DNA of 64,000 nt. It comes from Streptomyces ambofaciens ATCC 23877 (lineage in GTDB: Bacteria > Actinomycetota > Actinomycetes > Streptomycetales > Streptomycetaceae). Positions 1 to 64,000 of this stretch are shown piece after piece. Location: the NCBI RefSeq assembly GCF_001267885.1, contig NZ_CP012382.1, positions 496,001-560,000 of the forward strand, in the 5' to 3' direction. The position numbers and the translations under genes were made by a program. The notes beneath the pieces are model-generated. The model made no database searches. It had not been told where the DNA came from and saw only the letters and a list, made by a program, of their open reading frames with translations. Every line of letters starts with the position of its first letter. Position 1 is the stretch's first letter.

Positions 1-3000
1 CTGTCCGGCCGGGAAGGTGCCGCCGATCCAGGAGTCGCCGCCGACGGTCGGATGCTGGGCCGCACGCAGGCGTTCGGCTCGTCCGGCCCGCGCTCCGGCC
101 AGCAGCAGGGTCTCGTGCAGGGCGCGTACCGCCGGGCGGACGGCCGCGTTGCGTCTGAGCCAGTCCTCGATCGCGGCTCCGGACAGGTCACCGCGGCCCG
201 GGGGCGGCGGTGTCGGCACGCTGAGGGCGGGCAGGAGCGGCAGGTCCGCGCCGAGCACGTCGGCCAGGGCCGTTCTGGCCCGCGAGAGCCACGCGTCGCT
301 CGTGTCCGGGGTGACCTGCTGCGTGGCCAGGTCGCGCAGTTGCGCGGTGGCGGGGTGGTCGACGGCCTGCGGGCTGTCGGCGAAGGCGGCGAGCCGTGCC
401 CGCAGGGCGGTCGGGTCGGCCGACCGCCCGGCCGGTTCCTCGGGCAGATGGGCGGGCAGCAGTGGCTGGGCGGTGGACAGCAGCGTCCTGATCCGGGTCG
501 CCACGCCGTGCAGCGCGCTCCAGCCGGGCCCGGAGAAGACGACCGGTGTGTCCGCCGCCACGCCCTTGGCCCCGCGCACCGCTCGGTACAGTCCGGCCGG
601 TTCGACGGCCGCCGCGTCCAGGACCGCGCTCAGCGCGCTCAACCCCAGTCCGTCGGCGCCGAGTTCGAACTCCCCGTCGCCCAGCCGGCCGCCGAGCACC
701 CAGCCCGCCGCCGGACCGAGCAGATGGGCGACCCAGCTCTCCAGCGCGGGTTGCAGGTCGGCCACCGGATCGCTCGGCCAGCCGGTCGGTCCGGTGGGCC
801 CGGCGGGCAGCAACACGGCCGTACGGTGCGTCAGGGCGCGTGCCCGGTGCGGAGTGCGCAGCACCCGGAAGGTGTCGGGTACGTCTTCGCCGCGGCCGAG
901 GGTGTCGGCGGTCAGGCCCGCACGGATCGGGTTGCCGCCGACGAGTTGGTGGACGCTCTCGGCCAGCACCAGGTCGCCCACCGCGTCGAGCGCGTCGGCG
1001 AGGTCCTCCAGCAGCGGTGTCACCGCCGCCCGGTCCGGGTCCGCCCGGACCAGCGCTTCCCCGTCGATCACGCTGGGCCGGTCGCAGGCGGCCGTCCCGG
1101 CCCGCGCCAGGGCCATGCCGTCGACGACGTTGCGCGCGGAGATCGCCTCGGCGCTGCGTTCCCACAGGTCGGCGTCGGGTTCCGGCGCCTGGGTCTCGGG
1201 CACCACGGGGAGGGGGAACTGGCGGCGGAACCGCTCGACGAGGTGGTCCAGTTCGGCATCGTGCAAGGCCCGTTCGAAGCGGTAGCCGAGCAACGGCCCG
1301 AGGGTCTGGCCCTGGCGTACGCCGCCCAGCAGCCAGCGGGCGACCCGGGCGCGGCGGGAGGTGAGGTCGACGGCGTAGCTCTGCTCGTCGGGGTTGCCCA
1401 GGAAGCCGGAGCGCAGGACGGCCGCCGTGGCCGCGTGCTGGAGCGACGGGGCGTGGATGTAGCCGTCCTCGGCCGACACCTCGATGGGGGTGTCCACGTC
1501 GTCCAGGACGATGTCGAGCTGTTCCCTCTCCCGCGGTGGGCCCAGGTTCTCCACCCACCCGTACGCCCCGATCCGGGTGCCGTCGACGCCACCCGCCCTC
1601 AGGTCGTCCAGCCGGGCCGACGCCAGGGAGGTGATCCAGGCGTCCAGCCGGTGCTCATGGACGTCGACGACCTCCATGAGCAGCTCGGGAAGACGGGTCA
1701 CGGGCACGGTCGCGAGGGTCCGCAGCGCCTCCTCGAAGCGGGGCAGCGCGGTCGCGGCTCGCCGGGCGGCCTCGAGGCGTGCCGTGCGGTCCTGGTCGTT
1801 CGGACCTTCCAGCGCGTCGGCCACCAGTTGGTCCACCTCGCCGGTCACGGCCAGCGCCTGGCGCAGCGGATCGTCCGTGTTCTCGTCGAAGTCGCCGTGG
1901 AAGGTCGACCAGTTGGGCAGGAACAGGAGGGCGTCGAGGAGTCCGCGGCCGTCCGGTTCCGGGTCCGGTTCGGTGTCCGGTTCGGTGTCCGGCGCGATCT
2001 CGCCCGGTGGCTCTCCGCCGTCGGGCGGCTGCTCCCCGACCGGCGGCTGCTCCCCGGCCGGTGGTTCGCCCTCGGCGCCGGGCTCGGCCTCCGGGGAGGG
2101 CAGGTCGAAGAAGGTGCTGCGCCGGGGCGGCGTCTCCCGGCCCGTGGACAGCTCCACCGGCCACGCGAGGTCGTACGCCTGCGCGTCCAGCTCGCCCGCC
2201 AGGAAGGCCCGGACGGCGCCGAGGTAGTCCGCGGTCGCGGTGGCCCGGGCCGGGAAGGCCTCCGGGTCCGGGGCGATCCGGTCGACGAACGCCGGGACGC
2301 CGGTCTTCTCGTCCAGGCCCCAGCCGAAGAAGGTCGTCCCGTCGCCGCTCGTGGTCCAGCGCAGCGCCCCCTCGGGCGGCATCCCGGGCAGACCCGTGCG
2401 GGCCGGGGGCTCGTCGCGCTCGGTGCTCGGCACGGCGAACCGTGGCCCGTTCATCCGACGCATGGCCAGACCGGTCGCCACCGGCAGCCGCTGCAGCGCC
2501 TCCACCGCGACCTGGTCCGCCGGCTCGCCCGGCCGGATCCTGGGGACGGGGTCGATGGCGCTCTCGTCGTCCAGCACCCTGCGCCAGCACTCCCGCAGCC
2601 GCCGCAGCCACGGTGTGAGCAGCGCGCCCGCGTCGTCGACGCGCTCGGCGCGCCAGTCGTCGAGCGCGGTGACGGGCAGGACTCCGTACGGCTGGCGGCC
2701 GACCCGCAGCATGGGCAGCGGACCGCGGCTGCGGACCTGCCGGGCGAGATGGTCGCGGACGGCGCGCCAGGGTCCTTCGGGAGCGAAGGCGGTCCCCTCC
2801 TTGGTGCCCAGGTCGAGCGTGGTCAGCGCGGCCTCGGCGAAGCCCTTGCCGAGGGTGGGCCAGGTGAGCATGGTGAGGGCCGCCACGGCCGCGGAGTCGC
2901 CGTCGGCCGCGCCTGAACAGCCACGGAGGAAGCCCGCGTCGGGAAGACCGAGTGCCTCGGCCAGCGCGTCCGCGACGGGCCGCTCCCCCGCCTCCGGGTC

Positions 3001-3993
3001 GGGGTCGGGCCCCGGAAAGGCGGGTGCCGAGGACCAGCCGGAGCGAGTGCGGGGCGTGTTGTTGGTGGAGGTGCCCGGGGGCAGCAGACCGAGCCCGCCG
3101 CCGAAGCGGTGCCCGCGCAGCAGCTCGCCCAGCAGCGCCGCGCCGTCCGCCGGAGGGTCCTCACGCACACCGACGACGAGCAGTTGGTCCAGGTGCTCCG
3201 TGCTCTCGGGCGGGAAGACCAGCTCGATGCCCATGCCGGCCTTCACGGCTTCGAACCAGTCGGTCTCCCAGCCCTCCTCCTCGCCCCGCAACAGGCCCAC
3301 GGGCAGCGGGTCGGGCACCGGACGGCCGGGCTTGTCCACCACCACCTGGCCGTCGCGCAGGCCGAGGAAGCGCCACCGCTTCGGCATCCGCACCCCGCGA
3401 CCGCGGCGCTCCAGCGGTTCCTCGGGGCGCACCACGGGCGGCGGAGCCCCCGGGCGGCAGGCGTGGACCGTCCAGGACGCCCGGGCGGGCCGCAGCCCGG
3501 TCAGCACCTTCTGCCAGGCTTCCGGGCCCGGGTTCTGCCAGTAGGCGCTTCCCGCCTGCGCCTCGGCGGGGGTCAGGGCGGGCTCGAACCCGGAGAGCTG
3601 GATGTCGTCCGGGTACACCCGCACCCGCAGGGTCCGCGGCTCCCACCAGATGGTCTCCAGCCGTACCGGAAGCAGGGCGATCGGTGCGGTGTTGTCGTCG
3701 GGGAACAGCGCCTCCCCCTCGCTCAGGGCCAGCCTCAGCTCCTCCTCGGCCTCGGCGGCCAGGCCGTTCAGCTGCTGGGCACTGCTCTGCAGCTGTGGCA
3801 GTGCGGCCTCGGCCTGGGCGAGCAGAACGGCGGAGGGGATCGTGTCGGGAAGGTTGGGATCGGGGAGGCCCGCCGCGATGTGGGCCCGTAGGCGCAGGAC
3901 CACGGCCGACTGCTCGTCGGCGAGCGCCTGAGCGGCGTCCGCTTCGGTGTGTGCCCGGTCCGCCTGTGCGCGGGCTGCGAACGCGTCGGTCAT
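1..3993 (-). CDS. Very large protein of unknown function with TNNTP and QPYGVLP motifs (3' end outside window)
   Basis: An uninterrupted frame of 1331 codons begins at ATG 3993 and leaves the window at base 1, so the C-terminus is missing. The start has an AGGAG ribosome site about 7 bases upstream and lies 28 bases after the preceding gene. Residues 5-110 are Ala/Glu/Gln-rich and probably helical. PPGTSTNNTP lies near residues 306-315 and RVGRQPYGVLPV near 428-440. A Pro/Glu/Asp-rich linker at about 640-680 contains tandem GEQPP and DTEPD units. I see no signal peptide, membrane segment or enzymatic motif. I recall large uncharacterised bacterial proteins with these two motifs but cannot name a function. 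It is the last visible gene of the operon starting at 10595. A scaffold or surface role would be guesswork. The coding call is firm because only this frame gives balanced, non-Arg/Pro-saturated protein. Confidence 0.85.
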   Translation of the reverse strand, partial: MTDAFAARAQADRAHTEADAAQALADEQSAVVLRLRAHIAAGLPDPNLPDTIPSAVLLAQAEAALPQLQSSAQQLNGLAAEAEEELRLALSEGEALFPDDNTAPIALLPVRLETIWWEPRTLRVRVYPDDIQLSGFEPALTPAEAQAGSAYWQNPGPEAWQKVLTGLRPARASWTVHACRPGAPPPVVRPEEPLERRGRGVRMPKRWRFLGLRDGQVVVDKPGRPVPDPLPVGLLRGEEEGWETDWFEAVKAGMGIELVFPPESTEHLDQLLVVGVREDPPADGAALLGELLRGHRFGGGLGLLPPGTSTNNTPRTRSGWSSAPAFPGPDPDPEAGERPVADALAEALGLPDAGFLRGCSGAADGDSAAVAALTMLTWPTLGKGFAEAALTTLDLGTKEGTAFAPEGPWRAVRDHLARQVRSRGPLPMLRVGRQPYGVLPVTALDDWRAERVDDAGALLTPWLRRLRECWRRVLDDESAIDPVPRIRPGEPADQVAVEALQRLPVATGLAMRRMNGPRFAVPSTERDEPPARTGLPGMPPEGALRWTTSGDGTTFFGWGLDEKTGVPAFVDRIAPDPEAFPARATATADYLGAVRAFLAGELDAQAYDLAWPVELSTGRETPPRRSTFFDLPSPEAEPGAEGEPPAGEQPPVGEQPPDGGEPPGEIAPDTEPDTEPDPEPDGRGLLDALLFLPNWSTFHGDFDENTDDPLRQALAVTGEVDQLVADALEGPNDQDRTARLEAARRAATALPRFEEALRTLATVPVTRLPELLMEVVDVHEHRLDAWITSLASARLDDLRAGGVDGTRIGAYGWVENLGPPREREQLDIVLDDVDTPIEVSAEDGYIHAPSLQHAATAAVLRSGFLGNPDEQSYAVDLTSRRARVARWLLGGVRQGQTLGPLLGYRFERALHDAELDHLVERFRRQFPLPVVPETQAPEPDADLWERSAEAISARNVVDGMALARAGTAACDRPSVIDGEALVRADPDRAAVTPLLEDLADALDAVGDLVLAESVHQLVGGNPIRAGLTADTLGRGEDVPDTFRVLRTPHRARALTHRTAVLLPAGPTGPTGWPSDPVADLQPALESWVAHLLGPAAGWVLGGRLGDGEFELGADGLGLSALSAVLDAAAVEPAGLYRAVRGAKGVAADTPVVFSGPGWSALHGVATRIRTLLSTAQPLLPAHLPEEPAGRSADPTALRARLAAFADSPQAVDHPATAQLRDLATQQVTPDTSDAWLSRARTALADVLGADLPLLPALSVPTPPPPGRGDLSGAAIEDWLRRNAAVRPAVRALHETLLLAGARAGRAERLRAAQHPTVGGDSWIGGTFPAGQ

Positions 3994-4021
3994 GTCGGGG
4001 CTCCTGTCCTCGTGACGGAGG

Positions 4022-6553
4022 TCAGCCGCCCAGCAGCCTGGAGGCCCGGAAGGCCAGCTGGAACGGCTGCTGGAAGGCGATGCGCGCCATGTCGGCCGCG
4101 TCCGCGGCCCACACGGCGGAGCCGTCCGGGGCCGGGCTGGGCGCGGTCGGGGCGGGGTCCAGCACGACGCTTCCTCGGACGTCCACGCCAAGGCCTTCCC
4201 ACGTGAGGTCGGACCAGTTCTCCATGGCGAGGGGCGGGGGTCCGGTGTCGAAGCCGAACCGGGTGCCTTGCATCGGTTCACGGAACACGAAGAACCAGTC
4301 CTCGGTCCGGGCCCGTTCCTCGTCCAGGCCGGCGAACAGATACAGCACGGTGGACTCGTCCAACACCATCGGGGTGGCCGCCACCCCGTCGAACGCGGGC
4401 GGCAGCCTGCCGTCCACCCCCGCTACGGCGACCAGGGAGGTGCCGGGGAAGCGGCTCAACAGCGTGCCGCGCACGAGCAGCGCCAGGTCACCCTCGCGAC
4501 CGGTGTGCAGCCGGCTGCCCAACGGGGCGTCGGTCGGCCACAGCGCGATCTCCTCGACGTCCGCGTCGTCGCTGGGCCAGAACCTGGCGAACGGGGTGCC
4601 GCGCTGGTCGGTGGGGAACTCCCGCCAGAGCAGTTCCCGGTTGAACTCGTGGTTGAGTCCGACCAGCAGCGCGGCGATGAACTCGGGGTTGGTCTCCACC
4701 AGGGTCACCGAGTCGGGGGGCAGGGACTCGATGCCCGGGAGGGCCCATTCGGGCCAGCGGGAGAGCAGTTCCGTGGCGATCGGTACGGTGAACCTCGGGT
4801 GGGTCATGATCGGCCGCAGCGGCCGCGAGGCGTCCTCGGTGCGCTGCGCCCAGAAGTCGCCGGGGACACGGTCGGCCATGCGCAGGACCTGGAGGCGGGT
4901 GGGGCTCAGCCGGTCGCGCAGTTCCGTCGGCAGGCCGGGGCTGCCGGGCGCTTCATCGACGGTGGCTCCCATGGTCCGCAGGCTCTGCACCAGGACCGGT
5001 TCGGCAGGTGCGCTCTCCCCGTCGGTGCCGCGGTGGGCGCGGCGGGACAGGGCTCCGTTGGCACGGGTCAGCCGGCTGAAGGACGTACTGGCCGCTCCGG
5101 TCGGCACTTCGTCGGCCGAGGCCAGCATGGTGGCCAGCGTGGTGGCGTCGGCGTCCGGCCGGACGGCGGACACGGTCACGCGCTCACCGACCGGCGCCAG
5201 CAGGGTGACCAGGTCGGCCAGGCCGAGCGGGCCGAGGTGCTTCTCCTTGGCCCGCTCGGCCGCGGCAGCGGCCAGCTCCCCCGTGGCCAGCAACCGGTTC
5301 GCCTGCCGGATCTCGCCCGCCTGCTCCCAGGCCCGGGCCATCAGGAACTCCTGCTCCAGTTGCACGTAGCGGGCGCCGAGTGCGGCGGCCACCCTGCGGC
5401 GGACCTCCAGATTGAGTGTGGCCATCCAGCTGTCCGGTGCGGCGGGCACGGTCTGCTCACCGGTGTGGTGGCTGCCGTACAGCGGCGGTCCCACGGCGGC
5501 GGCCCGTCGGTCCTCGGCGGCGCCGTCCGGTTCCCCCGCCGGTTCCGGGGCCGGCTCGCGGAGGCCGGCCGGTGCGTTCAGACGTTGCGCGAGCAGGTTC
5601 CGGTAGCGCTCCTGGGCGGCGGGGTCGGTCCAGGTCTCGGGCACCGTCGTGCCCGGCGGCCGGAGGGCTCCGTCCATGGCGAGGGTGGCGGGCCCCAGGG
5701 AGGGCTCGGCCGGCCAGGGGCGGCCGACGTCGAGGACGCGGCTGCCGAGGCCGGCCTCGGCCGCGGGCCGGAACTCCAGTCGGCGTGCCAGCGCCTCGAA
5801 GGTGCCCTCCTTTGCCGTACGGAAGGTCCACCAGTGGTAGACGGGCAGGTCGACGGTACCCGTTCCGGCGACGGGCCAGGCGTCGTCCGTGGCCGCTCCG
5901 ACGGACGCCGCGCGCAGGCCCACGTCCCGCCCGGCGGCGGTGGCGGGCACGACCGCGGCGATCCAGCCGCGGTCGGGGGCGAGCCGGCGCGGGCACAGCA
6001 GCCGTGCGACGACGCCTGGGGAGTGGTCGCGCGCGCCCTGTTCGACGAGTCGCCTCGCGCTCTCCGCCTCGGTGACGGTGTCCGGCAGACGCGCTTCGAC
6101 GTGGGCCCAGGCCCACCGCTCGGTGAGCCGGGGCAGTGCGGCGACCGGAGCGGTGAGCACGGGCAGCGGGTGCGCGGGTCGCGGTGGGGCCGCCTCGTCG
6201 TCGGCCAGCACGATCAGCGTCATCCAGGGCTGCGGTGTGAGCGGGAGGTGCGCCGGTGCCATGGCCGGGGACAGCAGCCAGGGCAGGTCGGCGTGTGCCA
6301 GCTCGACCCCGGCCAGCAGGTTCTCGGGGGCGTCGGGCGTCCCGGCGCGCGGCTCCTCCCGCAGGACCGTGGCGCGGTCGAAGCCGAGCACGTCCCCCGG
6401 CCCGACCAACGCGAGCTCCGGCCCCTGCACCGACGGCTCCTCGTGGCGGCCCTCGATGTCACGACCGAACCGCACCGAGGTCCGCAGCGCCTGTCCGGTG
6501 GCCGAGGCGCCGGCGCCGATCCGCGCCCAGGAGAAGAACCATCGCGTGCTCAT
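4022..6553 (-). CDS. 843-residue conserved protein of unknown function
   Basis: ATG 6553 is preceded by GGGAG and overlaps the stop of a possible 20-codon ORF; the stop at 4022 lies 28 bases before the next gene. The most distinctive segment, at about residues 628-661, contains VGLNHEFNRELLW followed by EFPTDQRGTPF. I recall that motif from large uncharacterised proteins encoded beside DUF6603-type proteins, but no biochemical role is known to me. The N-terminus starts MSTRWFFSW with no cleavable signal. An Ala/Glu-rich, probably helical stretch lies near 370-440. No catalytic motif or membrane span is evident. Its position inside a compact operon of other giant proteins suggests one part of a multi-protein assembly; this is inference. 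Confidence 0.85.
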   Translation of the reverse strand: MSTRWFFSWARIGAGASATGQALRTSVRFGRDIEGRHEEPSVQGPELALVGPGDVLGFDRATVLREEPRAGTPDAPENLLAGVELAHADLPWLLSPAMAPAHLPLTPQPWMTLIVLADDEAAPPRPAHPLPVLTAPVAALPRLTERWAWAHVEARLPDTVTEAESARRLVEQGARDHSPGVVARLLCPRRLAPDRGWIAAVVPATAAGRDVGLRAASVGAATDDAWPVAGTGTVDLPVYHWWTFRTAKEGTFEALARRLEFRPAAEAGLGSRVLDVGRPWPAEPSLGPATLAMDGALRPPGTTVPETWTDPAAQERYRNLLAQRLNAPAGLREPAPEPAGEPDGAAEDRRAAAVGPPLYGSHHTGEQTVPAAPDSWMATLNLEVRRRVAAALGARYVQLEQEFLMARAWEQAGEIRQANRLLATGELAAAAAERAKEKHLGPLGLADLVTLLAPVGERVTVSAVRPDADATTLATMLASADEVPTGAASTSFSRLTRANGALSRRAHRGTDGESAPAEPVLVQSLRTMGATVDEAPGSPGLPTELRDRLSPTRLQVLRMADRVPGDFWAQRTEDASRPLRPIMTHPRFTVPIATELLSRWPEWALPGIESLPPDSVTLVETNPEFIAALLVGLNHEFNRELLWREFPTDQRGTPFARFWPSDDADVEEIALWPTDAPLGSRLHTGREGDLALLVRGTLLSRFPGTSLVAVAGVDGRLPPAFDGVAATPMVLDESTVLYLFAGLDEERARTEDWFFVFREPMQGTRFGFDTGPPPLAMENWSDLTWEGLGVDVRGSVVLDPAPTAPSPAPDGSAVWAADAADMARIAFQQPFQLAFRASRLLGG

Positions 6554-6612
6554 GCGTCGCTCCCGACGGGAGAGGGGGCCGGTGGTGTGCGTGCGCCGTC
6601 CCGGGTGCTCAT
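6550..6612 (-). CDS. Possible 20-codon coupled micro-ORF
   Basis: ATG 6612 overlaps the TGA of the 968-residue gene (ATGA), and its own TGA at 6550-6552 overlaps the ATG of the 843-residue gene (6553). The predicted peptide is MSTRDGARTPPAPSPVGSDA. The two perfect ATGA-type junctions allow translational coupling across the gap. The peptide is proline-rich and featureless, so it may simply be a translational bridge or chance. It lacks its own ribosome site. Confidence 0.25.
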   Translation of the reverse strand: MSTRDGARTPPAPSPVGSDA

Positions 6613-9515
6613 CGGTGTTCCCAGGTCTCGACGAACCGCGCGGGTCGCGCGGCTCCGGTGCGGGCCGCCTCCCAGGGGTCCTCGGTGGCGTCGACCGGGC
6701 TGAAGTCGTCGAGCAGCGGCTCCAGGGTGTCGGCGGCGACCATGCTCAGCGTCGCCGGACGCACCGTGACGGCCACTTCGGGGGTGCGCCACCTCTCCAG
6801 CCGCTCGGAGGCGCTGACGGCCAGGGTGGCTTCGCACGGGAAGAGGCCGGGCCAGAGCGAGGACTCCCGATCTCGCGACGGTTCGTACTTGGTCTCGTAA
6901 CCGTCGTCGACGCGGTGCCCCTCACCGGTGCGGCTTCCGTCGGTGCGTGCCCGCAGTCCGCCGGCGTGGCCGACGAAGGCGGGCTCGGTGAGCTGCTGGT
7001 CCTCGGTGAGGTCGAAGAACTCGCCGGGCACGAAGCGCTCGGGCAGAGAACGGGCCCCGTCCGCGGCCTGGGGCTCGCCGAAGGTCACTTCCTTGATCGT
7101 CCAGGTCTGCCCCGGCACCGGCCGCCGCTCGAAGCGGGAGATCGGCACGCCCAGCGGCACGACCTTCTGGGTGACGCGGAGTGTGGCGTCGGGGTGCACC
7201 AGGCTCCCCTGGTTCAGTTTCTCGGTCGCCGCGGGGGTGAAGACCAGGGCGGTGCGTTCGGCGGCCGGCCGCTCCGCCGCCCAGGCCGTCGTCCGCCGCA
7301 GTGCTTCGGCCAGCACCGGAAGCGGTTCGCGTCCGCGGCGGTCCGAGACGGGCGGGGGCGATCCCCAGCGGATGTCGAAGTCCAGCTCGACGTCCCAGAA
7401 CAGCACCGAGATGCTGCCGGTGCCGTAGGCGTGCCAGGGGGCCGGCCCCTCCAGGGTGAAGTCCAGTGCGACACCTGCCAGTCGGCGTCCGAACGCACGC
7501 ACCGCGACACCGGCCCGCACCTGCACGGCGAAGGCGAACACCGGGTCGAAGACGAACAGGGCGTCGAGTCCGAGCCAGCCCGTCACACCGCAGCCCGCGA
7601 TCGTCGCGTCCAGTTGCACCTGGCCACCGAACATCACCGCGTTGGAGGTGACGGCGAAGTAGGCCTCCATGCGCAGTCCGAAACCGTTGCCGGGGGCCAG
7701 GTCGATCTGGAGCCTGCTCAGCGGGGGCACCCCGGCGGGGCGGGTGTAGCGGGGGTGGAAGCCGCCGGCGGACAGGACGAACTCCGGCTGCCGCCCGCCG
7801 CGTACCAGGAGGTACATCTCGCCGCGCACGGCGAGGCCGACGATCCACGAGCCGGTCAGCGACACCAGCAGCTCCACCATGGGGACGGCCGGTTCGATGC
7901 GTCCGAGCACGCCGGCCTGGAGACGGACCATGGGCAGGGCCGGATCGGGCAGGCCGACCAGCAGACGTCCGAGCAGGATCGCGCGCGGTGGCGCGGGCAG
8001 TTCGAGGATGACCGCTCCGGACAGCGACACCATCCGGGCGCCCCAGGTGAGGCGGATCATCGGGCCGACCAGGATCCTCCCGGGGGCGACGGGGAACGCC
8101 GCGCCGAGGGAGCCGATGATCTCCTTGGCCCGCTCCACGGCGCGGTCGGGGAACAGCACGTGGTCGGCGTTGCCGTCGCACACCAGCTGTTGCAGGGCGG
8201 TGACTTCGACGCGCCGGTTGATGCCGACGAGTCCGCCGACCGCCTCCAGCGCGAATCCCAGACCGAGCTGGATGCCCGGCGGCGGGAACTGGGCGGCGAG
8301 CAGTACCAGGAAGCTCGTGGGGGCGTCCCCGTCCGGTGGCCGGAACAGGGCCATGGCCTGGAGGCGCAGTACGCCGAGGTCGATGTCGATCAATCCGCCG
8401 TAGCTGTGGTCCTCGTTGCGGCGCACCATGCCGCCGCCCGACACCGGCGGCACCTTGAGTTCCGTTCCGATGGCGTCCGGGAACCGGGGGCGGGGGTCGC
8501 TCCCGTCGAGGCCCGGCCGAGTCCCCGAGGACAGCGCCACCGGCAGCTCGATGCCGGCGCCGTCCATGAAGACCTTCAGAGGCAGCCCCGGCAGCCCCGC
8601 GGTCGCCGACACGGACACGCCCACGCGGGTGCCGTCCCCGTCCGAGATCAGCTCCAGCGCGGCGTCCCGGGTGGAGACGTGCGGCGCGTTCAACCGCAGG
8701 GGGAGGGGGACGCGCAGGGTGCCCGTGCCGGTGAACCGCAGTCCGGCCGGCCGGTCCGCCCGGAGGGTGACGTCGACCGGTCGGGCGCCGCCGCCCGCCG
8801 GGCCCGCCCCACCGCCCCCGACCAGCTGGGCCAGCGCCTTCGGCAGGACGGCGGCGGTGAGGCCGCGCAGCTCGATCTCGACGGCGGCGGCGGTGTCGGG
8901 TGCGGCGGTCACGGCCAGGGCGATGCCCTCGACGCCGATTCCCGGGCCGTCGGTCATGCCGGCGGCCAGCCTTCCGGTGCGCTGCACCTTGATCGTCGCG
9001 GTGCCCCGTGTTGCCGCCGGTTGCAGCCCGGGGCCGAAGGCCACGTCCCAGCCCTTCGGGTCCGCGGCGTCCGTCTCGATGTCCGCTGTCGCGCTCCACG
9101 GCTGCGGCGCCGTGGCGGCCAGGGTCAGCAGGGCTCCCGGGGTGACGACCAGGTCGAACACGGGCCCCTCCGGCGTCACCCCCAGGACGGCCCGTCCGGC
9201 CGCGGGTCCGGACGGGTCGGTCAGCACCAGGGCCACCCCGAGCGGGGCGCCCGGCGCCCGACGCCATCCGTGCAGGCGCAGCGGCACCGATGAGTCGGCG
9301 GCCAGGTCCCCGATCATCTCCCGTACGAGTTCCACCAGTGAGTCGCCCGCGGGGAGCCGGTCGTGCACGGCGAGCAGCCGGCCGGCGAGCACGGTGCCCG
9401 CGGCCGAGGGATCCTCACCGAGCTCGGGCAGTTGCCGGACCAGGCCGTCCACCGCGCCCTGCACCAGGGTGCGCAGCTGACGGGCTACGTCGTCGAGGAG
9501 CTGATGCGGGTCCAT
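6609..9515 (-). CDS. 968-residue DUF6603-like beta-rich protein
   Basis: ATG 9515 lies six bases after the WD40 gene stop, with a GAGG site upstream. From about residue 270 onward the protein is a long run of short amphipathic beta-type stretches with alternating hydrophobic residues and frequent Gly/Pro turns. GWLGLDALFVFDP near residue 645 and LEGPAPWHAYGTGS near 690 resemble the DUF6603 domain family as I remember it; that family has no established function. The N-terminal 60 residues are helical, and there is no signal peptide. The repetitive beta pattern could form an extended groove or barrel able to hold lipid or bind a surface. That is speculation from the residue pattern only. It is the second gene of the minus-strand operon. 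Confidence 0.85.
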   Translation of the reverse strand: MDPHQLLDDVARQLRTLVQGAVDGLVRQLPELGEDPSAAGTVLAGRLLAVHDRLPAGDSLVELVREMIGDLAADSSVPLRLHGWRRAPGAPLGVALVLTDPSGPAAGRAVLGVTPEGPVFDLVVTPGALLTLAATAPQPWSATADIETDAADPKGWDVAFGPGLQPAATRGTATIKVQRTGRLAAGMTDGPGIGVEGIALAVTAAPDTAAAVEIELRGLTAAVLPKALAQLVGGGGAGPAGGGARPVDVTLRADRPAGLRFTGTGTLRVPLPLRLNAPHVSTRDAALELISDGDGTRVGVSVSATAGLPGLPLKVFMDGAGIELPVALSSGTRPGLDGSDPRPRFPDAIGTELKVPPVSGGGMVRRNEDHSYGGLIDIDLGVLRLQAMALFRPPDGDAPTSFLVLLAAQFPPPGIQLGLGFALEAVGGLVGINRRVEVTALQQLVCDGNADHVLFPDRAVERAKEIIGSLGAAFPVAPGRILVGPMIRLTWGARMVSLSGAVILELPAPPRAILLGRLLVGLPDPALPMVRLQAGVLGRIEPAVPMVELLVSLTGSWIVGLAVRGEMYLLVRGGRQPEFVLSAGGFHPRYTRPAGVPPLSRLQIDLAPGNGFGLRMEAYFAVTSNAVMFGGQVQLDATIAGCGVTGWLGLDALFVFDPVFAFAVQVRAGVAVRAFGRRLAGVALDFTLEGPAPWHAYGTGSISVLFWDVELDFDIRWGSPPPVSDRRGREPLPVLAEALRRTTAWAAERPAAERTALVFTPAATEKLNQGSLVHPDATLRVTQKVVPLGVPISRFERRPVPGQTWTIKEVTFGEPQAADGARSLPERFVPGEFFDLTEDQQLTEPAFVGHAGGLRARTDGSRTGEGHRVDDGYETKYEPSRDRESSLWPGLFPCEATLAVSASERLERWRTPEVAVTVRPATLSMVAADTLEPLLDDFSPVDATEDPWEAARTGAARPARFVETWEHR

Positions 9516-9521
9516 GCCGCC

Positions 9522-10595
9522 TCATCCTTGCGTGGAGTTGGACTCACCGTTGTCGAGCACCAGCGCGCGGGCGAAGCAACCGACGCCGAGCCAGCGGCCG
9601 TCGGGGCTGAACTCCAGGGTGAGCACCTCGTCGGTGGGCGCGGCGTAGAGTTCCTGGCCCGTGAGGCCGAACAGGCGGACGACGTTGTCGATGGAGGCGC
9701 TGGCCGCCAGCTTTCCGTTGGGGCTGAACGCCACGTGGGTGACGGCGCCCAGGCCCGGATCGGGCGCCCCGGGCTGCAGCTTGGGCGCGCGGCACTTCTC
9801 GACCCCGGTCGCGGCGTCCAGGACCCGGGCGAAGCCGTCGGCACCGCCGACCACCGTCCAGCGGCCCTTCGGGTCATAGGCGAGGCAGTTCGGGGCGGTG
9901 ATCTGCTCGTCGGTCTCCTCCGGAAGGGGCCACACCTGCCCGCCGCCGACCGACTCGAACATCCGGGTGGTGTCGTCGGCGGCGCAGCAGAGCACCGTGT
10001 CCGCGTCGGGGCTGAAGGCGACCGCGTGGACGGCGTCGTCCGGGGTCAGCTTCCCGAGGACCTCGCCGGTGGCCAGTTCCACCACTCGTGCGTCTCCGGT
10101 GAACTGGTGGTTCCCGCCGTGGCGGTGGTCGACGGCCAGCGCGACCCGGGTGCCGTCCCCGCTCACGTCCACGTCGGCGATCAGCGGCGGGTCGACGGTG
10201 ACGCGCCGGGTGATCGCGCCGGTGGCAGGGTCCAGTACGGCGACGAGGACGTCGGTGGTGGCGATGATCTGTCCGTCGCCCGCGAACCGCACGGCGTTCA
10301 CGGAGTTCCCCGGATCGAGCGGGCCCTGCCAGATGGCCGCGCCGTCCGCTCCGTCACGCAACGACACCTGCTCGAAGTCGGCGACGACGAAGGTGCCGCC
10401 GTCGGGTCCGAAGGCGATGCCGGTCACGGACCCGCCGACGGGCACGTCCAGGTCCTCGCCGATGAGGACCGGCCGTACCCGCAGGGTGTTGTCGCTGCCG
10501 CCACTGGCGAAGCGGGTGCTGTCGGGGCTGAAGGCGATGGCCTGGACCGAGCCCTGGTGTTCGACGGAGCGGGCCACCGTTCCCGGCTCACTCAT
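9522..10595 (-). CDS. WD40 repeat protein
   Basis: The start ATG 10595 is fixed by GGAAGGAG six bases upstream; the frame extends further upstream to 10718 but without a ribosome site and with Arg-rich residues typical of non-coding sequence. The 357-residue product carries repeated WD40-type blades: AFSPDSTRFASGGSDNTL, AFSPDADTVLCC, AFSPNGKLAASASIDN and EFSPDGRWLGVG. About seven such units would close one beta-propeller. WD40 propellers are protein-interaction platforms. No signal peptide, kinase or protease domain is fused. It is the first gene of the operon continuing into the three giant proteins, so a scaffold or recruitment role there is plausible. Confidence 0.88.
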   Translation of the reverse strand: MSEPGTVARSVEHQGSVQAIAFSPDSTRFASGGSDNTLRVRPVLIGEDLDVPVGGSVTGIAFGPDGGTFVVADFEQVSLRDGADGAAIWQGPLDPGNSVNAVRFAGDGQIIATTDVLVAVLDPATGAITRRVTVDPPLIADVDVSGDGTRVALAVDHRHGGNHQFTGDARVVELATGEVLGKLTPDDAVHAVAFSPDADTVLCCAADDTTRMFESVGGGQVWPLPEETDEQITAPNCLAYDPKGRWTVVGGADGFARVLDAATGVEKCRAPKLQPGAPDPGLGAVTHVAFSPNGKLAASASIDNVVRLFGLTGQELYAAPTDEVLTLEFSPDGRWLGVGCFARALVLDNGESNSTQG

Positions 10596-11144
10596 GGCAG
10601 GCTCCTTCCGAGGTCGACCGCGACTTCGGTGTCCTGAAGGACTTCGGTGTCCTGAAGCATCGGAAGGGGCTGCTCCGGCGCAACGGCGCCGGGCACTCGC
10701 GCTGCCCCGAAACCTCAAGGACGGGAGCGCGTCATCCGCGGGGTCCCGCTCGCGAGGGTTTCCGGATGCGTGTGATTGCTGCGACTCACCAACCTAGTCG
10801 AAGGCATCGACGCCCGCCACGCGGAGCCGGCGCGCAGAAGCACCGTCCGCACCCGAGGCAGGGGCTCCGGCCGACGAGCCCGCGGAAGGCCGGGAGCACG
10901 TACCTGACGCAACGTCATACGTGGTCGGTGGGCGGGGAGAAGACCCGAGGACGCGACGGCGGTCAGGTGCTCCGGCCCCGCGTGGCACGGTCGCCGCGGA
11001 GGTGCGACCATGGAGGGGTGCCGACCCGTGGGCCGCGCAGTCATGTCAGCCGCCCTCGACCGGTCCCCCACTCCCGGCGTCCGCTGGTGCTCGCCGACCC
11101 GGGAAGCCGCTCCAGGCATCGTGCCTCGGTGAAGGAGTTCCGGC
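10596..11144. other. Divergent intergenic region without a convincing gene
   Basis: The region separates the WD40-led operon (minus) from the phospholipase D-like gene (plus) and must hold promoters for both. I see a direct repeat at 10622-10657 and a slightly less GC-rich patch around 10765-10800. I find no confident -10/-35 pair and no reading frame with normal amino-acid composition. Confidence 0.5.
10622..10657. repeat. Two tandem copies of an 18-bp unit upstream of the WD40 operon
   Basis: GACTTCGGTGTCCTGAAG occurs twice, head to tail and identical, at 10622-10639 and 10640-10657. It lies 27-62 bases upstream of the WD40 start codon, in the expected 5' untranslated or promoter region. 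A tandem operator is possible; a replication-slippage duplication is equally possible. Confidence 0.7.
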
Positions 11145-13091
11145 ATGCTCACCTCCGCGCTCTTCGCCGGCGATCCACTGCTCGAAGCCGTCGCTCAGGA
11201 CCAGGACCGGATCTCACGCTCCCGGCACCGGACCGACCCGGCCGTGCGGAAGGTGCAGACCGCCCTGCTCGACCGGGACCCGCACTGCCTCCCCGTGTTC
11301 GGCGCGGACGGCGACTACGGGGACGAGACCGCCGGTGCGGTGGCCCGGTTCAAGATCGAGGTGCTCGGCGTCCCCCCGCCCGAGGTGATCGACGACGTCG
11401 GCCCCTTGACCGTCCTGAAGCTCGACGAGATGCGGGCGCGTGCCGAACAACCACCCGCCCCGTCCGTCGCCCCCGAGGACTGGCTGCTGACCGACCACGA
11501 CATGGGCCCTTTCCGCGCCCCCGCCTTCACCCTGGACAACGTGGTCCTGTACTTCGTCGACGCCGAGGGGTACTACGACACGCTGGCCTCGCGGCTGGAC
11601 GGCCTGCGGAGCGGGGACCAGGTGCTGTTCGCCGGCTGGCGGTTCTCGCCCGAGCAGGTGCTGCGCCCGGCGGTCGCGGGCTCCGCGGGCATCCTCGACC
11701 GGCTCCGCGGACTCCGGGCCCAGGGCGTCGTGGTCCGCGCGCTCCTGTACGGTTCGCACTTCTCCACGCTGCCGGTGCGCAGGCCCAGGGTCCCGACCCT
11801 GCCGTCCAAGGACAACTTCGACTTCCGCACCGGGCTGGTCGACGCCGGTGCGCAGGCGGTCCTCGACGCCCGGGTGGCGGACTTCGGCTCCCACCACCAG
11901 AAGTGTGCGGTGGTGCAAGGCGCCGCCGAGGGCCCGGCCGCGTTCGTCGGCGGGATCGACGTCTGTCTGGACCGGTGGGACAACGCCGCTCACGTCGACC
12001 CTCCCGTACGGCAGCGGGAACCCGACTTCCTGGGGCAGAAGATCTCGCTGCCCGGCTGGCACGACGTGCAGTGCGCGGTGTTCGGCCCCGCCGTCGGTCA
12101 GATCTGGCAGGCTCTGGTGCAGCGCTGGAACGACCCCACCCGGCCCAGCCGGGTCGACGGCGCACCCGTGCCGATCTCCCCGTCGGAGGCGCCCGGCCCG
12201 TCACCGATGTCCGGCACGCAGGCCGTGCAGGTGCTGCGCACCCTCACCTGCAAGGGGATCTACTCCTTCCTGCCGGGCGGCGAGTTCACCGTCACGGCCG
12301 CCTACCGCAAGGCCGTGCGCCGGGCGCGGCACTACATCTACGTCGAGGACCAGTACCTGTGGCCCTCGCCCCTGGTCGACGACCTGCGGGACGCCGCCGC
12401 CCGGGGCGTCCAGGTCGTCCTGGTCACCGCACGCGACTTCGACGCACCGGGGCTGGCCGACACCCACAAGGCGCTGCGGGCCGAGGCCCTCCGGCGCATC
12501 GCCTCGGTGGCGCCCGCGAACGTCCACTGCTTCCACCTGGAGCAGGCGGCGACCGCGCTGCAGGTCTACGTCCACGCGAAGCTGATGATCGTGGACGACC
12601 AGTACGTCGCCGCGGGTAGCGCCAACCTCAACTTCCGTTCCCACACCACGGATTCGGAGCTGCATCTCGGCGTCTTCGACACCGACCTCACCGACGGCAC
12701 CATGGGCGGCGCCCCGCACCGGGTCGGCGTGTCCGTCCGCGCCCTGCGGACGCAGATCTGGGGCGAACACCTCAACGAGGACCCGTCGCTGCACGAGGAC
12801 GCGCTGGCGGGCCTGGGCCGGATGCCCCCGGCCGGCGGCAAGACCGGTCACCTGGTCGGCTTTCCCGTGCCCTCGCAGGTCCCGGCCGTGGACTGGCGCG
12901 AGACGCTGCGGGAACTGCTGCGCTCGATCCAGCACATGGAGCACTGGCAGTTCCTGGCACCGGTGGTGCTCGGCCCCCTCGCGCCCGCCGTCCCGCTGGT
13001 CCCGGGCCTGGACCTCGGGACCGTCGCGGACCTGGTCCCCGACCCCGAAGGGTTCCTGCGCGGACTGCTCAATCCCCGTACCGTGTGCTGA
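11145..13091 (+). CDS. Phospholipase D-family protein with N-terminal peptidoglycan-binding-like domain
   Basis: AAGGAG lies about eight bases before ATG 11145. The 648-residue protein has two HKD catalytic motifs: HHQKCAVV near residue 248, followed by FVGGIDVC, and HAKLMIVDD near 477, followed by GSANLNFRS. Both are complete, so phosphatidyl-transfer or hydrolase activity on phospholipid, or another phosphodiester, is expected. Residues 24-80 (PAVRKVQTALL to GDYGDETAGAVARFK) resemble a peptidoglycan-binding type 1 fold. There is no signal peptide, so this is not a classical secreted Streptomyces phospholipase D. It diverges from the giant-protein operon across about 550 bases. The pairing suggests but does not prove that it is the effector or enzymatic part of that system. 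Confidence 0.85.
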   Translation: MLTSALFAGDPLLEAVAQDQDRISRSRHRTDPAVRKVQTALLDRDPHCLPVFGADGDYGDETAGAVARFKIEVLGVPPPEVIDDVGPLTVLKLDEMRARAEQPPAPSVAPEDWLLTDHDMGPFRAPAFTLDNVVLYFVDAEGYYDTLASRLDGLRSGDQVLFAGWRFSPEQVLRPAVAGSAGILDRLRGLRAQGVVVRALLYGSHFSTLPVRRPRVPTLPSKDNFDFRTGLVDAGAQAVLDARVADFGSHHQKCAVVQGAAEGPAAFVGGIDVCLDRWDNAAHVDPPVRQREPDFLGQKISLPGWHDVQCAVFGPAVGQIWQALVQRWNDPTRPSRVDGAPVPISPSEAPGPSPMSGTQAVQVLRTLTCKGIYSFLPGGEFTVTAAYRKAVRRARHYIYVEDQYLWPSPLVDDLRDAAARGVQVVLVTARDFDAPGLADTHKALRAEALRRIASVAPANVHCFHLEQAATALQVYVHAKLMIVDDQYVAAGSANLNFRSHTTDSELHLGVFDTDLTDGTMGGAPHRVGVSVRALRTQIWGEHLNEDPSLHEDALAGLGRMPPAGGKTGHLVGFPVPSQVPAVDWRETLRELLRSIQHMEHWQFLAPVVLGPLAPAVPLVPGLDLGTVADLVPDPEGFLRGLLNPRTVC

Positions 13092-13151
13092 GGGCGCCCG
13101 GGGCCCAGCAAGGTGTCCGCGCGTCGACGCCTCCCGGCTTACGGTGGCGTC

Positions 13152-13526
13152 ATGACAAGTCACTCGGGGGACGTACCCGTCGGGCCGGTCGGCCCCTATG
13201 AACCGCCGTACTACGTAGCTGTCTTCACCACGGTGCGGACCCAGGAGCAGAGCGGCTACGGCGAGACCAACGCACGCATGGAAGAGCTCGTCAGGGACGT
13301 CCCCGGCTACCTGGGGATGGACCATGCGCAGACTCCCGGCGGGCTCGGCATCACCGTCGGATACTTCCGTGACGTCGAGGCCCTCACACGGTGGCGGACC
13401 AACGCCGAGCACCGCGCGGCGCAGCAGCGCGGGCGAGCCGAGTGGTACCGGAGCTACACGCTGCACGTGGCCAAGGTGGAACGGAGCAGTGGGTTCACGC
13501 GCGGGCAGGAGCCGACGACAGGCTGA
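13152..13526 (+). CDS. Antibiotic biosynthesis monooxygenase (ABM)-like small protein
   Basis: The 124-residue product begins at ATG 13152. Residues 20-110 fit a dimeric alpha/beta-barrel of the ABM family: YYVAVFTTVRT, then MEELVRDVPGYLGMD, then ITVGYFRDVEALTRWR. The last element is typical of the family's conserved Trp helix. Such proteins are cofactor-free monooxygenases, haem-degrading enzymes or binding proteins; the substrate here cannot be told. It is monocistronic and ends at a strong hairpin shared with the convergent FG-GAP gene. Confidence 0.8.
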   Translation: MTSHSGDVPVGPVGPYEPPYYVAVFTTVRTQEQSGYGETNARMEELVRDVPGYLGMDHAQTPGGLGITVGYFRDVEALTRWRTNAEHRAAQQRGRAEWYRSYTLHVAKVERSSGFTRGQEPTTG

Positions 13527-13532
13527 CCGAGC

Positions 13533-13562
13533 CCGTACCCGGCCCTGAAAGGCCGGGTACGG
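13533..13562. terminator. Bidirectional hairpin terminator
   Basis: A perfect 12-bp stem (13533-13544 with 13551-13562) closes the loop CTGAAA, seven bases after the ABM gene stop and before the 3' end of the convergent FG-GAP gene. No T-run follows, as is usual in Streptomyces. Confidence 0.8.
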
Positions 13563-13633
13563 CGCGTGTGTCCGGCGTGACGCGGCCGGACCGGCCGGTG
13601 GAGGCCGGCCCGTCCGGCGGCGCGTCGCCGATG

Positions 13634-15832
13634 TCAGACGACGGGCTGCTGGGCGCTACTGGGGCGGTCCAGGCCCATCGACTGGCGGCCGAGGAACGGG
13701 GCCTTCCAGGCACCCGTGCCCCGGTAGAGGTAGTTGCCCGTCGGGCTGAAGGCGGCGAGGTCGCCGCGGCCGTCGCGGTCGGCGTCACCGACCGCGACGA
13801 GGTGGGTGTAGGGACCCCAGCCGGCACCGATCCGCGTGCGGGGCGCCAACGTGCCGTCGCCCTTGCCCAGGTAGAGCCAGAGGACCCCGTCCTTGTCCCG
13901 GGCGATCAGGTCTCCGGCGGCAGCGCCGCCGATGTTCCCGACGGCTGTCAGGTCGTTGTAGACGCCCCAGCCGCCGCCGACCTTCTTGCGAGCGGAGAAG
14001 GGAGCGGTGGCGTTGCCGGTGCCCGGGTAGAGCCACAGGACACCGGACCGGTCGGTCGCCAGGAGGTCGTTCCGGCCGTCCCCGGTGAGGTCGGAGCCGC
14101 CCGCCACCTTGTCGTAGACCTGCCAGCCGCCGCCGACCCTGACGCGGGTGGCGAAGCCACCACGGCCGTCGCCCTGGTAGAGCCACAGGACTCCGGCCGT
14201 GTCGCGGGCGACCATGTCGCCGACCGAGGATCCGCCGACATCGCCGGTGGCCTCGATGCGGTCGTACACGTTCCAGCCGCCACCGACGAGGGCCTTGGCC
14301 TCTCCCGCGCCGAGCTGCCCGGCAGCGCCGGTGCCCGCGTCGAACGAGGTGTCGCTGCGCCAGAGCTTGCCCGCCGAGTCCCGAGTGAGGACGTCGGGGG
14401 TGCCGTTGTCGTTGAAGTCGTGCGGCTGCCCCTTGCGGCTGACCGTGAAGGTGCCGTCGGCGGTGGCGGCCGGGCCGATGCCGTTGAGGGGCTCGGCCAC
14501 GGCCTCCCAGGTGTAGGCGCCGTTGGGGGCGGCCTCGGACCCGCCCGAGAGGGCACCGGTCCAGTCCAGCGTGACGGACGGGGTGGCGGGGTGCTTCGCG
14601 GTGGCGACGACCGTCTTCCCGGTACGGACGTGGCGGAGCGTGATCCGCACGTCCACGTTGCTCCGGGAGAAGTCCCAGCGCAGGGACGCCGACCCACCGT
14701 TCTGGTCGAGGTCGACGAGCGCGGGAACGGTGTGGCCGGTGATCTCGACCTGGGTGGGTGCTCCGGCGTTCGCCACCCGGGTGACGACGGGGGCGCCTGC
14801 GTCCCCGGCGGTGATCTTGAACAGACCCTCGCCGCCCGCGACGGTGCCCCCGCGCACGTACAGGCCGTCGGGGGCGGTGGCGGACGAGGTCAGGTGGTCG
14901 AGCAGCTTCACCGAGACGCCGGTGGCGGGGTTGTACGCGGTGACGGCGTGCAGGGGGTTCGCCGCGCCGGAGGAGATGCCGTCGGCCTCTCCGTACACGA
15001 CCCAGCCGCCGACCAGACCCACCTGGAGGTCACTCGCGTACGCGGGGGTGACCGGGATCTCCTCGACGGTGTCGGACGCGCGGTCCAGGAGGAACACCGC
15101 CGGGGTGCCGGTGCCGTCACCCTCGGTCCAGACGACGTGAGTCCCGGAGACGGCGAAGTCGCCCCCGGTGGAACCGGCGGTCCGGTCGTGCGTCTCGTGG
15201 ACCGCGCCGGTGGCGAGATCGATCAGTGCCCACTTCTTCAGGGCGCCGTCGGTGAAGGTCAGCAGGGCGTCCTCGGGGGTGCCGGGGGTGATCTCGACGT
15301 CCCTCGCACCGGTCGGCAGCCCGGTGACGGTCCTCACGCCCTCGTCCGCGGTGTGCTTGCGCAGCTTGAGGGTCCCGTCGGTCTCGACGGTCGTGAAGAT
15401 CGCGTTCGCCGCCGAGCCCGCGTACCGCGGTTCACCGGCCAGGTCCCCGACGAAGACGTCGAACGACGACAGGGTCTTGAGGTTCCGCTGCTGGACACCC
15501 CAGCGGCCCGCGAAGACGAGGTAGTCCGCCGTGCGCGTCGAGCGGAGGTAGGTCCGGTTCGAGTAGCCCGACCCGGCGGGGTCCCCGTAGCGGGTCCAGC
15601 GTTTGTCGAGGGACCCTTCGGCCTGGGTCACGAAGCCGGTCAGACCGGCGTCGACCAGCTTCGCCTTCTTCAGGAAGGGCATGAGAACGGCGTCGGAGGC
15701 CGCCGTGTCCGCCGTCACCGCCGCCGGGGCGGCCGAGGCCGGCACGGACAGGGCGCCCACGGCGGGCGTCACGGCGAGGACGGCGGTGACGGCGACTACC
15801 AGCCGACGTCGGGTCGATCGGGCCAGGGGCAC
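13634..15832 (-). CDS. Secreted FG-GAP/VCBS repeat protein
   Basis: The start is GTG 15832 with AAGGAA about seven bases upstream. The first 34 residues form a Sec signal peptide: an Arg-rich n-region, a Val/Ala core and a cleavage site near SAAPA. The N-terminal 420 residues look like a degenerate beta-propeller (ARDVEITPGTPEDALLTF and similar). An Ig-like or FlgD-like segment follows (DVRITLRHVRTGKTVV). The C-terminal 270 residues hold at least four FG-GAP-type repeats such as DLTGDGRNDLLATD, each followed by GVLWLY and GGGW. These repeats usually form calcium-binding propellers involved in adhesion or carbohydrate binding. The protein is extracellular; its ligand is unknown. It is transcribed alone. 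Confidence 0.85.
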   Translation of the reverse strand: MPLARSTRRRLVVAVTAVLAVTPAVGALSVPASAAPAAVTADTAASDAVLMPFLKKAKLVDAGLTGFVTQAEGSLDKRWTRYGDPAGSGYSNRTYLRSTRTADYLVFAGRWGVQQRNLKTLSSFDVFVGDLAGEPRYAGSAANAIFTTVETDGTLKLRKHTADEGVRTVTGLPTGARDVEITPGTPEDALLTFTDGALKKWALIDLATGAVHETHDRTAGSTGGDFAVSGTHVVWTEGDGTGTPAVFLLDRASDTVEEIPVTPAYASDLQVGLVGGWVVYGEADGISSGAANPLHAVTAYNPATGVSVKLLDHLTSSATAPDGLYVRGGTVAGGEGLFKITAGDAGAPVVTRVANAGAPTQVEITGHTVPALVDLDQNGGSASLRWDFSRSNVDVRITLRHVRTGKTVVATAKHPATPSVTLDWTGALSGGSEAAPNGAYTWEAVAEPLNGIGPAATADGTFTVSRKGQPHDFNDNGTPDVLTRDSAGKLWRSDTSFDAGTGAAGQLGAGEAKALVGGGWNVYDRIEATGDVGGSSVGDMVARDTAGVLWLYQGDGRGGFATRVRVGGGWQVYDKVAGGSDLTGDGRNDLLATDRSGVLWLYPGTGNATAPFSARKKVGGGWGVYNDLTAVGNIGGAAAGDLIARDKDGVLWLYLGKGDGTLAPRTRIGAGWGPYTHLVAVGDADRDGRGDLAAFSPTGNYLYRGTGAWKAPFLGRQSMGLDRPSSAQQPVV

Positions 15833-15996
15833 GTGAGATTCCTTCTGGATGCAACAGGCGCACCATGCGCCTCACAGCCCTATGACTCACCACGGAACGA
15901 ATGGTTGTACGAACAAGGGCAGGTTTTCTCAGCGGAGGGGCAACTGATCGTCGAGGCCGCCGGAGGAGCCGCGCGGGCGGCTGCTCGGAGTGCGCC

Positions 15997-16560
15997 CTAC
16001 AGGTCGAACTCGACGTGTTCGACGTCGGTGAAGCGCACCTCCTCCAGAGCGCCGGCGCGTCGGCCGCCGTCCTGGAAGTAGGTGTCCCTGAGCGCCTCGG
16101 CGGCGATCTGCTGCAGCCGCCGGTCACTCTCGCCGGCCTGCTGGGCGTCGAAGAGCCGGGCCGCGTACTGCGGCGGCAGCGCGACGGTCAGGTGCCGGAC
16201 CCGGTTCTCGTCGGTCGAGCCGACCGGTGCGGTGTAGCCGATCCGGGCCCGGGTGTCGATGACGATGCCGCCCGTGGTCGCCGCCCTCTCCCTGGCCTTC
16301 GCCCGGATCTGCGGCTGCCACCGCGCTCTGACCTCGCGCTCCAGGCGGGCCGCAAGGTCGGGTCGGGGCTTTTTGATCTGGTTCTTCACGTACCGCTCGA
16401 CGGTGCGCTGGGAGACGCGCAGCGTCCGGGCGACCGCCCCGGTGCCCTTGAGCTGCCTGACCAGGTAGCGCATCTGCGCGCCCGCGCTCTTGGGCGCCGG
16501 GCGGGTGAACGCCTTCTGTACCGCGCTCTCCAGGCCCTCCCCGAACAGGTTCATCGGCAT
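15997..16560 (-). CDS. tpg: Telomere terminal protein
   Basis: The 187-residue product matches the Streptomyces terminal protein Tpg in length and features. These include the N-terminal MNLFGEGLESAVQKAFTR, a helix-turn-helix at about residues 40-65 (AVARTLRVSQRTVERYV), and the middle part with GIVIDTRARIGYTAPVGSTD. Tpg is covalently attached to the 5' ends of linear chromosomes and plasmids and primes end-patching after replication. It starts four bases after the tap stop, so the two genes are translationally linked. Assignment is by recognition of the family and the gene pair. Confidence 0.9.
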   Translation of the reverse strand: MPMNLFGEGLESAVQKAFTRPAPKSAGAQMRYLVRQLKGTGAVARTLRVSQRTVERYVKNQIKKPRPDLAARLEREVRARWQPQIRAKARERAATTGGIVIDTRARIGYTAPVGSTDENRVRHLTVALPPQYAARLFDAQQAGESDRRLQQIAAEALRDTYFQDGGRRAGALEEVRFTDVEHVEFDL

Positions 16561-16564
16561 CGTC

Positions 16565-18817
16565 CTACTCTCCGTGGTCGGCGTCGGTGACGGTGCCGTC
16601 CTTGATGTACCGGGCGAGGTTCAGGTCCGGGGCGTCGAAACGCTCCCGTACGCCCTCGCCCCACAGGACGCTCTGCGTGCCCTCGTGCTTGACCAGGCCC
16701 GGGTTGATGCCGAGCTTGAAGCCGCCGGGCAGCGGCCTGCCGTCGCGGTAGGGCAGGACGTCCAGCGGCGAGCTCCCGTCGGCCGCGTAGACGACGCAGT
16801 CGGAGAGGACCGCCACCGGGTACCGCCCGGTGAACGCCGCGTGCTTGACGATCTTGCGGTGCAGGTTGACCCGGGTGCGGGAGATGACCGCCGCGCGGAT
16901 GTCCGGCCGCCACGTCGGACGGGACAGGGCACGCCACGGCTCACCCGGGCGCCATCCCTCCCCGCGAGGGCGCTCACGCAGCTTGCCCAGGCCGCCCTTC
17001 ACGGTCGCCTTGATCGCCGACACGACGATCGCCAGCTGCGGATCGCGCTTCTCCCAGCCGTCCATCGCCGCGAGGAAGTCGGCCGGGGGCAGGTCGGCGC
17101 CCACGCCCAGGTCGGCCATCGTGGTGAGGAAGGCGTCCCTCAGCCGCTGGTACCAGGCGTCCAGGTAACGGCCGTTCTCGGGGCGGACGTACGCCTCGGT
17201 CGGGCGCACCTCGTACCCCAGCTCCACCGCGTAGGCGACGGTCGGCGTCGCGTACCAGGCCGGGCCCTCGGGGCGTTCGCCCTTCGGCGTGAACGGGCTG
17301 GGCAGCAGCCCGGCGTCCAGGTCGGCCCAGCTGTCCTTGCCGACCTTCACCCGGGAGAGATCGACGTGGGAGAGATCGACCAGCCAGGAGCCGGGCAGCT
17401 TCGGGTCGAACGCCGGTGTCCTGACGTGCGTGGGCGCCCCGAGACCCACGGTCAGGCCGTTGGCACCGGCCGCGAAGGCCATGTTCACGTCGATGCCGAC
17501 GAGGTGGCGGCGCATGCATTCGTCGTCGGTGAGCGGCCTCGCCCAGTCGTACGCCTCCTCGAACAGCTTCTCGTCCGGACCGCGCACGTGGAACCGCGGC
17601 AGGTCCGCGAGGAGCGGGTGCCCGTCGGGGGCCTCGCACGGGGCGCAGTCCACGGGATCTCTGCCCAGTGAGCCCGGATTGTGCTCGGAGTGCCGGGTGC
17701 CGTCGGCGCCGGGTTCGGAGGCGCGGGTCGGGGGGTGCAGCGCGGTCATCAGTTCCAGGCCGGTCACGGCCGTGGAGCCGCGCGGCGTCATCACCCTGGC
17801 CGCGTACACGCCCAGCACGCGGGCGAGTTCCGCCGGCGGCAGGCGGTCGGCCCCACCCCAGTGCCGGGCGTCCAGCGCCTGCCAGGACGGGATGCACAGC
17901 TGCACGCAGGCCCGCTCCGCGCCGGTGGCGGGACGGTAGATCCGTGCCCACGGTCCGAACCCGCGCTTCGTCAGCTTCCACTCCGCGCGCTTCAGCTGTC
18001 TGACGGCCTTGTGCCCCTCGGGGATCCGTCCGGCCAGGCGCTCCTCATCCGTGAGGGCGGTGGGCAGGCCGTAGCGCTCCAGCGCCGACTCGGTGAGCAC
18101 CAGCAGCGGATCGGCGTCCTTGCCCGGCCCGGACAGTCTGGGCCCGCCCAGCTTCGCCTCCTTGAGCGTCCAGTCCACCAGAGCCGGGAGCGACTTGGCG
18201 GGCACGTCGAGGACGCGACCGCCCGGGCAGTACGCCAGCACCCGCCCGTCGGTACCGGCGTCGACCACGGCGAGCGGTCCGTTCTCGAAGCGCGGGTCGG
18301 TGCCGCTCGCCACAACCGCGGCCGGGGCCGCCTTCCCCGTGACCGGGCGGCGTGACGTCGACGACGGCCCGGTGGTGCGCGCCGGCCGCGGCGCGGCCGG
18401 TGGGAGGTCCGGAGGGCCGACGGAGCGGTCCCGGGTGCCCACGGTCGCCGCCGGGGACCGGCGCCCGGGCTCCGGACCCGTGAGCGGAGTCCGCGCTTCG
18501 GTCGGGGCGGGCGTGCCGGTGGGTGCGGCGGGTGCCGGGGTCGCGGCGGGCGGCTCGGCCTTCGCACCGGGTGCGGGGTAGAGCTGCGCGAGTTGTCCGA
18601 GCAGCCGCGCGTACGCCTCACGCTCCGGCCCCCGGGGCTCGGTCGGCTTCTTGCTCGACTCCCAGCCCGAAACCGTCGCCCGCCGTACCTGGAGCGCGGC
18701 GGCCACCTGATCCAGCGTCAGGCCGTGCGCGGTCCGCAGCCGCTTGCGCTCCTCCGCCGGCGGCAGCTGGGCGCGGGACGCGACCAGTGCGTCGACCGCG
18801 TCGAACAACTCGGACAT
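16565..18817 (-). CDS. tap: Telomere-associated protein
   Basis: This 750-residue protein directly precedes tpg, the standard order. Residues 20-50 (RLRTAHGLTLDQVAAALQVRR, then ATVSGWESS) form an XRE-type helix-turn-helix. A Pro/Ala-rich linker follows at about 80-175, and the large C-terminal body is characteristic of Tap. Tap binds the single-stranded 3' overhang of the replicating telomere and recruits Tpg. The length agrees with the roughly 740 residues I recall for chromosomal Tap. It shows that the replicon carrying this window is, or was, linear. A palindrome upstream (18851-18869) may be its operator. Confidence 0.9.
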   Translation of the reverse strand: MSELFDAVDALVASRAQLPPAEERKRLRTAHGLTLDQVAAALQVRRATVSGWESSKKPTEPRGPEREAYARLLGQLAQLYPAPGAKAEPPAATPAPAAPTGTPAPTEARTPLTGPEPGRRSPAATVGTRDRSVGPPDLPPAAPRPARTTGPSSTSRRPVTGKAAPAAVVASGTDPRFENGPLAVVDAGTDGRVLAYCPGGRVLDVPAKSLPALVDWTLKEAKLGGPRLSGPGKDADPLLVLTESALERYGLPTALTDEERLAGRIPEGHKAVRQLKRAEWKLTKRGFGPWARIYRPATGAERACVQLCIPSWQALDARHWGGADRLPPAELARVLGVYAARVMTPRGSTAVTGLELMTALHPPTRASEPGADGTRHSEHNPGSLGRDPVDCAPCEAPDGHPLLADLPRFHVRGPDEKLFEEAYDWARPLTDDECMRRHLVGIDVNMAFAAGANGLTVGLGAPTHVRTPAFDPKLPGSWLVDLSHVDLSRVKVGKDSWADLDAGLLPSPFTPKGERPEGPAWYATPTVAYAVELGYEVRPTEAYVRPENGRYLDAWYQRLRDAFLTTMADLGVGADLPPADFLAAMDGWEKRDPQLAIVVSAIKATVKGGLGKLRERPRGEGWRPGEPWRALSRPTWRPDIRAAVISRTRVNLHRKIVKHAAFTGRYPVAVLSDCVVYAADGSSPLDVLPYRDGRPLPGGFKLGINPGLVKHEGTQSVLWGEGVRERFDAPDLNLARYIKDGTVTDADHGE

Positions 18818-18850
18818 CCGGCACCTCCTTGGCCGGAATCCTACTGTGAC

Positions 18851-18892
18851 ACGTACGGACTCCGTACGTCGGCCGTAAACGACGCGTACGGA
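18851..18892 (-). promoter_or_regulatory. Palindromic candidate operator upstream of tap
   Basis: ACGTACGGA-C-TCCGTACGT (18851-18869) is a perfect 9-bp inverted repeat 34 bases before the tap start. A third half-site, CGTACGGA, lies at 18885-18892. The arrangement suits a dimeric helix-turn-helix regulator; Tap itself has such a domain, so autoregulation is conceivable. Confidence 0.5.
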
Positions 18893-19028
18893 GGCCTGAT
18901 CGGTTCGGTCTCCGGATGGACCGGTGGCGGCCGTGTGCGGCGGGCCTGCCCGGCCCGGCCCGGTGCGCCGGGTCAGGCCGGGGCGGCACGTGTGCGCGGC
19001 AGCCCCGCCGGGCCACGACGGCCCGCAC

Positions 19029-20363
19029 CTACCGCACGAGGCAGGGCCGCTTGGCGTCGAACTCCCAGCCGGGGACCAGGTACTGCATGCCGAGGGCGTC
19101 GTCCCGGGCGCCGAGAGCCTTCGTCCGGTAGAGCTCGTGGGCGGCGAGCAGCCGGTCCATGTCGAGCCGCACGCCCAGGCCGGGGGCGTCGGGCACCGCG
19201 ATCTCGCCGTCGACGATGCGGGGCGGCTCGACGGTGAGGCGCTCCAGGCCCTCCTGCCAGATCCAGTGGGTGTCCAGGGCGTTGTACCCGCCGGGTGCGG
19301 CGGCCCCGCAGTGCGTGACCATCGCGAGCGAGATGTCGAAGTGGTTGTTGGAGTGACAGCCCCAGGTCAGCCCCATCGCGTTGCACAACTGCGCCACGCG
19401 GACGGAACCCTGCATGGTCCAGAAGTGGGGATCGGCCAGCGGGATGGAGACCGACTGCAGGGCGAGGGCATGGGTCAGCTGCCGCCAGTCGGTCGCGATC
19501 ATGTTGGTCGCGGTGGGCAGCCCGGTCGCGCGGCGGAACTCGGCGAGCACCTCGCGCCCGGAGTAGCCGTTCTCCGCACCGCAGGGGTCCTCGGCGTAGG
19601 CGAGCGTGCCCACCAGGGGCGCGCACAGTTCGACGGCTTCCTTCAGGGACCAGGCGCCGTTGGGGTCGAGGGTGACACGGGCCTCGGGGAAGCGGTCCTT
19701 GAGCGCGCGTACGGCCTTGACCTCCTCGGCACCGTCGAGGACGCCGCCCTTGAGTTTGAAGTCGCGGAAACCGTAGAGATCGTAGGTGGCTTCGGCCTGG
19801 CGGACGATCGCCTCGGGGGTGAGGGCCTCCTCGTGGCGGATCCGGTACCAGTCGGTCTCCGCGTCGTGGCCGCGCACGTACTCCAGATCGGTGCGGTCGG
19901 GGTCGCCGACGTAGAAGAGGTAGCCGAGCACCCGTACGGAGTCCCGCTGCCGGCCGTCTCCGAGCAGGGCGGCGACCGGCACGTCGAGGTGCTGGCCCAG
20001 GAGGTCGAGGAGCGCCGACTCGACGGCGGTGACGGCGTGGACCGTGGTCCGCAGATCGAAGGTCTGGGCGCCGCGTCCGCCGGAGTCACGGTCGGCGAAG
20101 CGGTCACCGATCTCGCGAAGGACGCGCTTGTAGTCACCGACCTTCGCGCCGACCACGAGGGATTCGGCGTCCGCGAGGGTCCGGGTGATCTTCTCGCCGC
20201 CCGGCACCTCGCCGAGGCCGGTGCGCCCCTCGGAGTCGGTCAGGACGACGATGTTGCGGGTGAAGTAGGGGCCGTGGGCGCCGGAGAGGTTCAGTTCCAT
20301 GCAGTCGCGGCCCGCGACGGGATAGACGGAGAACGCGGTGACGGTGGGCTGGTTCTTGGTCAT
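19029..20363 (-). CDS. gudD: Glucarate dehydratase
   Basis: A 444-residue enolase-superfamily enzyme that dehydrates D-glucarate (and L-idarate) to 5-dehydro-4-deoxy-D-glucarate. Visible family features are the catalytic KxK in DFKLKGG near residue 201, the metal ligand segment TLDPNGAW near 233, [11 protein letters not shown] near 340 and [14 protein letters not shown] near 315. The length is normal for GudD. It lies 44 bases downstream of the GntP-type transporter gene, and a KdgD homologue for the next step is 3 kb away. The three genes together make the assignment strong. Confidence 0.92.
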
Positions 20364-20407
20364 GTCTTCTCAGGTTTCCTCGTATCAGGTGGTGCGACGG
20401 CCGGGGG

Positions 20408-21745
20408 TCACAGGCTGAGGACGTCGAGGGCCCACTCGGCCACCAGGACGCCGCCCAGGCCGAGGATCGACAGCACGGTGGTGTAGGTGGTGCGGACCTT
20501 GATCGCTTGGATGACGGAAAGGTTGAAGTACTCCTTGAACAGCCAGAAACCGGGGTCGTTGACGTGCGAGAAGGCGATCGAGCCGCAGGAGACGGCGAGC
20601 ACCATCATCTCGGGATGCACACCGCTGCCGGCGAGCAGCGGCAGCACCACGCCCGATGCCGTGACGACGGCGACCGTGGCCGACCCCAGGGCCACACGGA
20701 GAATGGCGGCGATGAGCCACGCCAGGACCACGGCGGAGATGGACCAGGAATGGGTGACGTCCTTGATGTAGTCGGATATGCCCCCTTCCACCAGAACGTT
20801 CTTGAAGGCGCCGCCGGCTCCGATGACCAGCAGGATCATCGCCATGGCCTTGACCGCCGAGGAGCAGGACTCGCTGACCTCCGCCAGGCTCCGCCCGATC
20901 CGGGGCCCGAAGGCCCAGACGGCCAGCAGGAGGGCCAGCAGGAGCGCGATCGGTGCCGAACCGACGAACGCGACGGTGTTGAGCAGGGGGCTCTCGCCGG
21001 TGGCGGCCATGTCGGTCACCGCGGCGCCGGCGATCAGGACCACGGGGAACAGTGCCACGCACAGCGACCAGCCGAGGCCGGGCATCTCCTCGTCGGTGAA
21101 CTGGCGTTCGCTGACCAGCCCTTGGGGGATGGACGGGTTCATGGCCCTGATGAACGGCAGCCGCGGCCAGAGCAGCGCGATGAACGCGCCGACCGGCACC
21201 GCGATGAACAGGCCGTAGAAGAGCGTCAGTCCCACGGAGGCGTCGAAGGTGGCCGCGACGGCGGTGGGGCCGGGGTGCGGCGGAAGGAAGCTGTGCATGG
21301 TGGACAGGGCGATCGACATCGGCAGCCCGACCCACAGCAGGTTCGCGCCGGTGACCCGGACGAGGGTGAACGCGATGGGCACGACGATGATGAAGGCGAC
21401 CTCGTAGAACATCGTCACGCCGATGAGCATGGAGGTGACGACCATGGCGACCTGGACCCAGCGCGGGCCGAAGGCGTCGAGCAGCTTGTCGGCTATGCGC
21501 TGGGCGGCACCGGAGTCACCCATGACGCGGCCGACCATGGCACCGAGCCCGATGGTGAGCATCGTGTCGCCGATCTGGCCCCCGATGCCCTCGGAGAGGA
21601 CGTCCGGGATGTCCGTCACCGGGATGCCCTGGACCACGGCGACACCGACGGCGACCAGGAGGAGGGCCGCGAAGCCGTTCAGTTTCAGCCTGGTCATGAG
21701 GAGTAGCAGAACCAGAACGCTGATTCCCACGACGAGAAGTGGCAT
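20408..21745 (-). CDS. GntP-family gluconate/glucarate:H+ symporter
   Basis: Start ATG 21745 has AAGGGGA upstream; the longer frame to 21808 adds residues with no ribosome site. The 445-residue protein is almost entirely hydrophobic, with about 12-14 membrane segments. Landmarks of the family include SFLPPHPGPTAVAATF near residue 153, GSATVAVVTASGV near 350 and FSHVNDPGFWLFKEYF near 395. GntP permeases take up gluconate and related sugar acids. Because gudD follows directly, D-glucarate or galactarate is the likely substrate, though this cannot be read from the sequence. Confidence 0.88.
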   Translation of the reverse strand: MPLLVVGISVLVLLLLMTRLKLNGFAALLLVAVGVAVVQGIPVTDIPDVLSEGIGGQIGDTMLTIGLGAMVGRVMGDSGAAQRIADKLLDAFGPRWVQVAMVVTSMLIGVTMFYEVAFIIVVPIAFTLVRVTGANLLWVGLPMSIALSTMHSFLPPHPGPTAVAATFDASVGLTLFYGLFIAVPVGAFIALLWPRLPFIRAMNPSIPQGLVSERQFTDEEMPGLGWSLCVALFPVVLIAGAAVTDMAATGESPLLNTVAFVGSAPIALLLALLLAVWAFGPRIGRSLAEVSESCSSAVKAMAMILLVIGAGGAFKNVLVEGGISDYIKDVTHSWSISAVVLAWLIAAILRVALGSATVAVVTASGVVLPLLAGSGVHPEMMVLAVSCGSIAFSHVNDPGFWLFKEYFNLSVIQAIKVRTTYTTVLSILGLGGVLVAEWALDVLSL

Positions 21746-22314
21746 GGCAGTTCCCCTTTGAACTGTGATGTGGGTGGCCGGGCCCGAACGCCGCAGGGGG
21801 TACGGCACGACTCGGGAGAGGGGCCGGAGCGGGATGCGCGGACGCGGATCTGCGGCCGTCCGAGGAGCCGGGGCGGGGTCCGGCGAGGGGACCCCGCACG
21901 GGAGGCGGCGTACCGGGACGGGCGCGGGTGGGACGGTCGGGCGGTTCGGCTTCCTGCCGCCGGCCGCTCTGGGGCCGGACGGCCGCCCCGCGCCTCACCT
22001 CACGCGTGACCGTGGTGTCCGGCGGCGACGGCTGCGGGGCGCGGATCCTCGCGGCCGTCGGCGGTGGTGCGCGGGCGGGGTGGTTCCGAGGGCGGCTGTC
22101 ACCGCCGGCTCGTCCTGCCGGACGAGATCGAGCATGGACGAATCTCCTAGACCTGGGAGGAGAGCGACAGCGGGTGCCGCCTACGGTCCGAGCCACGCGG
22201 CCGGTGGCTGAGTTGACCGTAGAGTTGCTTCTGATTCACGTCCATGTCGAATTTTGTTGCTTGCCATACCTTTCCTGGATGACCGTTTCGTGACGGCGAC
22301 GTGTCAGGGCGGGG
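21746..22314. other. Control region of the gntP-gudD operon; no gene seen
   Basis: The 569 bases upstream of the transporter contain no frame with protein-like composition. The distal part (22205-22290) is noticeably AT-richer and carries the 13-bp motif shared with the lysR-kdgD spacer, so the promoter is probably there and the leader would be long. Nothing else is recognised. Confidence 0.5.
22232..22244 (-). promoter_or_regulatory. Shared 13-bp motif, copy upstream of gntP-gudD
   Basis: Read on the minus strand this is TGGACGTGAATCA, identical to the copy at 23229-23241. Both lie in control regions of the same sugar-acid locus. This makes it a candidate binding site for the LysR regulator encoded between them. 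LysR sites often contain a T-N11-A core, and here the motif could be one arm. Confidence 0.45.
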
Positions 22315-23190
22315 TCACAGGTGTCGCAGCAGGGCTTCGAGTGCCGGATTGTCGTTGTCGGGACGCCATACGAGGCTCAGCTCGACGGGCTGCGGGTCCG
22401 GCAGGTCCACCGTCCGGAAGACGACGCCGCCATAGCGCATCCGGGCCGCGGCCTCGGGGACGAGGGCGATGCCCCAGCCGCCGTCGACCAGGGCCAGCAT
22501 GCTGTGCACCTGCGTCAGGTACTGGGTGAACGCGGGGCGAGCCCGCGCGGACCGGAAGATGCTGATCAACAGCTCGTGGAAGTAGCGGGCCTCGATGGGC
22601 GAGTACATCAGGAAGTCCTCACCGTCGAAGTCCTCGATCCGCATCGGCCCGTCGACGGCGGCCAGCGGATGAGCGGCGGGGAGGGCGGCCAGCAGCCCCT
22701 CGCGCAGTGCCGTGCGGGCGGACAGGCCGGCCCCCGTGGTCGTGGGCCTGATCAGCCCGAGATCGAGCGAGCCTTCACTGAGGGCCTTCAACTGGTCCCG
22801 GGTGACCAGTTCCTGAAGCAGGATCTCCACTCCGGGCAGCGCCGTCCTGGCGGTCTCCAGCAGGCCGCCGAGCGCGGAGTGGGCACTGGCCGCCGTGAAC
22901 CCGACGGCGATGGCCCCCGCCTCGCCGGTGGACACCTGGCGGACGGCGAGGGCCGCCTGCTCCGACTGCCGCAGGATGCGGCGGGCCTCCCCCAGGAAGG
23001 CGCGGCCTGCCGGGGTGAGCCGCACGCTCCGGTTCGTGCGGTCCAGCAACTGCACGCGCAGCTCGCTCTCCAGCAGCTGGATCTGCCGGCTCAACGGCGG
23101 CTGCGTCATGTTCAGCCGCTCCGCGGCCCGCGTGAAGTGCAGTTCTTCGGCGACGGCCACGAAGCTCGTCAGCTGGGCGAGGGTGAACAC
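22315..23190 (-). CDS. LysR-family transcriptional regulator
   Basis: GTG 23190 is preceded by GGAGAG at good spacing. The 291-residue protein has the usual N-terminal winged helix-turn-helix (FTRAAERLNMTQPPLSRQIQ, residues 19-38). A linker helix and an effector-binding domain with GFTAASAHSALGGLL and LDLGLIRP follow. It is divergent from kdgD and lies between the two halves of the glucarate locus. It therefore probably activates both in response to a sugar acid or pathway intermediate. The effector is inferred from context only. Confidence 0.88.
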   Translation of the reverse strand: MFTLAQLTSFVAVAEELHFTRAAERLNMTQPPLSRQIQLLESELRVQLLDRTNRSVRLTPAGRAFLGEARRILRQSEQAALAVRQVSTGEAGAIAVGFTAASAHSALGGLLETARTALPGVEILLQELVTRDQLKALSEGSLDLGLIRPTTTGAGLSARTALREGLLAALPAAHPLAAVDGPMRIEDFDGEDFLMYSPIEARYFHELLISIFRSARARPAFTQYLTQVHSMLALVDGGWGIALVPEAAARMRYGGVVFRTVDLPDPQPVELSLVWRPDNDNPALEALLRHL

Positions 23191-23609
23191 TGATGCTCTC
23201 CAGGTATCGCGAGATCCAAAAACTGTGTTGGACGTGAATCATTCGCGACCGTAGCGTCGGACGTGGACAGACGGCGACCTTGCGCATGCCTCGGTCGCGG
23301 CCCGCGACCGGCGGGGGCGTCGCACTTTGGAGCACGCAACCATGGTTCGAACCCGGCGCCGTCACCGGGGCGCCTCTCCGGGCCCGTCGCTGACGGGCCG
23401 GTGCCCGTCGCCCCGCTGAGGAGACCCGGCCGGACGACGGCCGGCGGGGCCCGACGTCCCACGGCCCCCGGCACGGGCGGCGTCGACACCGGACAGCCGC
23501 GCCGCTCGCGCCGGCACCACCGTGCGGCGGGCCGTCGGGCGAGGCCCGCCCGCGACACCCCCGCACTCGCGCACCGCCACCTCACCGCCACGACCTTCAG
23601 GAGCACGCC
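23191..23609. other. lysR-kdgD divergent spacer
   Basis: The 419-base spacer has no gene. The motif at 23229-23241 lies in an AT-richer patch close to the lysR start; the rest is GC-rich. The string GGTTCGAACCC at 23343-23353 looks like a tRNA T-loop, but the flanks do not form a tRNA. Confidence 0.5.
23229..23241 (+). promoter_or_regulatory. Shared 13-bp motif, copy in the lysR-kdgD spacer
   Basis: TGGACGTGAATCA, identical to the minus-strand copy at 22232-22244. It lies about 40 bases upstream of the lysR start, the usual position for an autoregulatory LysR site that also serves the divergent promoter. Confidence 0.45.
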
Positions 23610-24536
23610 ATGACGTCCTACACCCCGGAAGCACTCGGCCGCCGGATCGGCTCCGGCCTGCTGTCCTTCCCCGTGACCCACTTCCACGACGACCTGTCCT
23701 TCGACGAGGACGCCTACCGGGAGAACATCGCGCGGCTGTCCACGTACGACGTCGGCGGCCTCTTCGCCGCCGGCGGCACGGGCGAGTTCTTCTCCCTCAC
23801 CCCCACCGAGGTCGAACGGGTCGTGGCCGCCGCCGCCGACACCGCTCCCGGCGACACGCCGATCCTCGCCCCGGCCGGATACGGAACCGCGACCGCGGTC
23901 GAGTTCACCGCGGCCGCCGAACGCGCCGGCGCCGACGGCGTCCTGCTCTTCCCGCCCTATCTCACCGAAGCGGGACAGGAGGGACTGGCCCGGCACGTCG
24001 AAGCCGTCTGCCGGTCCACCTCACTCGGTGTCGTCATCTACAGCCGCGCCAACGCCGTCTACTCGGCGGACACCGTCGCCCGTCTCGCCGACACCTGCCC
24101 CAACCTGGTGGGTTACAAGGACGGCGTGGGCGACATCGACACCATGACCCGCATCCACGCCCGGCTCGGCGAACGCCTCACCTACGTCGGCGGTCTGCCC
24201 ACCGCCGAGACGTTCGCCCTGCCCTACCTCCAACTGGGCGTGACCACCTACTCCTCGGCGATCTTCAACTTCGCGCCCGAGTTCGCCCTCGCCTTCTACG
24301 CCGCCGTCCGCGAGCGCCGGCAGCCGGACGTCACACGCATGCTGACGGACTTCGTGCTGCCCTACACGGAGATCCGCAACCGGCAGGCCGGTTACGCGGT
24401 CAGCATCGTCAAGGCGGGCATGACCGCCACCGGTCACGGTGCGGGCCCCGTCCGCCCCCCGCTCACCGACCTGACCCCGCTCGAACTCGACGAGCTGCGG
24501 ACCCTGATCGCCGCTCTGCCCGCCACCGCGGCCTGA
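23610..24536 (+). CDS. kdgD: 5-dehydro-4-deoxyglucarate dehydratase
   Basis: A 308-residue member of the DapA/NAL superfamily. AGGAG lies about six bases before ATG 23610. The Schiff-base lysine is in [11 protein letters not shown] (about residue 169) and the family tyrosine in VVIYSRANA (about 143). [16 protein letters not shown] is the substrate-carboxylate loop. KdgD dehydrates and decarboxylates 5-dehydro-4-deoxyglucarate to 2,5-dioxopentanoate, the step after GudD. The usual next enzyme, 2,5-dioxopentanoate dehydrogenase, is not adjacent. The kdgD-specific rather than generic DapA call rests on context and on the N-terminal [15 protein letters not shown]. Confidence 0.9.
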
Positions 24537-24646
24537 CCCGGACACCGGCCACGGCCGGGCGCTACGTCCGCTCAGGGACTGCATCAGGGGACACTCACCT
24601 GGTACAACAGGTCAGTGCGGCTCACCGGGGAACAGAGGTCGGTCAG

Positions 24647-25642
24647 GTGAACGGCGTCGATGCCCGCGGTGGGCAGCACTGCGAGACGACCGCTCTGGGA
24701 GTGTTGCTGCGCTCCCAGGGGCTCGACCTGTCCGAACCCATGCTCTTCGGCCTCGGCCGCGGTCTGTCGTTCGTCTACTGGGACAGCAAGCGCCTGGAGT
24801 TCCCCTTCCTCGGCGGACGGGTCAAGCCGTTCGAGCTGACCAGGAACCTGGCCACGGGACTCGGGCTGGACCTCCGGGTCCAGGAGACGACCTCGGCCCG
24901 CAGGGCATGGGCGAACGTGACGGCCCACCTCGACGCCGGCCGCCCGGTCGGACTGCAGCTCGACAGCTACCACCTGGAGTACTTCGGGTCGAAGGTGCAC
25001 TTCGGTGGCCATGTCGTCGCCATGTACGGCTACGACGAGCGCGACGCCCACCTGGTGGACACCGAACAGCAGGGCGGCGCGGTGACCACCAGCCTGACCA
25101 GCCTCGCCCGGGCCAGGGCCGCCCGCGGCCCGATGAGCGCCAGGCACCGGTCCTTCACCCTCACCGCGCCGCACGACCGGCCCTCTTTGCACCGGCGGAT
25201 CGTCCCCGCCATCACCGCCTGCGCCGACGCCTTCCTCGACCCGCCCATCGCCAACCTGGGACACCGCGGCGTCGAGAAGGCCGGGAAACTGGTCCCGACA
25301 TGGCTCCGGCGGACCGACGCCCCGGAGCGGCACCTGCCGCAGGCCGCCCTCCTGATGGAGAAGGCCGGCACCGGCGGCGCCCTGTTCCGCAACCTCTACC
25401 GCGACTTCCTCGCCGAGTGCACGCGACTGCTCGACAGCGGCCACCTGCGCACCGGCCACCGGCTGTACACCGAGGCGGCGACCCTGTGGACGGAGACCGC
25501 GGCGCTGATCGCGAAGGCCGGTGAGACACACGACGAGCGGTGCCTCGTGCGGGCGGGCGCCACCCTGTGCGAGCTGTCCCGCCTGGAGCGCGAGGCCATG
25601 CGGGCGCTGAGCCGCCTGGGGAGCGACACGGCGATCAGGTGA
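24647..25642 (+). CDS. BtrH_N-like (butirosin H-type) protein
   Basis: The best start is GTG 24647, placing the conserved block at residues 9-40. This is GGQHCETTALGVLLRSQG followed by MLFGLGRGLSFVYW, the characteristic N-terminus of BtrH-type proteins. BtrH transfers an acyl chain from a carrier protein to an aminoglycoside; the conserved Cys (about residue 11) and HFGGHVVAMYGYDE (about 118) belong to a papain-like fold. The C-terminal 180 residues are helical and unassigned. No acyl carrier protein or aminoglycoside gene lies nearby, so the substrate is unknown. The upstream ribosome site is weak (AGAGG). Confidence 0.75.
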   Translation: MNGVDARGGQHCETTALGVLLRSQGLDLSEPMLFGLGRGLSFVYWDSKRLEFPFLGGRVKPFELTRNLATGLGLDLRVQETTSARRAWANVTAHLDAGRPVGLQLDSYHLEYFGSKVHFGGHVVAMYGYDERDAHLVDTEQQGGAVTTSLTSLARARAARGPMSARHRSFTLTAPHDRPSLHRRIVPAITACADAFLDPPIANLGHRGVEKAGKLVPTWLRRTDAPERHLPQAALLMEKAGTGGALFRNLYRDFLAECTRLLDSGHLRTGHRLYTEAATLWTETAALIAKAGETHDERCLVRAGATLCELSRLEREAMRALSRLGSDTAIR

Positions 25643-25786
25643 CGCGGTGCGTCTTCGCCGGCGCGGCGGCACGCACGCCCCCGCCCGCGGCACGCACGCC
25701 CCGGCCGGCACCGCCGGGCCGTCGCACGCTCCACGGCCCGGTCCACGGGATGCCGGTCCTTGCGGCGTCACCGCGCACGCGACCGG

Positions 25787-26461
25787 TCAGTTCGCCCCGC
25801 CCTGACCGGCGCTGCCCATCGGGCCGACCCGCACGGGCGTGCCGCTGCCGTCGGTGACGGGCAGGGTGGCCGCGCCGGGCCATGCGAGGGTGACGGACTT
25901 CGTCTCGTCGGGCGGCGTCACGACGAGCCCGGTGATGCCGACGCCCGAGCCGCCCGAGTCGTTGAGCGGGTAGGTGATGCCGAAGGACACCGACTCGCCG
26001 TCCTCGAGGACCATGGGGTCGGCCTCCTGACCACTGCGTTCGGCGGACAGCTCGCCCTCGGCGGTCTTCAGGTCGACGCCCGCGTAGCCGGACAGGGCAC
26101 AGTCCCGGCCGCCGCCGTTCTTGAACGTGACCGCGACCGACCCCTCGGGGTCGCCGTCGATGGTGGTGTCCGACGCGGTGACCTCCAGTTCGTCGGTGCG
26201 GCACTTGCCGGCCCCCGCGTCGGCGTCGGAGCCGCTCCCGGTGGCCGTGTCCTGCCCGCCCGAGCCCTCACCGGCGGAGCCCTTGCCGGCGCCCTGGTCC
26301 GGACCACCCGAGCCCGAGCCGCCACCCGAGGAGGACGTGGAGGAGGCGGAGGACGCCGAGGACCCGTCGCCCTGTGCCGCGCCGTCGTCGCCGTTGCAGG
26401 CCGCGAGCGAGAGACCCGCGGCGACGACCAGGGCAGTGAAGGTGAGCTTGCGAACGCGCAT
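25787..26461 (-). CDS. DUF4232-like secreted lipoprotein
   Basis: A lipoprotein signal with LSLAAC places the acylated Cys at residue 22. A Ser/Gly-rich linker follows (about 30-90), suited to crossing the thick wall. The C-terminal domain holds a probable disulphide pair (KCRTDELEV and RDCALSGYAGVDL). This matches the DUF4232 family of Streptomyces lipoproteins, whose function is unknown. GAGGAAG lies just upstream of ATG 26461. The gene is transcribed alone. Confidence 0.8.
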   Translation of the reverse strand: MRVRKLTFTALVVAAGLSLAACNGDDGAAQGDGSSASSASSTSSSGGGSGSGGPDQGAGKGSAGEGSGGQDTATGSGSDADAGAGKCRTDELEVTASDTTIDGDPEGSVAVTFKNGGGRDCALSGYAGVDLKTAEGELSAERSGQEADPMVLEDGESVSFGITYPLNDSGGSGVGITGLVVTPPDETKSVTLAWPGAATLPVTDGSGTPVRVGPMGSAGQGGAN

Positions 26462-26883
26462 CGGTCTTCCTCAGTCTCGGTGGGAGGCCGCCCGCCCGGC
26501 ACCGGTCGGTCCGAGCGAGCGCTTCTGATCACCAAGAGCCGCCGGGCCCGCCGGCCCGTTCCGCCCGCCTCCTCCCTAAGACACCTCTGTTACACGTACG
26601 GCCCGGCACAGCGCGGCCCACCCCGTGGGAACCGGCCCCTTCCCCGCCCCTGGACCGAGGTCTCAGGACGGGAGAAAAAGGGTGGGAACGCAGTGTCCTT
26701 CCGACCCGGGACACGCATCAGGGCGTCGGCCGGGTCACTGGTTTCGGCCGGCGGTGGGCCATGACGCACCGTCACCGACCGCCGGGACAGACCCGTGACC
26801 CGACAGATCTTGACCCGGCCGCCGGGGGCCGGTGCACCTGAGGTACTGGGGCGCCGGGTGCCGGGCGCTCGTCGGACGCCCGG
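26462..26883. other. Intergenic region, nothing recognised
   Basis: The 422 bases between the lipoprotein gene (whose promoter must lie at its left end) and the 3' end of the VOC gene contain no frame of normal composition and no strong hairpin. An AT-richer stretch at 26575-26605 is the likeliest promoter area. Confidence 0.4.
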
Positions 26884-27291
26884 TCAGCTCTGGGCCGCGG
26901 CGGCGTCCATCCACATGACTTCCCAGGTGTGTCCGTCCACGTCGTCGAAGGCACGGCCGTACATGAACCCGTGGTCCTGGGTCTCACCGGTGACCGAGCC
27001 GCCGGCGGCGACGGCCTTGTCCACCAGTTCGTCGACCGCCTCACGGCTGGGCGCGCTCAGCGCGAGCAGCACTTCACTGGACGTCGTCGAGTCCACGATC
27101 CGCTTCTTCGTGAACTCGCCGTACTTCCGGTGGCTGTGCAGCATCAGGGTCACGGTGTCGCTCAGCGGGATCGAAGCCGTCGTGTCATCGCTGAACTGGT
27201 CGTTCAGGGCATATCCCAGTTCGGTGAAGAACTTCTTCGACGCCTCCAGGTCGTTGGCGGCCAGGTTGACGAAAACCATCTGCTGGTACAC
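26884..27291 (-). CDS. VOC (glyoxalase-fold) protein
   Basis: The 135-residue product starts at GTG 27291, with GAGAGGGA upstream; an in-frame ATG at 27279 has no ribosome site. It begins with the family strand QMVFVNLAANDLEASKKFF and ends with DHGFMYGRAFDDVDGHTWEV, where His and Glu are metal-ligand positions. This is the glyoxalase/bleomycin-resistance fold of the subgroup often annotated as extradiol dioxygenase-like. The substrate is unknown. It diverges from the ArsR-like gene across about 140 bases. Confidence 0.85.
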   Translation of the reverse strand: MYQQMVFVNLAANDLEASKKFFTELGYALNDQFSDDTTASIPLSDTVTLMLHSHRKYGEFTKKRIVDSTTSSEVLLALSAPSREAVDELVDKAVAAGGSVTGETQDHGFMYGRAFDDVDGHTWEVMWMDAAAAQS

Positions 27292-27434
27292 GTGCTGGGT
27301 CCCTCTCGTGAGTGTCTCGCACGCCGAGTGCCGTCGCGGGCAGGCCCGTGATCGGAGCCTAGGAACCGGCCGCCGCCTCCGGACGTCGATTCGATCAGAT
27401 TCGAAAACGTCCCGGCACCCCCAGGAGGCCCGCC

Positions 27435-28484
27435 TTGATCCGCCTGCACATGTCCGCCGAGCGGCTCGTCGGCTTACGGTGGGCGGTGTCCCCGGTGGGC
27501 GAGTTGGCCGCCGCGCTGGTCGCGGTCTCCGAGGCCAGGACGGGCGACCCGGTCCTGCGTCGCCTCCGGACCCTGCTGAACTCGGGGCACCTGCCCACAC
27601 TGGCAGCCGTCACCCGCGGCTACACGGCCTACCTCCCGGAACTGCTCACCCCGCCGCCCCGCACCTTCCTGCCGCCGGTGGAGGAGCAACTGCACGCCGT
27701 GGCCTCGACGCCGACGAGCACCGTGAGCGCCCAGTTCACGGCGTTCCTCTCCGGGGGAACGGCGCGCAGGGACCGCTGTCCGTGGCTCGGGGAGTCCGAG
27801 CTGAAGCGGGCCGACGCGCGGGTGCGCGGCCGCATCGAAGTGAGCGAGCACGACCTGCGTGAGCGGCTGGCGGGCGAACTGCACTGGTTGTGGGAGCGGT
27901 CGATGGCGGCCCGCTGGGAGGCGGTCACCGCGAGCTTCGAAGGCTTCGTCGAGCGGCAGGGCGCCGTCGCCGCACGTGAGGGACTCGGCGGCGCACTGGC
28001 GGCCCTGCACTCCTCGATGCGCTGGAAGGAGGGGTCCCTGCAGATCGCCTCCCCCCTCGACGGCGAGGTGAGCGGGGATCACCCCTTCACGCTCGTGCCC
28101 AGCGTCTTCCTGACGCGCATCGGCCTGCACGCGCCCCTGGACCGCGACGAAGCCCAGCTCGTGGTCCCCGTGACCGCGTCGCCGGAGACGAAGCCGGTCA
28201 TGGCCCCGGTCCTCGGGGCCACCCGTCTGGCGATCCTGCGCGGCCTCACCGAACCGTGCACGACCACGGCGTTGGCCGCTCGGCATCACCTCACCGCCGC
28301 CACCGTCTCCTTCCACCTCTCCCGTCTCCTCGCCGCCGACCTCGTCCGACGGGAGCGCAACGGGCGGTACGTGCACTACCGCCGCACCGCGAGGGCCCGG
28401 ACCCTGCTGAGCCCCGCCCCGCCGGCCGGCGCTCCGACCGCACCCGGTCGCCCGGAGGCCGACTCCCCGGAGCGACCCCGCTGA
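27435..28484 (+). CDS. ArsR-like winged-helix regulator (DUF5937-type), TTA-containing
   Basis: TTG 27435 is supported by AGGAGG six bases upstream; a later in-frame ATG (27450) has no site. The 349-residue protein has a long N-terminal sensory or dimerisation region. A C-terminal winged helix-turn-helix lies near residues 255-320 (ARHHLTAATVSFHLSRLLAA, then RRERNGRYVHY), typical of ArsR/SmtB repressors with an extra N-terminal domain. Codon 14 is TTA (27474-27476), the codon read only by bldA tRNA in Streptomyces. The target is unknown; the divergent VOC gene is the obvious candidate. Confidence 0.82.
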   Translation: MIRLHMSAERLVGLRWAVSPVGELAAALVAVSEARTGDPVLRRLRTLLNSGHLPTLAAVTRGYTAYLPELLTPPPRTFLPPVEEQLHAVASTPTSTVSAQFTAFLSGGTARRDRCPWLGESELKRADARVRGRIEVSEHDLRERLAGELHWLWERSMAARWEAVTASFEGFVERQGAVAAREGLGGALAALHSSMRWKEGSLQIASPLDGEVSGDHPFTLVPSVFLTRIGLHAPLDRDEAQLVVPVTASPETKPVMAPVLGATRLAILRGLTEPCTTTALAARHHLTAATVSFHLSRLLAADLVRRERNGRYVHYRRTARARTLLSPAPPAGAPTAPGRPEADSPERPR

Positions 28485-28490
28485 GCTCCC

Positions 28491-28534
28491 GCCGGTCTCA
28501 GGTCGCAGGTCGCAGGTCTCAGCTCTCAGGTCGC
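28491..28534. repeat. Short imperfect tandem repeat (CAGGTCG units)
   Basis: Between the ArsR-like gene and the FAD dehydrogenase there are about five imperfect copies of CAGGTCG/CAGGTCT. It spans the convergent 3' ends and just enters the FAD dehydrogenase stop region. It probably reflects slippage; no function is evident. Confidence 0.5.
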
Positions 28535-30310
28535 TGTCGCCGCGGCCGCCGCCCGCCCGGCCTGGCGGCCGGAGAAGAGGCAACCGCCGAGGAAGGTGCC
28601 CTCCAGTGACCGGTACCCGTGGACACCGCCTCCCCCGAACCCCGCCACCTCGCCGGCGGCGTACAGTCCCGGAACGGGTTCGCCCGACGCGTTCAGGACG
28701 CGGCCGCCGAGGTCGGTCTGGAGGCCGCCGAGGGTCTTGCGGGTGAGGATGTTGAGGCGCACGGCGATGAGAGGTCCGGCGTCCGGGTCCAGGATCCGGT
28801 GGGCGGAAGCCGTCCGGCTCAGCGCGTCCCCGGGGTAGGCGAGCGCGTTGCGGATGCCCATGACCTGCACGTCCTTGGTGTACGGGTTGCCCATCTCCCG
28901 GTCACGGGCCTCGATCTGACGCTTGAGGTCGTCGTGCCGGATCAGACCGTCACCGGTAAGCTTGTTCATGCCTCTGACGAGTTCCGGCAGACTCGTCGCC
29001 ACGACGAAGTCCTCACCGTGCTTCTTGAACTTCTCGATCGGTTCCGGTGTCTGCCAGATCCGGGAGAGGAGTTTCCAGACGTTCTTCTCGGTGAGGTCCG
29101 GGTTCTGCTCGGAGCCCGAGAGCGCGAACTCCTTGGCGATGATCTTCTGAGTGGTGACGAACCACGAGTAGTCGTACCCGGTGTCCGTGATCGACTTCAG
29201 GGTGTGCAGGGTGTCGTAGCCAGGTATGTCGGGAGTGCCGAACCGTCTGCCGGTGGCGTCGAACCACAGGGACGACGGTCCGGGCAGGATGCGGATGCCG
29301 TGGCCGGGCCAGATCGGGTCGTAGTTCCTGAGGCCCTCCGTGTAGTGCCACATGCGGTCCGGGTTGACGATACGACCGCCCGCGGACTCGGCGATCGCCA
29401 GCATCCGCCCGTCCACGTGCGCCGGAACACCGGTGATCATCGTCTTGGGCGGTGTGCCGAGGCGGTCGGGCCAGTTCTGCCGGACGAGGTCGTGGTCGGC
29501 GCCGATGCCGCCGGACGTCACGACAACCACCGGGGCACGCAGCTCGAACTCGCCGACGACGGTGCGCGAACTCGGTCTGCCCCGGGACACCGCGCTCGGT
29601 TCCAGGACGGCGCCCCGCACGCCGGTGACGGTGCCGTTGGTCGTCACGAGGCCGTCGACGCGGTGCCGGAACCTGAAGGCGACCCGGCCGGCGGCCTGAG
29701 CCGCCCTGACCTTCTTCTCGAACGGCTCGACGACGGCCGGCCCCGTGCCCCAGGTGACATGGAACCGGGGTACGGAGTTGCCGTGTCCGTCGGCCAGTCC
29801 GCCGCCGCGTTCGGCCCAGCCGACGAGGGGGAACCACTGGACGCCGAGGCCCGCGAGCCAGGAACGCTTCTCACCCGCGGCGAAGTCCACGTACGCCTCG
29901 GCCCACTTGTAGCCCCAGTGGTCCTGTCCGGTGGGGTCACCGACACCCCGGTCGAAGCCCGCCGTGCCGAGCCAGTCCTGCCAGGCCAGGTCACGTGTGT
30001 CCTTGATGCCCATCAGGCGCTGTTCCTCCGAGTCGACGAAGAACAGGCCCCCGAAGGACCAGAAGGCCTGACCGCCCAGCGAGGCCTCCGGTTCCTGGTC
30101 GAGGAGCAGTACCTTACGGCCGGCCGCGGCGAGTTCGGCCGTCGCCACCAGGCCGGCGAGGCCGTGGCCGACGACGATCGCGTCCGCCTGCTGCGACTCG
30201 GCGGCGAAGGCGGGCGCGGTCTGTGCCAGGGCGGCCGCGGCGAGCGCGCCTCCCGTGGCGGTGAGGGCGTGGCGGCGAGTGATCCCGGCAGGTGCTGACG
30301 AGTTCTGCAT
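28526..30310 (-). CDS. Tat-exported FAD-binding dehydrogenase
   Basis: ATG 30310 has GGAAGG about six bases upstream. The 594-residue product begins with a Tat signal (TRRHALTATGGALAAAALAQ, about residues 11-30). The FAD motif VVGHGLAGLVATAELA follows near 45-60. The C-terminal GLYAAGEVAGFGGGGVHGY is typical of the fumarate reductase/3-ketosteroid dehydrogenase flavoprotein family in its FAD-binding dehydrogenase branch. It probably oxidises or reduces a small organic substrate outside the membrane; the substrate cannot be told. It diverges from the betaine operon. Confidence 0.85.
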   Translation of the reverse strand: MQNSSAPAGITRRHALTATGGALAAAALAQTAPAFAAESQQADAIVVGHGLAGLVATAELAAAGRKVLLLDQEPEASLGGQAFWSFGGLFFVDSEEQRLMGIKDTRDLAWQDWLGTAGFDRGVGDPTGQDHWGYKWAEAYVDFAAGEKRSWLAGLGVQWFPLVGWAERGGGLADGHGNSVPRFHVTWGTGPAVVEPFEKKVRAAQAAGRVAFRFRHRVDGLVTTNGTVTGVRGAVLEPSAVSRGRPSSRTVVGEFELRAPVVVVTSGGIGADHDLVRQNWPDRLGTPPKTMITGVPAHVDGRMLAIAESAGGRIVNPDRMWHYTEGLRNYDPIWPGHGIRILPGPSSLWFDATGRRFGTPDIPGYDTLHTLKSITDTGYDYSWFVTTQKIIAKEFALSGSEQNPDLTEKNVWKLLSRIWQTPEPIEKFKKHGEDFVVATSLPELVRGMNKLTGDGLIRHDDLKRQIEARDREMGNPYTKDVQVMGIRNALAYPGDALSRTASAHRILDPDAGPLIAVRLNILTRKTLGGLQTDLGGRVLNASGEPVPGLYAAGEVAGFGGGGVHGYRSLEGTFLGGCLFSGRQAGRAAAAATAT

Positions 30311-30677
30311 GGGCTGCCTTCCGATGGCGTACGGAGGGAGAGCGCGCGCGTCACGACTGCGACGGCAGGAGGTTACCGAAGGTGTTACCGACGGTAGCCC
30401 AACCGGCCCATCGCGACCAGAGTGCTGCATGAGGCGGCGTCCACCCGGGGGCGCCGGGACCGTCCGGCGCTCACCGGGCCGGCTCCCCCGCCATACGGAG
30501 GGGCCCGTCCGGGCGAAGAGTTCGCCCGAGTCACTCGCGAGAACCGCAAGGGAGCCGCCAAGGCGACAGCAGAGGGTAATGTCCCGGTTTGCCAGGGCGT
30601 GTCATGTTCCCGCTTCCGGGGAGCGGTCCGTCGCCGCAGCGGCCCTGACGACGTCCGGCCCCACAGGAGGTTCCCCC
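30311..30677. other. Divergent spacer between FAD dehydrogenase and betaine operon
   Basis: The 367-base spacer has no gene. It contains two direct GTTACCGA copies (30372-30379, 30384-30391), the second inside the palindrome TACCGACGGTA (30386-30396), upstream of the FAD dehydrogenase. The betB ribosome site AGGAGG is at 30665-30670. Confidence 0.5.
30372..30396 (-). promoter_or_regulatory. Candidate operator: repeated GTTACCGA with palindrome
   Basis: Two GTTACCGA units spaced 12 bases apart, the second merging into TACCGACGGTA. It lies about 60-85 bases upstream of the FAD dehydrogenase start. The geometry fits a dimeric repressor or activator, but no regulator gene is adjacent. Confidence 0.35.
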
Positions 30678-32144
30678 GTGAGCGATCTGTACATCGACGG
30701 TGAGTGGACGCGGGCGGCGGCCGGCGCGCGGCGGGAGGTGCTCAACCCGTTCGACGCCTCCGTCGTCGCCACCGTCGACGAGGCGGACGCCGCCGACGCG
30801 GACCGGGCGGTGCGCGCCGCCCGCCGCGCGTTCGCCGAGGAGGAGTGGGCGGACGTGCCCACCCGCCGACGGGCCGACCTCCTGATGCGCGTCCACTCCC
30901 TGCTGCTGCGCGACAAAGAGGAGATCGCCCGTACCGAAACCCTCGACACCGGCAAGACGCTCACCGAGGCCCGCATCGACGTGGAGGACGTGGCGAACGC
31001 CTTCCGCTACTACGGAGAACTGGCCGACAAGGACGGCGGCCGGGTCGTGGACGTGGGGCCGGACGTCCTCAGCCGCGTCGTCCACCAGCCGGTCGGGGTG
31101 TGCGCGCTCATCGCCCCCTGGAACTACCCGCTGCTCCAGGCCTCGTGGAAGGTGGCACCCGCGCTGGCCGCGGGGAACACCATCGTCCTCAAGCCGAGCG
31201 AGGTCACCCCGCTCACCACGATCGCCATGGTCCGGCTCATCGAGGAGGCCGGGGCACCGCGCGGCGTCGTCAACCTGCTCCTGGGGGCCGGCGCGACGGT
31301 CGGCGCCGCCCTGACCGGCCACCCCGAGGTGGACCTGGTGTCGTTCACCGGCGGCCTCGCCACCGGACGCGCCATCATGGCCGCGGCCGCCGAGGGCCCG
31401 AAGAAGGTGGCCCTGGAACTGGGCGGGAAGAATCCCAACGTCGTCTTCGAGGACGCGGACTTCGACACGGCCGTGGACCACGCGCTCAATGCCGCGTTCC
31501 TGCACTCCGGGCAGGTCTGCTCCGCCGGTTCACGGCTGCTGGTGCAGGACACCCTGCACGACGCGTTCGTCGAGGCCCTCGCCCGCCGGGCCGCGGCGAT
31601 CCGGCTCGGCAGCGGCCTGGAGGAGGGCACGGAGAGCGGTCCGCTCAGCTCCGCCGAGCACCGCGCCAAGGTCGAGGCGCACATCGCCGCCGCCCTGGAG
31701 GAGGGCGCCCGGCTCGTCACCGGCGGCACACGTCCGGACGATCCCGCGCTGAGCCGCGGCTTCTTCGTCCTGCCGACCGTGTTCGCGGACTGCGACAGGT
31801 CCATGCGCATCGTCCAGGAGGAGGTGTTCGGCCCGGTCGTCACCGTCGAGCGCTTCCGTACCGAGGACGAGGCGGTGGAACTGGCCAACGACACCCGCTA
31901 CGGCCTGGCCGGCGGCGTGTGGACCTCCGACGCGAGCCGCGCCCAGCGCGTCGCCCAGCGGCTGCGGCACGGCACCGTGTGGATCAACGACTTCCACCCG
32001 TACGTGCCCCAGGCGGAATGGGGCGGCTTCGGACACTCCGGCGTCGGACGGGAGCTGGGGCCCGCCGGGCTGCGGGAGTACCAGGAGGCCAAGCACATCT
32101 ACCAGAACCTCTCCCCCGCCCCCTCCGGCTGGTTCAAGGGCTGA
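30678..32144 (+). CDS. betB: Betaine-aldehyde dehydrogenase
   Basis: GTG 30678 follows AGGAGG by seven bases. The 488-residue NAD(P)-dependent aldehyde dehydrogenase has the catalytic Cys in HSGQVCSAGSRL (about residue 280) and the general-base Glu in ALELGGKNP (about 246). The cofactor loop is VSFTGGLATG, and IAPWNYPLLQASWKVAP matches betaine aldehyde dehydrogenases. It oxidises betaine aldehyde to glycine betaine, an osmoprotectant. The next genes are choline dehydrogenase and a BCCT transporter, which supports the specific assignment. Confidence 0.9.
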   Translation: MSDLYIDGEWTRAAAGARREVLNPFDASVVATVDEADAADADRAVRAARRAFAEEEWADVPTRRRADLLMRVHSLLLRDKEEIARTETLDTGKTLTEARIDVEDVANAFRYYGELADKDGGRVVDVGPDVLSRVVHQPVGVCALIAPWNYPLLQASWKVAPALAAGNTIVLKPSEVTPLTTIAMVRLIEEAGAPRGVVNLLLGAGATVGAALTGHPEVDLVSFTGGLATGRAIMAAAAEGPKKVALELGGKNPNVVFEDADFDTAVDHALNAAFLHSGQVCSAGSRLLVQDTLHDAFVEALARRAAAIRLGSGLEEGTESGPLSSAEHRAKVEAHIAAALEEGARLVTGGTRPDDPALSRGFFVLPTVFADCDRSMRIVQEEVFGPVVTVERFRTEDEAVELANDTRYGLAGGVWTSDASRAQRVAQRLRHGTVWINDFHPYVPQAEWGGFGHSGVGRELGPAGLREYQEAKHIYQNLSPAPSGWFKG

Positions 32145-32209
32145 ACGGGACGCGCTCCCCCGCCCGGCCGCAGGACCGCCGCAGACCGGCCCCGGACGAA
32201 AGGCACCTC

Positions 32210-33781
32210 ATGGCCTCCACCACCCCGCACGGCCCGGAGACCTCCTACGACTACGTCATCGTCGGCGGCGGCACCGCCGGTTGCGTGCTCGCGGCGCGCC
32301 TGAGCGAGGACCCGGACTGCCGTGTCTGCGTCATCGAGGGCGGCCCCAGCGACGTCGGCGACGACCGGATCCTGCGCCTGCGCAACTGGATCAACCTGCT
32401 CGGTTCGGAGTTCGACTACGGCTACACGACCGTCGAGCAGCCACGCGGCAACTCCCACATCCTCCACTCGCGCGCCCGCGTGCTCGGCGGGTGTTCCTCG
32501 CACAACACGCTGATCAGCTTCATGCCCCTGCCGCAGGACCTGGACGACTGGGTGGCCCGGGGCTGCGTCGGCTGGGATCCGCAGACCGTCCTCCCCTACC
32601 GCGACCGGCTGCGCACGCACATCGTGCCGGTGGCCGAGGCGGACCGCAATCCGATCGCGAGGGACTTCGTCACCGCCGCCGCGCGCGCCACGGGCGTTCC
32701 CGTCGTCGAGGACTTCAACGCCGAACCCTTCGCCGACGGCACCGGCTTCTTCTCCCTGGCCTACCAGCCGGAGGGCAACCTGCGCTCCTCCGCCTCGGTC
32801 GCCTACCTGCATCCGGTCCTGGACCGCCCCAACCTCACGCTCCGCCTGGAGACCTGGGCCCACCGCCTGCTCACCGACGAGGCGGGCCGGCTCACCCGCG
32901 TCGCCGTACGGGGCCCCGACGGCATGCCCGCCGCCGTGCGCGCGGAGCGCGAGCTGCTCCTGTGTGCGGGAGCCGTCGACACTCCGCGGCTGCTGATGCT
33001 CTCCGGCTTCGGGCCTGCCGACCAGCTGCGCGCCCTGGGCATCGAGGTGCGGGCCGACCTGCCGGGCGTGGGAGAGAACCTGCTGGACCATCCGGAGTCG
33101 GTGATCGTCTGGGAGACGGCCGGCCCGCTGCCGCCGAACTCCGCGATGGATTCCGACGCCGGGCTCTTCCTTCGGCGCGAGCCGGACCAGCCACGCCCGG
33201 ACCTGATGTTCCACTTCTACCAGGTGCCGTTCACCGTCAACACCGAACGCCTCGGCTACCCGGTTCCGGAGCACGGCGTGTGCATGACGCCGAACGTTCC
33301 GCGTGCCCGGTCCACCGGGCGCATGTGGCTGCGCAGCAGCAACCCCGCCGAGCATCCCGCGCTCGACTTCCGGTACTTCACCGACCCCGAGGGACACGAC
33401 GAGCGCACCATCGTCGACGGCCTGAGGGTCGCCCGCGAGATCGCCGCCACCGACCCGCTGCGCGACTGGCTCGTACGGGAGGTGGCGCCCGGCCCCGACG
33501 TGACCTCCGACGCCGCCCTGTCGGAGTACGGGCGCCGTGCCGCGCACACCGTCTACCACCCGGCGGGCACCTGCCGGATGGGTGCCCCGGACGACCCGAT
33601 GGCCGTGTGCGACCCGCAGTTGAGACTGCGGGGCGTGGACGGCGTACGCATCGTGGACGCGTCGGTCTTCCCGTCCATGCCCACCATCAACCCCATGGTG
33701 ACCGTTCTGCTGGTCGCCGAGCGTGCCGTGGACCTGCTCGGCGGTGGCCCCGGCGCGGCGGGCCGGGAGGCGGACCGGTGA
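32210..33781 (+). CDS. betA: Choline dehydrogenase (GMC oxidoreductase)
   Basis: The 523-residue flavoprotein starts at ATG 32210 with AAAGG six bases before. The FAD motif VIVGGGTAGCVLAARLSE lies at residues 14-31, and RARVLGGCSSHN is a GMC signature. The catalytic-region His is in HTVYHPAGTCRMG (about 445). It oxidises choline to betaine aldehyde, and possibly further. Its TGA overlaps the GTG start of the transporter gene, so the two are translationally coupled. Some GMC oxidases act on other alcohols; the operon makes choline the likely substrate. Confidence 0.88.
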   Translation: MASTTPHGPETSYDYVIVGGGTAGCVLAARLSEDPDCRVCVIEGGPSDVGDDRILRLRNWINLLGSEFDYGYTTVEQPRGNSHILHSRARVLGGCSSHNTLISFMPLPQDLDDWVARGCVGWDPQTVLPYRDRLRTHIVPVAEADRNPIARDFVTAAARATGVPVVEDFNAEPFADGTGFFSLAYQPEGNLRSSASVAYLHPVLDRPNLTLRLETWAHRLLTDEAGRLTRVAVRGPDGMPAAVRAERELLLCAGAVDTPRLLMLSGFGPADQLRALGIEVRADLPGVGENLLDHPESVIVWETAGPLPPNSAMDSDAGLFLRREPDQPRPDLMFHFYQVPFTVNTERLGYPVPEHGVCMTPNVPRARSTGRMWLRSSNPAEHPALDFRYFTDPEGHDERTIVDGLRVAREIAATDPLRDWLVREVAPGPDVTSDAALSEYGRRAAHTVYHPAGTCRMGAPDDPMAVCDPQLRLRGVDGVRIVDASVFPSMPTINPMVTVLLVAERAVDLLGGGPGAAGREADR

Positions 33782-35868
33782 CCGAACAGGCGGCCTCGGA
33801 CGACCACCCGGCGGGCTCGGGCACGCTCAAGCCCGTGGTCTTCTTCGGCTCGGCCGCGCTGATCCTCTCCCTCTCGTTGTGGGCGATCATCTCGCCCTCC
33901 GGAGCCGAGAAGGCCATCGGAGTGGCCGTCGACAGGATCTCGTCCTGGTTCGGGTGGTACTACTTCCTCGCCGCGACGCTGGTCCTGGTGTTCGTCGTCT
34001 ACATCGGTGTGTCCAAGTACGGCACGGTCAAGCTGGGACCGAAGCACTACAAGCCGGACTACGGACTCTTCGCGTGGGCGGCGATGCTGTTCGCGGCGGG
34101 CATCGGCATCGACCTGATGTTCTTCTCCGTGGCGGGTCCGGTGAGCCACTACCTCGCGCCGCCGGAGGGCTCCCCGGAGACGGTCGAGGCGGCGCGACAG
34201 GCGGTGGTGTGGACGTTGTTCCACTACGGCATCACCGGCTGGGCGATGTACGCCCTCATGGGCATGGTGCTCGGCTACTTCGCCTTCCGGTACCGGCTCC
34301 CGCTCGCGATCCGCTCCGCGCTGTACCCGGTCATCGGCCGCCGCATCCACGGGAGGATCGGTGACACGGTCGACCTGGCGGCCATCATCGGCACCGTCTT
34401 CGGCATCTCCGTGTCGCTCGGCATCGGCGTGGTCCAGCTGAACTACGGGCTGAAGGTCCTCTTCGGCGTGCCGGAGGGGCTGCCCGCGCAGATCGGCCTG
34501 ATCGTGGTGGCGGTGGTGATGGCCACCGTGTCCGCCGTGTCCGGAGTGGACAAGGGCATCCGGCGTCTGTCACAGCTCAACGTCCTGCTCGCCGTCCTCC
34601 TCATGCTCTTCGTCCTGGTCGTGGGCGAACCCTTCAGACTGCTCAACGCGCTGGTGCAGAACATCGGCGACTACATCAGCGGCTTCCCCTCGATGACCCT
34701 GAACACGTTCGCCTACGACCAGCCCACCGAGTGGCTGAACGCGTGGACGCTGTTCTTCTGGGCCTGGTGGATCGCCTGGGCCCCCTTCGTGGGACTGTTC
34801 CTGGCCCGGATCTCCCGCGGCCGCACCCTGCGGCAGTTCGTGGCCGCGACGCTGATCGTCCCGTTCCTCTTCACCGGGCTCTTCCTCTCGATCCTCGGCA
34901 ACAGTGCCCTGTTCCTCGTACGGGACGGAAACACCGAGTTCGGCCGGACCGCGATGGACTCGCCGGAGCAGGCCTTCTACGGGTTGCTGGAGCAGTACCC
35001 GGGCGCGACCTTCAGCGCCGGCCTCGCCACGTTCGTCGGGCTGTTGCTGTACGTCACCTCCGCGGACTCCGGCGCGCTGGTGATGGGCAATCTCAGCTCC
35101 GACCTGCCGACCCCGGTGACCGACGCGGCACCGTGGCTGCGCATCTTCTGGGCGGTGGCGACAGGATTGCTCACGCTCGCCATGCTCCTCGTGGGCGGTG
35201 TGCAGGCCCTGACCGACGCCACGATCATCATGGGCCTGCCCTTCTCCGTCGTCATGTTCCTGATCATGATCGGTCTCTACCTGGCATTGCGTACCGAACG
35301 CATGCGGGAGGAGGCACTGGCCACCTCGCTCCCTGCCTCGCTGTCCGGGCGTACCACCCAGCAGGGCCCACCGGGTACCCGGAACTGGCGGCGGCGGCTC
35401 GCACGGGCGACGACCTTCCCCGGCCGTCGGGCGGCCCTGCGGTTCCTCGACGACGTGTGCCGCCCCGCTTTCCAGGACGTCGTCGAGGAACTGCGGGAGC
35501 AGGGCACGTCGGCGGAGCTCCTGGAAGGGGAGAGCGAGGAGAGCGCCCTGCCGCACGTGGGGCTCCAGGCGCCGACCGGCCCGAGCGACGTCTTCGTCTA
35601 CCGGATCTGGCCCGTGGAGTTGCCCACACCCGGCTTCGCGACCCGTTCGGTCAGCACCCACGACAGCTACGTGCGCTGCGAGGTCCAGCTGGCCGAGGGG
35701 AACCAGGGCTACGACGTGATGGGCTACACGAGGGAGCAGCTCATCGCGGACGTGCTCGACCACTACGAGCGCCATCTGGAGTTCCTGCGGTTGCATCACG
35801 AGGCGGCGGCGCGCTCGGCCCTGCCCGACCACCGCCCCGACGACCCGGAGGCGCACCTGCCGGAATAG
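33778..35868 (+). CDS. betT: BCCT-family choline/betaine transporter with C-terminal extension
   Basis: GTG 33778 overlaps the betA stop (GTGA). The 696-residue protein has about 12 membrane segments. The BCCT signature FFWAWWIAWAPFVGLFLARI lies near residue 322, with GIGIDLMFFSVAGPVSHYL near 113. A hydrophilic C-terminal domain of about 170 residues follows the last span, as in BetT-type carriers, where it senses osmotic stress. It imports choline for the two enzymes upstream. Selectivity for choline over betaine is inferred from the operon. Confidence 0.9.
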   Translation: MTEQAASDDHPAGSGTLKPVVFFGSAALILSLSLWAIISPSGAEKAIGVAVDRISSWFGWYYFLAATLVLVFVVYIGVSKYGTVKLGPKHYKPDYGLFAWAAMLFAAGIGIDLMFFSVAGPVSHYLAPPEGSPETVEAARQAVVWTLFHYGITGWAMYALMGMVLGYFAFRYRLPLAIRSALYPVIGRRIHGRIGDTVDLAAIIGTVFGISVSLGIGVVQLNYGLKVLFGVPEGLPAQIGLIVVAVVMATVSAVSGVDKGIRRLSQLNVLLAVLLMLFVLVVGEPFRLLNALVQNIGDYISGFPSMTLNTFAYDQPTEWLNAWTLFFWAWWIAWAPFVGLFLARISRGRTLRQFVAATLIVPFLFTGLFLSILGNSALFLVRDGNTEFGRTAMDSPEQAFYGLLEQYPGATFSAGLATFVGLLLYVTSADSGALVMGNLSSDLPTPVTDAAPWLRIFWAVATGLLTLAMLLVGGVQALTDATIIMGLPFSVVMFLIMIGLYLALRTERMREEALATSLPASLSGRTTQQGPPGTRNWRRRLARATTFPGRRAALRFLDDVCRPAFQDVVEELREQGTSAELLEGESEESALPHVGLQAPTGPSDVFVYRIWPVELPTPGFATRSVSTHDSYVRCEVQLAEGNQGYDVMGYTREQLIADVLDHYERHLEFLRLHHEAAARSALPDHRPDDPEAHLPE

Positions 35869-36124
35869 CGGACGACCGGCTTCCCGCGCAGACCGCGGCC
35901 CTGGGCACGCCGCCACGTGCCGTTGCCGGAAGGCCTCGCTCTGGGCCGAGTGACCGGCTCACCGCGGTCTGGCGAACGGCGCGAGTCGCCGTGGACGAGA
36001 TCGTGGTGCGGCCCACCGCTCAGCGGTGACGACCCCCTCCCCCGGCCGGTGTGCCGCCCTGCGGTTGTGTCCACCGGTGGTACGGCGGATTCTGTAGGGG
36101 ACGAACGGGGGCTGGTACGGGCCT

Positions 36125-38509
36125 ATGACTGGATGGACCGCGGACGAAGGCGCCGACTTCCGGGGCCCCCTCGACATCACCAGGGCGGCCACGATGGTCA
36201 TCGACGCCCAGGACACGGTCATCGGGTGGAGCCCCGCGGCGGAGCGGCTGCTCGGCTATCCGTCTCAGGAGATCGTCGGCCGGCCTCTGTCCACGTTCCT
36301 GTCGAGCGGCCCCACGCCCTCGGTTTCCCCGCTCCCCCTGTCTCTGCAGGGGAACGAGATCCGCGCCGCCCGGAGCCGGGAGGGGCGCGAGGTGGTCGTC
36401 GCCACCGCGGTGTGCCCCCTCCCCGGCGCCGGCAGGGCGGTGCGCGTCCTGGTCGCCACGGAGCTGAAACAGCTCAGGATGTGGGACGCCCGGATGGCCC
36501 TGCTGCACGGTCTGGCCACCCAGTCACCCGTGGGGCTGGCCATCTACGACACCGAACTGCGTCTCACCTGGTGCAACGCGGCCTACGAACGGGAGATCGG
36601 CCGGCCCTTCGCCGAGTTCCGCGGCCTTCGGGCCGATGAGCTGTACGCGGAGGGACGGTTCGTGACCAAGGGGCACCCGCCCACCCTGGAGGCGGTCATG
36701 CGGCGCGTGCTCGCCACCGGGGAGCCCTTCCTGGACCTGCACTTCCAGGGCCGGCCGCCCAGCGATCCGGAAACGGACCACCTCTGGTCCTGCGCCTACT
36801 ACCGGCTCCAGGACGCCGACGGCCATGTCTTCGGGGTCTGCGAGGACGCGTTCGACATCTCCGACCGCCAGAGGGCCCAGCAACGGCTGGCCCTGCTCGT
36901 CGAGGCCGGCCGCGGGATCGGCACCACGCTCGACGTGATGGTCACCGCACGGAAGATCACCGAGGTGGCGGTTCCGGAGTTCGCCTCCGTCGTCACGGTC
37001 GACCTGGCCAGCGAGGTCCTGGAGGGGGAGGTACCGGCCACCGACGGCTCGGCGCCCATGCCTCTGGTGCGGGCCGCCCGCTGCCCGAGCGCGGACCACC
37101 ACGCCCGGAAGCCCGACGTGGCGTCCCCGTCCTCACGCGTGGCGTACCCGTCCGGTTCGCCGCAGGACCGCTGCCTCTCCTCGGGCGGCCTCGTGCTCGA
37201 CGACACGACCCTCGTCGTACCGCTCCGGGCCGGTGCCGGCATGCTGGGCCTCGTCACCTTCGTCCGCGGCGCCGGGTCGGCCACCTTCGACGGCGGCGAG
37301 GTGGCGCTGGCCGACGAGTTGGTCGCCCGTACCGCCGTGTCCATCGACAACGCCCGCCGCTTCACCCGTGAGCGCAACGCCGCCCTGACGCTCCAGCGCC
37401 AGCTGCTGCCGCGGCAGCTGTGCGAGGGGTCGGCGGTGGAACTGGCCTACCGCTATCTGCCCACGGACGACGTGACCGGCGTCGGCGGGGACTGGTTCGA
37501 CGTGATCCCCCTGTCCGGGACCCGGGTCGGGCTCGTGGTCGGGGACGTGGTCGGCCACGGGTTGCAGGCCGCCGCCACCATGGGGCGGCTGCGTACGACC
37601 GTACGCGCGTTCGCCCAGCTGGACATGGACCCCGTCGAGGTCCTGTCACGGCTCGACGACCTCGTCGCCCAGTCGGGAGAGGAGCAGTGGGGCGAGACGG
37701 GTGCGCCGGACGGCGGGCACGCCGATGTGACCACGGGGGCGACCTGTCTCTACTCGGTCTACGATCCGGTGTCGCGGCGCTGTGTCATGGCCCGGGCCGG
37801 CCACCTGCCACCGGCGGTCGTCGACCCGGACGGCCGGCTCTCCTTCCCGGAGCTCCCGGCCGGGCCGCCCCTCGGTCTCGGTGGCCTCCCCTTCGAGTCC
37901 ACGGAGATCGAACTGCCCGTGGGCAGCCTGCTGGCCCTCTTCACGGACGGCCTGGTCGAAGCGCGCGACCACGACATCGATCACGGACTGGCCACTCTGG
38001 GGCGGGTGCTCAGTGACCGGCACGCGTCCTTGGAGGAACTGTGCGACCGGGCCGTGGCGGAGCTCCTCCCCGGCGGCTCGACGGCGGACGACACCGCACT
38101 GCTGCTGGTCCGCACCCGCGAACTGGACACCTCGCAGGTCGCCGAATGGGAGCTTCCCGCCGAGCCGCTCACCGCGGGCCGCTTCCGGGACCTGGCCACC
38201 GGGCAACTGGACCGGTGGGGACTGGAGGAGCTGGCGTTCACGACCGAGCTGGTCGTCAGTGAGCTGGTGACCAACGCGGTCAGGTACGCCGCGGGGCCGG
38301 TGCGGGTCCGCCTCATCCGGGACCGCACCCTTCTGTGCGAGGTCGCCGACACCGGCCACACGTCACCGCACCTGCGTCACAGCAGCGAGGACGACGAGGG
38401 CGGACGAGGCCTGTTCATCGTCGCGCAACTCGTCCAGCGGTGGGGGACCCGCTACTCCGGCACCGGCAAGACCATCTGGACCGAACAGGCCTTCCCCGCC
38501 ACGGAATAG
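36125..38509 (+). CDS. PAS-PAS-GAF-SpoIIE phosphatase with anti-sigma ATPase domain
   Basis: A 794-residue cytosolic signalling protein of a type abundant in Streptomyces. Domains in order are PAS (about 15-115), PAS (125-250), GAF (265-415), a PP2C/SpoIIE phosphatase (435-660) and a HATPase domain. The phosphatase shows GVGGDWFDVI and VVGDVVGHG. The HATPase (675-790) has an N-box ELVTNAVRYA and a G-box GGRGLFIV, as in RsbW-like anti-sigma kinases. Such proteins control sigma factors through dephosphorylation of an anti-anti-sigma protein. No cognate STAS protein is adjacent. The ribosome site is weak. A strong terminator follows. Confidence 0.88.
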   Translation: MTGWTADEGADFRGPLDITRAATMVIDAQDTVIGWSPAAERLLGYPSQEIVGRPLSTFLSSGPTPSVSPLPLSLQGNEIRAARSREGREVVVATAVCPLPGAGRAVRVLVATELKQLRMWDARMALLHGLATQSPVGLAIYDTELRLTWCNAAYEREIGRPFAEFRGLRADELYAEGRFVTKGHPPTLEAVMRRVLATGEPFLDLHFQGRPPSDPETDHLWSCAYYRLQDADGHVFGVCEDAFDISDRQRAQQRLALLVEAGRGIGTTLDVMVTARKITEVAVPEFASVVTVDLASEVLEGEVPATDGSAPMPLVRAARCPSADHHARKPDVASPSSRVAYPSGSPQDRCLSSGGLVLDDTTLVVPLRAGAGMLGLVTFVRGAGSATFDGGEVALADELVARTAVSIDNARRFTRERNAALTLQRQLLPRQLCEGSAVELAYRYLPTDDVTGVGGDWFDVIPLSGTRVGLVVGDVVGHGLQAAATMGRLRTTVRAFAQLDMDPVEVLSRLDDLVAQSGEEQWGETGAPDGGHADVTTGATCLYSVYDPVSRRCVMARAGHLPPAVVDPDGRLSFPELPAGPPLGLGGLPFESTEIELPVGSLLALFTDGLVEARDHDIDHGLATLGRVLSDRHASLEELCDRAVAELLPGGSTADDTALLLVRTRELDTSQVAEWELPAEPLTAGRFRDLATGQLDRWGLEELAFTTELVVSELVTNAVRYAAGPVRVRLIRDRTLLCEVADTGHTSPHLRHSSEDDEGGRGLFIVAQLVQRWGTRYSGTGKTIWTEQAFPATE

Positions 38510-38620
38510 GAGGCTCGGTCACGCCGGCGCGCGGCGCTGCGGGGTGGTCGGTGTGTGCGGCGGGCCTTTCTGGCGCTTGCGGCTCTTTCGCACCCGCGAG
38601 CCGCCGGCGCTTCTCGCGGC

Positions 38621-38657
38621 ACCGGGCTCCGGAGCGCCCATCGCTCCGGAGCCCGGT
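38621..38657. terminator. Bidirectional hairpin terminator
   Basis: A perfect 16-bp stem (38621-38636 with 38642-38657) closes the loop CCCAT, between the convergent SpoIIE-type gene and the sigma factor gene. No T-tract follows. Confidence 0.85.
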
Positions 38658-38691
38658 GAGCGGCCCTTCGCCGGGCGTGTCACGGGGCCTG

Positions 38692-39333
38692 TCAGGCGGT
38701 GGCACCCAACGGTTCGGCCCGCTCGGCGTCGTGCAGGGCCCGCATCAGGGAGGCACGGGCCCTGGCGACGCGGGACCGGACCGTTCCGACCGGGCAGTCG
38801 CTGAGCGCGGCCGCCTCCGCGTAGGGAAGGCCGAGGAGCTGGGTGAGCACGAACGCCTCACGGCGTTCGTCGGGCAGCGCCGCCAGCAGCTCCCCGAGCG
38901 CGATGCCGTCGTCGAAGCCCGGCAGGCCGCGCTCCTGCGCGCGTTCGGCGACGGTCTGCCAGTCGTCGGTGTCGGCGAGGCGGGGCCGGGCCGAGGCGTG
39001 CCGGTAGCTGTCGACGACCGCGCGCCGGGCGATGGACAACAGCCAGGTCCGGGCGGAGGAGCGGCCCTCGAAGCGGTGCAGGCTGCCGAGGGCCCGCAGG
39101 AAGGTGTCCTGGGCCAGGTCGTCGGCGGTCTGGGGGTCGGCACCGAGATAGGTGACGAAATGGCGTACGTCGCGGTGGAGGGCGCGTACGAGGTGGTCGA
39201 CGGCCTCCGTGTCACCGTCGCGGGCGGCGAGCGCCCAGGTCGTCGTCGACACGTCCGCGGACGTCCTCGCGTCGCGGTCGCGTGCGGCTCGTGACGTCAT
39301 GTCACATGTCTCGGGCAGGGCAGGACTGATCAC
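38692..39333 (-). CDS. ECF-type RNA polymerase sigma factor
   Basis: GTG 39333 has AAGGA six bases upstream, which is better than the ATG at 39300. The 213-residue product has region 2 (HFVTYLGADPQTADDLAQDT, then FLRALGS) and region 4 (LGLPYAEAAALSDCPVGTVR). It resembles the SigC-like group I associate with copper-related genes in actinobacteria. The neighbouring Met/His-rich membrane protein is compatible with that. No anti-sigma factor is adjacent. Confidence 0.85.
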   Translation of the reverse strand: MISPALPETCDMTSRAARDRDARTSADVSTTTWALAARDGDTEAVDHLVRALHRDVRHFVTYLGADPQTADDLAQDTFLRALGSLHRFEGRSSARTWLLSIARRAVVDSYRHASARPRLADTDDWQTVAERAQERGLPGFDDGIALGELLAALPDERREAFVLTQLLGLPYAEAAALSDCPVGTVRSRVARARASLMRALHDAERAEPLGATA

Positions 39334-39522
39334 CTGGTGTCCTTCTCGGGAGGCCGGAGGCCCGGCATGCGGGCGCCCGGCACCCGGATCCGGCCGCGTG
39401 GGACACGGGGCGGATCCGGTGACGGTGGGGAGTGGCGGGCGTACCCGCGCACGGCGGTGTACGTCCGTCGCCCGAGCCGCCCGGGCGCGCTGCACCGGGG
39501 CGGTGTCGGGGAGCCGGCTGTC

Positions 39523-40242
39523 TCAGACGACAGCGGTCCCCGTGGGAGGGCCCCGAGAAGTGATCGCGTACACGAGGAAGAGCCGGCGCGGCCTCCGCGC
39601 CGAGCGGCCGCGCCGGGTGAGGAGGCGGGGCCGGTGCGGGAGCGCGGGAAGCGCGAGGCTCAGCCGCAGTGGGGCGGCCAGCCGTCCGGCGACGGCCCGC
39701 AGGACGCGGAAGGCGGCGCGTTCACCATGCGCGAGCCACAGGCCGCTCAGCAGCGCGGCCAGCAGGTGGGCGGCCAGCATGCCCGAGGAGGACATTCCGC
39801 CCATGGCGTGGCCCATGCCCGCCATGGAGTCCGTGACACCCGTCGCGCCCGTGGTGGACGCGCCGTGTGTCATGGAGTGCGCGGCATGCCCCATGTGCGC
39901 CATGGACGCCATGTGGTCCATGGAAGGGGTGCCGTCGGCCATGCCCCCCACGGAGGCGGACGGCCGCGGGGCGGCGGGCGGCAGCGACCGCTCCTGCGCG
40001 TACGAGAACCAGGCGTGCAAGGCGGTCTGGGCGACCACGGCGACCGAGGGGACGAGCACCAGTCCGCGCTCACGGCCGGCCAGGCACCACGCCGCTCCCG
40101 CGGTCACCACCGTCGCCGGGGCCAACGCCCACCAGGGCACCGAGGTGCCCGACATCAGGACGTGTCCCAGGGTGGCGAGCAGCACGCAGACGGCCGCGAA
40201 CACCGCGGCCCTCGTCGTGCGGGAACACCACCCAGCAGTCAT
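39523..40242 (-). CDS. Met/His-rich membrane protein, possibly copper-related
   Basis: The 239-residue protein has about four hydrophobic segments. Residues 99-150 hold an unusually Met/His-dense stretch (SMDHMASMAHMGHAAHSMTH, then MAGMGHAMGGM) expected to bind copper on the outer face of the membrane. The Arg-rich tail would be cytosolic. I recall similar proteins beside YcnI/PCuAC copper chaperones and an ECF sigma factor in Streptomyces; here only the sigma factor (38692-39333) is present. The metal is inferred from composition. The 189-base gap to the sigma gene leaves co-transcription uncertain. Confidence 0.75.
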   Translation of the reverse strand: MTAGWCSRTTRAAVFAAVCVLLATLGHVLMSGTSVPWWALAPATVVTAGAAWCLAGRERGLVLVPSVAVVAQTALHAWFSYAQERSLPPAAPRPSASVGGMADGTPSMDHMASMAHMGHAAHSMTHGASTTGATGVTDSMAGMGHAMGGMSSSGMLAAHLLAALLSGLWLAHGERAAFRVLRAVAGRLAAPLRLSLALPALPHRPRLLTRRGRSARRPRRLFLVYAITSRGPPTGTAVV

Positions 40243-40417
40243 GGCGGCTCATCCTCGCATCCCTGGCTCCGCCCTCACGCGGGGATACGGAGCGCTCCCC
40301 CGGCCGACACTCAGCACTGTCCCGGTGATTCACGTCACAGTAAAGACCGGGAGCGCGGATCGGGTTCGGACCGACGCATGGGTGCAGGGGTGCCTCCCCG
40401 TCCCGAGACGTGCCTCC

Positions 40418-41449
40418 TCAGCCCTCTCGCCGCCCAAGGCTCCTCAACTCCTCGGCGAGGGAGCTGATGGCCGCGGGGTTGCGCGGGCTCTCGACGAGGT
40501 CGACGTAGTCGAGGACGACGATCCGGTCGTTCCTGATCGCCGAGACGTCGGCGAGCGGCTTGTAGGTCATGAGGAACTTCCGCTTCTGTTCCGCGGTGAC
40601 GTCCCCGTAGTCGTTGATCACGATGACCTCGGGGTCGCGGTCGACGACCGTCTCCCAGCCCACGGTCGTCCAGCTGTCCTTAAGGTCCTTCATGACGTGG
40701 TCACCGCCGGCCTTGGTGATGATGTCGTGGGGCCCCGCGTAGGCGCCGGACGTGAACGGCTTGTCCTCGCCGCCGTCGTAGAGGAACACGCGCGGCCGGT
40801 CAGCGCCCCGCAAGGCTCCCGCCTGCGCGTCGGCCACCTGCCGGCGGAACTTCCTGATCAGGGATTCGGCCCTGTCCTCGACGTCGAACACCCGGCCCAG
40901 GTTCCTGAGGTCCGTGTACAGCGCGTCGAGTGGCGCCATCACGCCGCGGGCCTCGCCCTGTCCGTTGCGGCACGACTCGGTGAGCAGGTACGAGTCGATG
41001 CCGACGCGCCGCAGTGCGTCGGGGGTGAAGCCCTCGCCCTCGTTGAAGCCGTAGTTCCAGCCCGCGAAGACCAGGTCGGCCCGGGCGTCCAGGACCAGTT
41101 CCTTGTTGATCCGGTCCTTCGAGAGCCACTCGGTCTTCCGGTAGCCGTCCTTCCACGGCACCGTCGCCAGGTCTCCCTTGTCGTCGGGCATGACGTATCC
41201 GGCCATGTGGTCCTCGAGGCCGAGGGCGAACATGATCTCGGTGATGCCGACGTCGTTGGTGACCACGCGTCGGGGAGCGCTGTCGAAGGTCTTCTTCTCC
41301 CCGCAGTTCTCGACCGTGACCGGATAGTGGCCGTCGGAGGGGCGGGCTTCGTCCCCCTGGCCCTTCTCCGAGGAGACGTCCGCCCCGCAGCCGGTGAGGG
41401 CGAGGGCGAGGGCCAGGGCGAGCGCTAGCGGGCGTGCGAGGTCGGGCAT
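40418..41449 (-). CDS. ABC transporter substrate-binding lipoprotein (probable cobalamin)
   Basis: Start ATG 41449 with AAGGAG upstream. The lipobox ALTGC puts the acylated Cys at residue 21, after a low-complexity Leu-Ala signal core. The mature 320 residues are a class III (FecB/BtuF) periplasmic-binding fold: APRRVVTNDVGITEIMFALG near the start and DRDPEVIVINDYGD near the end. It is the last gene of a permease-ATPase-binding protein operon headed by a probable cobalamin riboswitch. That points to cobalamin or cobamide uptake rather than ferric siderophore uptake. Confidence 0.85.
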   Translation of the reverse strand: MPDLARPLALALALALALTGCGADVSSEKGQGDEARPSDGHYPVTVENCGEKKTFDSAPRRVVTNDVGITEIMFALGLEDHMAGYVMPDDKGDLATVPWKDGYRKTEWLSKDRINKELVLDARADLVFAGWNYGFNEGEGFTPDALRRVGIDSYLLTESCRNGQGEARGVMAPLDALYTDLRNLGRVFDVEDRAESLIRKFRRQVADAQAGALRGADRPRVFLYDGGEDKPFTSGAYAGPHDIITKAGGDHVMKDLKDSWTTVGWETVVDRDPEVIVINDYGDVTAEQKRKFLMTYKPLADVSAIRNDRIVVLDYVDLVESPRNPAAISSLAEELRSLGRREG

Positions 41450-41489
41450 GGTGACGGTGGCTCCTTGGAGGGCGGACCTGGGAGGCGGA

Positions 41490-42263
41490 CTACTGGGCGG
41501 GGAGACGGTCGAAGAGCAGTTGGACCGCGCCGGTCTCCGGGTGGGGGACGCGGTGCGCCCGGACGCCGAAGACATCGGCCAGCAGGGCGGGCGTGAGGAC
41601 GTCGTGGGGGGTGCCGGAGGCGACGGTCCGTCCGCCGTCGACGACGTGCAGGAGGTCGCAGTGGAGCGCGGCGAGGTTGAGGTCGTGCAGCGCCGTGAGC
41701 ACGGTCAGCCCGCTGGAGCGTACGAGGGAGAGGACCTCCAGCTGTTGTGCGATGTCCAGGTGGTTGGTGGGCTCGTCCAGGACCAGGACCTGCGGCTGCT
41801 GAGCGAGCGCGCGGGCGATCAGGACCCGCTGCTTCTCGCCGCCGGAGAGTGTGAGGAAGCCGCGGTCGGTCAGATGGACGGCGCCGACTGCCTCCAGCGC
41901 GGCGGCGCACGTCCGCCGGTCCTCGTCGGTGACCCGGGCCATCGCCCCCTGGTGCGGCAGCCTGCCCATGGCCACGACCTCGGCCACCGTGAAGTCGAAC
42001 TCCGCGCCCGCTTCCTGCGGAAGGGCGGCCAGCCGGCGCGCGCTCTCCCGCGCGTTCATGGCCGACAGGTCCTCGCCATCGATACGTACCGCGCCGGCCG
42101 TGGGACGCAGGGCCCGGTACACGCATCGCAACAGGGTCGACTTGCCACTGCCGTTGGGCCCGACGAGGCCCACGACCTGGCCGCTCCCCGCGCGCAGCGA
42201 GATGTCCCGTACCAGGAGCGCGCCGGAGATCCCGACGGTGACCGCGTCGATGTCGACCTGCAT
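41490..42263 (-). CDS. ABC transporter ATP-binding protein (probable cobalamin importer)
   Basis: A 257-residue ATPase with Walker A GPNGSGKST (34-42), signature LSGGEKQR (136-143), Walker B VLVLDEPT (about 157) and the switch His in LTALHDLNLA. It is the FecE/BtuD type that drives type II importers. Its ATG overlaps the permease stop codon by one base, so the two are coupled. The binding-protein gene follows after 40 bases. Confidence 0.9.
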   Translation of the reverse strand: MQVDIDAVTVGISGALLVRDISLRAGSGQVVGLVGPNGSGKSTLLRCVYRALRPTAGAVRIDGEDLSAMNARESARRLAALPQEAGAEFDFTVAEVVAMGRLPHQGAMARVTDEDRRTCAAALEAVGAVHLTDRGFLTLSGGEKQRVLIARALAQQPQVLVLDEPTNHLDIAQQLEVLSLVRSSGLTVLTALHDLNLAALHCDLLHVVDGGRTVASGTPHDVLTPALLADVFGVRAHRVPHPETGAVQLLFDRLPAQ

Positions 42264-43369
42264 CACACGCCTCCGAAGGTGTAGCTGCGGCGGCGCATGA
42301 GCAGGATGAAGCACGGCACACCGATCGCCGCCGTCAGTACGCCCAGCGGCAGTTCGGCGGGGGCCAGCACCACGCGCGACAGGATGTCGACCCAGATCAG
42401 CAGTACGGCGCCCGCCAGGGGTGCCACGGCCAGCAGCCGGCGGTGGTCCGCCCCGACCAGCATCCGGGCGGCGTGCGGCACCATCAGGCCCACGAAGCCG
42501 ATCGCGCCGCTGACCGCGACCACGGCGCCGGTGACGGCGGCGGTGGTGAGGAAGAGCTCCTTGCGCAGCCTGCCGGGGTCGACGCCCAGTGCGGCAGCGG
42601 TCTCGTCGCCCATGGCGAGGGCGTTCAGGCGCCGCGCCGACCAGCCGAGGTGGACGAGGCCGCCGAGCACCGCGCCCGCGGCGATCGGCACGGAGGACCA
42701 ACTCGCGCCGCCCAGACTGCCGAGCAGCCACATCACCGCGGACCGGGCGGCCTCACCGTGCTCGGCGGCGAACACCATGAAGGTGGTCACGGCGGAGAAG
42801 CCGTAGTACAGGGCGGTACCCGTCAGCACGAGCCGGAGCGGCGTCAGCCCTCGCGGGGTCCGGGCGATCGCGTACACCAGGGTCATGGCGGCCAGCGCGG
42901 ACAGGAACGCGGCCGTGGACAGCGCCCAGACACCGAGTGCTCCGAAGGCGCCGAAGACGAGCACGGCGTTGGCTCCCACGCCCGCACCGGAGCTGATGCC
43001 GAGGACGAAGGGGTCGGCGAGCGCGTTGCGGACCATGGCCTGGACGGCGACGCCCACGGATGCCAGACCGGCGCCGACGACCGCGGCGAGCAGGGCGCGG
43101 GGGAAGCGGAGTTCCCACACGATGGTGTAGGAGGAGACCTCGTCCGGGGCTATCGACCCTCCGGTCAGACCCGCCCAGAGGTAGGAGAGTGCTTCGCTCC
43201 ACGCGAGCCCCGACGACCCGAACCCCGCCCCGCAGGCCAGGGAGACGGGGAGCGCGACGCACAGGCCGGTCACGAGCAGGGGCAACGGGATGCGTCGGGG
43301 TGGTGGGGGCCGACCGCTGCCGGTACCGCGGTGCGGGGCGGCGGATGTGCGGTCGCGGAGCGTGGCCAC
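42263..43369 (-). CDS. FecCD-family ABC permease (probable cobalamin importer)
   Basis: A 368-residue permease with about ten membrane segments. Family landmarks are RFPRALLAAVVGAGLASVGV (about 92-111), NALADPFVLGISSGAGVGAN and GFVGLMVPHAARMLVG (near 297). The start is taken as GTG 43369, although the ribosome site is poor. It is the first gene after the riboswitch-like leader. Such permeases carry iron-siderophore or vitamin B12; the leader favours B12. Confidence 0.88.
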   Translation of the reverse strand: MATLRDRTSAAPHRGTGSGRPPPPRRIPLPLLVTGLCVALPVSLACGAGFGSSGLAWSEALSYLWAGLTGGSIAPDEVSSYTIVWELRFPRALLAAVVGAGLASVGVAVQAMVRNALADPFVLGISSGAGVGANAVLVFGAFGALGVWALSTAAFLSALAAMTLVYAIARTPRGLTPLRLVLTGTALYYGFSAVTTFMVFAAEHGEAARSAVMWLLGSLGGASWSSVPIAAGAVLGGLVHLGWSARRLNALAMGDETAAALGVDPGRLRKELFLTTAAVTGAVVAVSGAIGFVGLMVPHAARMLVGADHRRLLAVAPLAGAVLLIWVDILSRVVLAPAELPLGVLTAAIGVPCFILLMRRRSYTFGGV

Positions 43370-43469
43370 AGGCGGATCGCTTTCGCCTCGGGCCGTGCGC
43401 CTGCGTGTTCGAAGGAGCGGGCCCGGGCGCCGTGCGCCGTGCGCAGCACCTCTCGCAGTCCACGGCGAT

Positions 43470-43600
43470 TGACAGGAGCTTCACCACCGCGGGTAATCGG
43501 GCTTACGGAAACCTGTACGGGATTCCGCCTACCGTTGCGGGTCAGCGCCGGACTTCGACCGGACTTCCCCCACGAGGCCCTTGCAGCTTAGCGCCTGTCC
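43470..43600 (-). ncRNA. Cobalamin riboswitch (probable)
   Basis: On the minus strand, about 100 bases upstream of the permease gene, the leader contains GGGGGAAGTCCGGT, then GAAGTCCGGCGCTGACCC and GCAACGGTAGG (43530-43572). This matches the conserved cobalamin-riboswitch core (GGGAA, CCGG, GAATCCGG, CTGACCCGCAACTGT), as I know it. A later segment with AAGCCCGATTACCCGC (about 43487-43502) fits the 3' part. Cobalamin binding would switch off expression of the importer. The boundaries are approximate. Confidence 0.8.
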
Positions 43601-43623
43601 CACGCCGCCCCGCCGGGGGGACG

Positions 43624-43660
43624 GCGGGACCGGCGGCCGACGTGCGGCCGCCGGTCCCGC
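43624..43660 (-). terminator. Hairpin terminator of the helveticin J-like gene
   Basis: A perfect 16-bp GC-rich stem (43624-43639 with 43645-43660) closes the loop ACGTG, five bases after the stop codon of the minus-strand gene ending at 43666. Confidence 0.85.
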
Positions 43661-43665
43661 ACTCC

Positions 43666-44655
43666 TCAGACCAGCGCCTTCTTGTAGAAGATGCTGGAGC
43701 GCCGGTCGCCCTCCACACCGGTGGCGAAGCCGATGAAGAGCCGGGCCTCACCGGCGTCGGTGCGGTAGACCGCCAGGCCCTCGGGCTCGCGGTGGTGGAG
43801 GGTGGAGCCGGCCTTGGTGAGGACGGGATCCTGCTTCACCGTGCCCGTGTTGATGTCGATGCTGGTGATGTAGGAGTTGCCGTCACCGGTGGGTGTGCCG
43901 TTGCCCGGGTACGCGTCGCCGGTCAGGTAGTACATGTACGAGCCGTAGAGGGTGTAGCCCTGGGGCGTGCCGGGGATCGCCGGCTGCTTGAAGTCGACCA
44001 GCGGCGTACCGAAGTCGCGCGTCGTGAAGGCGGAGAGCGGGTACACGGCGATGCGCTTGCCGCCGCTGCTCTGGTAGCGCACGATCATGCGCTGGTGGAC
44101 CGGATCGACTGAGCAGGTGTACTCCGTGGCGCCCGGGATCGGCCGGTAGGCGGCCGAGCCGGCCGGCGAGCTCAGGGTGGTGCCGCCCACGTAGTCGATG
44201 GGGGCGAGGGCGGTGCCGTAGCCGCCGGTGTTGGCGGCGCACTCGATCCACAGCTCGGTGCCGGAACCGCTCGGCAGCGCCGCGAAGGCGACGCCGTGAC
44301 CGAAGCCGTCGAGGTGCATGTACGAGAGGTAGTTCCCGTCGAAGTCCATCTTGTTGATGCACAGGTCACCGGCCGACTCGGAGCTTCCGGTCCGCTTGGT
44401 CGCCACGAAGAGGAACTTGTTCACCCAGTCGAACGCGAAGCTCTGCTGGACCCGTGCACCGTGCGTGTTCTTCGAGCGGAACAGGTCGTACGACGGCTCC
44501 GTGAGCTCGAACCGCTGGGTGGCGGGCACGGCGGCGGAGGCGGTCTGCGCGCCGAGCCCGAGCCCGAGCGCGGCGAGCGAGGCGCCGGCGCCGGCGCCGG
44601 TGCGTAGGAGGCCGCGGCGGGAGAGGGAGAGGGGGGAGCCGGGAGTGCGGTCCAT
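43666..44655 (-). CDS. Tat-exported helveticin J-like secreted protein
   Basis: The 329-residue protein begins with a Tat signal: SRRGLLRTGAGAGASLAALG, then ASA near residue 42. The mature part (QRFELTEPSYDLFRS, QQSFAFDWVNKFLFVATK, HREPEGLAVYR, RRSSIFYKKALV) resembles a family often annotated as helveticin J-type class III bacteriocin or teichoic-acid-related protein. The fold looks like a beta-propeller. Bacteriocin activity in Streptomyces is unproven. ATG 44655 lacks a clear ribosome site; ATG 44706 is an alternative. It is followed by a strong terminator. Confidence 0.75.
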   Translation of the reverse strand: MDRTPGSPLSLSRRGLLRTGAGAGASLAALGLGLGAQTASAAVPATQRFELTEPSYDLFRSKNTHGARVQQSFAFDWVNKFLFVATKRTGSSESAGDLCINKMDFDGNYLSYMHLDGFGHGVAFAALPSGSGTELWIECAANTGGYGTALAPIDYVGGTTLSSPAGSAAYRPIPGATEYTCSVDPVHQRMIVRYQSSGGKRIAVYPLSAFTTRDFGTPLVDFKQPAIPGTPQGYTLYGSYMYYLTGDAYPGNGTPTGDGNSYITSIDINTGTVKQDPVLTKAGSTLHHREPEGLAVYRTDAGEARLFIGFATGVEGDRRSSIFYKKALV

Positions 44656-44820
44656 GGGGGGATTCCAGAGGCATGAGCGGTGGATGGGACAAGTGATGCT
44701 ATCCACCGCTCGGGTCGCGCGACGGGCGGGTCTCCGGGGGCAGTTGGGGGCCGATCGCCGCTGTCGTCGCGGGCCGCACGTGCTCCCGGCCCGGGGCGTC
44801 CGCCCGGGCCGCCTCCTCGG

Positions 44821-45172
44821 CTACTCGGCCTGAAGGGCCTTCAGCGCGTCCTCGACCCGGTCGAGGGTGTAGTGGGCGTCGGTGGGGCGGGCAGCTGCTT
44901 GTTGAGCGAGGTGGCTCGGAGGTCCTTCATAAAGGCGTTCACCTCGCTACGCAGGTTGGAGTCCAGGAAGAGGACGTCGGCGTCGCCGACCGCGGAGGCC
45001 AGCTTCTCGTGCGAGAGAACGGCCTCCGGCTCCTGGCGCACTCGGGGGTACGGACGCTGCGGCGCTGACGTACTTCGAGCAGCAGGGGGGCGTCTGCGTG
45101 CCCCAGTCGTTGCAGGAAGGACTCGCCGTTGAAGCCATAGACGCCGACTGTCACTATTCTGATCGCCGGCAT
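44821..45172 (-). pseudogene. Degenerate chimera: DUF488-like N-terminus with an unrelated C-terminal remnant
   Basis: ATG 45172 opens a frame starting MPAIRIVTVGVYGFNGESFL, then LLLEVRQRRSVR, like the N-terminus of DUF488 proteins. After about 45 codons the similarity ends. A shifted frame gives EPEAVLSHEKLASAVGDADV, then FLDSNLRSEVNAFMKDLR, and a further shift gives HYTLDRVEDALKALQAE before TAG 44821. The second part resembles the C-terminus of a periplasmic-binding or similar protein but is not confidently assigned. Two frame changes and one loss of sequence indicate a decayed or fused gene. Confidence 0.5.
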
Positions 45173-45186
45173 CACCCACCTGCCTG

Positions 45187-45217
45187 CTGCTCGTGCCGGT
45201 TCAACCGGCACGAGCAG
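45187..45217 (-). terminator. Perfect 15-bp hairpin downstream of the ridA-like gene
   Basis: Arms 45187-45201 and 45203-45217 are exact inverted repeats (CTGCTCGTGCCGGTT), separated by one base, 19 bases after the stop of the minus-strand RidA gene. It would end that transcript and insulate it from the pseudogene beyond. Confidence 0.8.
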
Positions 45218-45236
45218 GTGAGACGGCAAGGTCGCA

Positions 45237-45638
45237 TCACGCGACGGCGGTCCCCTCGAGCTCGACCATCTGGCCGGGGATCGCCAGCCGTGTCACCCCG
45301 AGCATCGTGGTAGTCGGTGCCACCCCGGCGGCGCCCAATCGCGACGCCAACACGCCGTAGTGCGGGAAGAGCAGATCGACGTCAGTGGTGTAGACGTTGA
45401 GCCGGACGAGGTTCGCGAGGGACATGCCTGCCTCGCCGAGCACGGCCTCCAGGTTGTCGAGGCTCAGCGCCAACTGTGCGGCCATGTCGCCGTCATGCTG
45501 TGGCTTCCCTTCGCCGCTCATCGCGGTCTGCCCGGAGCAGTACAGAGTCCGGGTGTGCCCAGAGACGATCTCCCCCTGGTTGAATCCCATCTCCACCGAC
45601 CACGTCACCGGGTTGACTGCCGTTCTTTTCACTGCCAC
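45237..45638 (-). CDS. RidA-family (YjgF) protein
   Basis: The 133-residue product starts at GTG 45638, with GGAG five bases upstream; the frame extends further but without a site. RidA proteins are trimeric enamine/imine deaminases that clear reactive 2-aminoacrylate, and some relatives act in catabolic pathways. Landmarks are YCSGQTAMSGEGKP (near 34), LANLVRLNVYTTDVD, and near the C-terminus LAIPGQMVELEGTAVA, where the family's Arg is replaced by Gly-Gln-Met. The loss of the usual RxxLPxxxxVE arginine suggests a non-canonical member. It ends at a perfect hairpin. Confidence 0.85.
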   Translation of the reverse strand: MAVKRTAVNPVTWSVEMGFNQGEIVSGHTRTLYCSGQTAMSGEGKPQHDGDMAAQLALSLDNLEAVLGEAGMSLANLVRLNVYTTDVDLLFPHYGVLASRLGAAGVAPTTTMLGVTRLAIPGQMVELEGTAVA

Positions 45639-45903
45639 TTCAGCTCCATTCGAATACGGGGAATACGTACGTCCATGGGCGCGGTAGCCGCCATCGTTGA
45701 CGTCGGTGCTCACGAGCCTTCCAACAAATCACGACACCCTTGGTCATGTATGCGATGAGGTTCTCGTAGCGCGCCGATCGGCTGGTCTCGCTGCTGCGTC
45801 AGCATGGTCGGCTGACTGCGGACCCGTCGGCCCGCGAGCTGGAGTTGACCGGTTTCCAGGCTGAGCTCACCGGACAAGCGGTGTGCTTTCCTCCCGCATG
45901 GGT

Positions 45904-47385
45904 TCACTGGTCGACGCGCTCGGCCGCGTTCTTCGGGAGCGCGAGCATCACGAGTCCCGCCACGAGGTAGAGCACCGCGGTGACGACGAGGACGATGGTG
46001 AGCGCGTGACCGTAGTCGGCCAGTCCTGGTGCGCCAGTCGTCGATCCGGTGACCGCGGCGAAGAAGATCGTTCCGAGCACGGCGATGCCGATGGAGCCGC
46101 CGATCTGGTTGACGGTGGAGAGGACGCCGCCCGCCGCGCCCGCATTGCGTCCGGGGATACCGGCGAGCACGACGTTGACGAGAACGGGTGCGGCGAGGCC
46201 GAGTCCGAGGCCGCCGATGAACAGGCCGAGCGCGAGGAGCCAGAATCCGGGGTCGCTGCCGTCCCTGATGACGGCCAAGAGCACGAGCTGAGATGCCGCG
46301 ATGGTGAGCGAGCCGATGACCAGCAGGGCTCTGCCCGCCTTGGCGGCGAGAGCGACGCCGAGACCTGAGGTGATGATCGAGCCGAGGGCATAGGGCAGGA
46401 TCACCAAACCGGTCTCCCACGCGGTCCGGCCGGTGCCAAGCTGAAGGTAGACCGACAGGGTGAGGAAGAACGATCCGATACCGCCAAAGAAGAGCACGGA
46501 TGCGCTCAGACCGATGGCGAAAGCGCGGATTCTGAGCAGGGCCGGGTCGAAGACGGGTTCGCCCCCACGGCCGGCGAGGCTGCGCTCGTATGCGAGGAAG
46601 ATCGTGAGCAGGATGATTCCGGCCGCCAGGAGAGCGTAGCTGGCCGCGGTCCACCCCCATGTCTCGGTCTGGATGATCGGCAGCATGAGGAGCAGGATGC
46701 CCGAGGCCGCCAGTAGGGCACCCACGAGGTCCAGTCGCGCGGCAGAGGCGGAACGGGACTCCGGCAAGACCCTCGCCCCGACGACGAGGGCGAGGATCGA
46801 GATGGGGACGTTGATCCAGAAGATGGTGCGCCACCCAAGATCAAACAGGTCGGCCTCGACAAGGAGTCCGCCCAGCAGTGGGCCTGCGACCGAGGCGAGC
46901 CCCTGGACGGCCCCGTAGGCGCCGAATGCCTTGGCGCGCTCTGCCGGGGCGAACGATGCTCGAATTACGCCGAACACCTGCGGGACCATGATCCCCGCAG
47001 TCAGTCCTTGCGCGGCGCGCATGCCGATGAGCATTCCCGGAGTGACGGCGAGCGCGCAGAGCGCGGAGGTGACCATGAACCCGACCAGGCCGATCATGAA
47101 CAGCCGCTTGCGGCCGAACTGGTCACCGAACCGTCCGCCAGTGATCAGTCCCGCGCCCAGGGCGAGGGTGTAGGCAGCGATCGTCCATTGGATCTGAGCG
47201 TCCCCGGCTCCCATGTCGCGGGCAATCGCAGGGGCCGCGACAGTGACGATCGTCGCGTCGACGAGGTCCATGAAGGAGCCGAACAACACGACCAGGAGCG
47301 CCACGTTCGCGCCTGCGCCGGAGATAGGTGCTGGGTGAGCGTCGGGGGCGCGTTTGCCCTCTCGGGATGTCTGTGGAGCGGTCAT
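45904..47385 (-). CDS. MFS drug exporter (DHA2, EmrB/QacA type)
   Basis: A 493-residue transporter with about 14 membrane segments. Motif A variant GGRFGDQFGRKRLFM lies near residue 78, and LFGSFMDLVDATIVTVAAPA in the first span is typical of the DHA2 family of proton-driven drug exporters. ATG 47385 is chosen because a TATAAC box (minus strand, 47402-47407) would place transcription downstream of the alternative ATG 47415. It diverges from a WYL-type regulator, a common arrangement for inducible exporters. The substrate is unknown. Confidence 0.87.
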   Translation of the reverse strand: MTAPQTSREGKRAPDAHPAPISGAGANVALLVVLFGSFMDLVDATIVTVAAPAIARDMGAGDAQIQWTIAAYTLALGAGLITGGRFGDQFGRKRLFMIGLVGFMVTSALCALAVTPGMLIGMRAAQGLTAGIMVPQVFGVIRASFAPAERAKAFGAYGAVQGLASVAGPLLGGLLVEADLFDLGWRTIFWINVPISILALVVGARVLPESRSASAARLDLVGALLAASGILLLMLPIIQTETWGWTAASYALLAAGIILLTIFLAYERSLAGRGGEPVFDPALLRIRAFAIGLSASVLFFGGIGSFFLTLSVYLQLGTGRTAWETGLVILPYALGSIITSGLGVALAAKAGRALLVIGSLTIAASQLVLLAVIRDGSDPGFWLLALGLFIGGLGLGLAAPVLVNVVLAGIPGRNAGAAGGVLSTVNQIGGSIGIAVLGTIFFAAVTGSTTGAPGLADYGHALTIVLVVTAVLYLVAGLVMLALPKNAAERVDQ

Positions 47386-47399
47386 ACCGGCCAGGGTCA

Positions 47400-47421
47400 C
47401 AGTTATAGTTGCCATTGAATG
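47400..47421. promoter_or_regulatory. Overlapping divergent -10 boxes for the exporter and its regulator
   Basis: An AT-rich patch contains TATAGT on the plus strand (47404-47409) and TATAAC on the minus strand (47402-47407). The two would compete for polymerase, coupling the exporter and the regulator. No clear -35 boxes are seen. Confidence 0.4.
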
Positions 47422-47445
47422 ACCGCTTTCCCGGAGGGCGGGAGC

Positions 47446-48417
47446 ATGGCTGTGACCTCCGCACGGACGCTCAGGCTGCTGTCGATCCTCGGTATCGGCG
47501 CCACCCTGACCGCCGAGGAGCTCGCCGAAAGGCTCGGAGTCTCCCTTCGGACCGTGCGACGCGACATCGACACGCTCAGAGAGCTCGGGTACGAGATCGA
47601 GGCCGTGCGCGGGGTGGGCGGAGGCTACCGGCTCGGCCGCGCCACCCGCTTGCCGCCGGTCGTCTTCGACGAGGACCAAGCAGTCGCGGCGGCCGTCGCG
47701 CTCCAGACCGTCCCCACGATCCTCTCCGGCATCCGCGAGAACTCGGCACGCGCCCTCGCCACGTTGCAGCAAGCGATGCCAGCCCGCAGCCGCATCCACA
47801 CCGAGTCGTTCAGCGTCTCCGCAGCGCGCAACTACTGGGAATTCCCCGCAGCACCGATCGATGCCGAGATCATCCGCGTAGTCGGCGGCGCGATCAACCG
47901 ACAGCACGTCGTTTGCGTGGACTACACCGGCGAGGACGAACCGGCGACGCTCACGCTGGAACCGCACGACCTCGTCGTGTGGGCGGCACGGTGGTACCTC
48001 GTCGCGTTCGAACCGGACACGGACCGATGGCGCGCGATGCGCGTCGACCGCCTCGAACCACGCATGCCCACGGGGAGAACCTTCGACCGCCGCGACGTCC
48101 CGCACGGCGATCCGGTCGCATTCGTCATGAGCACGCACGACCGCGGCGACACCTTGACGGAATGGCCATGTTGCGGGTCGGCGCTCGTCGCACTACCTGC
48201 GCCCATTGTCGCCCGGTTCGCCCCCGGCGGGTCGACGGTCGAGCACGACACCGACTCCAGCTGCCGACTCACGCTCGGTGCCTGGTCATGGGCAGGGCTG
48301 GCAGGACTGCTCCTGACTTTCGACGCTGACATCACAGACATCGAACCGGCAGAGCTCAGGCAGGCACTACGCTCCCTGCGCACCCGCATCGACGAAGGAC
48401 TCAGGCGTGCTACGTGA
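47446..48417 (+). CDS. YafY-type WYL-domain transcriptional regulator
   Basis: ATG 47446 follows GGAGG by eight bases; an upstream ATG at 47419 lies almost on the -10 box. The 323-residue protein has an N-terminal HTH (LTAEELAERLGVSLRTVRRD, residues 20-39) and wing (GGGYRLG). A WYL domain contains HVVCVDYTGED and WAARWYLVAFEPDTDRWR. WYL domains bind ligands such as nucleic acid fragments in many regulators. It most likely controls the divergent exporter. Confidence 0.87.
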   Translation: MAVTSARTLRLLSILGIGATLTAEELAERLGVSLRTVRRDIDTLRELGYEIEAVRGVGGGYRLGRATRLPPVVFDEDQAVAAAVALQTVPTILSGIRENSARALATLQQAMPARSRIHTESFSVSAARNYWEFPAAPIDAEIIRVVGGAINRQHVVCVDYTGEDEPATLTLEPHDLVVWAARWYLVAFEPDTDRWRAMRVDRLEPRMPTGRTFDRRDVPHGDPVAFVMSTHDRGDTLTEWPCCGSALVALPAPIVARFAPGGSTVEHDTDSSCRLTLGAWSWAGLAGLLLTFDADITDIEPAELRQALRSLRTRIDEGLRRAT

Positions 48418-48442
48418 GTTCACTCGGATGTGCTGAGGCCGG

Positions 48443-48640
48443 GACCAGGCCCGCAACCGGAGGAAACGCGGCTCGCTCGGCGGCCGGCCGCCGAAGTTCG
48501 ACCCGATTGACTACCGCGAGCGGTACGCGGTCGAGTGCGGGAATAACCGCCTCAAAGGACACCGGGCCGTAGCCACGCGATATGACAAGCTCGCGGTCCG
48601 TTACGAGTCGACCGTCCTCGTCGCCGCCATCACAACGAGT
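48443..48640 (+). pseudogene. IS5-type transposase C-terminal remnant
   Basis: The frame reads RKRGSLGGRPPKFD, then DYRERYAVECGNNRLKGHRA and VATRYDKLAVRYESTVLVAA. This is the C-terminal third of an IS5-family DDE transposase, where E in AVECGNN fits the catalytic Glu position. The 5' part and the true C-terminal end are absent. No ORF start exists, so it is a relic between the WYL regulator and the SRPBCC gene. Confidence 0.7.
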
Positions 48641-48667
48641 GGCTGTGGCATCCCTCGAAACAGTAGC

Positions 48668-49198
48668 TTAAAAGCCTTCCTCGGCCAGCGACTTGATGCC
48701 GCGAAGGGTGGCTTCCATCCCGGCGCGCAGTTCCCTCAGCCGGAAGGCAATGATCTCCTCCTCCCGGTCCGGCCAGCGCTCGAGGGCCAGGGTGACGCCG
48801 CTGCGGCCCGGCCCGATGAGGGCTGACTGCCGCAGCCGGGTGCCACCGCCCTCGGCCTGAAGTTCGTAGCGCCAGGACGCCATGGATTTGGCCGGATCCA
48901 GCGTCGGTTCTCCATACCGGCCATCCGCATCCGTGACGGCCCAGGCGAAAACCTGATGCTCATCCAGCTCGACTACATGGGAGACGGTCCGCCACTCGCC
49001 GAGTTGCTGGTGATGGTTGTAGCCCTCGAAGCACGCCCCCACCAAGGGCCCGTTCGCACCATCCAGCCATTCGACACGCTGCAACTCCGGGCTGAGACGG
49101 GCAGGCAGACGAATGTCGGTCACCAGTTCCCAGACCCGCGGCACGACTGCCTCGACATGAACATCGCAGTGCACGCTCGGACCATCAGCAAATCGCAA
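48668..49198 (-). CDS. SRPBCC-family (polyketide cyclase/START-like) protein
   Basis: The 176-residue product starts at TTG 49198, preceded by AAGGGGGG. It has the helix-grip pattern: HCDVHVEAVVPRVWELVTDI near the start, EWRTVSHVVELDEHQVFAWA in the middle, and the long C-terminal helix EEEIIAFRLRELRAGMEATL. Members bind hydrophobic ligands or act as cyclases; no ligand is suggested by context. The upstream region now abuts an IS701-like relic, which may have altered its promoter. Confidence 0.82.
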   Translation of the reverse strand: MRFADGPSVHCDVHVEAVVPRVWELVTDIRLPARLSPELQRVEWLDGANGPLVGACFEGYNHHQQLGEWRTVSHVVELDEHQVFAWAVTDADGRYGEPTLDPAKSMASWRYELQAEGGGTRLRQSALIGPGRSGVTLALERWPDREEEIIAFRLRELRAGMEATLRGIKSLAEEGF

Positions 49199-49277
49199 GT
49201 CGCCCCCCTTTGACGTCAGATTCCCTGATCATTCACGACCTTGATCCACTTTGGCAACAGGCCCTGGTAGGGCTTGG

Positions 49278-50661
49278 TCAGGTTCGTATGGGTGTGGGTA
49301 TGTCGCGGTGGCAGGTGGGGCAGGCGCCGACCCAGGTGGCGAGGAACGTCTGGAGCTCGCCGACAACTTGGTCGAGGCTCAGGCCTGCGCCGTGTCTTTT
49401 GGGTGACGGGCCAGTCGTTGCAGGGTGCACAAGGCGTGGGCGACGGAGACGAGGGTGGCGTGATGGTGCCAGCCGGCTCAGGTGCGGCCCTCGAAGTGGG
49501 CCAGGCCCAGGGCCTGTTGCATCTCGCGGTAGTCGTGTTCGATGCGCCAGCGGAGCTTGGCCAGCCGCACCAGGGTGGCCAGCGGCATGCCGGAGGGCGG
49601 GTTTCGACAGCCAGAACTGCACCGGTTCCGGCTCGGTGGCCGGCCATTCGGCCAGCAGCCACCGCTCGGGTAGTCCCGGATCGTCGACGGCCTTGCGGAC
49701 ACCGCGTCCGGCCGGGCGGATGCGCAGGGCGACGAACCGCGAGTACCTGCGCTTGAAGCCACTGCGCCCCTTGCCCGGCCGGGATCCTTCCCGCCAGGAC
49801 ACCGGCCGGGCTGCCGTCCGGCCGGCCGCGATGACCAGGTCCTTCACGGTCCGCGCAGGCTCGGGGTACTGCGTCTTCGGCGGGCGCCGGGTGCCCGCAT
49901 GGACCGGTTGGACGGGCCGGGCATCGGCCGGATGCGCGGTGTGACGGCCGGAGACACCGACCGCATAAGGCAGGTCCCGTTCCTCCAGACCGAGACGGAA
50001 GGCGGCGGCATCGCCGTAGCCGGCGTCCGCGATTACCAGCAGGATGTCGATGCCCCACGAGAGGGTCTCGTCGATCATGTCTGAAGCGAGCTGCCACTTC
50101 TCCACGTGCCCGACCTGGTCGGGGATGCCGCAGCGGATGCGGCGGGTGACCTTGGCCGGGTCCGCCTGCGGGGAGGCCGCCTGCGGGGAGGCCGGATCCC
50201 AGGAGGCCGGCAGGAACAGTCGCCAGTCGATCGCGGCCGAGGCGTGATCGGTGGCCAGGTGCACGGAGACGCCGACCTGACAGTTGGTGACCTTGTCCGC
50301 GGTGCCGGTGTACTGCCGGGCCACGCATGCCGAGGCGTCTCCATCCTTCAGGAACCCGGTGTCGTCGGCGATCAGCGCTTCCGGGCCGATCGCCTCGTGC
50401 ATCCGCCAGGCCAGCCGGGCCGCACATGCGCCGAATCCCATGGGCTGGAGGTGATGAAGTGGGCCAGCGCCTGCCGGTTGCCGTCCCCTCCGAGGCGGGC
50501 CGCCATCGGCTCCGCCGACCTGCGCCGCCCGTCCAGCAGCAGCCCGCGCACATACGCCTGCCCCCCAACCGCCGCTGATCAGCACGGAAGAACCCGTCGA
50601 ACAACTCTGCAGCGAACGCCTCCAAGTCCTCCCGGACTCCGGCCAACTCCTCAGGTGTCAC
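49278..50661 (-). pseudogene. Frameshifted IS701-type transposase
   Basis: Similarity to IS701-family DDE transposases runs through several frames. It starts at GTG 50661 with EELAGVREDLEAFAAELFDG, shifts to YVRGLLLDGRRRSAEPMAAR and HFITSSPWDSAHVR, then to WRMHEAIGPEALIADDTGFL and DKVTNCQVGVSVHLA (catalytic-region Asp residues present). It shifts again to LRWRIEHDYREMQQALGLAH, ending at a premature TGA. The C-terminus FLATWVGACPTCHRDIP resumes in another frame. At least three frameshifts and one stop make it inactive. No terminal repeats were identified. Confidence 0.75.
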
Positions 50662-50670
50662 ACCAGCACA

Positions 50671-51184
50671 ACGACCGTCCACGAGCAAACGGACAAATAC
50701 CTGCCCATCGCCGGTGGGAAGTTCTGCTACCTGGCGACCGTCATCGACCTCGCATCGCGCCGTCTGGCCGGATGGGCGATCGCCGACCACATGCGCGCGG
50801 ACCTGGTGACCGACGCCCTGGCCGCAGCGATCCGCCCCCGCGGCAGACCTCGCCGGATCGATCATGCACACCGACCACGGAGCTCAGTACACGAGCAGGG
50901 CCTTCGCCGAAGCCTACAGGTCAGCGCGGGTTCAGCGAAGCATCAGCGCGGTCGGGTCCAGCGCGGACAACGCACTCGCCGAGTCCTTCGACGCGACCTT
51001 CAAACGCGAGACCCCGCAAGGACGAAAGAGCTGGCCAACCGAGCGCGAGGCCCGACTCGACGCCTTCGGACGGCTCCACCGCTACAACACCCGCCGCCGA
51101 CACTCCCGCCTCGGACAACGATCACCGATCGCCTTCGAGAACGCCCTCCAACTCACACCAACTACGCCGGCCCAAGCCGCATAA
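50671..51184 (+). pseudogene. IS3-type transposase (OrfB) remnant
   Basis: The integrase core is split over two frames. At 50671-50840 it reads DKYLPIAGGKFCYLATVIDL, then ADHMRADLVTDALAAAIR. From about 50850 it reads SIMHTDHGAQYTSRAFAEAY, then ADNALAESFDATFKRE and YNTRRRHSRLGQRSPIAFE. One frameshift separates them, and the N-terminal half with the first catalytic Asp is missing. It directly abuts the 5' end of the IS701-type relic, so one inserted in or next to the other. Confidence 0.75.
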
Positions 51185-51293
51185 CCCGTGTCCAAGATTC
51201 GGAGTCAAGGCCCGTCCCCACCCGAGACCGCACCAACGACCGAGCCGGCCAGCAGTCACGGCAAGCACCGTTGCAGTACTAGGCTCCGGTCGC

Positions 51294-52241
51294 ATGCAGG
51301 TGGTTGCGGTTCTCGCGCTCGACGGGGTGTCGGCCTTCGACTTGGCCATTCCCTGCCAGGTGTTCGCGTTCGCCGCCCGGGACAACGGGACACCGGCCTA
51401 CGAGGTGCGGGTGTGCGCCGACCGGGCCCTTTCGGCGATGGCCGGCCCGGCACAGCCGTTCAGCATCTCCGCCCCGTACGGCTGGGACGACGTCCTCGAC
51501 GCGGCCACCGTCGTAGTGCCCGGCATCCCCCACGACAGCGTCCCCGATCCGCGGGCCGTCCGGTTGCTGAGGGAGGCGGCGGCCCGCGGGGCGCGCATCG
51601 CCTCCATCTGCACCGGTGCCTTCGCCCTCGGCCACGCCGGACTCCTGGAGGGCCGCCGCGCGACCACCCACTGGCGATTCGCGGACCGCCTGGCCGAACG
51701 CTTCCCCGGCGCCCGCGTCGACCCGTCCGTGCTCTACGTCGACGAGGGCCAGGTGCTGACCTCGGCCGGGATCGCCGCCGGCCTCGACCTGTGCCTGCAC
51801 ATGGTCCGCCGCGACCACGGCGCGGCGGCCGCCGCGGCGGTCGCGCGCCTGTTGGTGATGCCGCCACAACGGACCGGCGGCCAGGCCCAGTTCATCGAGT
51901 ACCGGGCGCCCGAGGACGATTCGGCCGACCTCGGTGACACCTTGCAGTGGATGCGCGGCAAGCTGAACGAGCCGCTCAGCCTCGCCGACATCGCCGCGCA
52001 CGCGATGATGAGCCGCCGCAGCCTGTCCCGGCACTTCCGCGCCCAGACCGGCACGACCCCGCTGCGCTGGCTGCTCGCCCAGCGCGTGCAGCACGCCAGG
52101 GAACTCCTGGAGACGACCGCGCTGCCGCTGACGAGGGTGGCCGACGCGACCGGCTTCGGCTCCGTCGAGGCGCTGCGCCACCACTTCACCCGGCAGGTCG
52201 GCACGACCCCGTCCGCGTACCGGGACGCCTTCCGCATGTGA
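51294..52241 (+). CDS. GlxA-type AraC-family regulator
   Basis: A 315-residue protein starting at ATG 51294. Residues 1-190 form a DJ-1/PfpI-like domain with the nucleophile-elbow segment IASICTGAFALGHAGLLEG (Cys about 105). Residues 215-312 form an AraC DNA-binding domain (LADIAAHAMMSRRSLSRHFR and VADATGFGSVEALRHHF). GlxA regulators control catabolic and stress genes in actinobacteria. It is followed in the same direction by three stand-alone DJ-1/PfpI proteins of the same superfamily as its sensor domain, suggesting a common ligand class. Confidence 0.88.
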   Translation: MQVVAVLALDGVSAFDLAIPCQVFAFAARDNGTPAYEVRVCADRALSAMAGPAQPFSISAPYGWDDVLDAATVVVPGIPHDSVPDPRAVRLLREAAARGARIASICTGAFALGHAGLLEGRRATTHWRFADRLAERFPGARVDPSVLYVDEGQVLTSAGIAAGLDLCLHMVRRDHGAAAAAAVARLLVMPPQRTGGQAQFIEYRAPEDDSADLGDTLQWMRGKLNEPLSLADIAAHAMMSRRSLSRHFRAQTGTTPLRWLLAQRVQHARELLETTALPLTRVADATGFGSVEALRHHFTRQVGTTPSAYRDAFRM

Positions 52242-52392
52242 GCCGTGAGGCGAGCCTCGGGGGCTGGCCGCATGTTGCGCATGATCGGCCCGCACGCCGG
52301 TGCCGTCGGTCACCGGCCGTCGGAAGACTGAACGCGTTCCCGCTTCCGCCGGCCGCCGGACACCGCGCTGCCACGTCCACCCGGAGACGCCC

Positions 52393-53037
52393 ATGCCCAC
52401 CCCTGACCCCGTCCCGCTCCCGCGCACCGGCGACCGGACGCGGCGCCCGCTGCGCGTCCACACCGTGCTCTACGACGGCGTCGAGGAGCAGGACTTCGCC
52501 GGGCACGTCGAGGTCCTCGGCATCGCCGGCGAGGACCTGGTCGCCCAGTCCTTCGTGCACGCCGAGGGGGTGCGGCGGGTGCGGACGGCAGCCGGCATGG
52601 AGATCCTGTGCCGGGACGTCTGGTCGCCCAGCTCGGCCGACGTGATCATTGTGCCCGGAGCGGGGTACGGCGACGGCTCCGGGCTGCAACGGGAGATCCG
52701 GCGCGGCATTCTGCCCCGCGCCCTGAAGGCGGCCCCCAGGAAGGGCCTCGTCCTGGGGGCGGTGTGTACGGGCACCATGCTGCTGTCCGCCGCCGGACTG
52801 ACGACGGGGCGCCGGTGCACCACCCACCACATCGCCCAGGAGGACCTGCGGCGCGAGGGCGGACACGTGGTCGGCGGCCGGGTCGTCGACGACGGCGACC
52901 TCGTCACCTGCGGCGGTGTCACCTCGGGCATCGACCTCGGCATCTGGCTGCTCGAACGGTTCCTCGGGCCGGACACGGCCCTCTTCGCCGAGGAGGTGCT
53001 GGAGTACCAGCGCCGGGGCACCATCAACACCCGTTGA
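52393..53037 (+). CDS. DJ-1/PfpI-family protein (first of three)
   Basis: ATG 52393 has GGAG six bases upstream; the 214-residue product has no signal. It keeps VHTVLYDGVEEQDFAGHVEV near the start, DVIIVPGAGYGDGSG in the middle and VLGAVCTGTMLLSAAGL, whose Cys is the family nucleophile. CTTHHIAQEDLRREGGHVV and DLVTCGGVTSGIDLG match the isocyanide hydratase-like subgroup. The acidic residue needed by isocyanide hydratases cannot be checked without alignment. It is closely similar to the product of 53817-54551. Confidence 0.85.
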   Translation: MPTPDPVPLPRTGDRTRRPLRVHTVLYDGVEEQDFAGHVEVLGIAGEDLVAQSFVHAEGVRRVRTAAGMEILCRDVWSPSSADVIIVPGAGYGDGSGLQREIRRGILPRALKAAPRKGLVLGAVCTGTMLLSAAGLTTGRRCTTHHIAQEDLRREGGHVVGGRVVDDGDLVTCGGVTSGIDLGIWLLERFLGPDTALFAEEVLEYQRRGTINTR

Positions 53038-53135
53038 TCCGGGCGCCGTACCGCCGCCCGGCGAACCGGCGGAAGCATGTCCGCCACCTCCGGCACCGCT
53101 CCCCCGCGGCAGCCCCGACACCGAACGGCTCAGCG

Positions 53136-53744
53136 ATGACCACCTACGGCATCCTCCTCTTCGACACCGCGGAGGAACTCGACTTCGCGGGCCCCTGGGA
53201 AGTCTTCACCACCTCCGCGGCGCTGCGCGACGGCGCCGACACCGCGATCCTCCTCGCCGAACGGCCCGGTCCGGTGCGCTGTGCCAACGGCATGCGTGTG
53301 CTGCCGGACCGCACCCTCGACGACCATCCGCCGCTCGACGTCCTGCTCGTTCCCGGTGGCTCCGGGGCCCGGGAGGCCGAGCCGCACAATCCGCGCGTCA
53401 CCGGATGGCTCGCCGGCCGGGCCGCGCGGGCGCAGTGGGTGGTCGGGGTGTGCACCGGCGCCTTCCTGCTGCACGCTGCCGGACCGGCGCGCGGCCACCG
53501 GGTGGCCACCCACTGGCAGTACGAGGTGGCCCTCGCGGCACGCGGGGACGTCACCGTCGTGTCCGACGCCCGGTACGTCGTCGACGGTCGGCTCCTGACC
53601 AGCCAGGGCGTCTCCGCCGGGATCGACAGCGCGCTCTGGCTCGTCGGCCGGCTGCACGGCCGTGACCACGCACGCGCCGTACGCCGCGAGCTCCAGTACG
53701 ACCCCGCGCCCCCCTACCTCGCCGACGAGCCGCTCGCCGGCTGA
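53136..53744 (+). CDS. DJ-1/PfpI-family protein (second of three)
   Basis: A 202-residue protein starting at ATG 53136. It has YGILLFDTAEELDFAGPWEV, LDVLLVPGGSGAREAE and WVVGVCTGAFLLHAAG, followed by HRVATHWQYEVALA. The His in ATHW and the elbow Cys match the GlxA-sensor-like branch. It is more divergent from its two neighbours than they are from each other. It probably belongs to the same transcript, though 100 bases separate it from the previous gene. Confidence 0.85.
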   Translation: MTTYGILLFDTAEELDFAGPWEVFTTSAALRDGADTAILLAERPGPVRCANGMRVLPDRTLDDHPPLDVLLVPGGSGAREAEPHNPRVTGWLAGRAARAQWVVGVCTGAFLLHAAGPARGHRVATHWQYEVALAARGDVTVVSDARYVVDGRLLTSQGVSAGIDSALWLVGRLHGRDHARAVRRELQYDPAPPYLADEPLAG

Positions 53745-53816
53745 CCCACCGACCGGGCCGCCTGGCCTCCAGGGCCCCCTCTTGCACCTGCCCCCACCCA
53801 GCGAAAGGGACGATCC

Positions 53817-54551
53817 GTGAAACGACGCACCCTCCTGCGCGGCGCGACCGCTCTCGGTGCCGCCGGCCTCGCCGCCGGCGCCGCCCCGCCCACTGCCGCC
53901 GCGGCTCCCTCGCCGCGCGGCGACGGCGCCCCCTTCCGCGTGCACGTCGTTCTCTTCGACGGCGTCGAGGAACTGGACCTCTCCGCCCCCTACGAAGTGC
54001 TCGCCGCCTCCGACTACTTCACCGACCGCTTGGTCGACGTGCGCTACGTCGCCCTCGGCGGCCCACGCACCGTCAGGGCCGCCTTCGGCACCACCCTGCG
54101 CGTCGACCACGCGTGGGCGCCGGAGCAGGCCGATCTCCTCGTGGTCCCGGGCGGTGGCTACGCCCGCCGGGACGACCCCGGCGTCTGGGCCGAGATCCGG
54201 CGGGGAGCGCTGCCCCGGGCCCTGGCCCAGTCCCCTCGTCCGGGACTCACCATCAGCGCGCTGTGCACCGGGGTGATGCTGCTCTCCGCGGCCGGCCTGA
54301 CCCGGGGCCGGCCCTGCACCACCCACCACCGGGCACGGCAGGACCTCGAGGAGCAGGGCGGGCTGCTGAAGAACGCCCGGGTCGTCGACGACGGCGACCT
54401 GGTCACCGCCGGAGGCGTCACCTCCGGCCTGGACCTCGCCCTGTGGCTGGCCCGCCGCGAGCTGGGCGTCGACACCGCGCTAGGCCTGGAGGCCATGCTG
54501 GAGTACGAGGCGCGCGGCACGGTCTGGACGGCCCGCCCGCGCCCTGCCTGA
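53817..54551 (+). CDS. DJ-1/PfpI-family protein with Tat signal (third of three)
   Basis: GTG 53817 follows AAAGGGA. The 244-residue product starts MKRRTLLRGATALGAAGLAA, a Tat-type signal with twin Arg, so this paralogue is probably exported. The mature domain repeats the features of the first paralogue: VHVVLFDGVEELDLSAPYEV, LLVVPGGGYARRDD, ISALCTGVMLLSAAGL and CTTHHRARQDLEEQGGLL. Export of a DJ-1-like enzyme is unusual and suggests action on an extracellular small molecule. Confidence 0.85.
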   Translation: MKRRTLLRGATALGAAGLAAGAAPPTAAAAPSPRGDGAPFRVHVVLFDGVEELDLSAPYEVLAASDYFTDRLVDVRYVALGGPRTVRAAFGTTLRVDHAWAPEQADLLVVPGGGYARRDDPGVWAEIRRGALPRALAQSPRPGLTISALCTGVMLLSAAGLTRGRPCTTHHRARQDLEEQGGLLKNARVVDDGDLVTAGGVTSGLDLALWLARRELGVDTALGLEAMLEYEARGTVWTARPRPA

Positions 54552-54921
54552 GGTACGGGCGCGGGCGGACGAGGCACGAGGACGGCACCCTGACGGCCGG
54601 CGTCCACGAACTCCGGGACACCGCGCAGGCTGGCCGAGTCACGCTGCGACGGCCGCCTCGTGGACAAGGGGCGGCGTCTCCTGAGCGGACCACCTCAGCA
54701 GGCGAGCCGAGGCTGACCGTCATCCGCCTGACACCATGGCGACTGATGGTGCTGGTGCTGGTGTGGTGGTGACCAGCAGGCCGCACGGTGGGGCCGGTCG
54801 CGCAGCAGGTTGTCGACCGGGGCCGAGGGTTGCCTGCGGGGCGCCTGCCCCGGCGTCCAACCGCGCGCAGCGCAGCACCTCAGTCTGGCCCGGGACCGAG
54901 TCGCCCCTCTAGGCTGGCCCG
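54552..54921. other. Intergenic stretch, nothing recognised
   Basis: The 370 bases after the third DJ-1 gene have no frame of normal composition. A minus-strand fragment near 54790-54830 (VDNLLRDRPHRAAC) might be a relic but is too short to assign. Confidence 0.35.
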
Positions 54922-55638
54922 GTGATTCGACGTCGCCGCACACGCCTTGGCCGCTTCGAAGCGGTATCCGTGGTGGTCGTTGTGTGTTTGGCGACAGTGG
55001 GCATTGGGATAGCGGTCTGGTCGGATTCCGATGGGGACGGCGGCACGAGCACCAGAGCCATGCCAACGATCAGGAAACTGCCGGTCGTGGTCGATGCGGA
55101 AGAACCGGAGCTCATTGGCATCGGCTCCGAACGTGCAGAAATGGGCCTGCCGCCGGCGTCCGGTGACGCCTCGCTCACCGAGAGGGTGCTGGGCGAGATA
55201 CAGGAGAAGACGCTCGTCATGACGAGAATCCACTCCAAGGTCAGTGCTGGATGTGAGGGTGGTCAGGTCACGCCGAAGGCTGGGCACAAAACGCTGTGCA
55301 CTGTCACCTACCAAGATACGAAGCTGACGTGGGACGTGTGGGTCTCAGACATCTCCGGCTCCGGGCCTTCGCAGTTCATCTGGTACGACGTCTACCCTCC
55401 TGACTCGGGCGTGCTGCTGGCCAAGGCGGTCTACGGCCTGTTCTGGGAGCAGCACCACAAGACCGCGAAGGAAATGCGCTGCGACCGGATCCCCGCCTTC
55501 AAGAAGGCCAAGCTCGGGGACGACACCGGATATGAGTGCCAGTACCTGGACATGGACACGGATGGTGATGCGCCCCGCTGGGTGAGAGAAAAGGTCCTCT
55601 TCGACACGGGCGGTCCCGTTTTCCAAGAGATCGAGTAG
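54922..55638 (+). CDS. Membrane-anchored protein, DUF4333-like in part
   Basis: A 238-residue protein starting at GTG 54922. A short Arg-rich N-terminus precedes one membrane helix (VSVVVVVCLATVGIGIAVW, about 15-33). The rest lies outside, with KVSAGCEGGQ and KTLCTVTYQDTKLTWDVW, a Cys pair and strand pattern like DUF4333 domains of unknown function. A second Cys pair, EMRCDRIPAFKKA and GYECQYLDMD, follows. Lower GC than the neighbours suggests transfer. Its stop is followed at once by a helicase-fragment relic, so it lies in decayed mobile DNA. Confidence 0.7.
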   Translation: MIRRRRTRLGRFEAVSVVVVVCLATVGIGIAVWSDSDGDGGTSTRAMPTIRKLPVVVDAEEPELIGIGSERAEMGLPPASGDASLTERVLGEIQEKTLVMTRIHSKVSAGCEGGQVTPKAGHKTLCTVTYQDTKLTWDVWVSDISGSGPSQFIWYDVYPPDSGVLLAKAVYGLFWEQHHKTAKEMRCDRIPAFKKAKLGDDTGYECQYLDMDTDGDAPRWVREKVLFDTGGPVFQEIE

Positions 55639-55648
55639 GCAGGGTGGC

Positions 55649-55760
55649 CGGCCTCGCTCGCCGGTTTCCCGTTCGGGCAGTGGATCGCCGACAACCGGCG
55701 TTTCTACGCCCGCGGGGACATGGGCACCGACCGCCTCGCACAGCTGGACTCTCTGTGGAA
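55649..55760 (+). pseudogene. Fragment of a helicase-associated domain
   Basis: One frame reads FPFGQWIADNRRFYARGDMG, then DRLAQLDSLW, which resembles the helicase-associated repeat of large actinobacterial helicases (LGxWIxxQRxxYRxGxLxxxRxxxLxxxGxxW). It has no start, and similarity breaks at about 55760 where an IS110-like sequence begins. It looks like the stump of a helicase gene cut by that element. Confidence 0.55.
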
Positions 55761-55762
55761 TC

Positions 55763-56553
55763 GGCAGCAGCTCGCCGACCAACTCCGGCCCCTGCTGTGT
55801 GAGTACTACCCTGCCGCCCTGGCCGCCTGGACCATCGGCCTGTGCCGTCCGAGGCCCGCGAACTCCTCAAGACCGCCCCGCCACAGTCCGGGCCGCGCGA
55901 CTGACCCGCACCCCGATCCAGGCCGCCCTCAAGCAAGCCGATCGCCAGCGCGGAATCGAAGCAGAGGCCGAACGTCTCCGCGAGGTCTTCCGCGCCGAGT
56001 GGGCCCACCAGCCGCCACCGGTCGAGGACTCGCTCGGCAAGCAGATGCTCGCCCTCCTCATCCAGCTGGACGCGGCCTGCACCGCCGCCGACCAGCTCGC
56101 CGCAGCGATGGACGAAGCCTTCCCCAGCACCCGGACGCTGAGATCATGCTGAGCTTCCCCGGCCTCGGCATCCAGATCACCGCCAGAGTCCTGGCCGAGA
56201 TCGGCGACGACCGCACCCGCTTCGCCGACGCCCGCGGCCTCCATGCCTACGCCGGCTCCTCACCCGTCACGTGCCTCCGGCAAGAAGTCCGCCATCACCA
56301 GACGCTGGGTGAGAACGACCGGCTCAACCACGCCGACTGCCTATGGGCCTTCGCCGCTCTCCGGCATTCGCGCGGGGCTGGCACTCACTACCGGCGTCGC
56401 CGCGAGGCCGGGGACTGGCACGCCGGCGCCCAACGCAATCTCTTCAACCTCATGATCGGACGGCTCTGCCACTGCCCGAAGCAGGGCAGGACATACGACG
56501 AGTTGCTCGCCTATGGGGCGCCTCCCGCCGAGGCCGCTGTCACCGCAGCTTGA
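55763..56553 (+). pseudogene. Frameshifted IS110-type transposase
   Basis: Pieces in different frames make up the C-terminal two thirds of an IS110-family transposase: QLADQLRPLLCEYYPAALAA, then RGIEAEAERLREVFRAEWAH, then EIMLSFPGLGIQITARVLAE (typical of the family's second domain). After these come DRTRFADARGLHAYAGSSPV, GKKSAITRRWVR and NLFNLMIGRLCHCPKQGRTY. At least three frameshifts and loss of the N-terminal DEDD region make it inactive. Confidence 0.75.
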
Positions 56554-56940
56554 ACCGGTCAACGGGGAGCGAGACAGGCCTCAAGGGTGGCTCGCTGTTG
56601 CGGTGGCAGACGAGGCGAAGACACGGTGGACGGCCTTGCCCGGGTAGGACAGGCGGAAGGAGAACAATGACGTTGATCGTTCCTGATGGCACCACCGGCC
56701 GGTGCTCGATCATCTTGTGCGTGCCCCAGCCCGCCGAGAAGCGGCGGTGCCGCCACGGATGTCGCCCAGGAAGCGGAGAGCGCCGACCTCCCGCTGTCCG
56801 TCGCCGACAGCGGGGCCGTCCGCGCGATGAACCGCAGCAGGCCCGCCTCGTCGTTGCGGCCCTGCAACGAGGTTCGACGGCGCCTCCATCGACCCCACCG
56901 GCCGTCGACGTTCGGGGATCCGCACAAGGGATATCCGCCC
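56554..56940. other. Intergenic stretch, nothing assigned
   Basis: The 387 bases between the IS110 relic and the GlxA-type gene contain open frames on both strands, but none with recognisable similarity or a ribosome site. Shifting frames suggest another decayed gene. Confidence 0.35.
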
Positions 56941-57933
56941 TCAGGTCGTCTCCGGCCCGAACCGGCGCTTGTACGCCGACGGTGTGATGCCGATCTCCCT
57001 GCGCATCAGCGTGCGCAGATTGGCAGCGGTACCAAGCCCGCTGCGTCGCGCGACCACCTCGAAGCGGGACTCACCTCGCTCAATCAACCGGCACGCCAGA
57101 GCAAGCCGTTCCCCCGTCAGCCACGCCAGCGGCGTTGTACCCAGTTGCGCCTGGAAGCGGCGATGCAGAGTCGCCGGACTGACCGCCGCACGCGTCGCGA
57201 GGCCAGAGACAGTGAGCGGCGCGTCCAACCGCTCCTGAGCCCAGGCCAGAACTGGCGCCAAGGACTCGTCCGGCAGGTCGGGCATGGGACGCTCCACGAA
57301 CTGCCGCTGCCCACCGTCCCGGTGCGCCGCAAAGACCAGCCGTCGGCTTACAGCGTTGGCGACCTCCGCGCCGTAGTCGCGGCGGACCACATGCAGCCCA
57401 AGATCAAGCGCAGCTGCACTCCCTGCCGCGGTGAGGATGTCACCGTCATCCACGAACAGCACGTCTGCTTCGAGCTGGACAGAGGGGAAGCGGACCCGGA
57501 AGGAATCCGCCCACTGCCAGTGTGCGGTGGCCCGGCGACCGTCGAGGACTCCGGCCTCGGCCAGTGTGAAGGCGCCGCTGCAGAAGCCGACCAGTCGCGC
57601 GCCGCGGGCGTGTGCACGGCGGACGGCGTCCAGCACGGCAGGACGGCGGGGCACTTCGATGTCCGGGCGGTTGGGAACGATCAAGGTGTCCGCCGCGTCG
57701 GCAGCTTCCAGGTCGGCGACGCCCGTGAGCGTGAAGAATGCGTCACGCATCAGGGTTCGGGGCTCGGGGGAACAGAGCTTGAAGTCGTAGAGATCACGGC
57801 CGATCTCTGGTCTGCGCAGACCGAAGACCTCGGTCGCGCAGCCGAGCTCGAAGGGATTCGAGTTCTCGTCCACGATTACGACGACCCGGTGTAGGCCCGC
57901 CGCACGAGCTGCATGCGAGGATTCTTTCGCCAT
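56941..57933 (-). CDS. GlxA-type AraC-family regulator
   Basis: A 330-residue protein. The N-terminal DJ-1-like domain has LVGFCSGAFTLAEAGVLDG with Cys at the elbow and RRATAHWQWADSF. The C-terminal AraC domain (about 225-325) has LATRAAVSPATLHRRFQAQ and VARRSGLGTAANLRTLMRR. It diverges from a cupin gene 50 bases away and probably controls it. It belongs to the same superfamily as the regulator at 51294 but is clearly distinct in sequence. Confidence 0.88.
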   Translation of the reverse strand: MAKESSHAARAAGLHRVVVIVDENSNPFELGCATEVFGLRRPEIGRDLYDFKLCSPEPRTLMRDAFFTLTGVADLEAADAADTLIVPNRPDIEVPRRPAVLDAVRRAHARGARLVGFCSGAFTLAEAGVLDGRRATAHWQWADSFRVRFPSVQLEADVLFVDDGDILTAAGSAAALDLGLHVVRRDYGAEVANAVSRRLVFAAHRDGGQRQFVERPMPDLPDESLAPVLAWAQERLDAPLTVSGLATRAAVSPATLHRRFQAQLGTTPLAWLTGERLALACRLIERGESRFEVVARRSGLGTAANLRTLMRREIGITPSAYKRRFGPETT

Positions 57934-57985
57934 GTGCGATTTCTAGCACTCACGGCGGCCATGCGAAACGGCTCAGGATGAGCCC

Positions 57986-58381
57986 GTGAGCAGCGAACCC
58001 ATCTCTCTCGACAAGGCTCTGACCTACTTCGATGCCTTGTGGAGCCCTCGCATCGTCACTCGCGTCAACGACTACGACGTCCGCATCGCCAAAGTCGAGG
58101 GCGAACACATCTGGCACGTCCACGACGACACCGACGAGTTCTTCCTGGTACTCCACGGCGAGCTGCGCATCTCCCTGCGCGAGCCCGACGGGGAGCGCAC
58201 TGTCCTGCTCCCCCAGGGGGCGGTCTTCACCGTTCCCCGAGGCACGGAGCACAAGCCGCACGCTCCGTCCGGCGCCGCAATCCTCATGTTCGAGCCCACC
58301 GGGACACCGACCGTGGGCGATCGTCACGACGAGATCCCAGAGCACGTCGACTCGACAACCGGACACGCACTCAACGCCTGA
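57986..58381 (+). CDS. Small cupin-domain protein
   Basis: GTG 57986 follows AGGATGAG. The 131-residue product is a single cupin. Motif 1 is HIWHVHDDTDEFFLVLHGEL with the metal ligands His, His and Glu (about 41-60), and motif 2 is GAVFTVPRGTEHKPH with the fourth ligand His (about 83-92). Such stand-alone cupins bind a metal and act as isomerases, dioxygenases or sensors. The substrate is unknown. It is divergent from the GlxA-type regulator, so co-regulation is likely. Confidence 0.85.
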   Translation: MSSEPISLDKALTYFDALWSPRIVTRVNDYDVRIAKVEGEHIWHVHDDTDEFFLVLHGELRISLREPDGERTVLLPQGAVFTVPRGTEHKPHAPSGAAILMFEPTGTPTVGDRHDEIPEHVDSTTGHALNA

Positions 58382-58487
58382 CCCGACAGGCTTCGGACAC
58401 GCCACTGCCCAGGACATCAGCCTGGCACCGGGTCGGCGGTTGGGGCGTGACTCCTGCATCGCCGTTCCGAAAGGGGTGGGTGGGGAT

Positions 58488-59912
58488 TCACTCACCGGCC
58501 GCGACGATCGTATGCACGGCCCATGCCGCCTGGGCCGCTATGCCCGCAATGCTTGACGTAATGAACGGACCGCCGCCGGCGAGGTCCCCCACCACGTGCA
58601 GGCGTGGGTCAGCCGGAACCAGCCCCCCGGCCGGGTGCAGCTCGGCGGAGCCGTCGGCCAGCAAGGCCGTGACCAACTGCCTGGCCCCCCGTGGGATCGC
58701 CCGCGGTGGCGGGTTTACGGCGTTGATGACGGCGTCGAAAATGTGCTCGCCGTTGTCGCGGTGTACCCGGAACACCCCTTGCACCATCTTGATCTTGTGG
58801 ACACCCCCGGCGAGGGCGAGTTGCCCAGAGTCCAACAGCCGCATCATGGTGGCGGCGTTCACCGGGACCATCGGTGAGGCCACGCTCGTCGCCATGCGGA
58901 AGTGGCGCTGCAGCCGCACACGGTCGGGCTCGGGCAGCAGCCGCCACGCGTAGGGGCCGATGCTGTGCGCCGCCTCCTGCAGGACCCGGCGGCCGATCCT
59001 GGAGTCGTCGACAGCGTCCAGTTGCGCCCGCAAGCGCCGGACTGGATCTTCGGTTGTGGTCGCCAGCAGGTCGGCCGCGAAACCTTCGAAGTCCTCTCCG
59101 GTTGTAGCCAGTTCCGCACGCAGCAGCCCGATGAGGTCCTCGAGAGTGACGGCGCCTTGCTGCCGGTGCAGCGCCGCCACCCGCTCGGCGGTCACATGCT
59201 GCGGCCGGTGCTCGACCGGGCGCTGCCAGACGTGGGGCAGCACACCACTGCGGGACAGCAGCGTGATCGGCCCCGTGTGCCCGCGCGCGGCGAGCGACAC
59301 GGCGACATCGACCGCGGTCAGACCGCTCCCGATGACCGCGACGTTGTTGCCGGCCGCGACCCGATCGAGTGTGCGTGCCAGTGGGTACGGATCGTCCACG
59401 AAGCCGGACGCGCCGCCGAGACCGTAGTGGTCCTGCGGCGTCCCCCCGCCCACGCACAAGGCCACGTGGTCGGCCTCGTGCCCACCTCCGTCCTCGGTAC
59501 GGAGCGACCAGGTGGCCCCGGGTCGGGCTACCCCGACGACACGGGCGGTGACGATCCGCACCCGCCAGCCGGCTTCGCGCAGGGAGGCCAGCGCCGTCTC
59601 CGCCGTGTGCGCCAAGTATTCGCCGTAGAGCGCGCGCGGAACCAGCGGCTGGCCCAGCCGTTCGTCGAGGTGAGCCGAGCTGGGCGTGCCCAGCCAGGAC
59701 GCGTAGTGGCCGAAGTCCAAGTGGCGGATCGACATGATGGTCGGCGGTGCGTTGACCAGCACTGTGTCCAGTTCAGGACCGTACGGGCGGCCTCGCCAAA
59801 GATGCGGGGACGGCTCGAACACCGTGATGGCCCCAGGGCTGTCGGCGGTGGCCGCCAGCGTGTCCAGCAAGCCGACCGTGGCTGCACCCGCTCCGACGAT
59901 TGCGATGTCCAT
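58488..59912 (-). CDS. FAD/NAD(P)-binding protein (NAD_binding_9 type)
   Basis: A 474-residue protein with an N-terminal Rossmann motif AIVGAGAATVGLLDTLAA (about 4-21). GRPYGPELDTVLVNAPPTIM and a second dinucleotide motif VAVIGSGLTAVDVAVSLAAR (near 193) follow. The pattern matches the FAD-NAD(P)-binding family found in natural-product and catabolic clusters, often acting as a hydroxylase or reductase component. No partner reductase or ferredoxin is nearby. It diverges from the LuxR-type regulator across about 190 bases. Confidence 0.82.
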   Translation of the reverse strand: MDIAIVGAGAATVGLLDTLAATADSPGAITVFEPSPHLWRGRPYGPELDTVLVNAPPTIMSIRHLDFGHYASWLGTPSSAHLDERLGQPLVPRALYGEYLAHTAETALASLREAGWRVRIVTARVVGVARPGATWSLRTEDGGGHEADHVALCVGGGTPQDHYGLGGASGFVDDPYPLARTLDRVAAGNNVAVIGSGLTAVDVAVSLAARGHTGPITLLSRSGVLPHVWQRPVEHRPQHVTAERVAALHRQQGAVTLEDLIGLLRAELATTGEDFEGFAADLLATTTEDPVRRLRAQLDAVDDSRIGRRVLQEAAHSIGPYAWRLLPEPDRVRLQRHFRMATSVASPMVPVNAATMMRLLDSGQLALAGGVHKIKMVQGVFRVHRDNGEHIFDAVINAVNPPPRAIPRGARQLVTALLADGSAELHPAGGLVPADPRLHVVGDLAGGGPFITSSIAGIAAQAAWAVHTIVAAGE

Positions 59913-60101
59913 GTTCTTCCCTTCCTATGCCAGGCCGCCGCCGCAAGGAGCCGCGACCTCATCGAGCCTCGCCGTCGCCACTAGCGAGCCCCATCCCCCA
60001 CGAGCGGTGACTGGCCGGGAATGACCCCCTCAAATGGGGGGTTGGCGCAGGACAGGAGTGCGGGCAGGCTGGCCTGCATCCAGACCACGGGACGGATCTC
60101 C

Positions 60102-61208
60102 ATGCCTGATGCGCGCCGCCACGCCGAGATGCTCTCAGATCATGCCAAGGTGCTGTCGGGTGCGGATCGGGTCACCGACACACGCGAACTCTTCAGCCGG
60201 ACGTCCGCCAAGCTGCGACGGCTCGTGCCGTTCGACTCGGCCGTATGGGCGGCCACCGACCCGGAGACCGGTCTCATCACCGCGCCGATGCTGGTGGAGA
60301 ACCTCGGCTCCGGCGAGGGCTGCGCCGAATACTGGGAAAGCGAGCTCCTGGAGGAGAACGTCCTCCCGTTCCGAGACCTTGCCCGCGCCACCGTCCCGGC
60401 GGCCGGTCTGCGCGCGGCCACCGGCGACCTGCCCGCGCGCAGCGCGCGCTTCCGCCGACTGCTCGGGAGTCAGGGCGTGGACGACGAGCTACGGACCGTG
60501 CTGCGGGTCGGTGGCCGGACATGGGCCGTGGTGAGTCTGTTCCGTATGCGCGGTGGCGCCCCCTTCGGTCCTGCCGAGACCACGCTGCTCGCCGGTCTGT
60601 CCGGTCCGCTGGCCTCGCGGGTACGCCGGTTCGCCCGCCCGTCCGCGTCCGGCGGCGGAACTGACGCACCCGCGCCCGGACTGGTGCTCTTCGATCCCTC
60701 CGGCGAGCCGATGTCGATCAACGAAGAGGCGCGGCAGTTCCTCTTGCAGTTCCCTGAAGGTCCCTCCATCTCCTCGCAGTTGGGCCTGAGGCTGCCGATC
60801 TGGGTGGTCGCCACTGCGCTGCAGGCCCGGGCGATCACCCGGGGCCGCGCCCGGGCAGGCGGCGCGAGGACACGTATCCGAACCATCGACGGCCACTGGC
60901 TGACCTGCCATGCCTCCTGTCTCAGCGGCCCCGCTGGGCAACCCGGTCCCGTGGCACTCGTCATCGAGCCGACGGCCGCTGCCGACCGGGCGGTCCTCAT
61001 AGCCGAGGCGTACGGCCTGACGTCACGCGAGCTGGAGATCACCCAGCTCATCACGCGCGGGCTTCCCACCACGGAGATCGCCGCAACGCTGTTCATCTCT
61101 CCGCATACCGTGCGCGACCATCTCAAGGCCGTCTTCGGCAAGGCGGGGGTCTCCAGTCGAGGCGAACTCGTCGCGCGATTGTTCACCGAGCATTACCGGC
61201 CCGGGTAA
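60102..61208 (+). CDS. LuxR-family transcriptional regulator
   Basis: ATG 60102 gives 368 residues; the frame continues back to 60021 but this start suits the domain layout. Residues 25-190 resemble a GAF-like sensory region. The C-terminal 65 residues are a GerE HTH (LTSRELEITQLITRGLPTTE, then IAATLFISPHTVRDHLKAVF). The TAA stop (61206-61208) is made from the TA target duplication plus the first base of an IS element, so the original C-terminus was probably slightly different. The DNA-binding domain is complete, and the gene should be functional. Confidence 0.85.
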   Translation: MPDARRHAEMLSDHAKVLSGADRVTDTRELFSRTSAKLRRLVPFDSAVWAATDPETGLITAPMLVENLGSGEGCAEYWESELLEENVLPFRDLARATVPAAGLRAATGDLPARSARFRRLLGSQGVDDELRTVLRVGGRTWAVVSLFRMRGGAPFGPAETTLLAGLSGPLASRVRRFARPSASGGGTDAPAPGLVLFDPSGEPMSINEEARQFLLQFPEGPSISSQLGLRLPIWVVATALQARAITRGRARAGGARTRIRTIDGHWLTCHASCLSGPAGQPGPVALVIEPTAAADRAVLIAEAYGLTSRELEITQLITRGLPTTEIAATLFISPHTVRDHLKAVFGKAGVSSRGELVARLFTEHYRPG

Positions 61209-62098
61209 CTGATCATTTCAGAATGAGGTTCGGAGTCGTCTCAAGCAGATGATGCTGCAGGCGAGTTGGAGCAGTCCGAGGTGGAGGTCGGCTCGTATCT
61301 CGTAGCGGGTCCGCAGGCGTTTGAACTGGTGGAGCCAGGCGAAGGTTCGCTCGACGACCCAGCGGGTCTTGCCCAGGCCGGATCCGTGGGCGGTGCCCTT
61401 GCGGGCGATCTTCGGCGTGATGCCGCGAGCGCGGAGGAGCCGTCGGTACTTGTCGTAGTCGTAGCCGCGGTCGGCGAACAGCCGCCGTGGTCGGTGACGT
61501 GGCCTGCCCACCAGGCCGCGGATGCGGGGAATCGCGTCCAGCAGGGGCATGAGCTGGGTGACATCGTGACGGTTTCCGCTGGTCAACGACACCGCAAGGG
61601 GCGTTCCGTGCCGGTCGGTGATCACATGGTGCTTGCTGCCGAGACGGCCGCGGTCGACCGGCGAAGGTCCGGTGTGAGCCCCCCTTTCAGGGCCCGGACG
61701 TGCGAGCCGTCGACCGCGGCGTCCTCCATGTCCAACAGTCCGGCCTTGCGGAGTTCCGCCAGGAGGATCTCGTGCAGGCGGGGCCACACGCCGGCCTCGG
61801 TCCAGTCCCGCAGCCGCCGCCAGCACGTCACCCCGCTGCAGCCGATCGTCTCGGTCGGCACGTCCGCCCAGGTCACACCCGTGCGCAGCACGTAGATGAT
61901 CCCGCGCAGAGCCGCACGGTCATCCGCCGGCAGCCGGCCCGGATACCGCCGACGCCGCGGCGGCCGAGGCGGGAGCAGCGGTGCGACACGATCCCACAGA
62001 TCATCAGGCACAAGATCCTCCGACACCCGGAGAACTCTGCCGCCCACCAGCCCAACTGCCAAGCCAGTGAGCCAAACTCATTCTGAAATGATCAGTTA
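61206..62098 (-). mobile_element. IS5-type insertion sequence, apparently intact
   Basis: The element is bounded by perfect 22-bp inverted repeats at 61206-61227 and 62077-62098 that begin TAACTGATCATTTCAGAATG and include the TA target duplication. It carries two overlapping frames joined by a probable -1 frameshift, giving a complete DDE transposase. The element itself would be about 889 bp (61208-62096). It is oriented opposite to the luxR-type gene at whose stop codon it inserted. Confidence 0.9.
61218..62062 (-). CDS. IS5-type transposase produced by programmed -1 frameshift
   Basis: The first frame (61622-62062) encodes the N-terminal part: VPDDLWDRVAPLLPPRPPRR and WTEAGVWPRLHEILLAEL, then DMEDAAVDGSHVRALKGG. 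At the run AAAGGGGGG a slip of -1 continues as AHTGPSPVDRGRLGSKHHVI in the second frame, ending at 61218. The second frame contains RRLFADRGYDYDKYRRLL and TRWVVERTFAWLHQFKRL, carrying the catalytic Asp and Glu. The G-run matches where IS5-group elements make this shift. No other frame damage is seen. Confidence 0.82.
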
Positions 62099-62161
62099 TG
62101 GCGCTCTTGCGGTTATCGTGCCGAGGAGCCATCGCTGGGGTTGGGCAAGGGGTGGGGGATC

Positions 62162-62695
62162 GTGGACGAGGCGTTTAACGCTGCGGGAACGGCGCTGTGT
62201 TGCGCCGCAGCCATCCGGCTGGGCGGAGCCGTGCAGGTACTGACCACGCGATCTGCCCTGCTTGACCACTACAACCCGATCATGGCGGGGCTGGAGAACA
62301 TCACAGCGTTTCTCGACGGTCGAGGGCTCGATGACAACTTGCTCGGCTCTGCGTTCGCCGAGAGTTGGTCCCTGGATGCCAGGTATCCGGCAGATCTCGC
62401 CGGCCACGCCTATGTCAAAGGATGGTCATCTCTGGTCTTCGGCACGGTGGTGCTGACCAGGCCGAAGCAACAGAACATTACGTCAGCGAAGACCCTGGAG
62501 TTTACCTCGAAGGCGGCGGCATCCTGGCCGACCGCCGTCCGTATCGGCTCCTTCGACAGCCTGCTCCGCTTCGAGGCAGCGTGCCAGCAAGAGGCGGAAG
62601 CCCGGATGCGGGAGGGCGGTCTTCCTGCTCTGTGGAAACTGACGGAAGATCGAACAAAGCAGTATCGCCAGACGACGGAACAGTTCATCGGATAA
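62162..62695 (+). CDS. Hypothetical protein
   Basis: GTG 62162 is preceded by AAGGGGTGGGGGATC and gives 177 residues; a TTG at 62141 is possible. The composition is normal (DEAFNAAGTALCCAAAIRLG, TTRSALLDHYNPIMAGLENI, SFDSLLRFEAACQQEAEARM). There is no signal peptide or obvious domain, and I do not recognise it. It lies between two IS elements, with lower GC than most of the window, suggesting acquired DNA. Confidence 0.6.
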   Translation: MDEAFNAAGTALCCAAAIRLGGAVQVLTTRSALLDHYNPIMAGLENITAFLDGRGLDDNLLGSAFAESWSLDARYPADLAGHAYVKGWSSLVFGTVVLTRPKQQNITSAKTLEFTSKAAASWPTAVRIGSFDSLLRFEAACQQEAEARMREGGLPALWKLTEDRTKQYRQTTEQFIG

Positions 62696-62699
62696 CCGG

Positions 62700-63500
62700 C
62701 GTCTCAGCCTGCCAGTCTTCGGAAGCCGATGAGGGCTGCGGCTATGCCGACGAAGGCGAGGAAGTGTTCGGCCTTGCGTTCGTAGCGGCGGTGGAGCCTT
62801 CGGCAGCCGGCCAGCCAGTACACGGTTCGCTCGACCACCCAGCGGTGCCGGCCCAGCCGTTGTGAGGACTCGATGCCCTTGCGGGCGATGCGAGGGCGAA
62901 TGCCCCGCTGGCGCAGCCATCGCCGTAGGTGGCCGTAGTCGTAACCCTTGTCGGCGTGCAGTTTCGCCGGCTTCCGGCGCCGGGGTCCGCGGCGGGAGCG
63001 GATGGGCGGGATGCCCCGGACGAGCGGCTCCAGGCCCTGGCTGTCGTGCATGTTCGCGCCGGAGATGCCCAGGGACAGCGGCAGTCCGTTGCGGTCACAG
63101 ATCAGGTGGATTTTCGATCCCGGTTTGCTGCGGTCGGTCGGATTCGGCCCCGTCAATGGCCCCCTTTTGCGGCCCGCAGACTGACCGAGTCGAACGCGCA
63201 CCGGGACCAGTCCAGTTCGCCTCGCGCTCCGAGTTCGTCGAGGATCACGCGGTAGAGCCTGGCCCAGACCCGGTCCCGGCTCCACTGAGCGAACCGGCGG
63301 TAGACCGTGGGCCAGGCCGGGCCGAACACCGGCGGCAGCTGCCGCCAGGTGCAGCCTGAGGTCGCCACGAAGATGATCGCCGCCAAGGCCTCGCGGTCAC
63401 CTGCTCGGCGTCGACCGCCGCCCTGCGGACGTATCACTTCAGTCGGTGGTACCACCTGCCTGAACAGCACCCGCAACTCGTCCGGCACCAGTCACTCCAC
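62700..63500 (-). mobile_element. Second IS5-type insertion sequence (ends not defined)
   Basis: The interval holds a two-frame IS5-type transposase in the same arrangement as the element at 61206. I could not find matching inverted repeats near either end, so one end may be lost; boundaries are approximate. Confidence 0.6.
62704..63488 (-). CDS. IS5-type transposase with -1 frameshift (second element)
   Basis: The first frame starts at GTG 63488 (MPDELRVLFRQVVPP, then SGCTWRQLPPVFGPAWPTVY) and stops soon after LRAAKGGH. A -1 slip at AAAAGGGGG continues as PLTGPNPTDRSKPGSKIHLI in the second frame (62704-63285). That frame contains LHADKGYDYGHLRRWL and HRWVVERTVYWLAGCRRL, including catalytic Asp and Glu. 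It differs substantially from the transposase at 61218. All core motifs are present, so the enzyme could be active. Confidence 0.78.
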
Positions 63501-63719
63501 GAGATCCGTCATGCACGGATCAACGAACTGTCACGCCATAAGAAACGACGTCTTAGCCAGCATCGACAGGCCGATCGCGGACTCCTTCGTGACTGTGCAG
63601 GCGTCCTCGAGCCACCCAGGGCAGCCCAAGAGGCCGTTGGGGTCGGTGTGATGAGGTTGTAGTACGGATTCCTCTCAGTCGTCACCCAATGCTGCAGCAT
63701 TCGCGCTGTGACGTGAAAT

Positions 63720-63752
63720 AGGGGCCGTGTCTGCGAAATCGGCACGGCCCCT
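63720..63752 (-). terminator. Hairpin terminator of the small membrane protein gene
   Basis: A 10-bp stem (63720-63729 AGGGGCCGTG with 63743-63752) closes a 13-base loop, 10 bases after the stop of the gene at 63763-63951. Confidence 0.7.
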
Positions 63753-63762
63753 GCAAGCGGCC

Positions 63763-63951
63763 TCAGCGGTTTCGCATCGACACGACTTTGTGCGCCACGA
63801 GTGCCACGGCAATCACGCCGCCGAGGACCATGGCCACCGTTTGAAGGCCAGTATTTCCGGAATTTCCGGCGAAAATACTAACCCCTACACAGGCCACCAA
63901 CACGATGACAGCTATGGGGATGTAAAGTCCGTTTGCGTCACGCTGAGACAT
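63763..63951 (-). CDS. Small two-helix membrane protein
   Basis: ATG 63951 has GGAAG five bases upstream and gives 62 residues; the frame extends to 63978 without a site. Two hydrophobic segments (IPIAVIVLVACVGVSIFAG and LQTVAMVLGGVIAVALVAH) are joined by a short Gly/Asn loop, ending in Lys/Arg. I do not recognise a family. The gene has its own terminator and moderate GC content, so it is probably expressed. Confidence 0.65.
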   Translation of the reverse strand: MSQRDANGLYIPIAVIVLVACVGVSIFAGNSGNTGLQTVAMVLGGVIAVALVAHKVVSMRNR

Positions 63952-64000
63952 ATCGCTTCCACTTTCCTGTTTCAGCAATTCTCCGAGAAGCCGCAGCCGA

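Follow-up and report, generated by a model that had tools for sequence, protein, structure and literature searches.

At one end of the window, as we call the whole 64,000-nucleotide stretch of Streptomyces ambofaciens ATCC 23877 DNA that was analysed, four minus-strand genes encoding a WD40 protein, a DUF6603 protein, an 843-residue protein (P843) and a giant protein form one operon opposite a phospholipase D (PLD) gene (Table 1). Do these genes belong to one system, and what would such a system do? A sequence-only reading of the locus had described a single operon faced by the PLD gene, and the genes are indeed found where it had placed them, but its spacing of 0-28 bases or overlaps needs amending, as the WD40-DUF6603, DUF6603-P843 and P843-giant gaps are 6, 55 and 28 bases and no overlap is required. 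The giant gene runs out of the window, its stop codon lying 2,006 bases to the left of base 1, and in Nocardia and other relatives it is split into two genes, giant-N and giant-C.

Table 1. Features of the operon and the facing PLD gene (window positions).
Feature	Position	Strand	Remarks
WD40 beta-propeller protein, 357 aa	9522..10595	-	ATG 10595, stop 9522; operon's first gene in this lineage
DUF6603 protein, 968 aa, core module 1	6609..9515	-	PF20248
P843, 843 aa, core module 2	4022..6553	-	no curated family or recognised fold
Giant protein, 1,999 aa	1..3993	-	residues 1-1331 in window; ATG 3993; L008:2994-8993:-
Giant-N, core module 3			giant residues ~1-1460
Giant-C, core module 4			giant residues ~1461-1999, left of window
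Intergenic region, 549 bases	10596..11144	.	between divergent operon and PLD starts; presumed to house the promoters of both
PLD-family protein, 648 aa, accessory enzyme	11145..13091	+	PLDc_2
PG_binding-like N-terminal module of PLD ('tag'), ~100 residues	11145..11480	+	common to other core-adjacent proteins
First HKD-like motif, HQKCAVVQ	11895..11918	+	H and K kept, Q at aspartate position
Second HKD motif, HAKLMIVD	12573..12596	+	complete; PF00614 E 5.6e-7

Of 57 loci, 50 carry DUF6603, P843, giant-N and giant-C together (47 when only the 54 distinct loci are counted, duplicates having been sought via a 400-base middle piece only), and the four-module loci are colinear, with the same order and strand, except for two with an inverted giant-C/giant-N pair. 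Their hosts include three haloarchaea, Gemmatirosa, Rhizobium, Paraburkholderia, Mesorhizobium, Streptomyces and Nocardia, and the core spans Actinomycetota, Alpha- and Betaproteobacteria, Gemmatimonadota and haloarchaea, the genome-sample survey being centred on Actinomycetota and the wider breadth coming from contig, plasmid and protein searches. P843 occurs in 7 and PF20248 in 9 of 296 Actinomycetota genomes, the 7 all within the 9 (hypergeometric 1e-12; the best 2 candidates per genome were scored, and homologue counts from the protein search are among a capped set of candidates), and P843 is present on 13 of 72,556 plasmids. The four modules diverge in proportion over 31 loci, three duplicate pairs among them (Pearson 0.985-0.994, Spearman 0.76-0.92). 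The same gene order in most of the 54 distinct loci means the operon arrangement is not chance; the idea of independent genes that happen to be neighbours, which has no support beyond missing annotation, is refuted by synteny across domains of life and by the proportional divergence, and we give it virtually no credence.

The four modules are thus a conserved unit travelling between distant bacteria and salt-loving archaea, a cassette of ~10-20 kb whose order is kept from Streptomyces to haloarchaea and rhizobia and which is also found on plasmids. This bears out the earlier proposal of a multi-component system, for which a conserved neighbourhood in distant organisms was looked for and found, and no paper on it, or naming DUF6603 or PF20248, came up in the literature searched, in keeping with the claim that it is undescribed. 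The unit is not the five-gene one that had been proposed, since neither the WD40 nor the PLD gene is a constant part. The WD40 protein, proposed earlier as a putative scaffold (Pfam WD40, E 1.1e-31, 108 bits, four stretches), has orthologues 63-74% identical beside 16 distinct cores, and its gene belongs to the one core lineage formed by these loci and the window.

The DUF6603 protein is a clear member of PF20248 (322.6 bits, E 5.5e-96, gathering score 27 bits), and its AlphaFold2 model (pLDDT 80.8, pTM 0.56) predicts a long, amphipathic antiparallel beta meander with strands from ~residue 80 to ~720, in many of which hydrophobicity alternates. As the top Foldseek matches are ApoB100, LptD, ushers and porins, DUF6603 might form a hydrophobic structure, either an open groove or a barrel, like that of bridge-like lipid transfer or outer-membrane barrel proteins, and so bind or move lipids on which PLD and the Tle1-like, PhoD-like and galactocerebrosidase neighbours of other cores act. 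We consider such lipid handling improbable: the PDB matches are all above E 1e-3, with TM by query length no higher than 0.19 among the 50 listed and rmsd ~7-13 Å, likenesses that probably reflect a generic antiparallel sheet in the model, and proteases and wall hydrolases are also among the neighbours. A viral or phage origin of DUF6603 was set aside, the best BFVD match having E 2e-5 but TM 0.10 and rmsd 38.

P843 and giant residues 1-1331 match no Pfam family at E<=1, the precomputed Pfam list for the full-length giant (P0121) is empty, and neither P843 nor the full giant has a match in NCBIfam, PHROGs or PADLOC. The confident P843 model finds no PDB match by Foldseek at E<=1e-3, sequence and profile searches of the PDB with P843, the giant and DUF6603 give no E below 0.01, and none of the three matches PADLOC-DB anti-phage models at E<=1. 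Three core protein modules thus stand outside all curated families searched, which leaves a major gap among catalogued microbial machines. Profiles compared by hhalign (probabilities <=0.3%) give no hint that the four modules share an ancestor. P843 is absent from the viral contigs searched; in the phage collection it occurs on a single UNVERIFIED contig (L070), where the remaining genes appear bacterial. Neither the odd source names carried by some family members (FUSC family, helicase, molybdopterin factor) nor the VCBS, BGTF-surface and lamin-tail annotations were accepted as function. A fusion of DUF6603 to P843 (P0112) was set aside because the junction resembles a frame error, and P0059 may likewise be a joining artefact. 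P843 has a single insertion site (profile position 538, where 42 of 161 sequences have inserts of at least 60 aa), and insertions in giant-N cluster at 631 and 1183. The idea of cargo inside core proteins was discarded, since the inserts looked at, judged by eye, are mainly lineage extensions and not recognisable swapped domains.

PLD has a PLDc_2 domain above cut-off (E 8e-17), its nearest solved chain is a PLD1 construct (E 1.3e-24), and in the first HKD motif Q replaces D in each of the six proteins compared, the window PLD and five orthologues; against PADLOC-DB there are weak DrmC/Mko PLD-domain matches only. Among 246 Streptomyces genomes, orthologues (E<=1e-60) occur in 3, each of which bears P843 and has PLD no further than 10 kb from the core (overlap P 2e-4; best 3 and 5 candidates per genome scored in the Streptomyces counts). 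Because only these 3 of the 15 core-bearing Streptomyces genomes, as judged by a P843 match, carry PLD and 12 are without it, PLD is an accessory enzyme and not a constant part of the core. It had been cast as the system's enzyme; elsewhere the core-adjacent enzymes are a Tle1-like phospholipase, lytic transglycosylase, M23 or amidase, subtilase or PhoD-like phosphatase, and at some cores none is recognised.

The anticipated link to envelope and lipid is borne out by this association. PF09994 (T6SS_Tle1-like_cat) has 7 matches in 16 genomes, 3 of them core-adjacent against ~0.04 expected, and in the window's genome lies ~59 kb from the core. PG_binding_1 has at least 12 matches within 15 kb of cores against 1.2 expected, with coordinates picked by eye among the matches listed, several in one gene and one at G261, a locus known only by PF20248 and a weak P843 match. 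Of 19 divergent-type loci at which a same-strand 5' gene was scanned, 7 have a hydrolase domain that passes the curated cut-off in one of the first two 5' genes, 4 more have matches below it (E<=0.01) and 8 have none or a weak lead only, these being raw counts; the neighbour scans leave out G261 and G246.

Several of these enzymes share the ~100-residue N-terminal module of PLD. That this module is peptidoglycan-binding-like, as first suggested, stands in part: the window protein has no Pfam match and only a PHROG endolysin match (E 8e-4, residues 26-69), but a relative (L199) scores as PG_binding_1 above cut-off. By tblastn at E<=1e-3 with the window sequence alone, the module is on 2 of the 72,556 plasmids, both among the 13 with P843 (P 3e-8), its carriers being a PLD and a subtilase. 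An SLT transglycosylase next to the G288 core carries it too, in a divergent form that finds no plasmid at E<=1e-8. It was found in 2 of 296 genomes of the phylum sample at E<=1e-9 (best 16 candidates per genome), a partly circular count as both genomes supplied rows of the alignment (A6), and in none of the viral contigs. It presumably resembles the PG_binding modules of eCIS-linked proteins; as modules of this type often bind the wall, the 'tag' may do no more than that.

We infer, tentatively and with rather less than even confidence, that the core is a horizontally moving, non-contractile complex which is loaded with lytic enzymes of exchangeable kinds and deploys them. Its four modules would be subunits of one large chassis that is produced in the cytoplasm, spreads among microbes as a unit and bears exchangeable envelope- or protein-degrading enzymes, here PLD. 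The scarcity of signal-peptide-like segments in core-adjacent enzymes, detailed below, also speaks for this reading. The shared module would be a loading tag or a wall-docking module, LysM repeats fused to Nocardia giant-N could serve in anchoring or target binding, and the particle would deploy its enzymes on other cells. Against this reading stand the 12 core-bearing Streptomyces genomes without PLD and the 8 scanned loci with at most a weak hydrolase lead; the predicted core folds appear to give no 'delivery' signature, and the loci show no recognised export route. A bolder form is doubtful, though worth stating: a non-contractile cargo nanomachine of bacteria and archaea, without sequence kinship to the secretion or injection systems now known, that would recognise its lytic enzymes by a portable PG_binding-derived tag of ~100 residues and so make phospholipase, protease and wall-hydrolase cargoes interchangeable.

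The giants might instead be anchored to the wall or surface of the producer itself and display enzymes that release nutrients or remodel the matrix, with no injection. LysM and Phage_tail_X domains on giant-N of some Nocardia, the PG_binding enrichment near cores and the BGTF-surface and lamin-tail annotations in giant proteins of two haloarchaea are consistent with this, but a simple hydropathy scan detects neither an N-terminal signal nor a clear transmembrane segment in the window's core proteins, and most of the enzymes are without signal-peptide-like segments, leaving such display an unlikely reading. A crude heuristic assigns a segment of this kind to 4 of the 16 core-adjacent enzymes scored and to 41 of the 59 genomic PhoD/S8 controls (Fisher 0.003). 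The enzyme set includes two PLD orthologues and an enzyme from G204, a locus whose core the census did not recognise, and the controls were given more upstream sequence; with annotated starts 2 of the 16 enzymes reach the signal score. Signal-less peptidoglycan hydrolases and phospholipases could also open the producer itself, as endolysins do, and let out a particle that the core had built in the cytoplasm. The endolysin match of PLD would suit such self-lysis, as would the amidase, M23 and SLT enzymes that lie near cores and in a second patch of this genome and whose N-termini, judged by eye, seem to have no signal; to this idea the protease, PhoD and GH59 neighbours of some cores and the many loci without a recognised enzyme of this kind are a poor fit; we think it fairly improbable. 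Should the core indeed deploy enzymes, delivery or display systems would gain a new class, and the candidate loading tag makes the idea directly testable.

How does the proposed deploying complex compare with known systems? That the core is effector or spike equipment of the genome's contractile injection system (CIS) is very improbable. A sheath gene is present in 12 of 20 P843-match genomes, this one included, and Phage_tail_X and LysM on giant-N would fit, but the other 8 have no sheath match, the 18 sheath matches (PF17482) in the 20 genomes all fall away from the core, ~3.2 Mb off in this genome, and the sheath is common in the genus, in 5 of 9 Streptomyces of the phylum sample, again including this one. 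The Streptomyces extracellular/cytoplasmic CIS is reported to deploy effectors and to be cytoplasmic in S. coelicolor, a likeness to the proposed role of the core; the sheath counts mark the difference. Type VI secretion (T6SS) likewise has phospholipases and wall hydrolases around a large conserved gene set, with effectors such as the Tle1-like PF09994, found beside three cores, and the PLD-type Tle5; it differs in the sheath, the T6SS component compared here, and in its hosts, since most organisms with the core are Gram-positive or archaeal. DUF6603, to which core module 1 belongs, is in Pfam a family of unknown function. With the PLD superfamily the window PLD shares the complete second HKD motif and its nearest solved chain, and it departs from it in the Q-for-D first motif and the core-associated N-terminal module. 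Phage endolysins are likewise wall hydrolases with PG_binding modules, but the hydrolases associated with the core adjoin giant-protein operons.

The window (bases 496,001-560,000 of the main contig of a Streptomyces-like actinomycete, genome size 8.39 Mb) carries genes for a WD40 protein, a DUF6603 protein, P843 and a giant protein in close succession, with gaps of 6, 55 and 28 bases, and 549 bases separate this set from the phospholipase D (PLD)-family gene opposite. Searches of Pfam, NCBIfam, PHROGs and PADLOC gave no match for P843. For the giant, NCBIfam, PHROGs and PADLOC gave none either, nor did Pfam over residues 1-1331, and its precomputed Pfam list is empty. In a simple hydropathy scan none of these five proteins shows a signal-like N-terminus or clear transmembrane segment, the highest 19-residue means being 1.27-1.71.

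Features of the window, its genome and the compared loci (small coordinates are window positions; L and G handles denote compared loci and genomes, G000 being the window's)
Feature	Position	Strand	Description
WD40 protein	10595-9522	minus	357 aa; clear WD40 family match
DUF6603 protein	9515-6609	minus	968 aa; DUF6603 match, E 5.5e-96
P843	6553-4022	minus	843 aa
Giant (giant-N plus giant-C)	start 3993, past window edge	minus	1,999 aa
PLD-family gene	11145-13091	facing minus-strand genes	clear PLDc_2 match
First HKD motif of PLD	11895-11918		Q replaces aspartate, in PLD and 5/5 orthologues examined
FG-GAP-repeat protein	13634-15832		adjoins PLD; N-terminus signal-peptide-like by eye
187-aa protein and 750-aa HTH protein	15997-18817		Pfam recognises just the HTH
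Ordinary sugar-acid catabolism set	19029-24536		enolase-superfamily enzyme, GntP permease, DHDPS-family aldolase; LysR-like regulator (by eye)
IS4/5-family transposase fragment (DUF4096)	61622-62062		close to window's right end
Second accessory patch of window genome	L196:10275-18533 (G000:C1:432275-440533)		about 59 kb from core; Tle1-like phospholipase (PF09994), M23 peptidase, PG_binding protein
Halobellus plasmid core	L061:16241-32682		frame breaks in DUF6603 and giant-N; copy looks broken
Two G446 cores (L102/L103)	G446:C1:9508001-9543000		different subtypes in one genome; second with giant pair inverted and about 1,150 extra N-terminal residues in giant-N frame

DUF6603, P843, giant-N and giant-C form a conserved four-module core. 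Homologues at E<=0.001 number at least 365 for P843, 152 for the giant and 337 for DUF6603, and the loci compared were drawn from 21 GTDB genomes, genome samples, and plasmid and phage records, including 11 of the 13 plasmids and the single phage record matched by P843. A six-frame profile census found all four modules at 50 of 57 loci (47 of 54 distinct), some clipped by contig ends (L021, L027); most loci were recovered via P843 or PF20248, so these two modules are given, and giant-N and giant-C are independent of recovery. Module order and strand are constant among four-module loci, save for an inverted giant pair at L023 and G446b. Seven loci are incomplete, four of them frame-broken or at a contig or record end (L025, L061, L070, G206), and in G204, G246 and G261, found via PF20248, the set is not recognisable by the census profiles. 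Hosts of the full set include Streptomyces, Sphaerisporangium, Nocardia, a Nocardioidaceae bin, Mesorhizobium, Rhizobium, Paraburkholderia, Gemmatirosa and three haloarchaea, a fourth, Halobellus, having a broken copy. In L070 (MT835531.1), filed UNVERIFIED as 'Bacteriophage sp.', bacterial-looking genes surround P843, giant-N and giant-C; the record is probably a mislabelled bacterial contig.

Other parts are lineage-specific. The WD40 gene adjoins 16 distinct cores closely related to the window's and is present at 13 of 14 genome-contig loci with P843 at >=61% (the fourteenth contig has no upstream sequence); none was found beside divergent cores at the threshold used, and on one plasmid a gene annotated as WD40 follows giant-C. 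LysM and Phage_tail_X occur on giant-N in at least three Nocardia proteins and two others, one of these two checked.

The core is inherited as a unit: its four modules diverge proportionally over 31 loci (Pearson 0.985-0.994, three duplicate pairs included), and among 296 Actinomycetota genomes the seven with P843 all fall within the nine with PF20248. Mesorhizobium and window P843 share 64% identity, with WD40 retained at 64%, as against 41-47% for Nocardia P843, and this nearer relationship points to transfer of the core between phyla. The HTH protein and its 187-residue neighbour beyond the PLD may be akin to the tpg/tap telomere-protein pairs of Streptomyces linear replicons; if they are of this type, the region may derive from an integrated linear plasmid.

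Enzymes are associated with the core. Three of 246 Streptomyces genomes have a PLD orthologue (E<=1e-60); all three also carry P843, and the orthologue lies no more than 10 kb from the core. Of the 15 P843-bearing Streptomyces genomes, 12 are without one. Plasmid NZ_CP109170 has a PLD of 85% identity and a DUF2235 gene in the vicinity of a core in which P843 shares just 35% identity with the window's; the enzyme module therefore accompanies different cores. PF09994 (annotated DUF2235, presently named T6SS Tle1-like) has seven matches in 16 genomes, three adjoining cores, and with phospholipases of both kinds at cores, lipid handling is a rival account of the system. Neighbours elsewhere extend to M23 plus PG_binding, amidase, hemopexin and subtilase, GH59, endonuclease/exonuclease/phosphatase, PhoD, S8 and M64 peptidases, weak trypsin-like matches and RHS repeats; by eye, the M23 peptidase and PG_binding protein of the second patch resemble them. 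PG_binding_1 is enriched about tenfold within 15 kb of cores. Same-strand 5' genes were scanned at 19 divergent-type loci: the first or second 5' gene encodes a hydrolase domain that clears the curated cut-off at seven and one that falls below it (E<=0.01) at a further four, counts that carry no random-gene baseline and leave 14 other divergent-type loci outside the scan. Such lytic enzymes might alternatively serve self-lysis for release.

The N-terminal ~100 residues of the PLD, a PG_binding-like module, are 58% identical to residues 831-930 of a Nocardia-plasmid subtilase, the annotated start of which overlaps the 3' end of the gene occupying the giant-C position. Upstream of the G288 core, a lytic transglycosylase (PG_binding_1 plus SLT) matches the module at its N-terminus, and a 278-residue protein directly upstream of DUF6603 in Nocardia L029 does so weakly (E 6e-4); a tblastn search of 72,556 plasmids with the window's module (E<=1e-3) returned two records, both within the 13 P843 plasmids. 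The presence of this module on different lytic enzymes beside one kind of chassis is our best lead to mechanism. Signals are scarce among core-adjacent enzymes: a crude signal-peptide score was reached by four of 16 with upstream starts allowed (two of 16 from annotated starts) and by 41 of 59 PhoD and S8 genes at other sites in these genomes, controls scored over more upstream sequence, which tilts the comparison somewhat toward them. We infer complex formation, loading, release and a target: the chassis would be put together in the cytoplasm, would use the module to take up lytic enzymes that lack signals, or alternatively hold them through common wall binding, and after release would deploy them on other cells. 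Surface display by the core is a rival to this deployment.

A role as accessory to a contractile injection system is unlikely, because eight of 20 P843-matching genomes show no match to a sheath gene and all 18 sheath matches in the others lie away from cores. A literature search, with subscription papers outside its coverage, returned no mention of DUF6603 or PF20248 and nothing on the system. None of the known kinds of system tested or considered fits the core.
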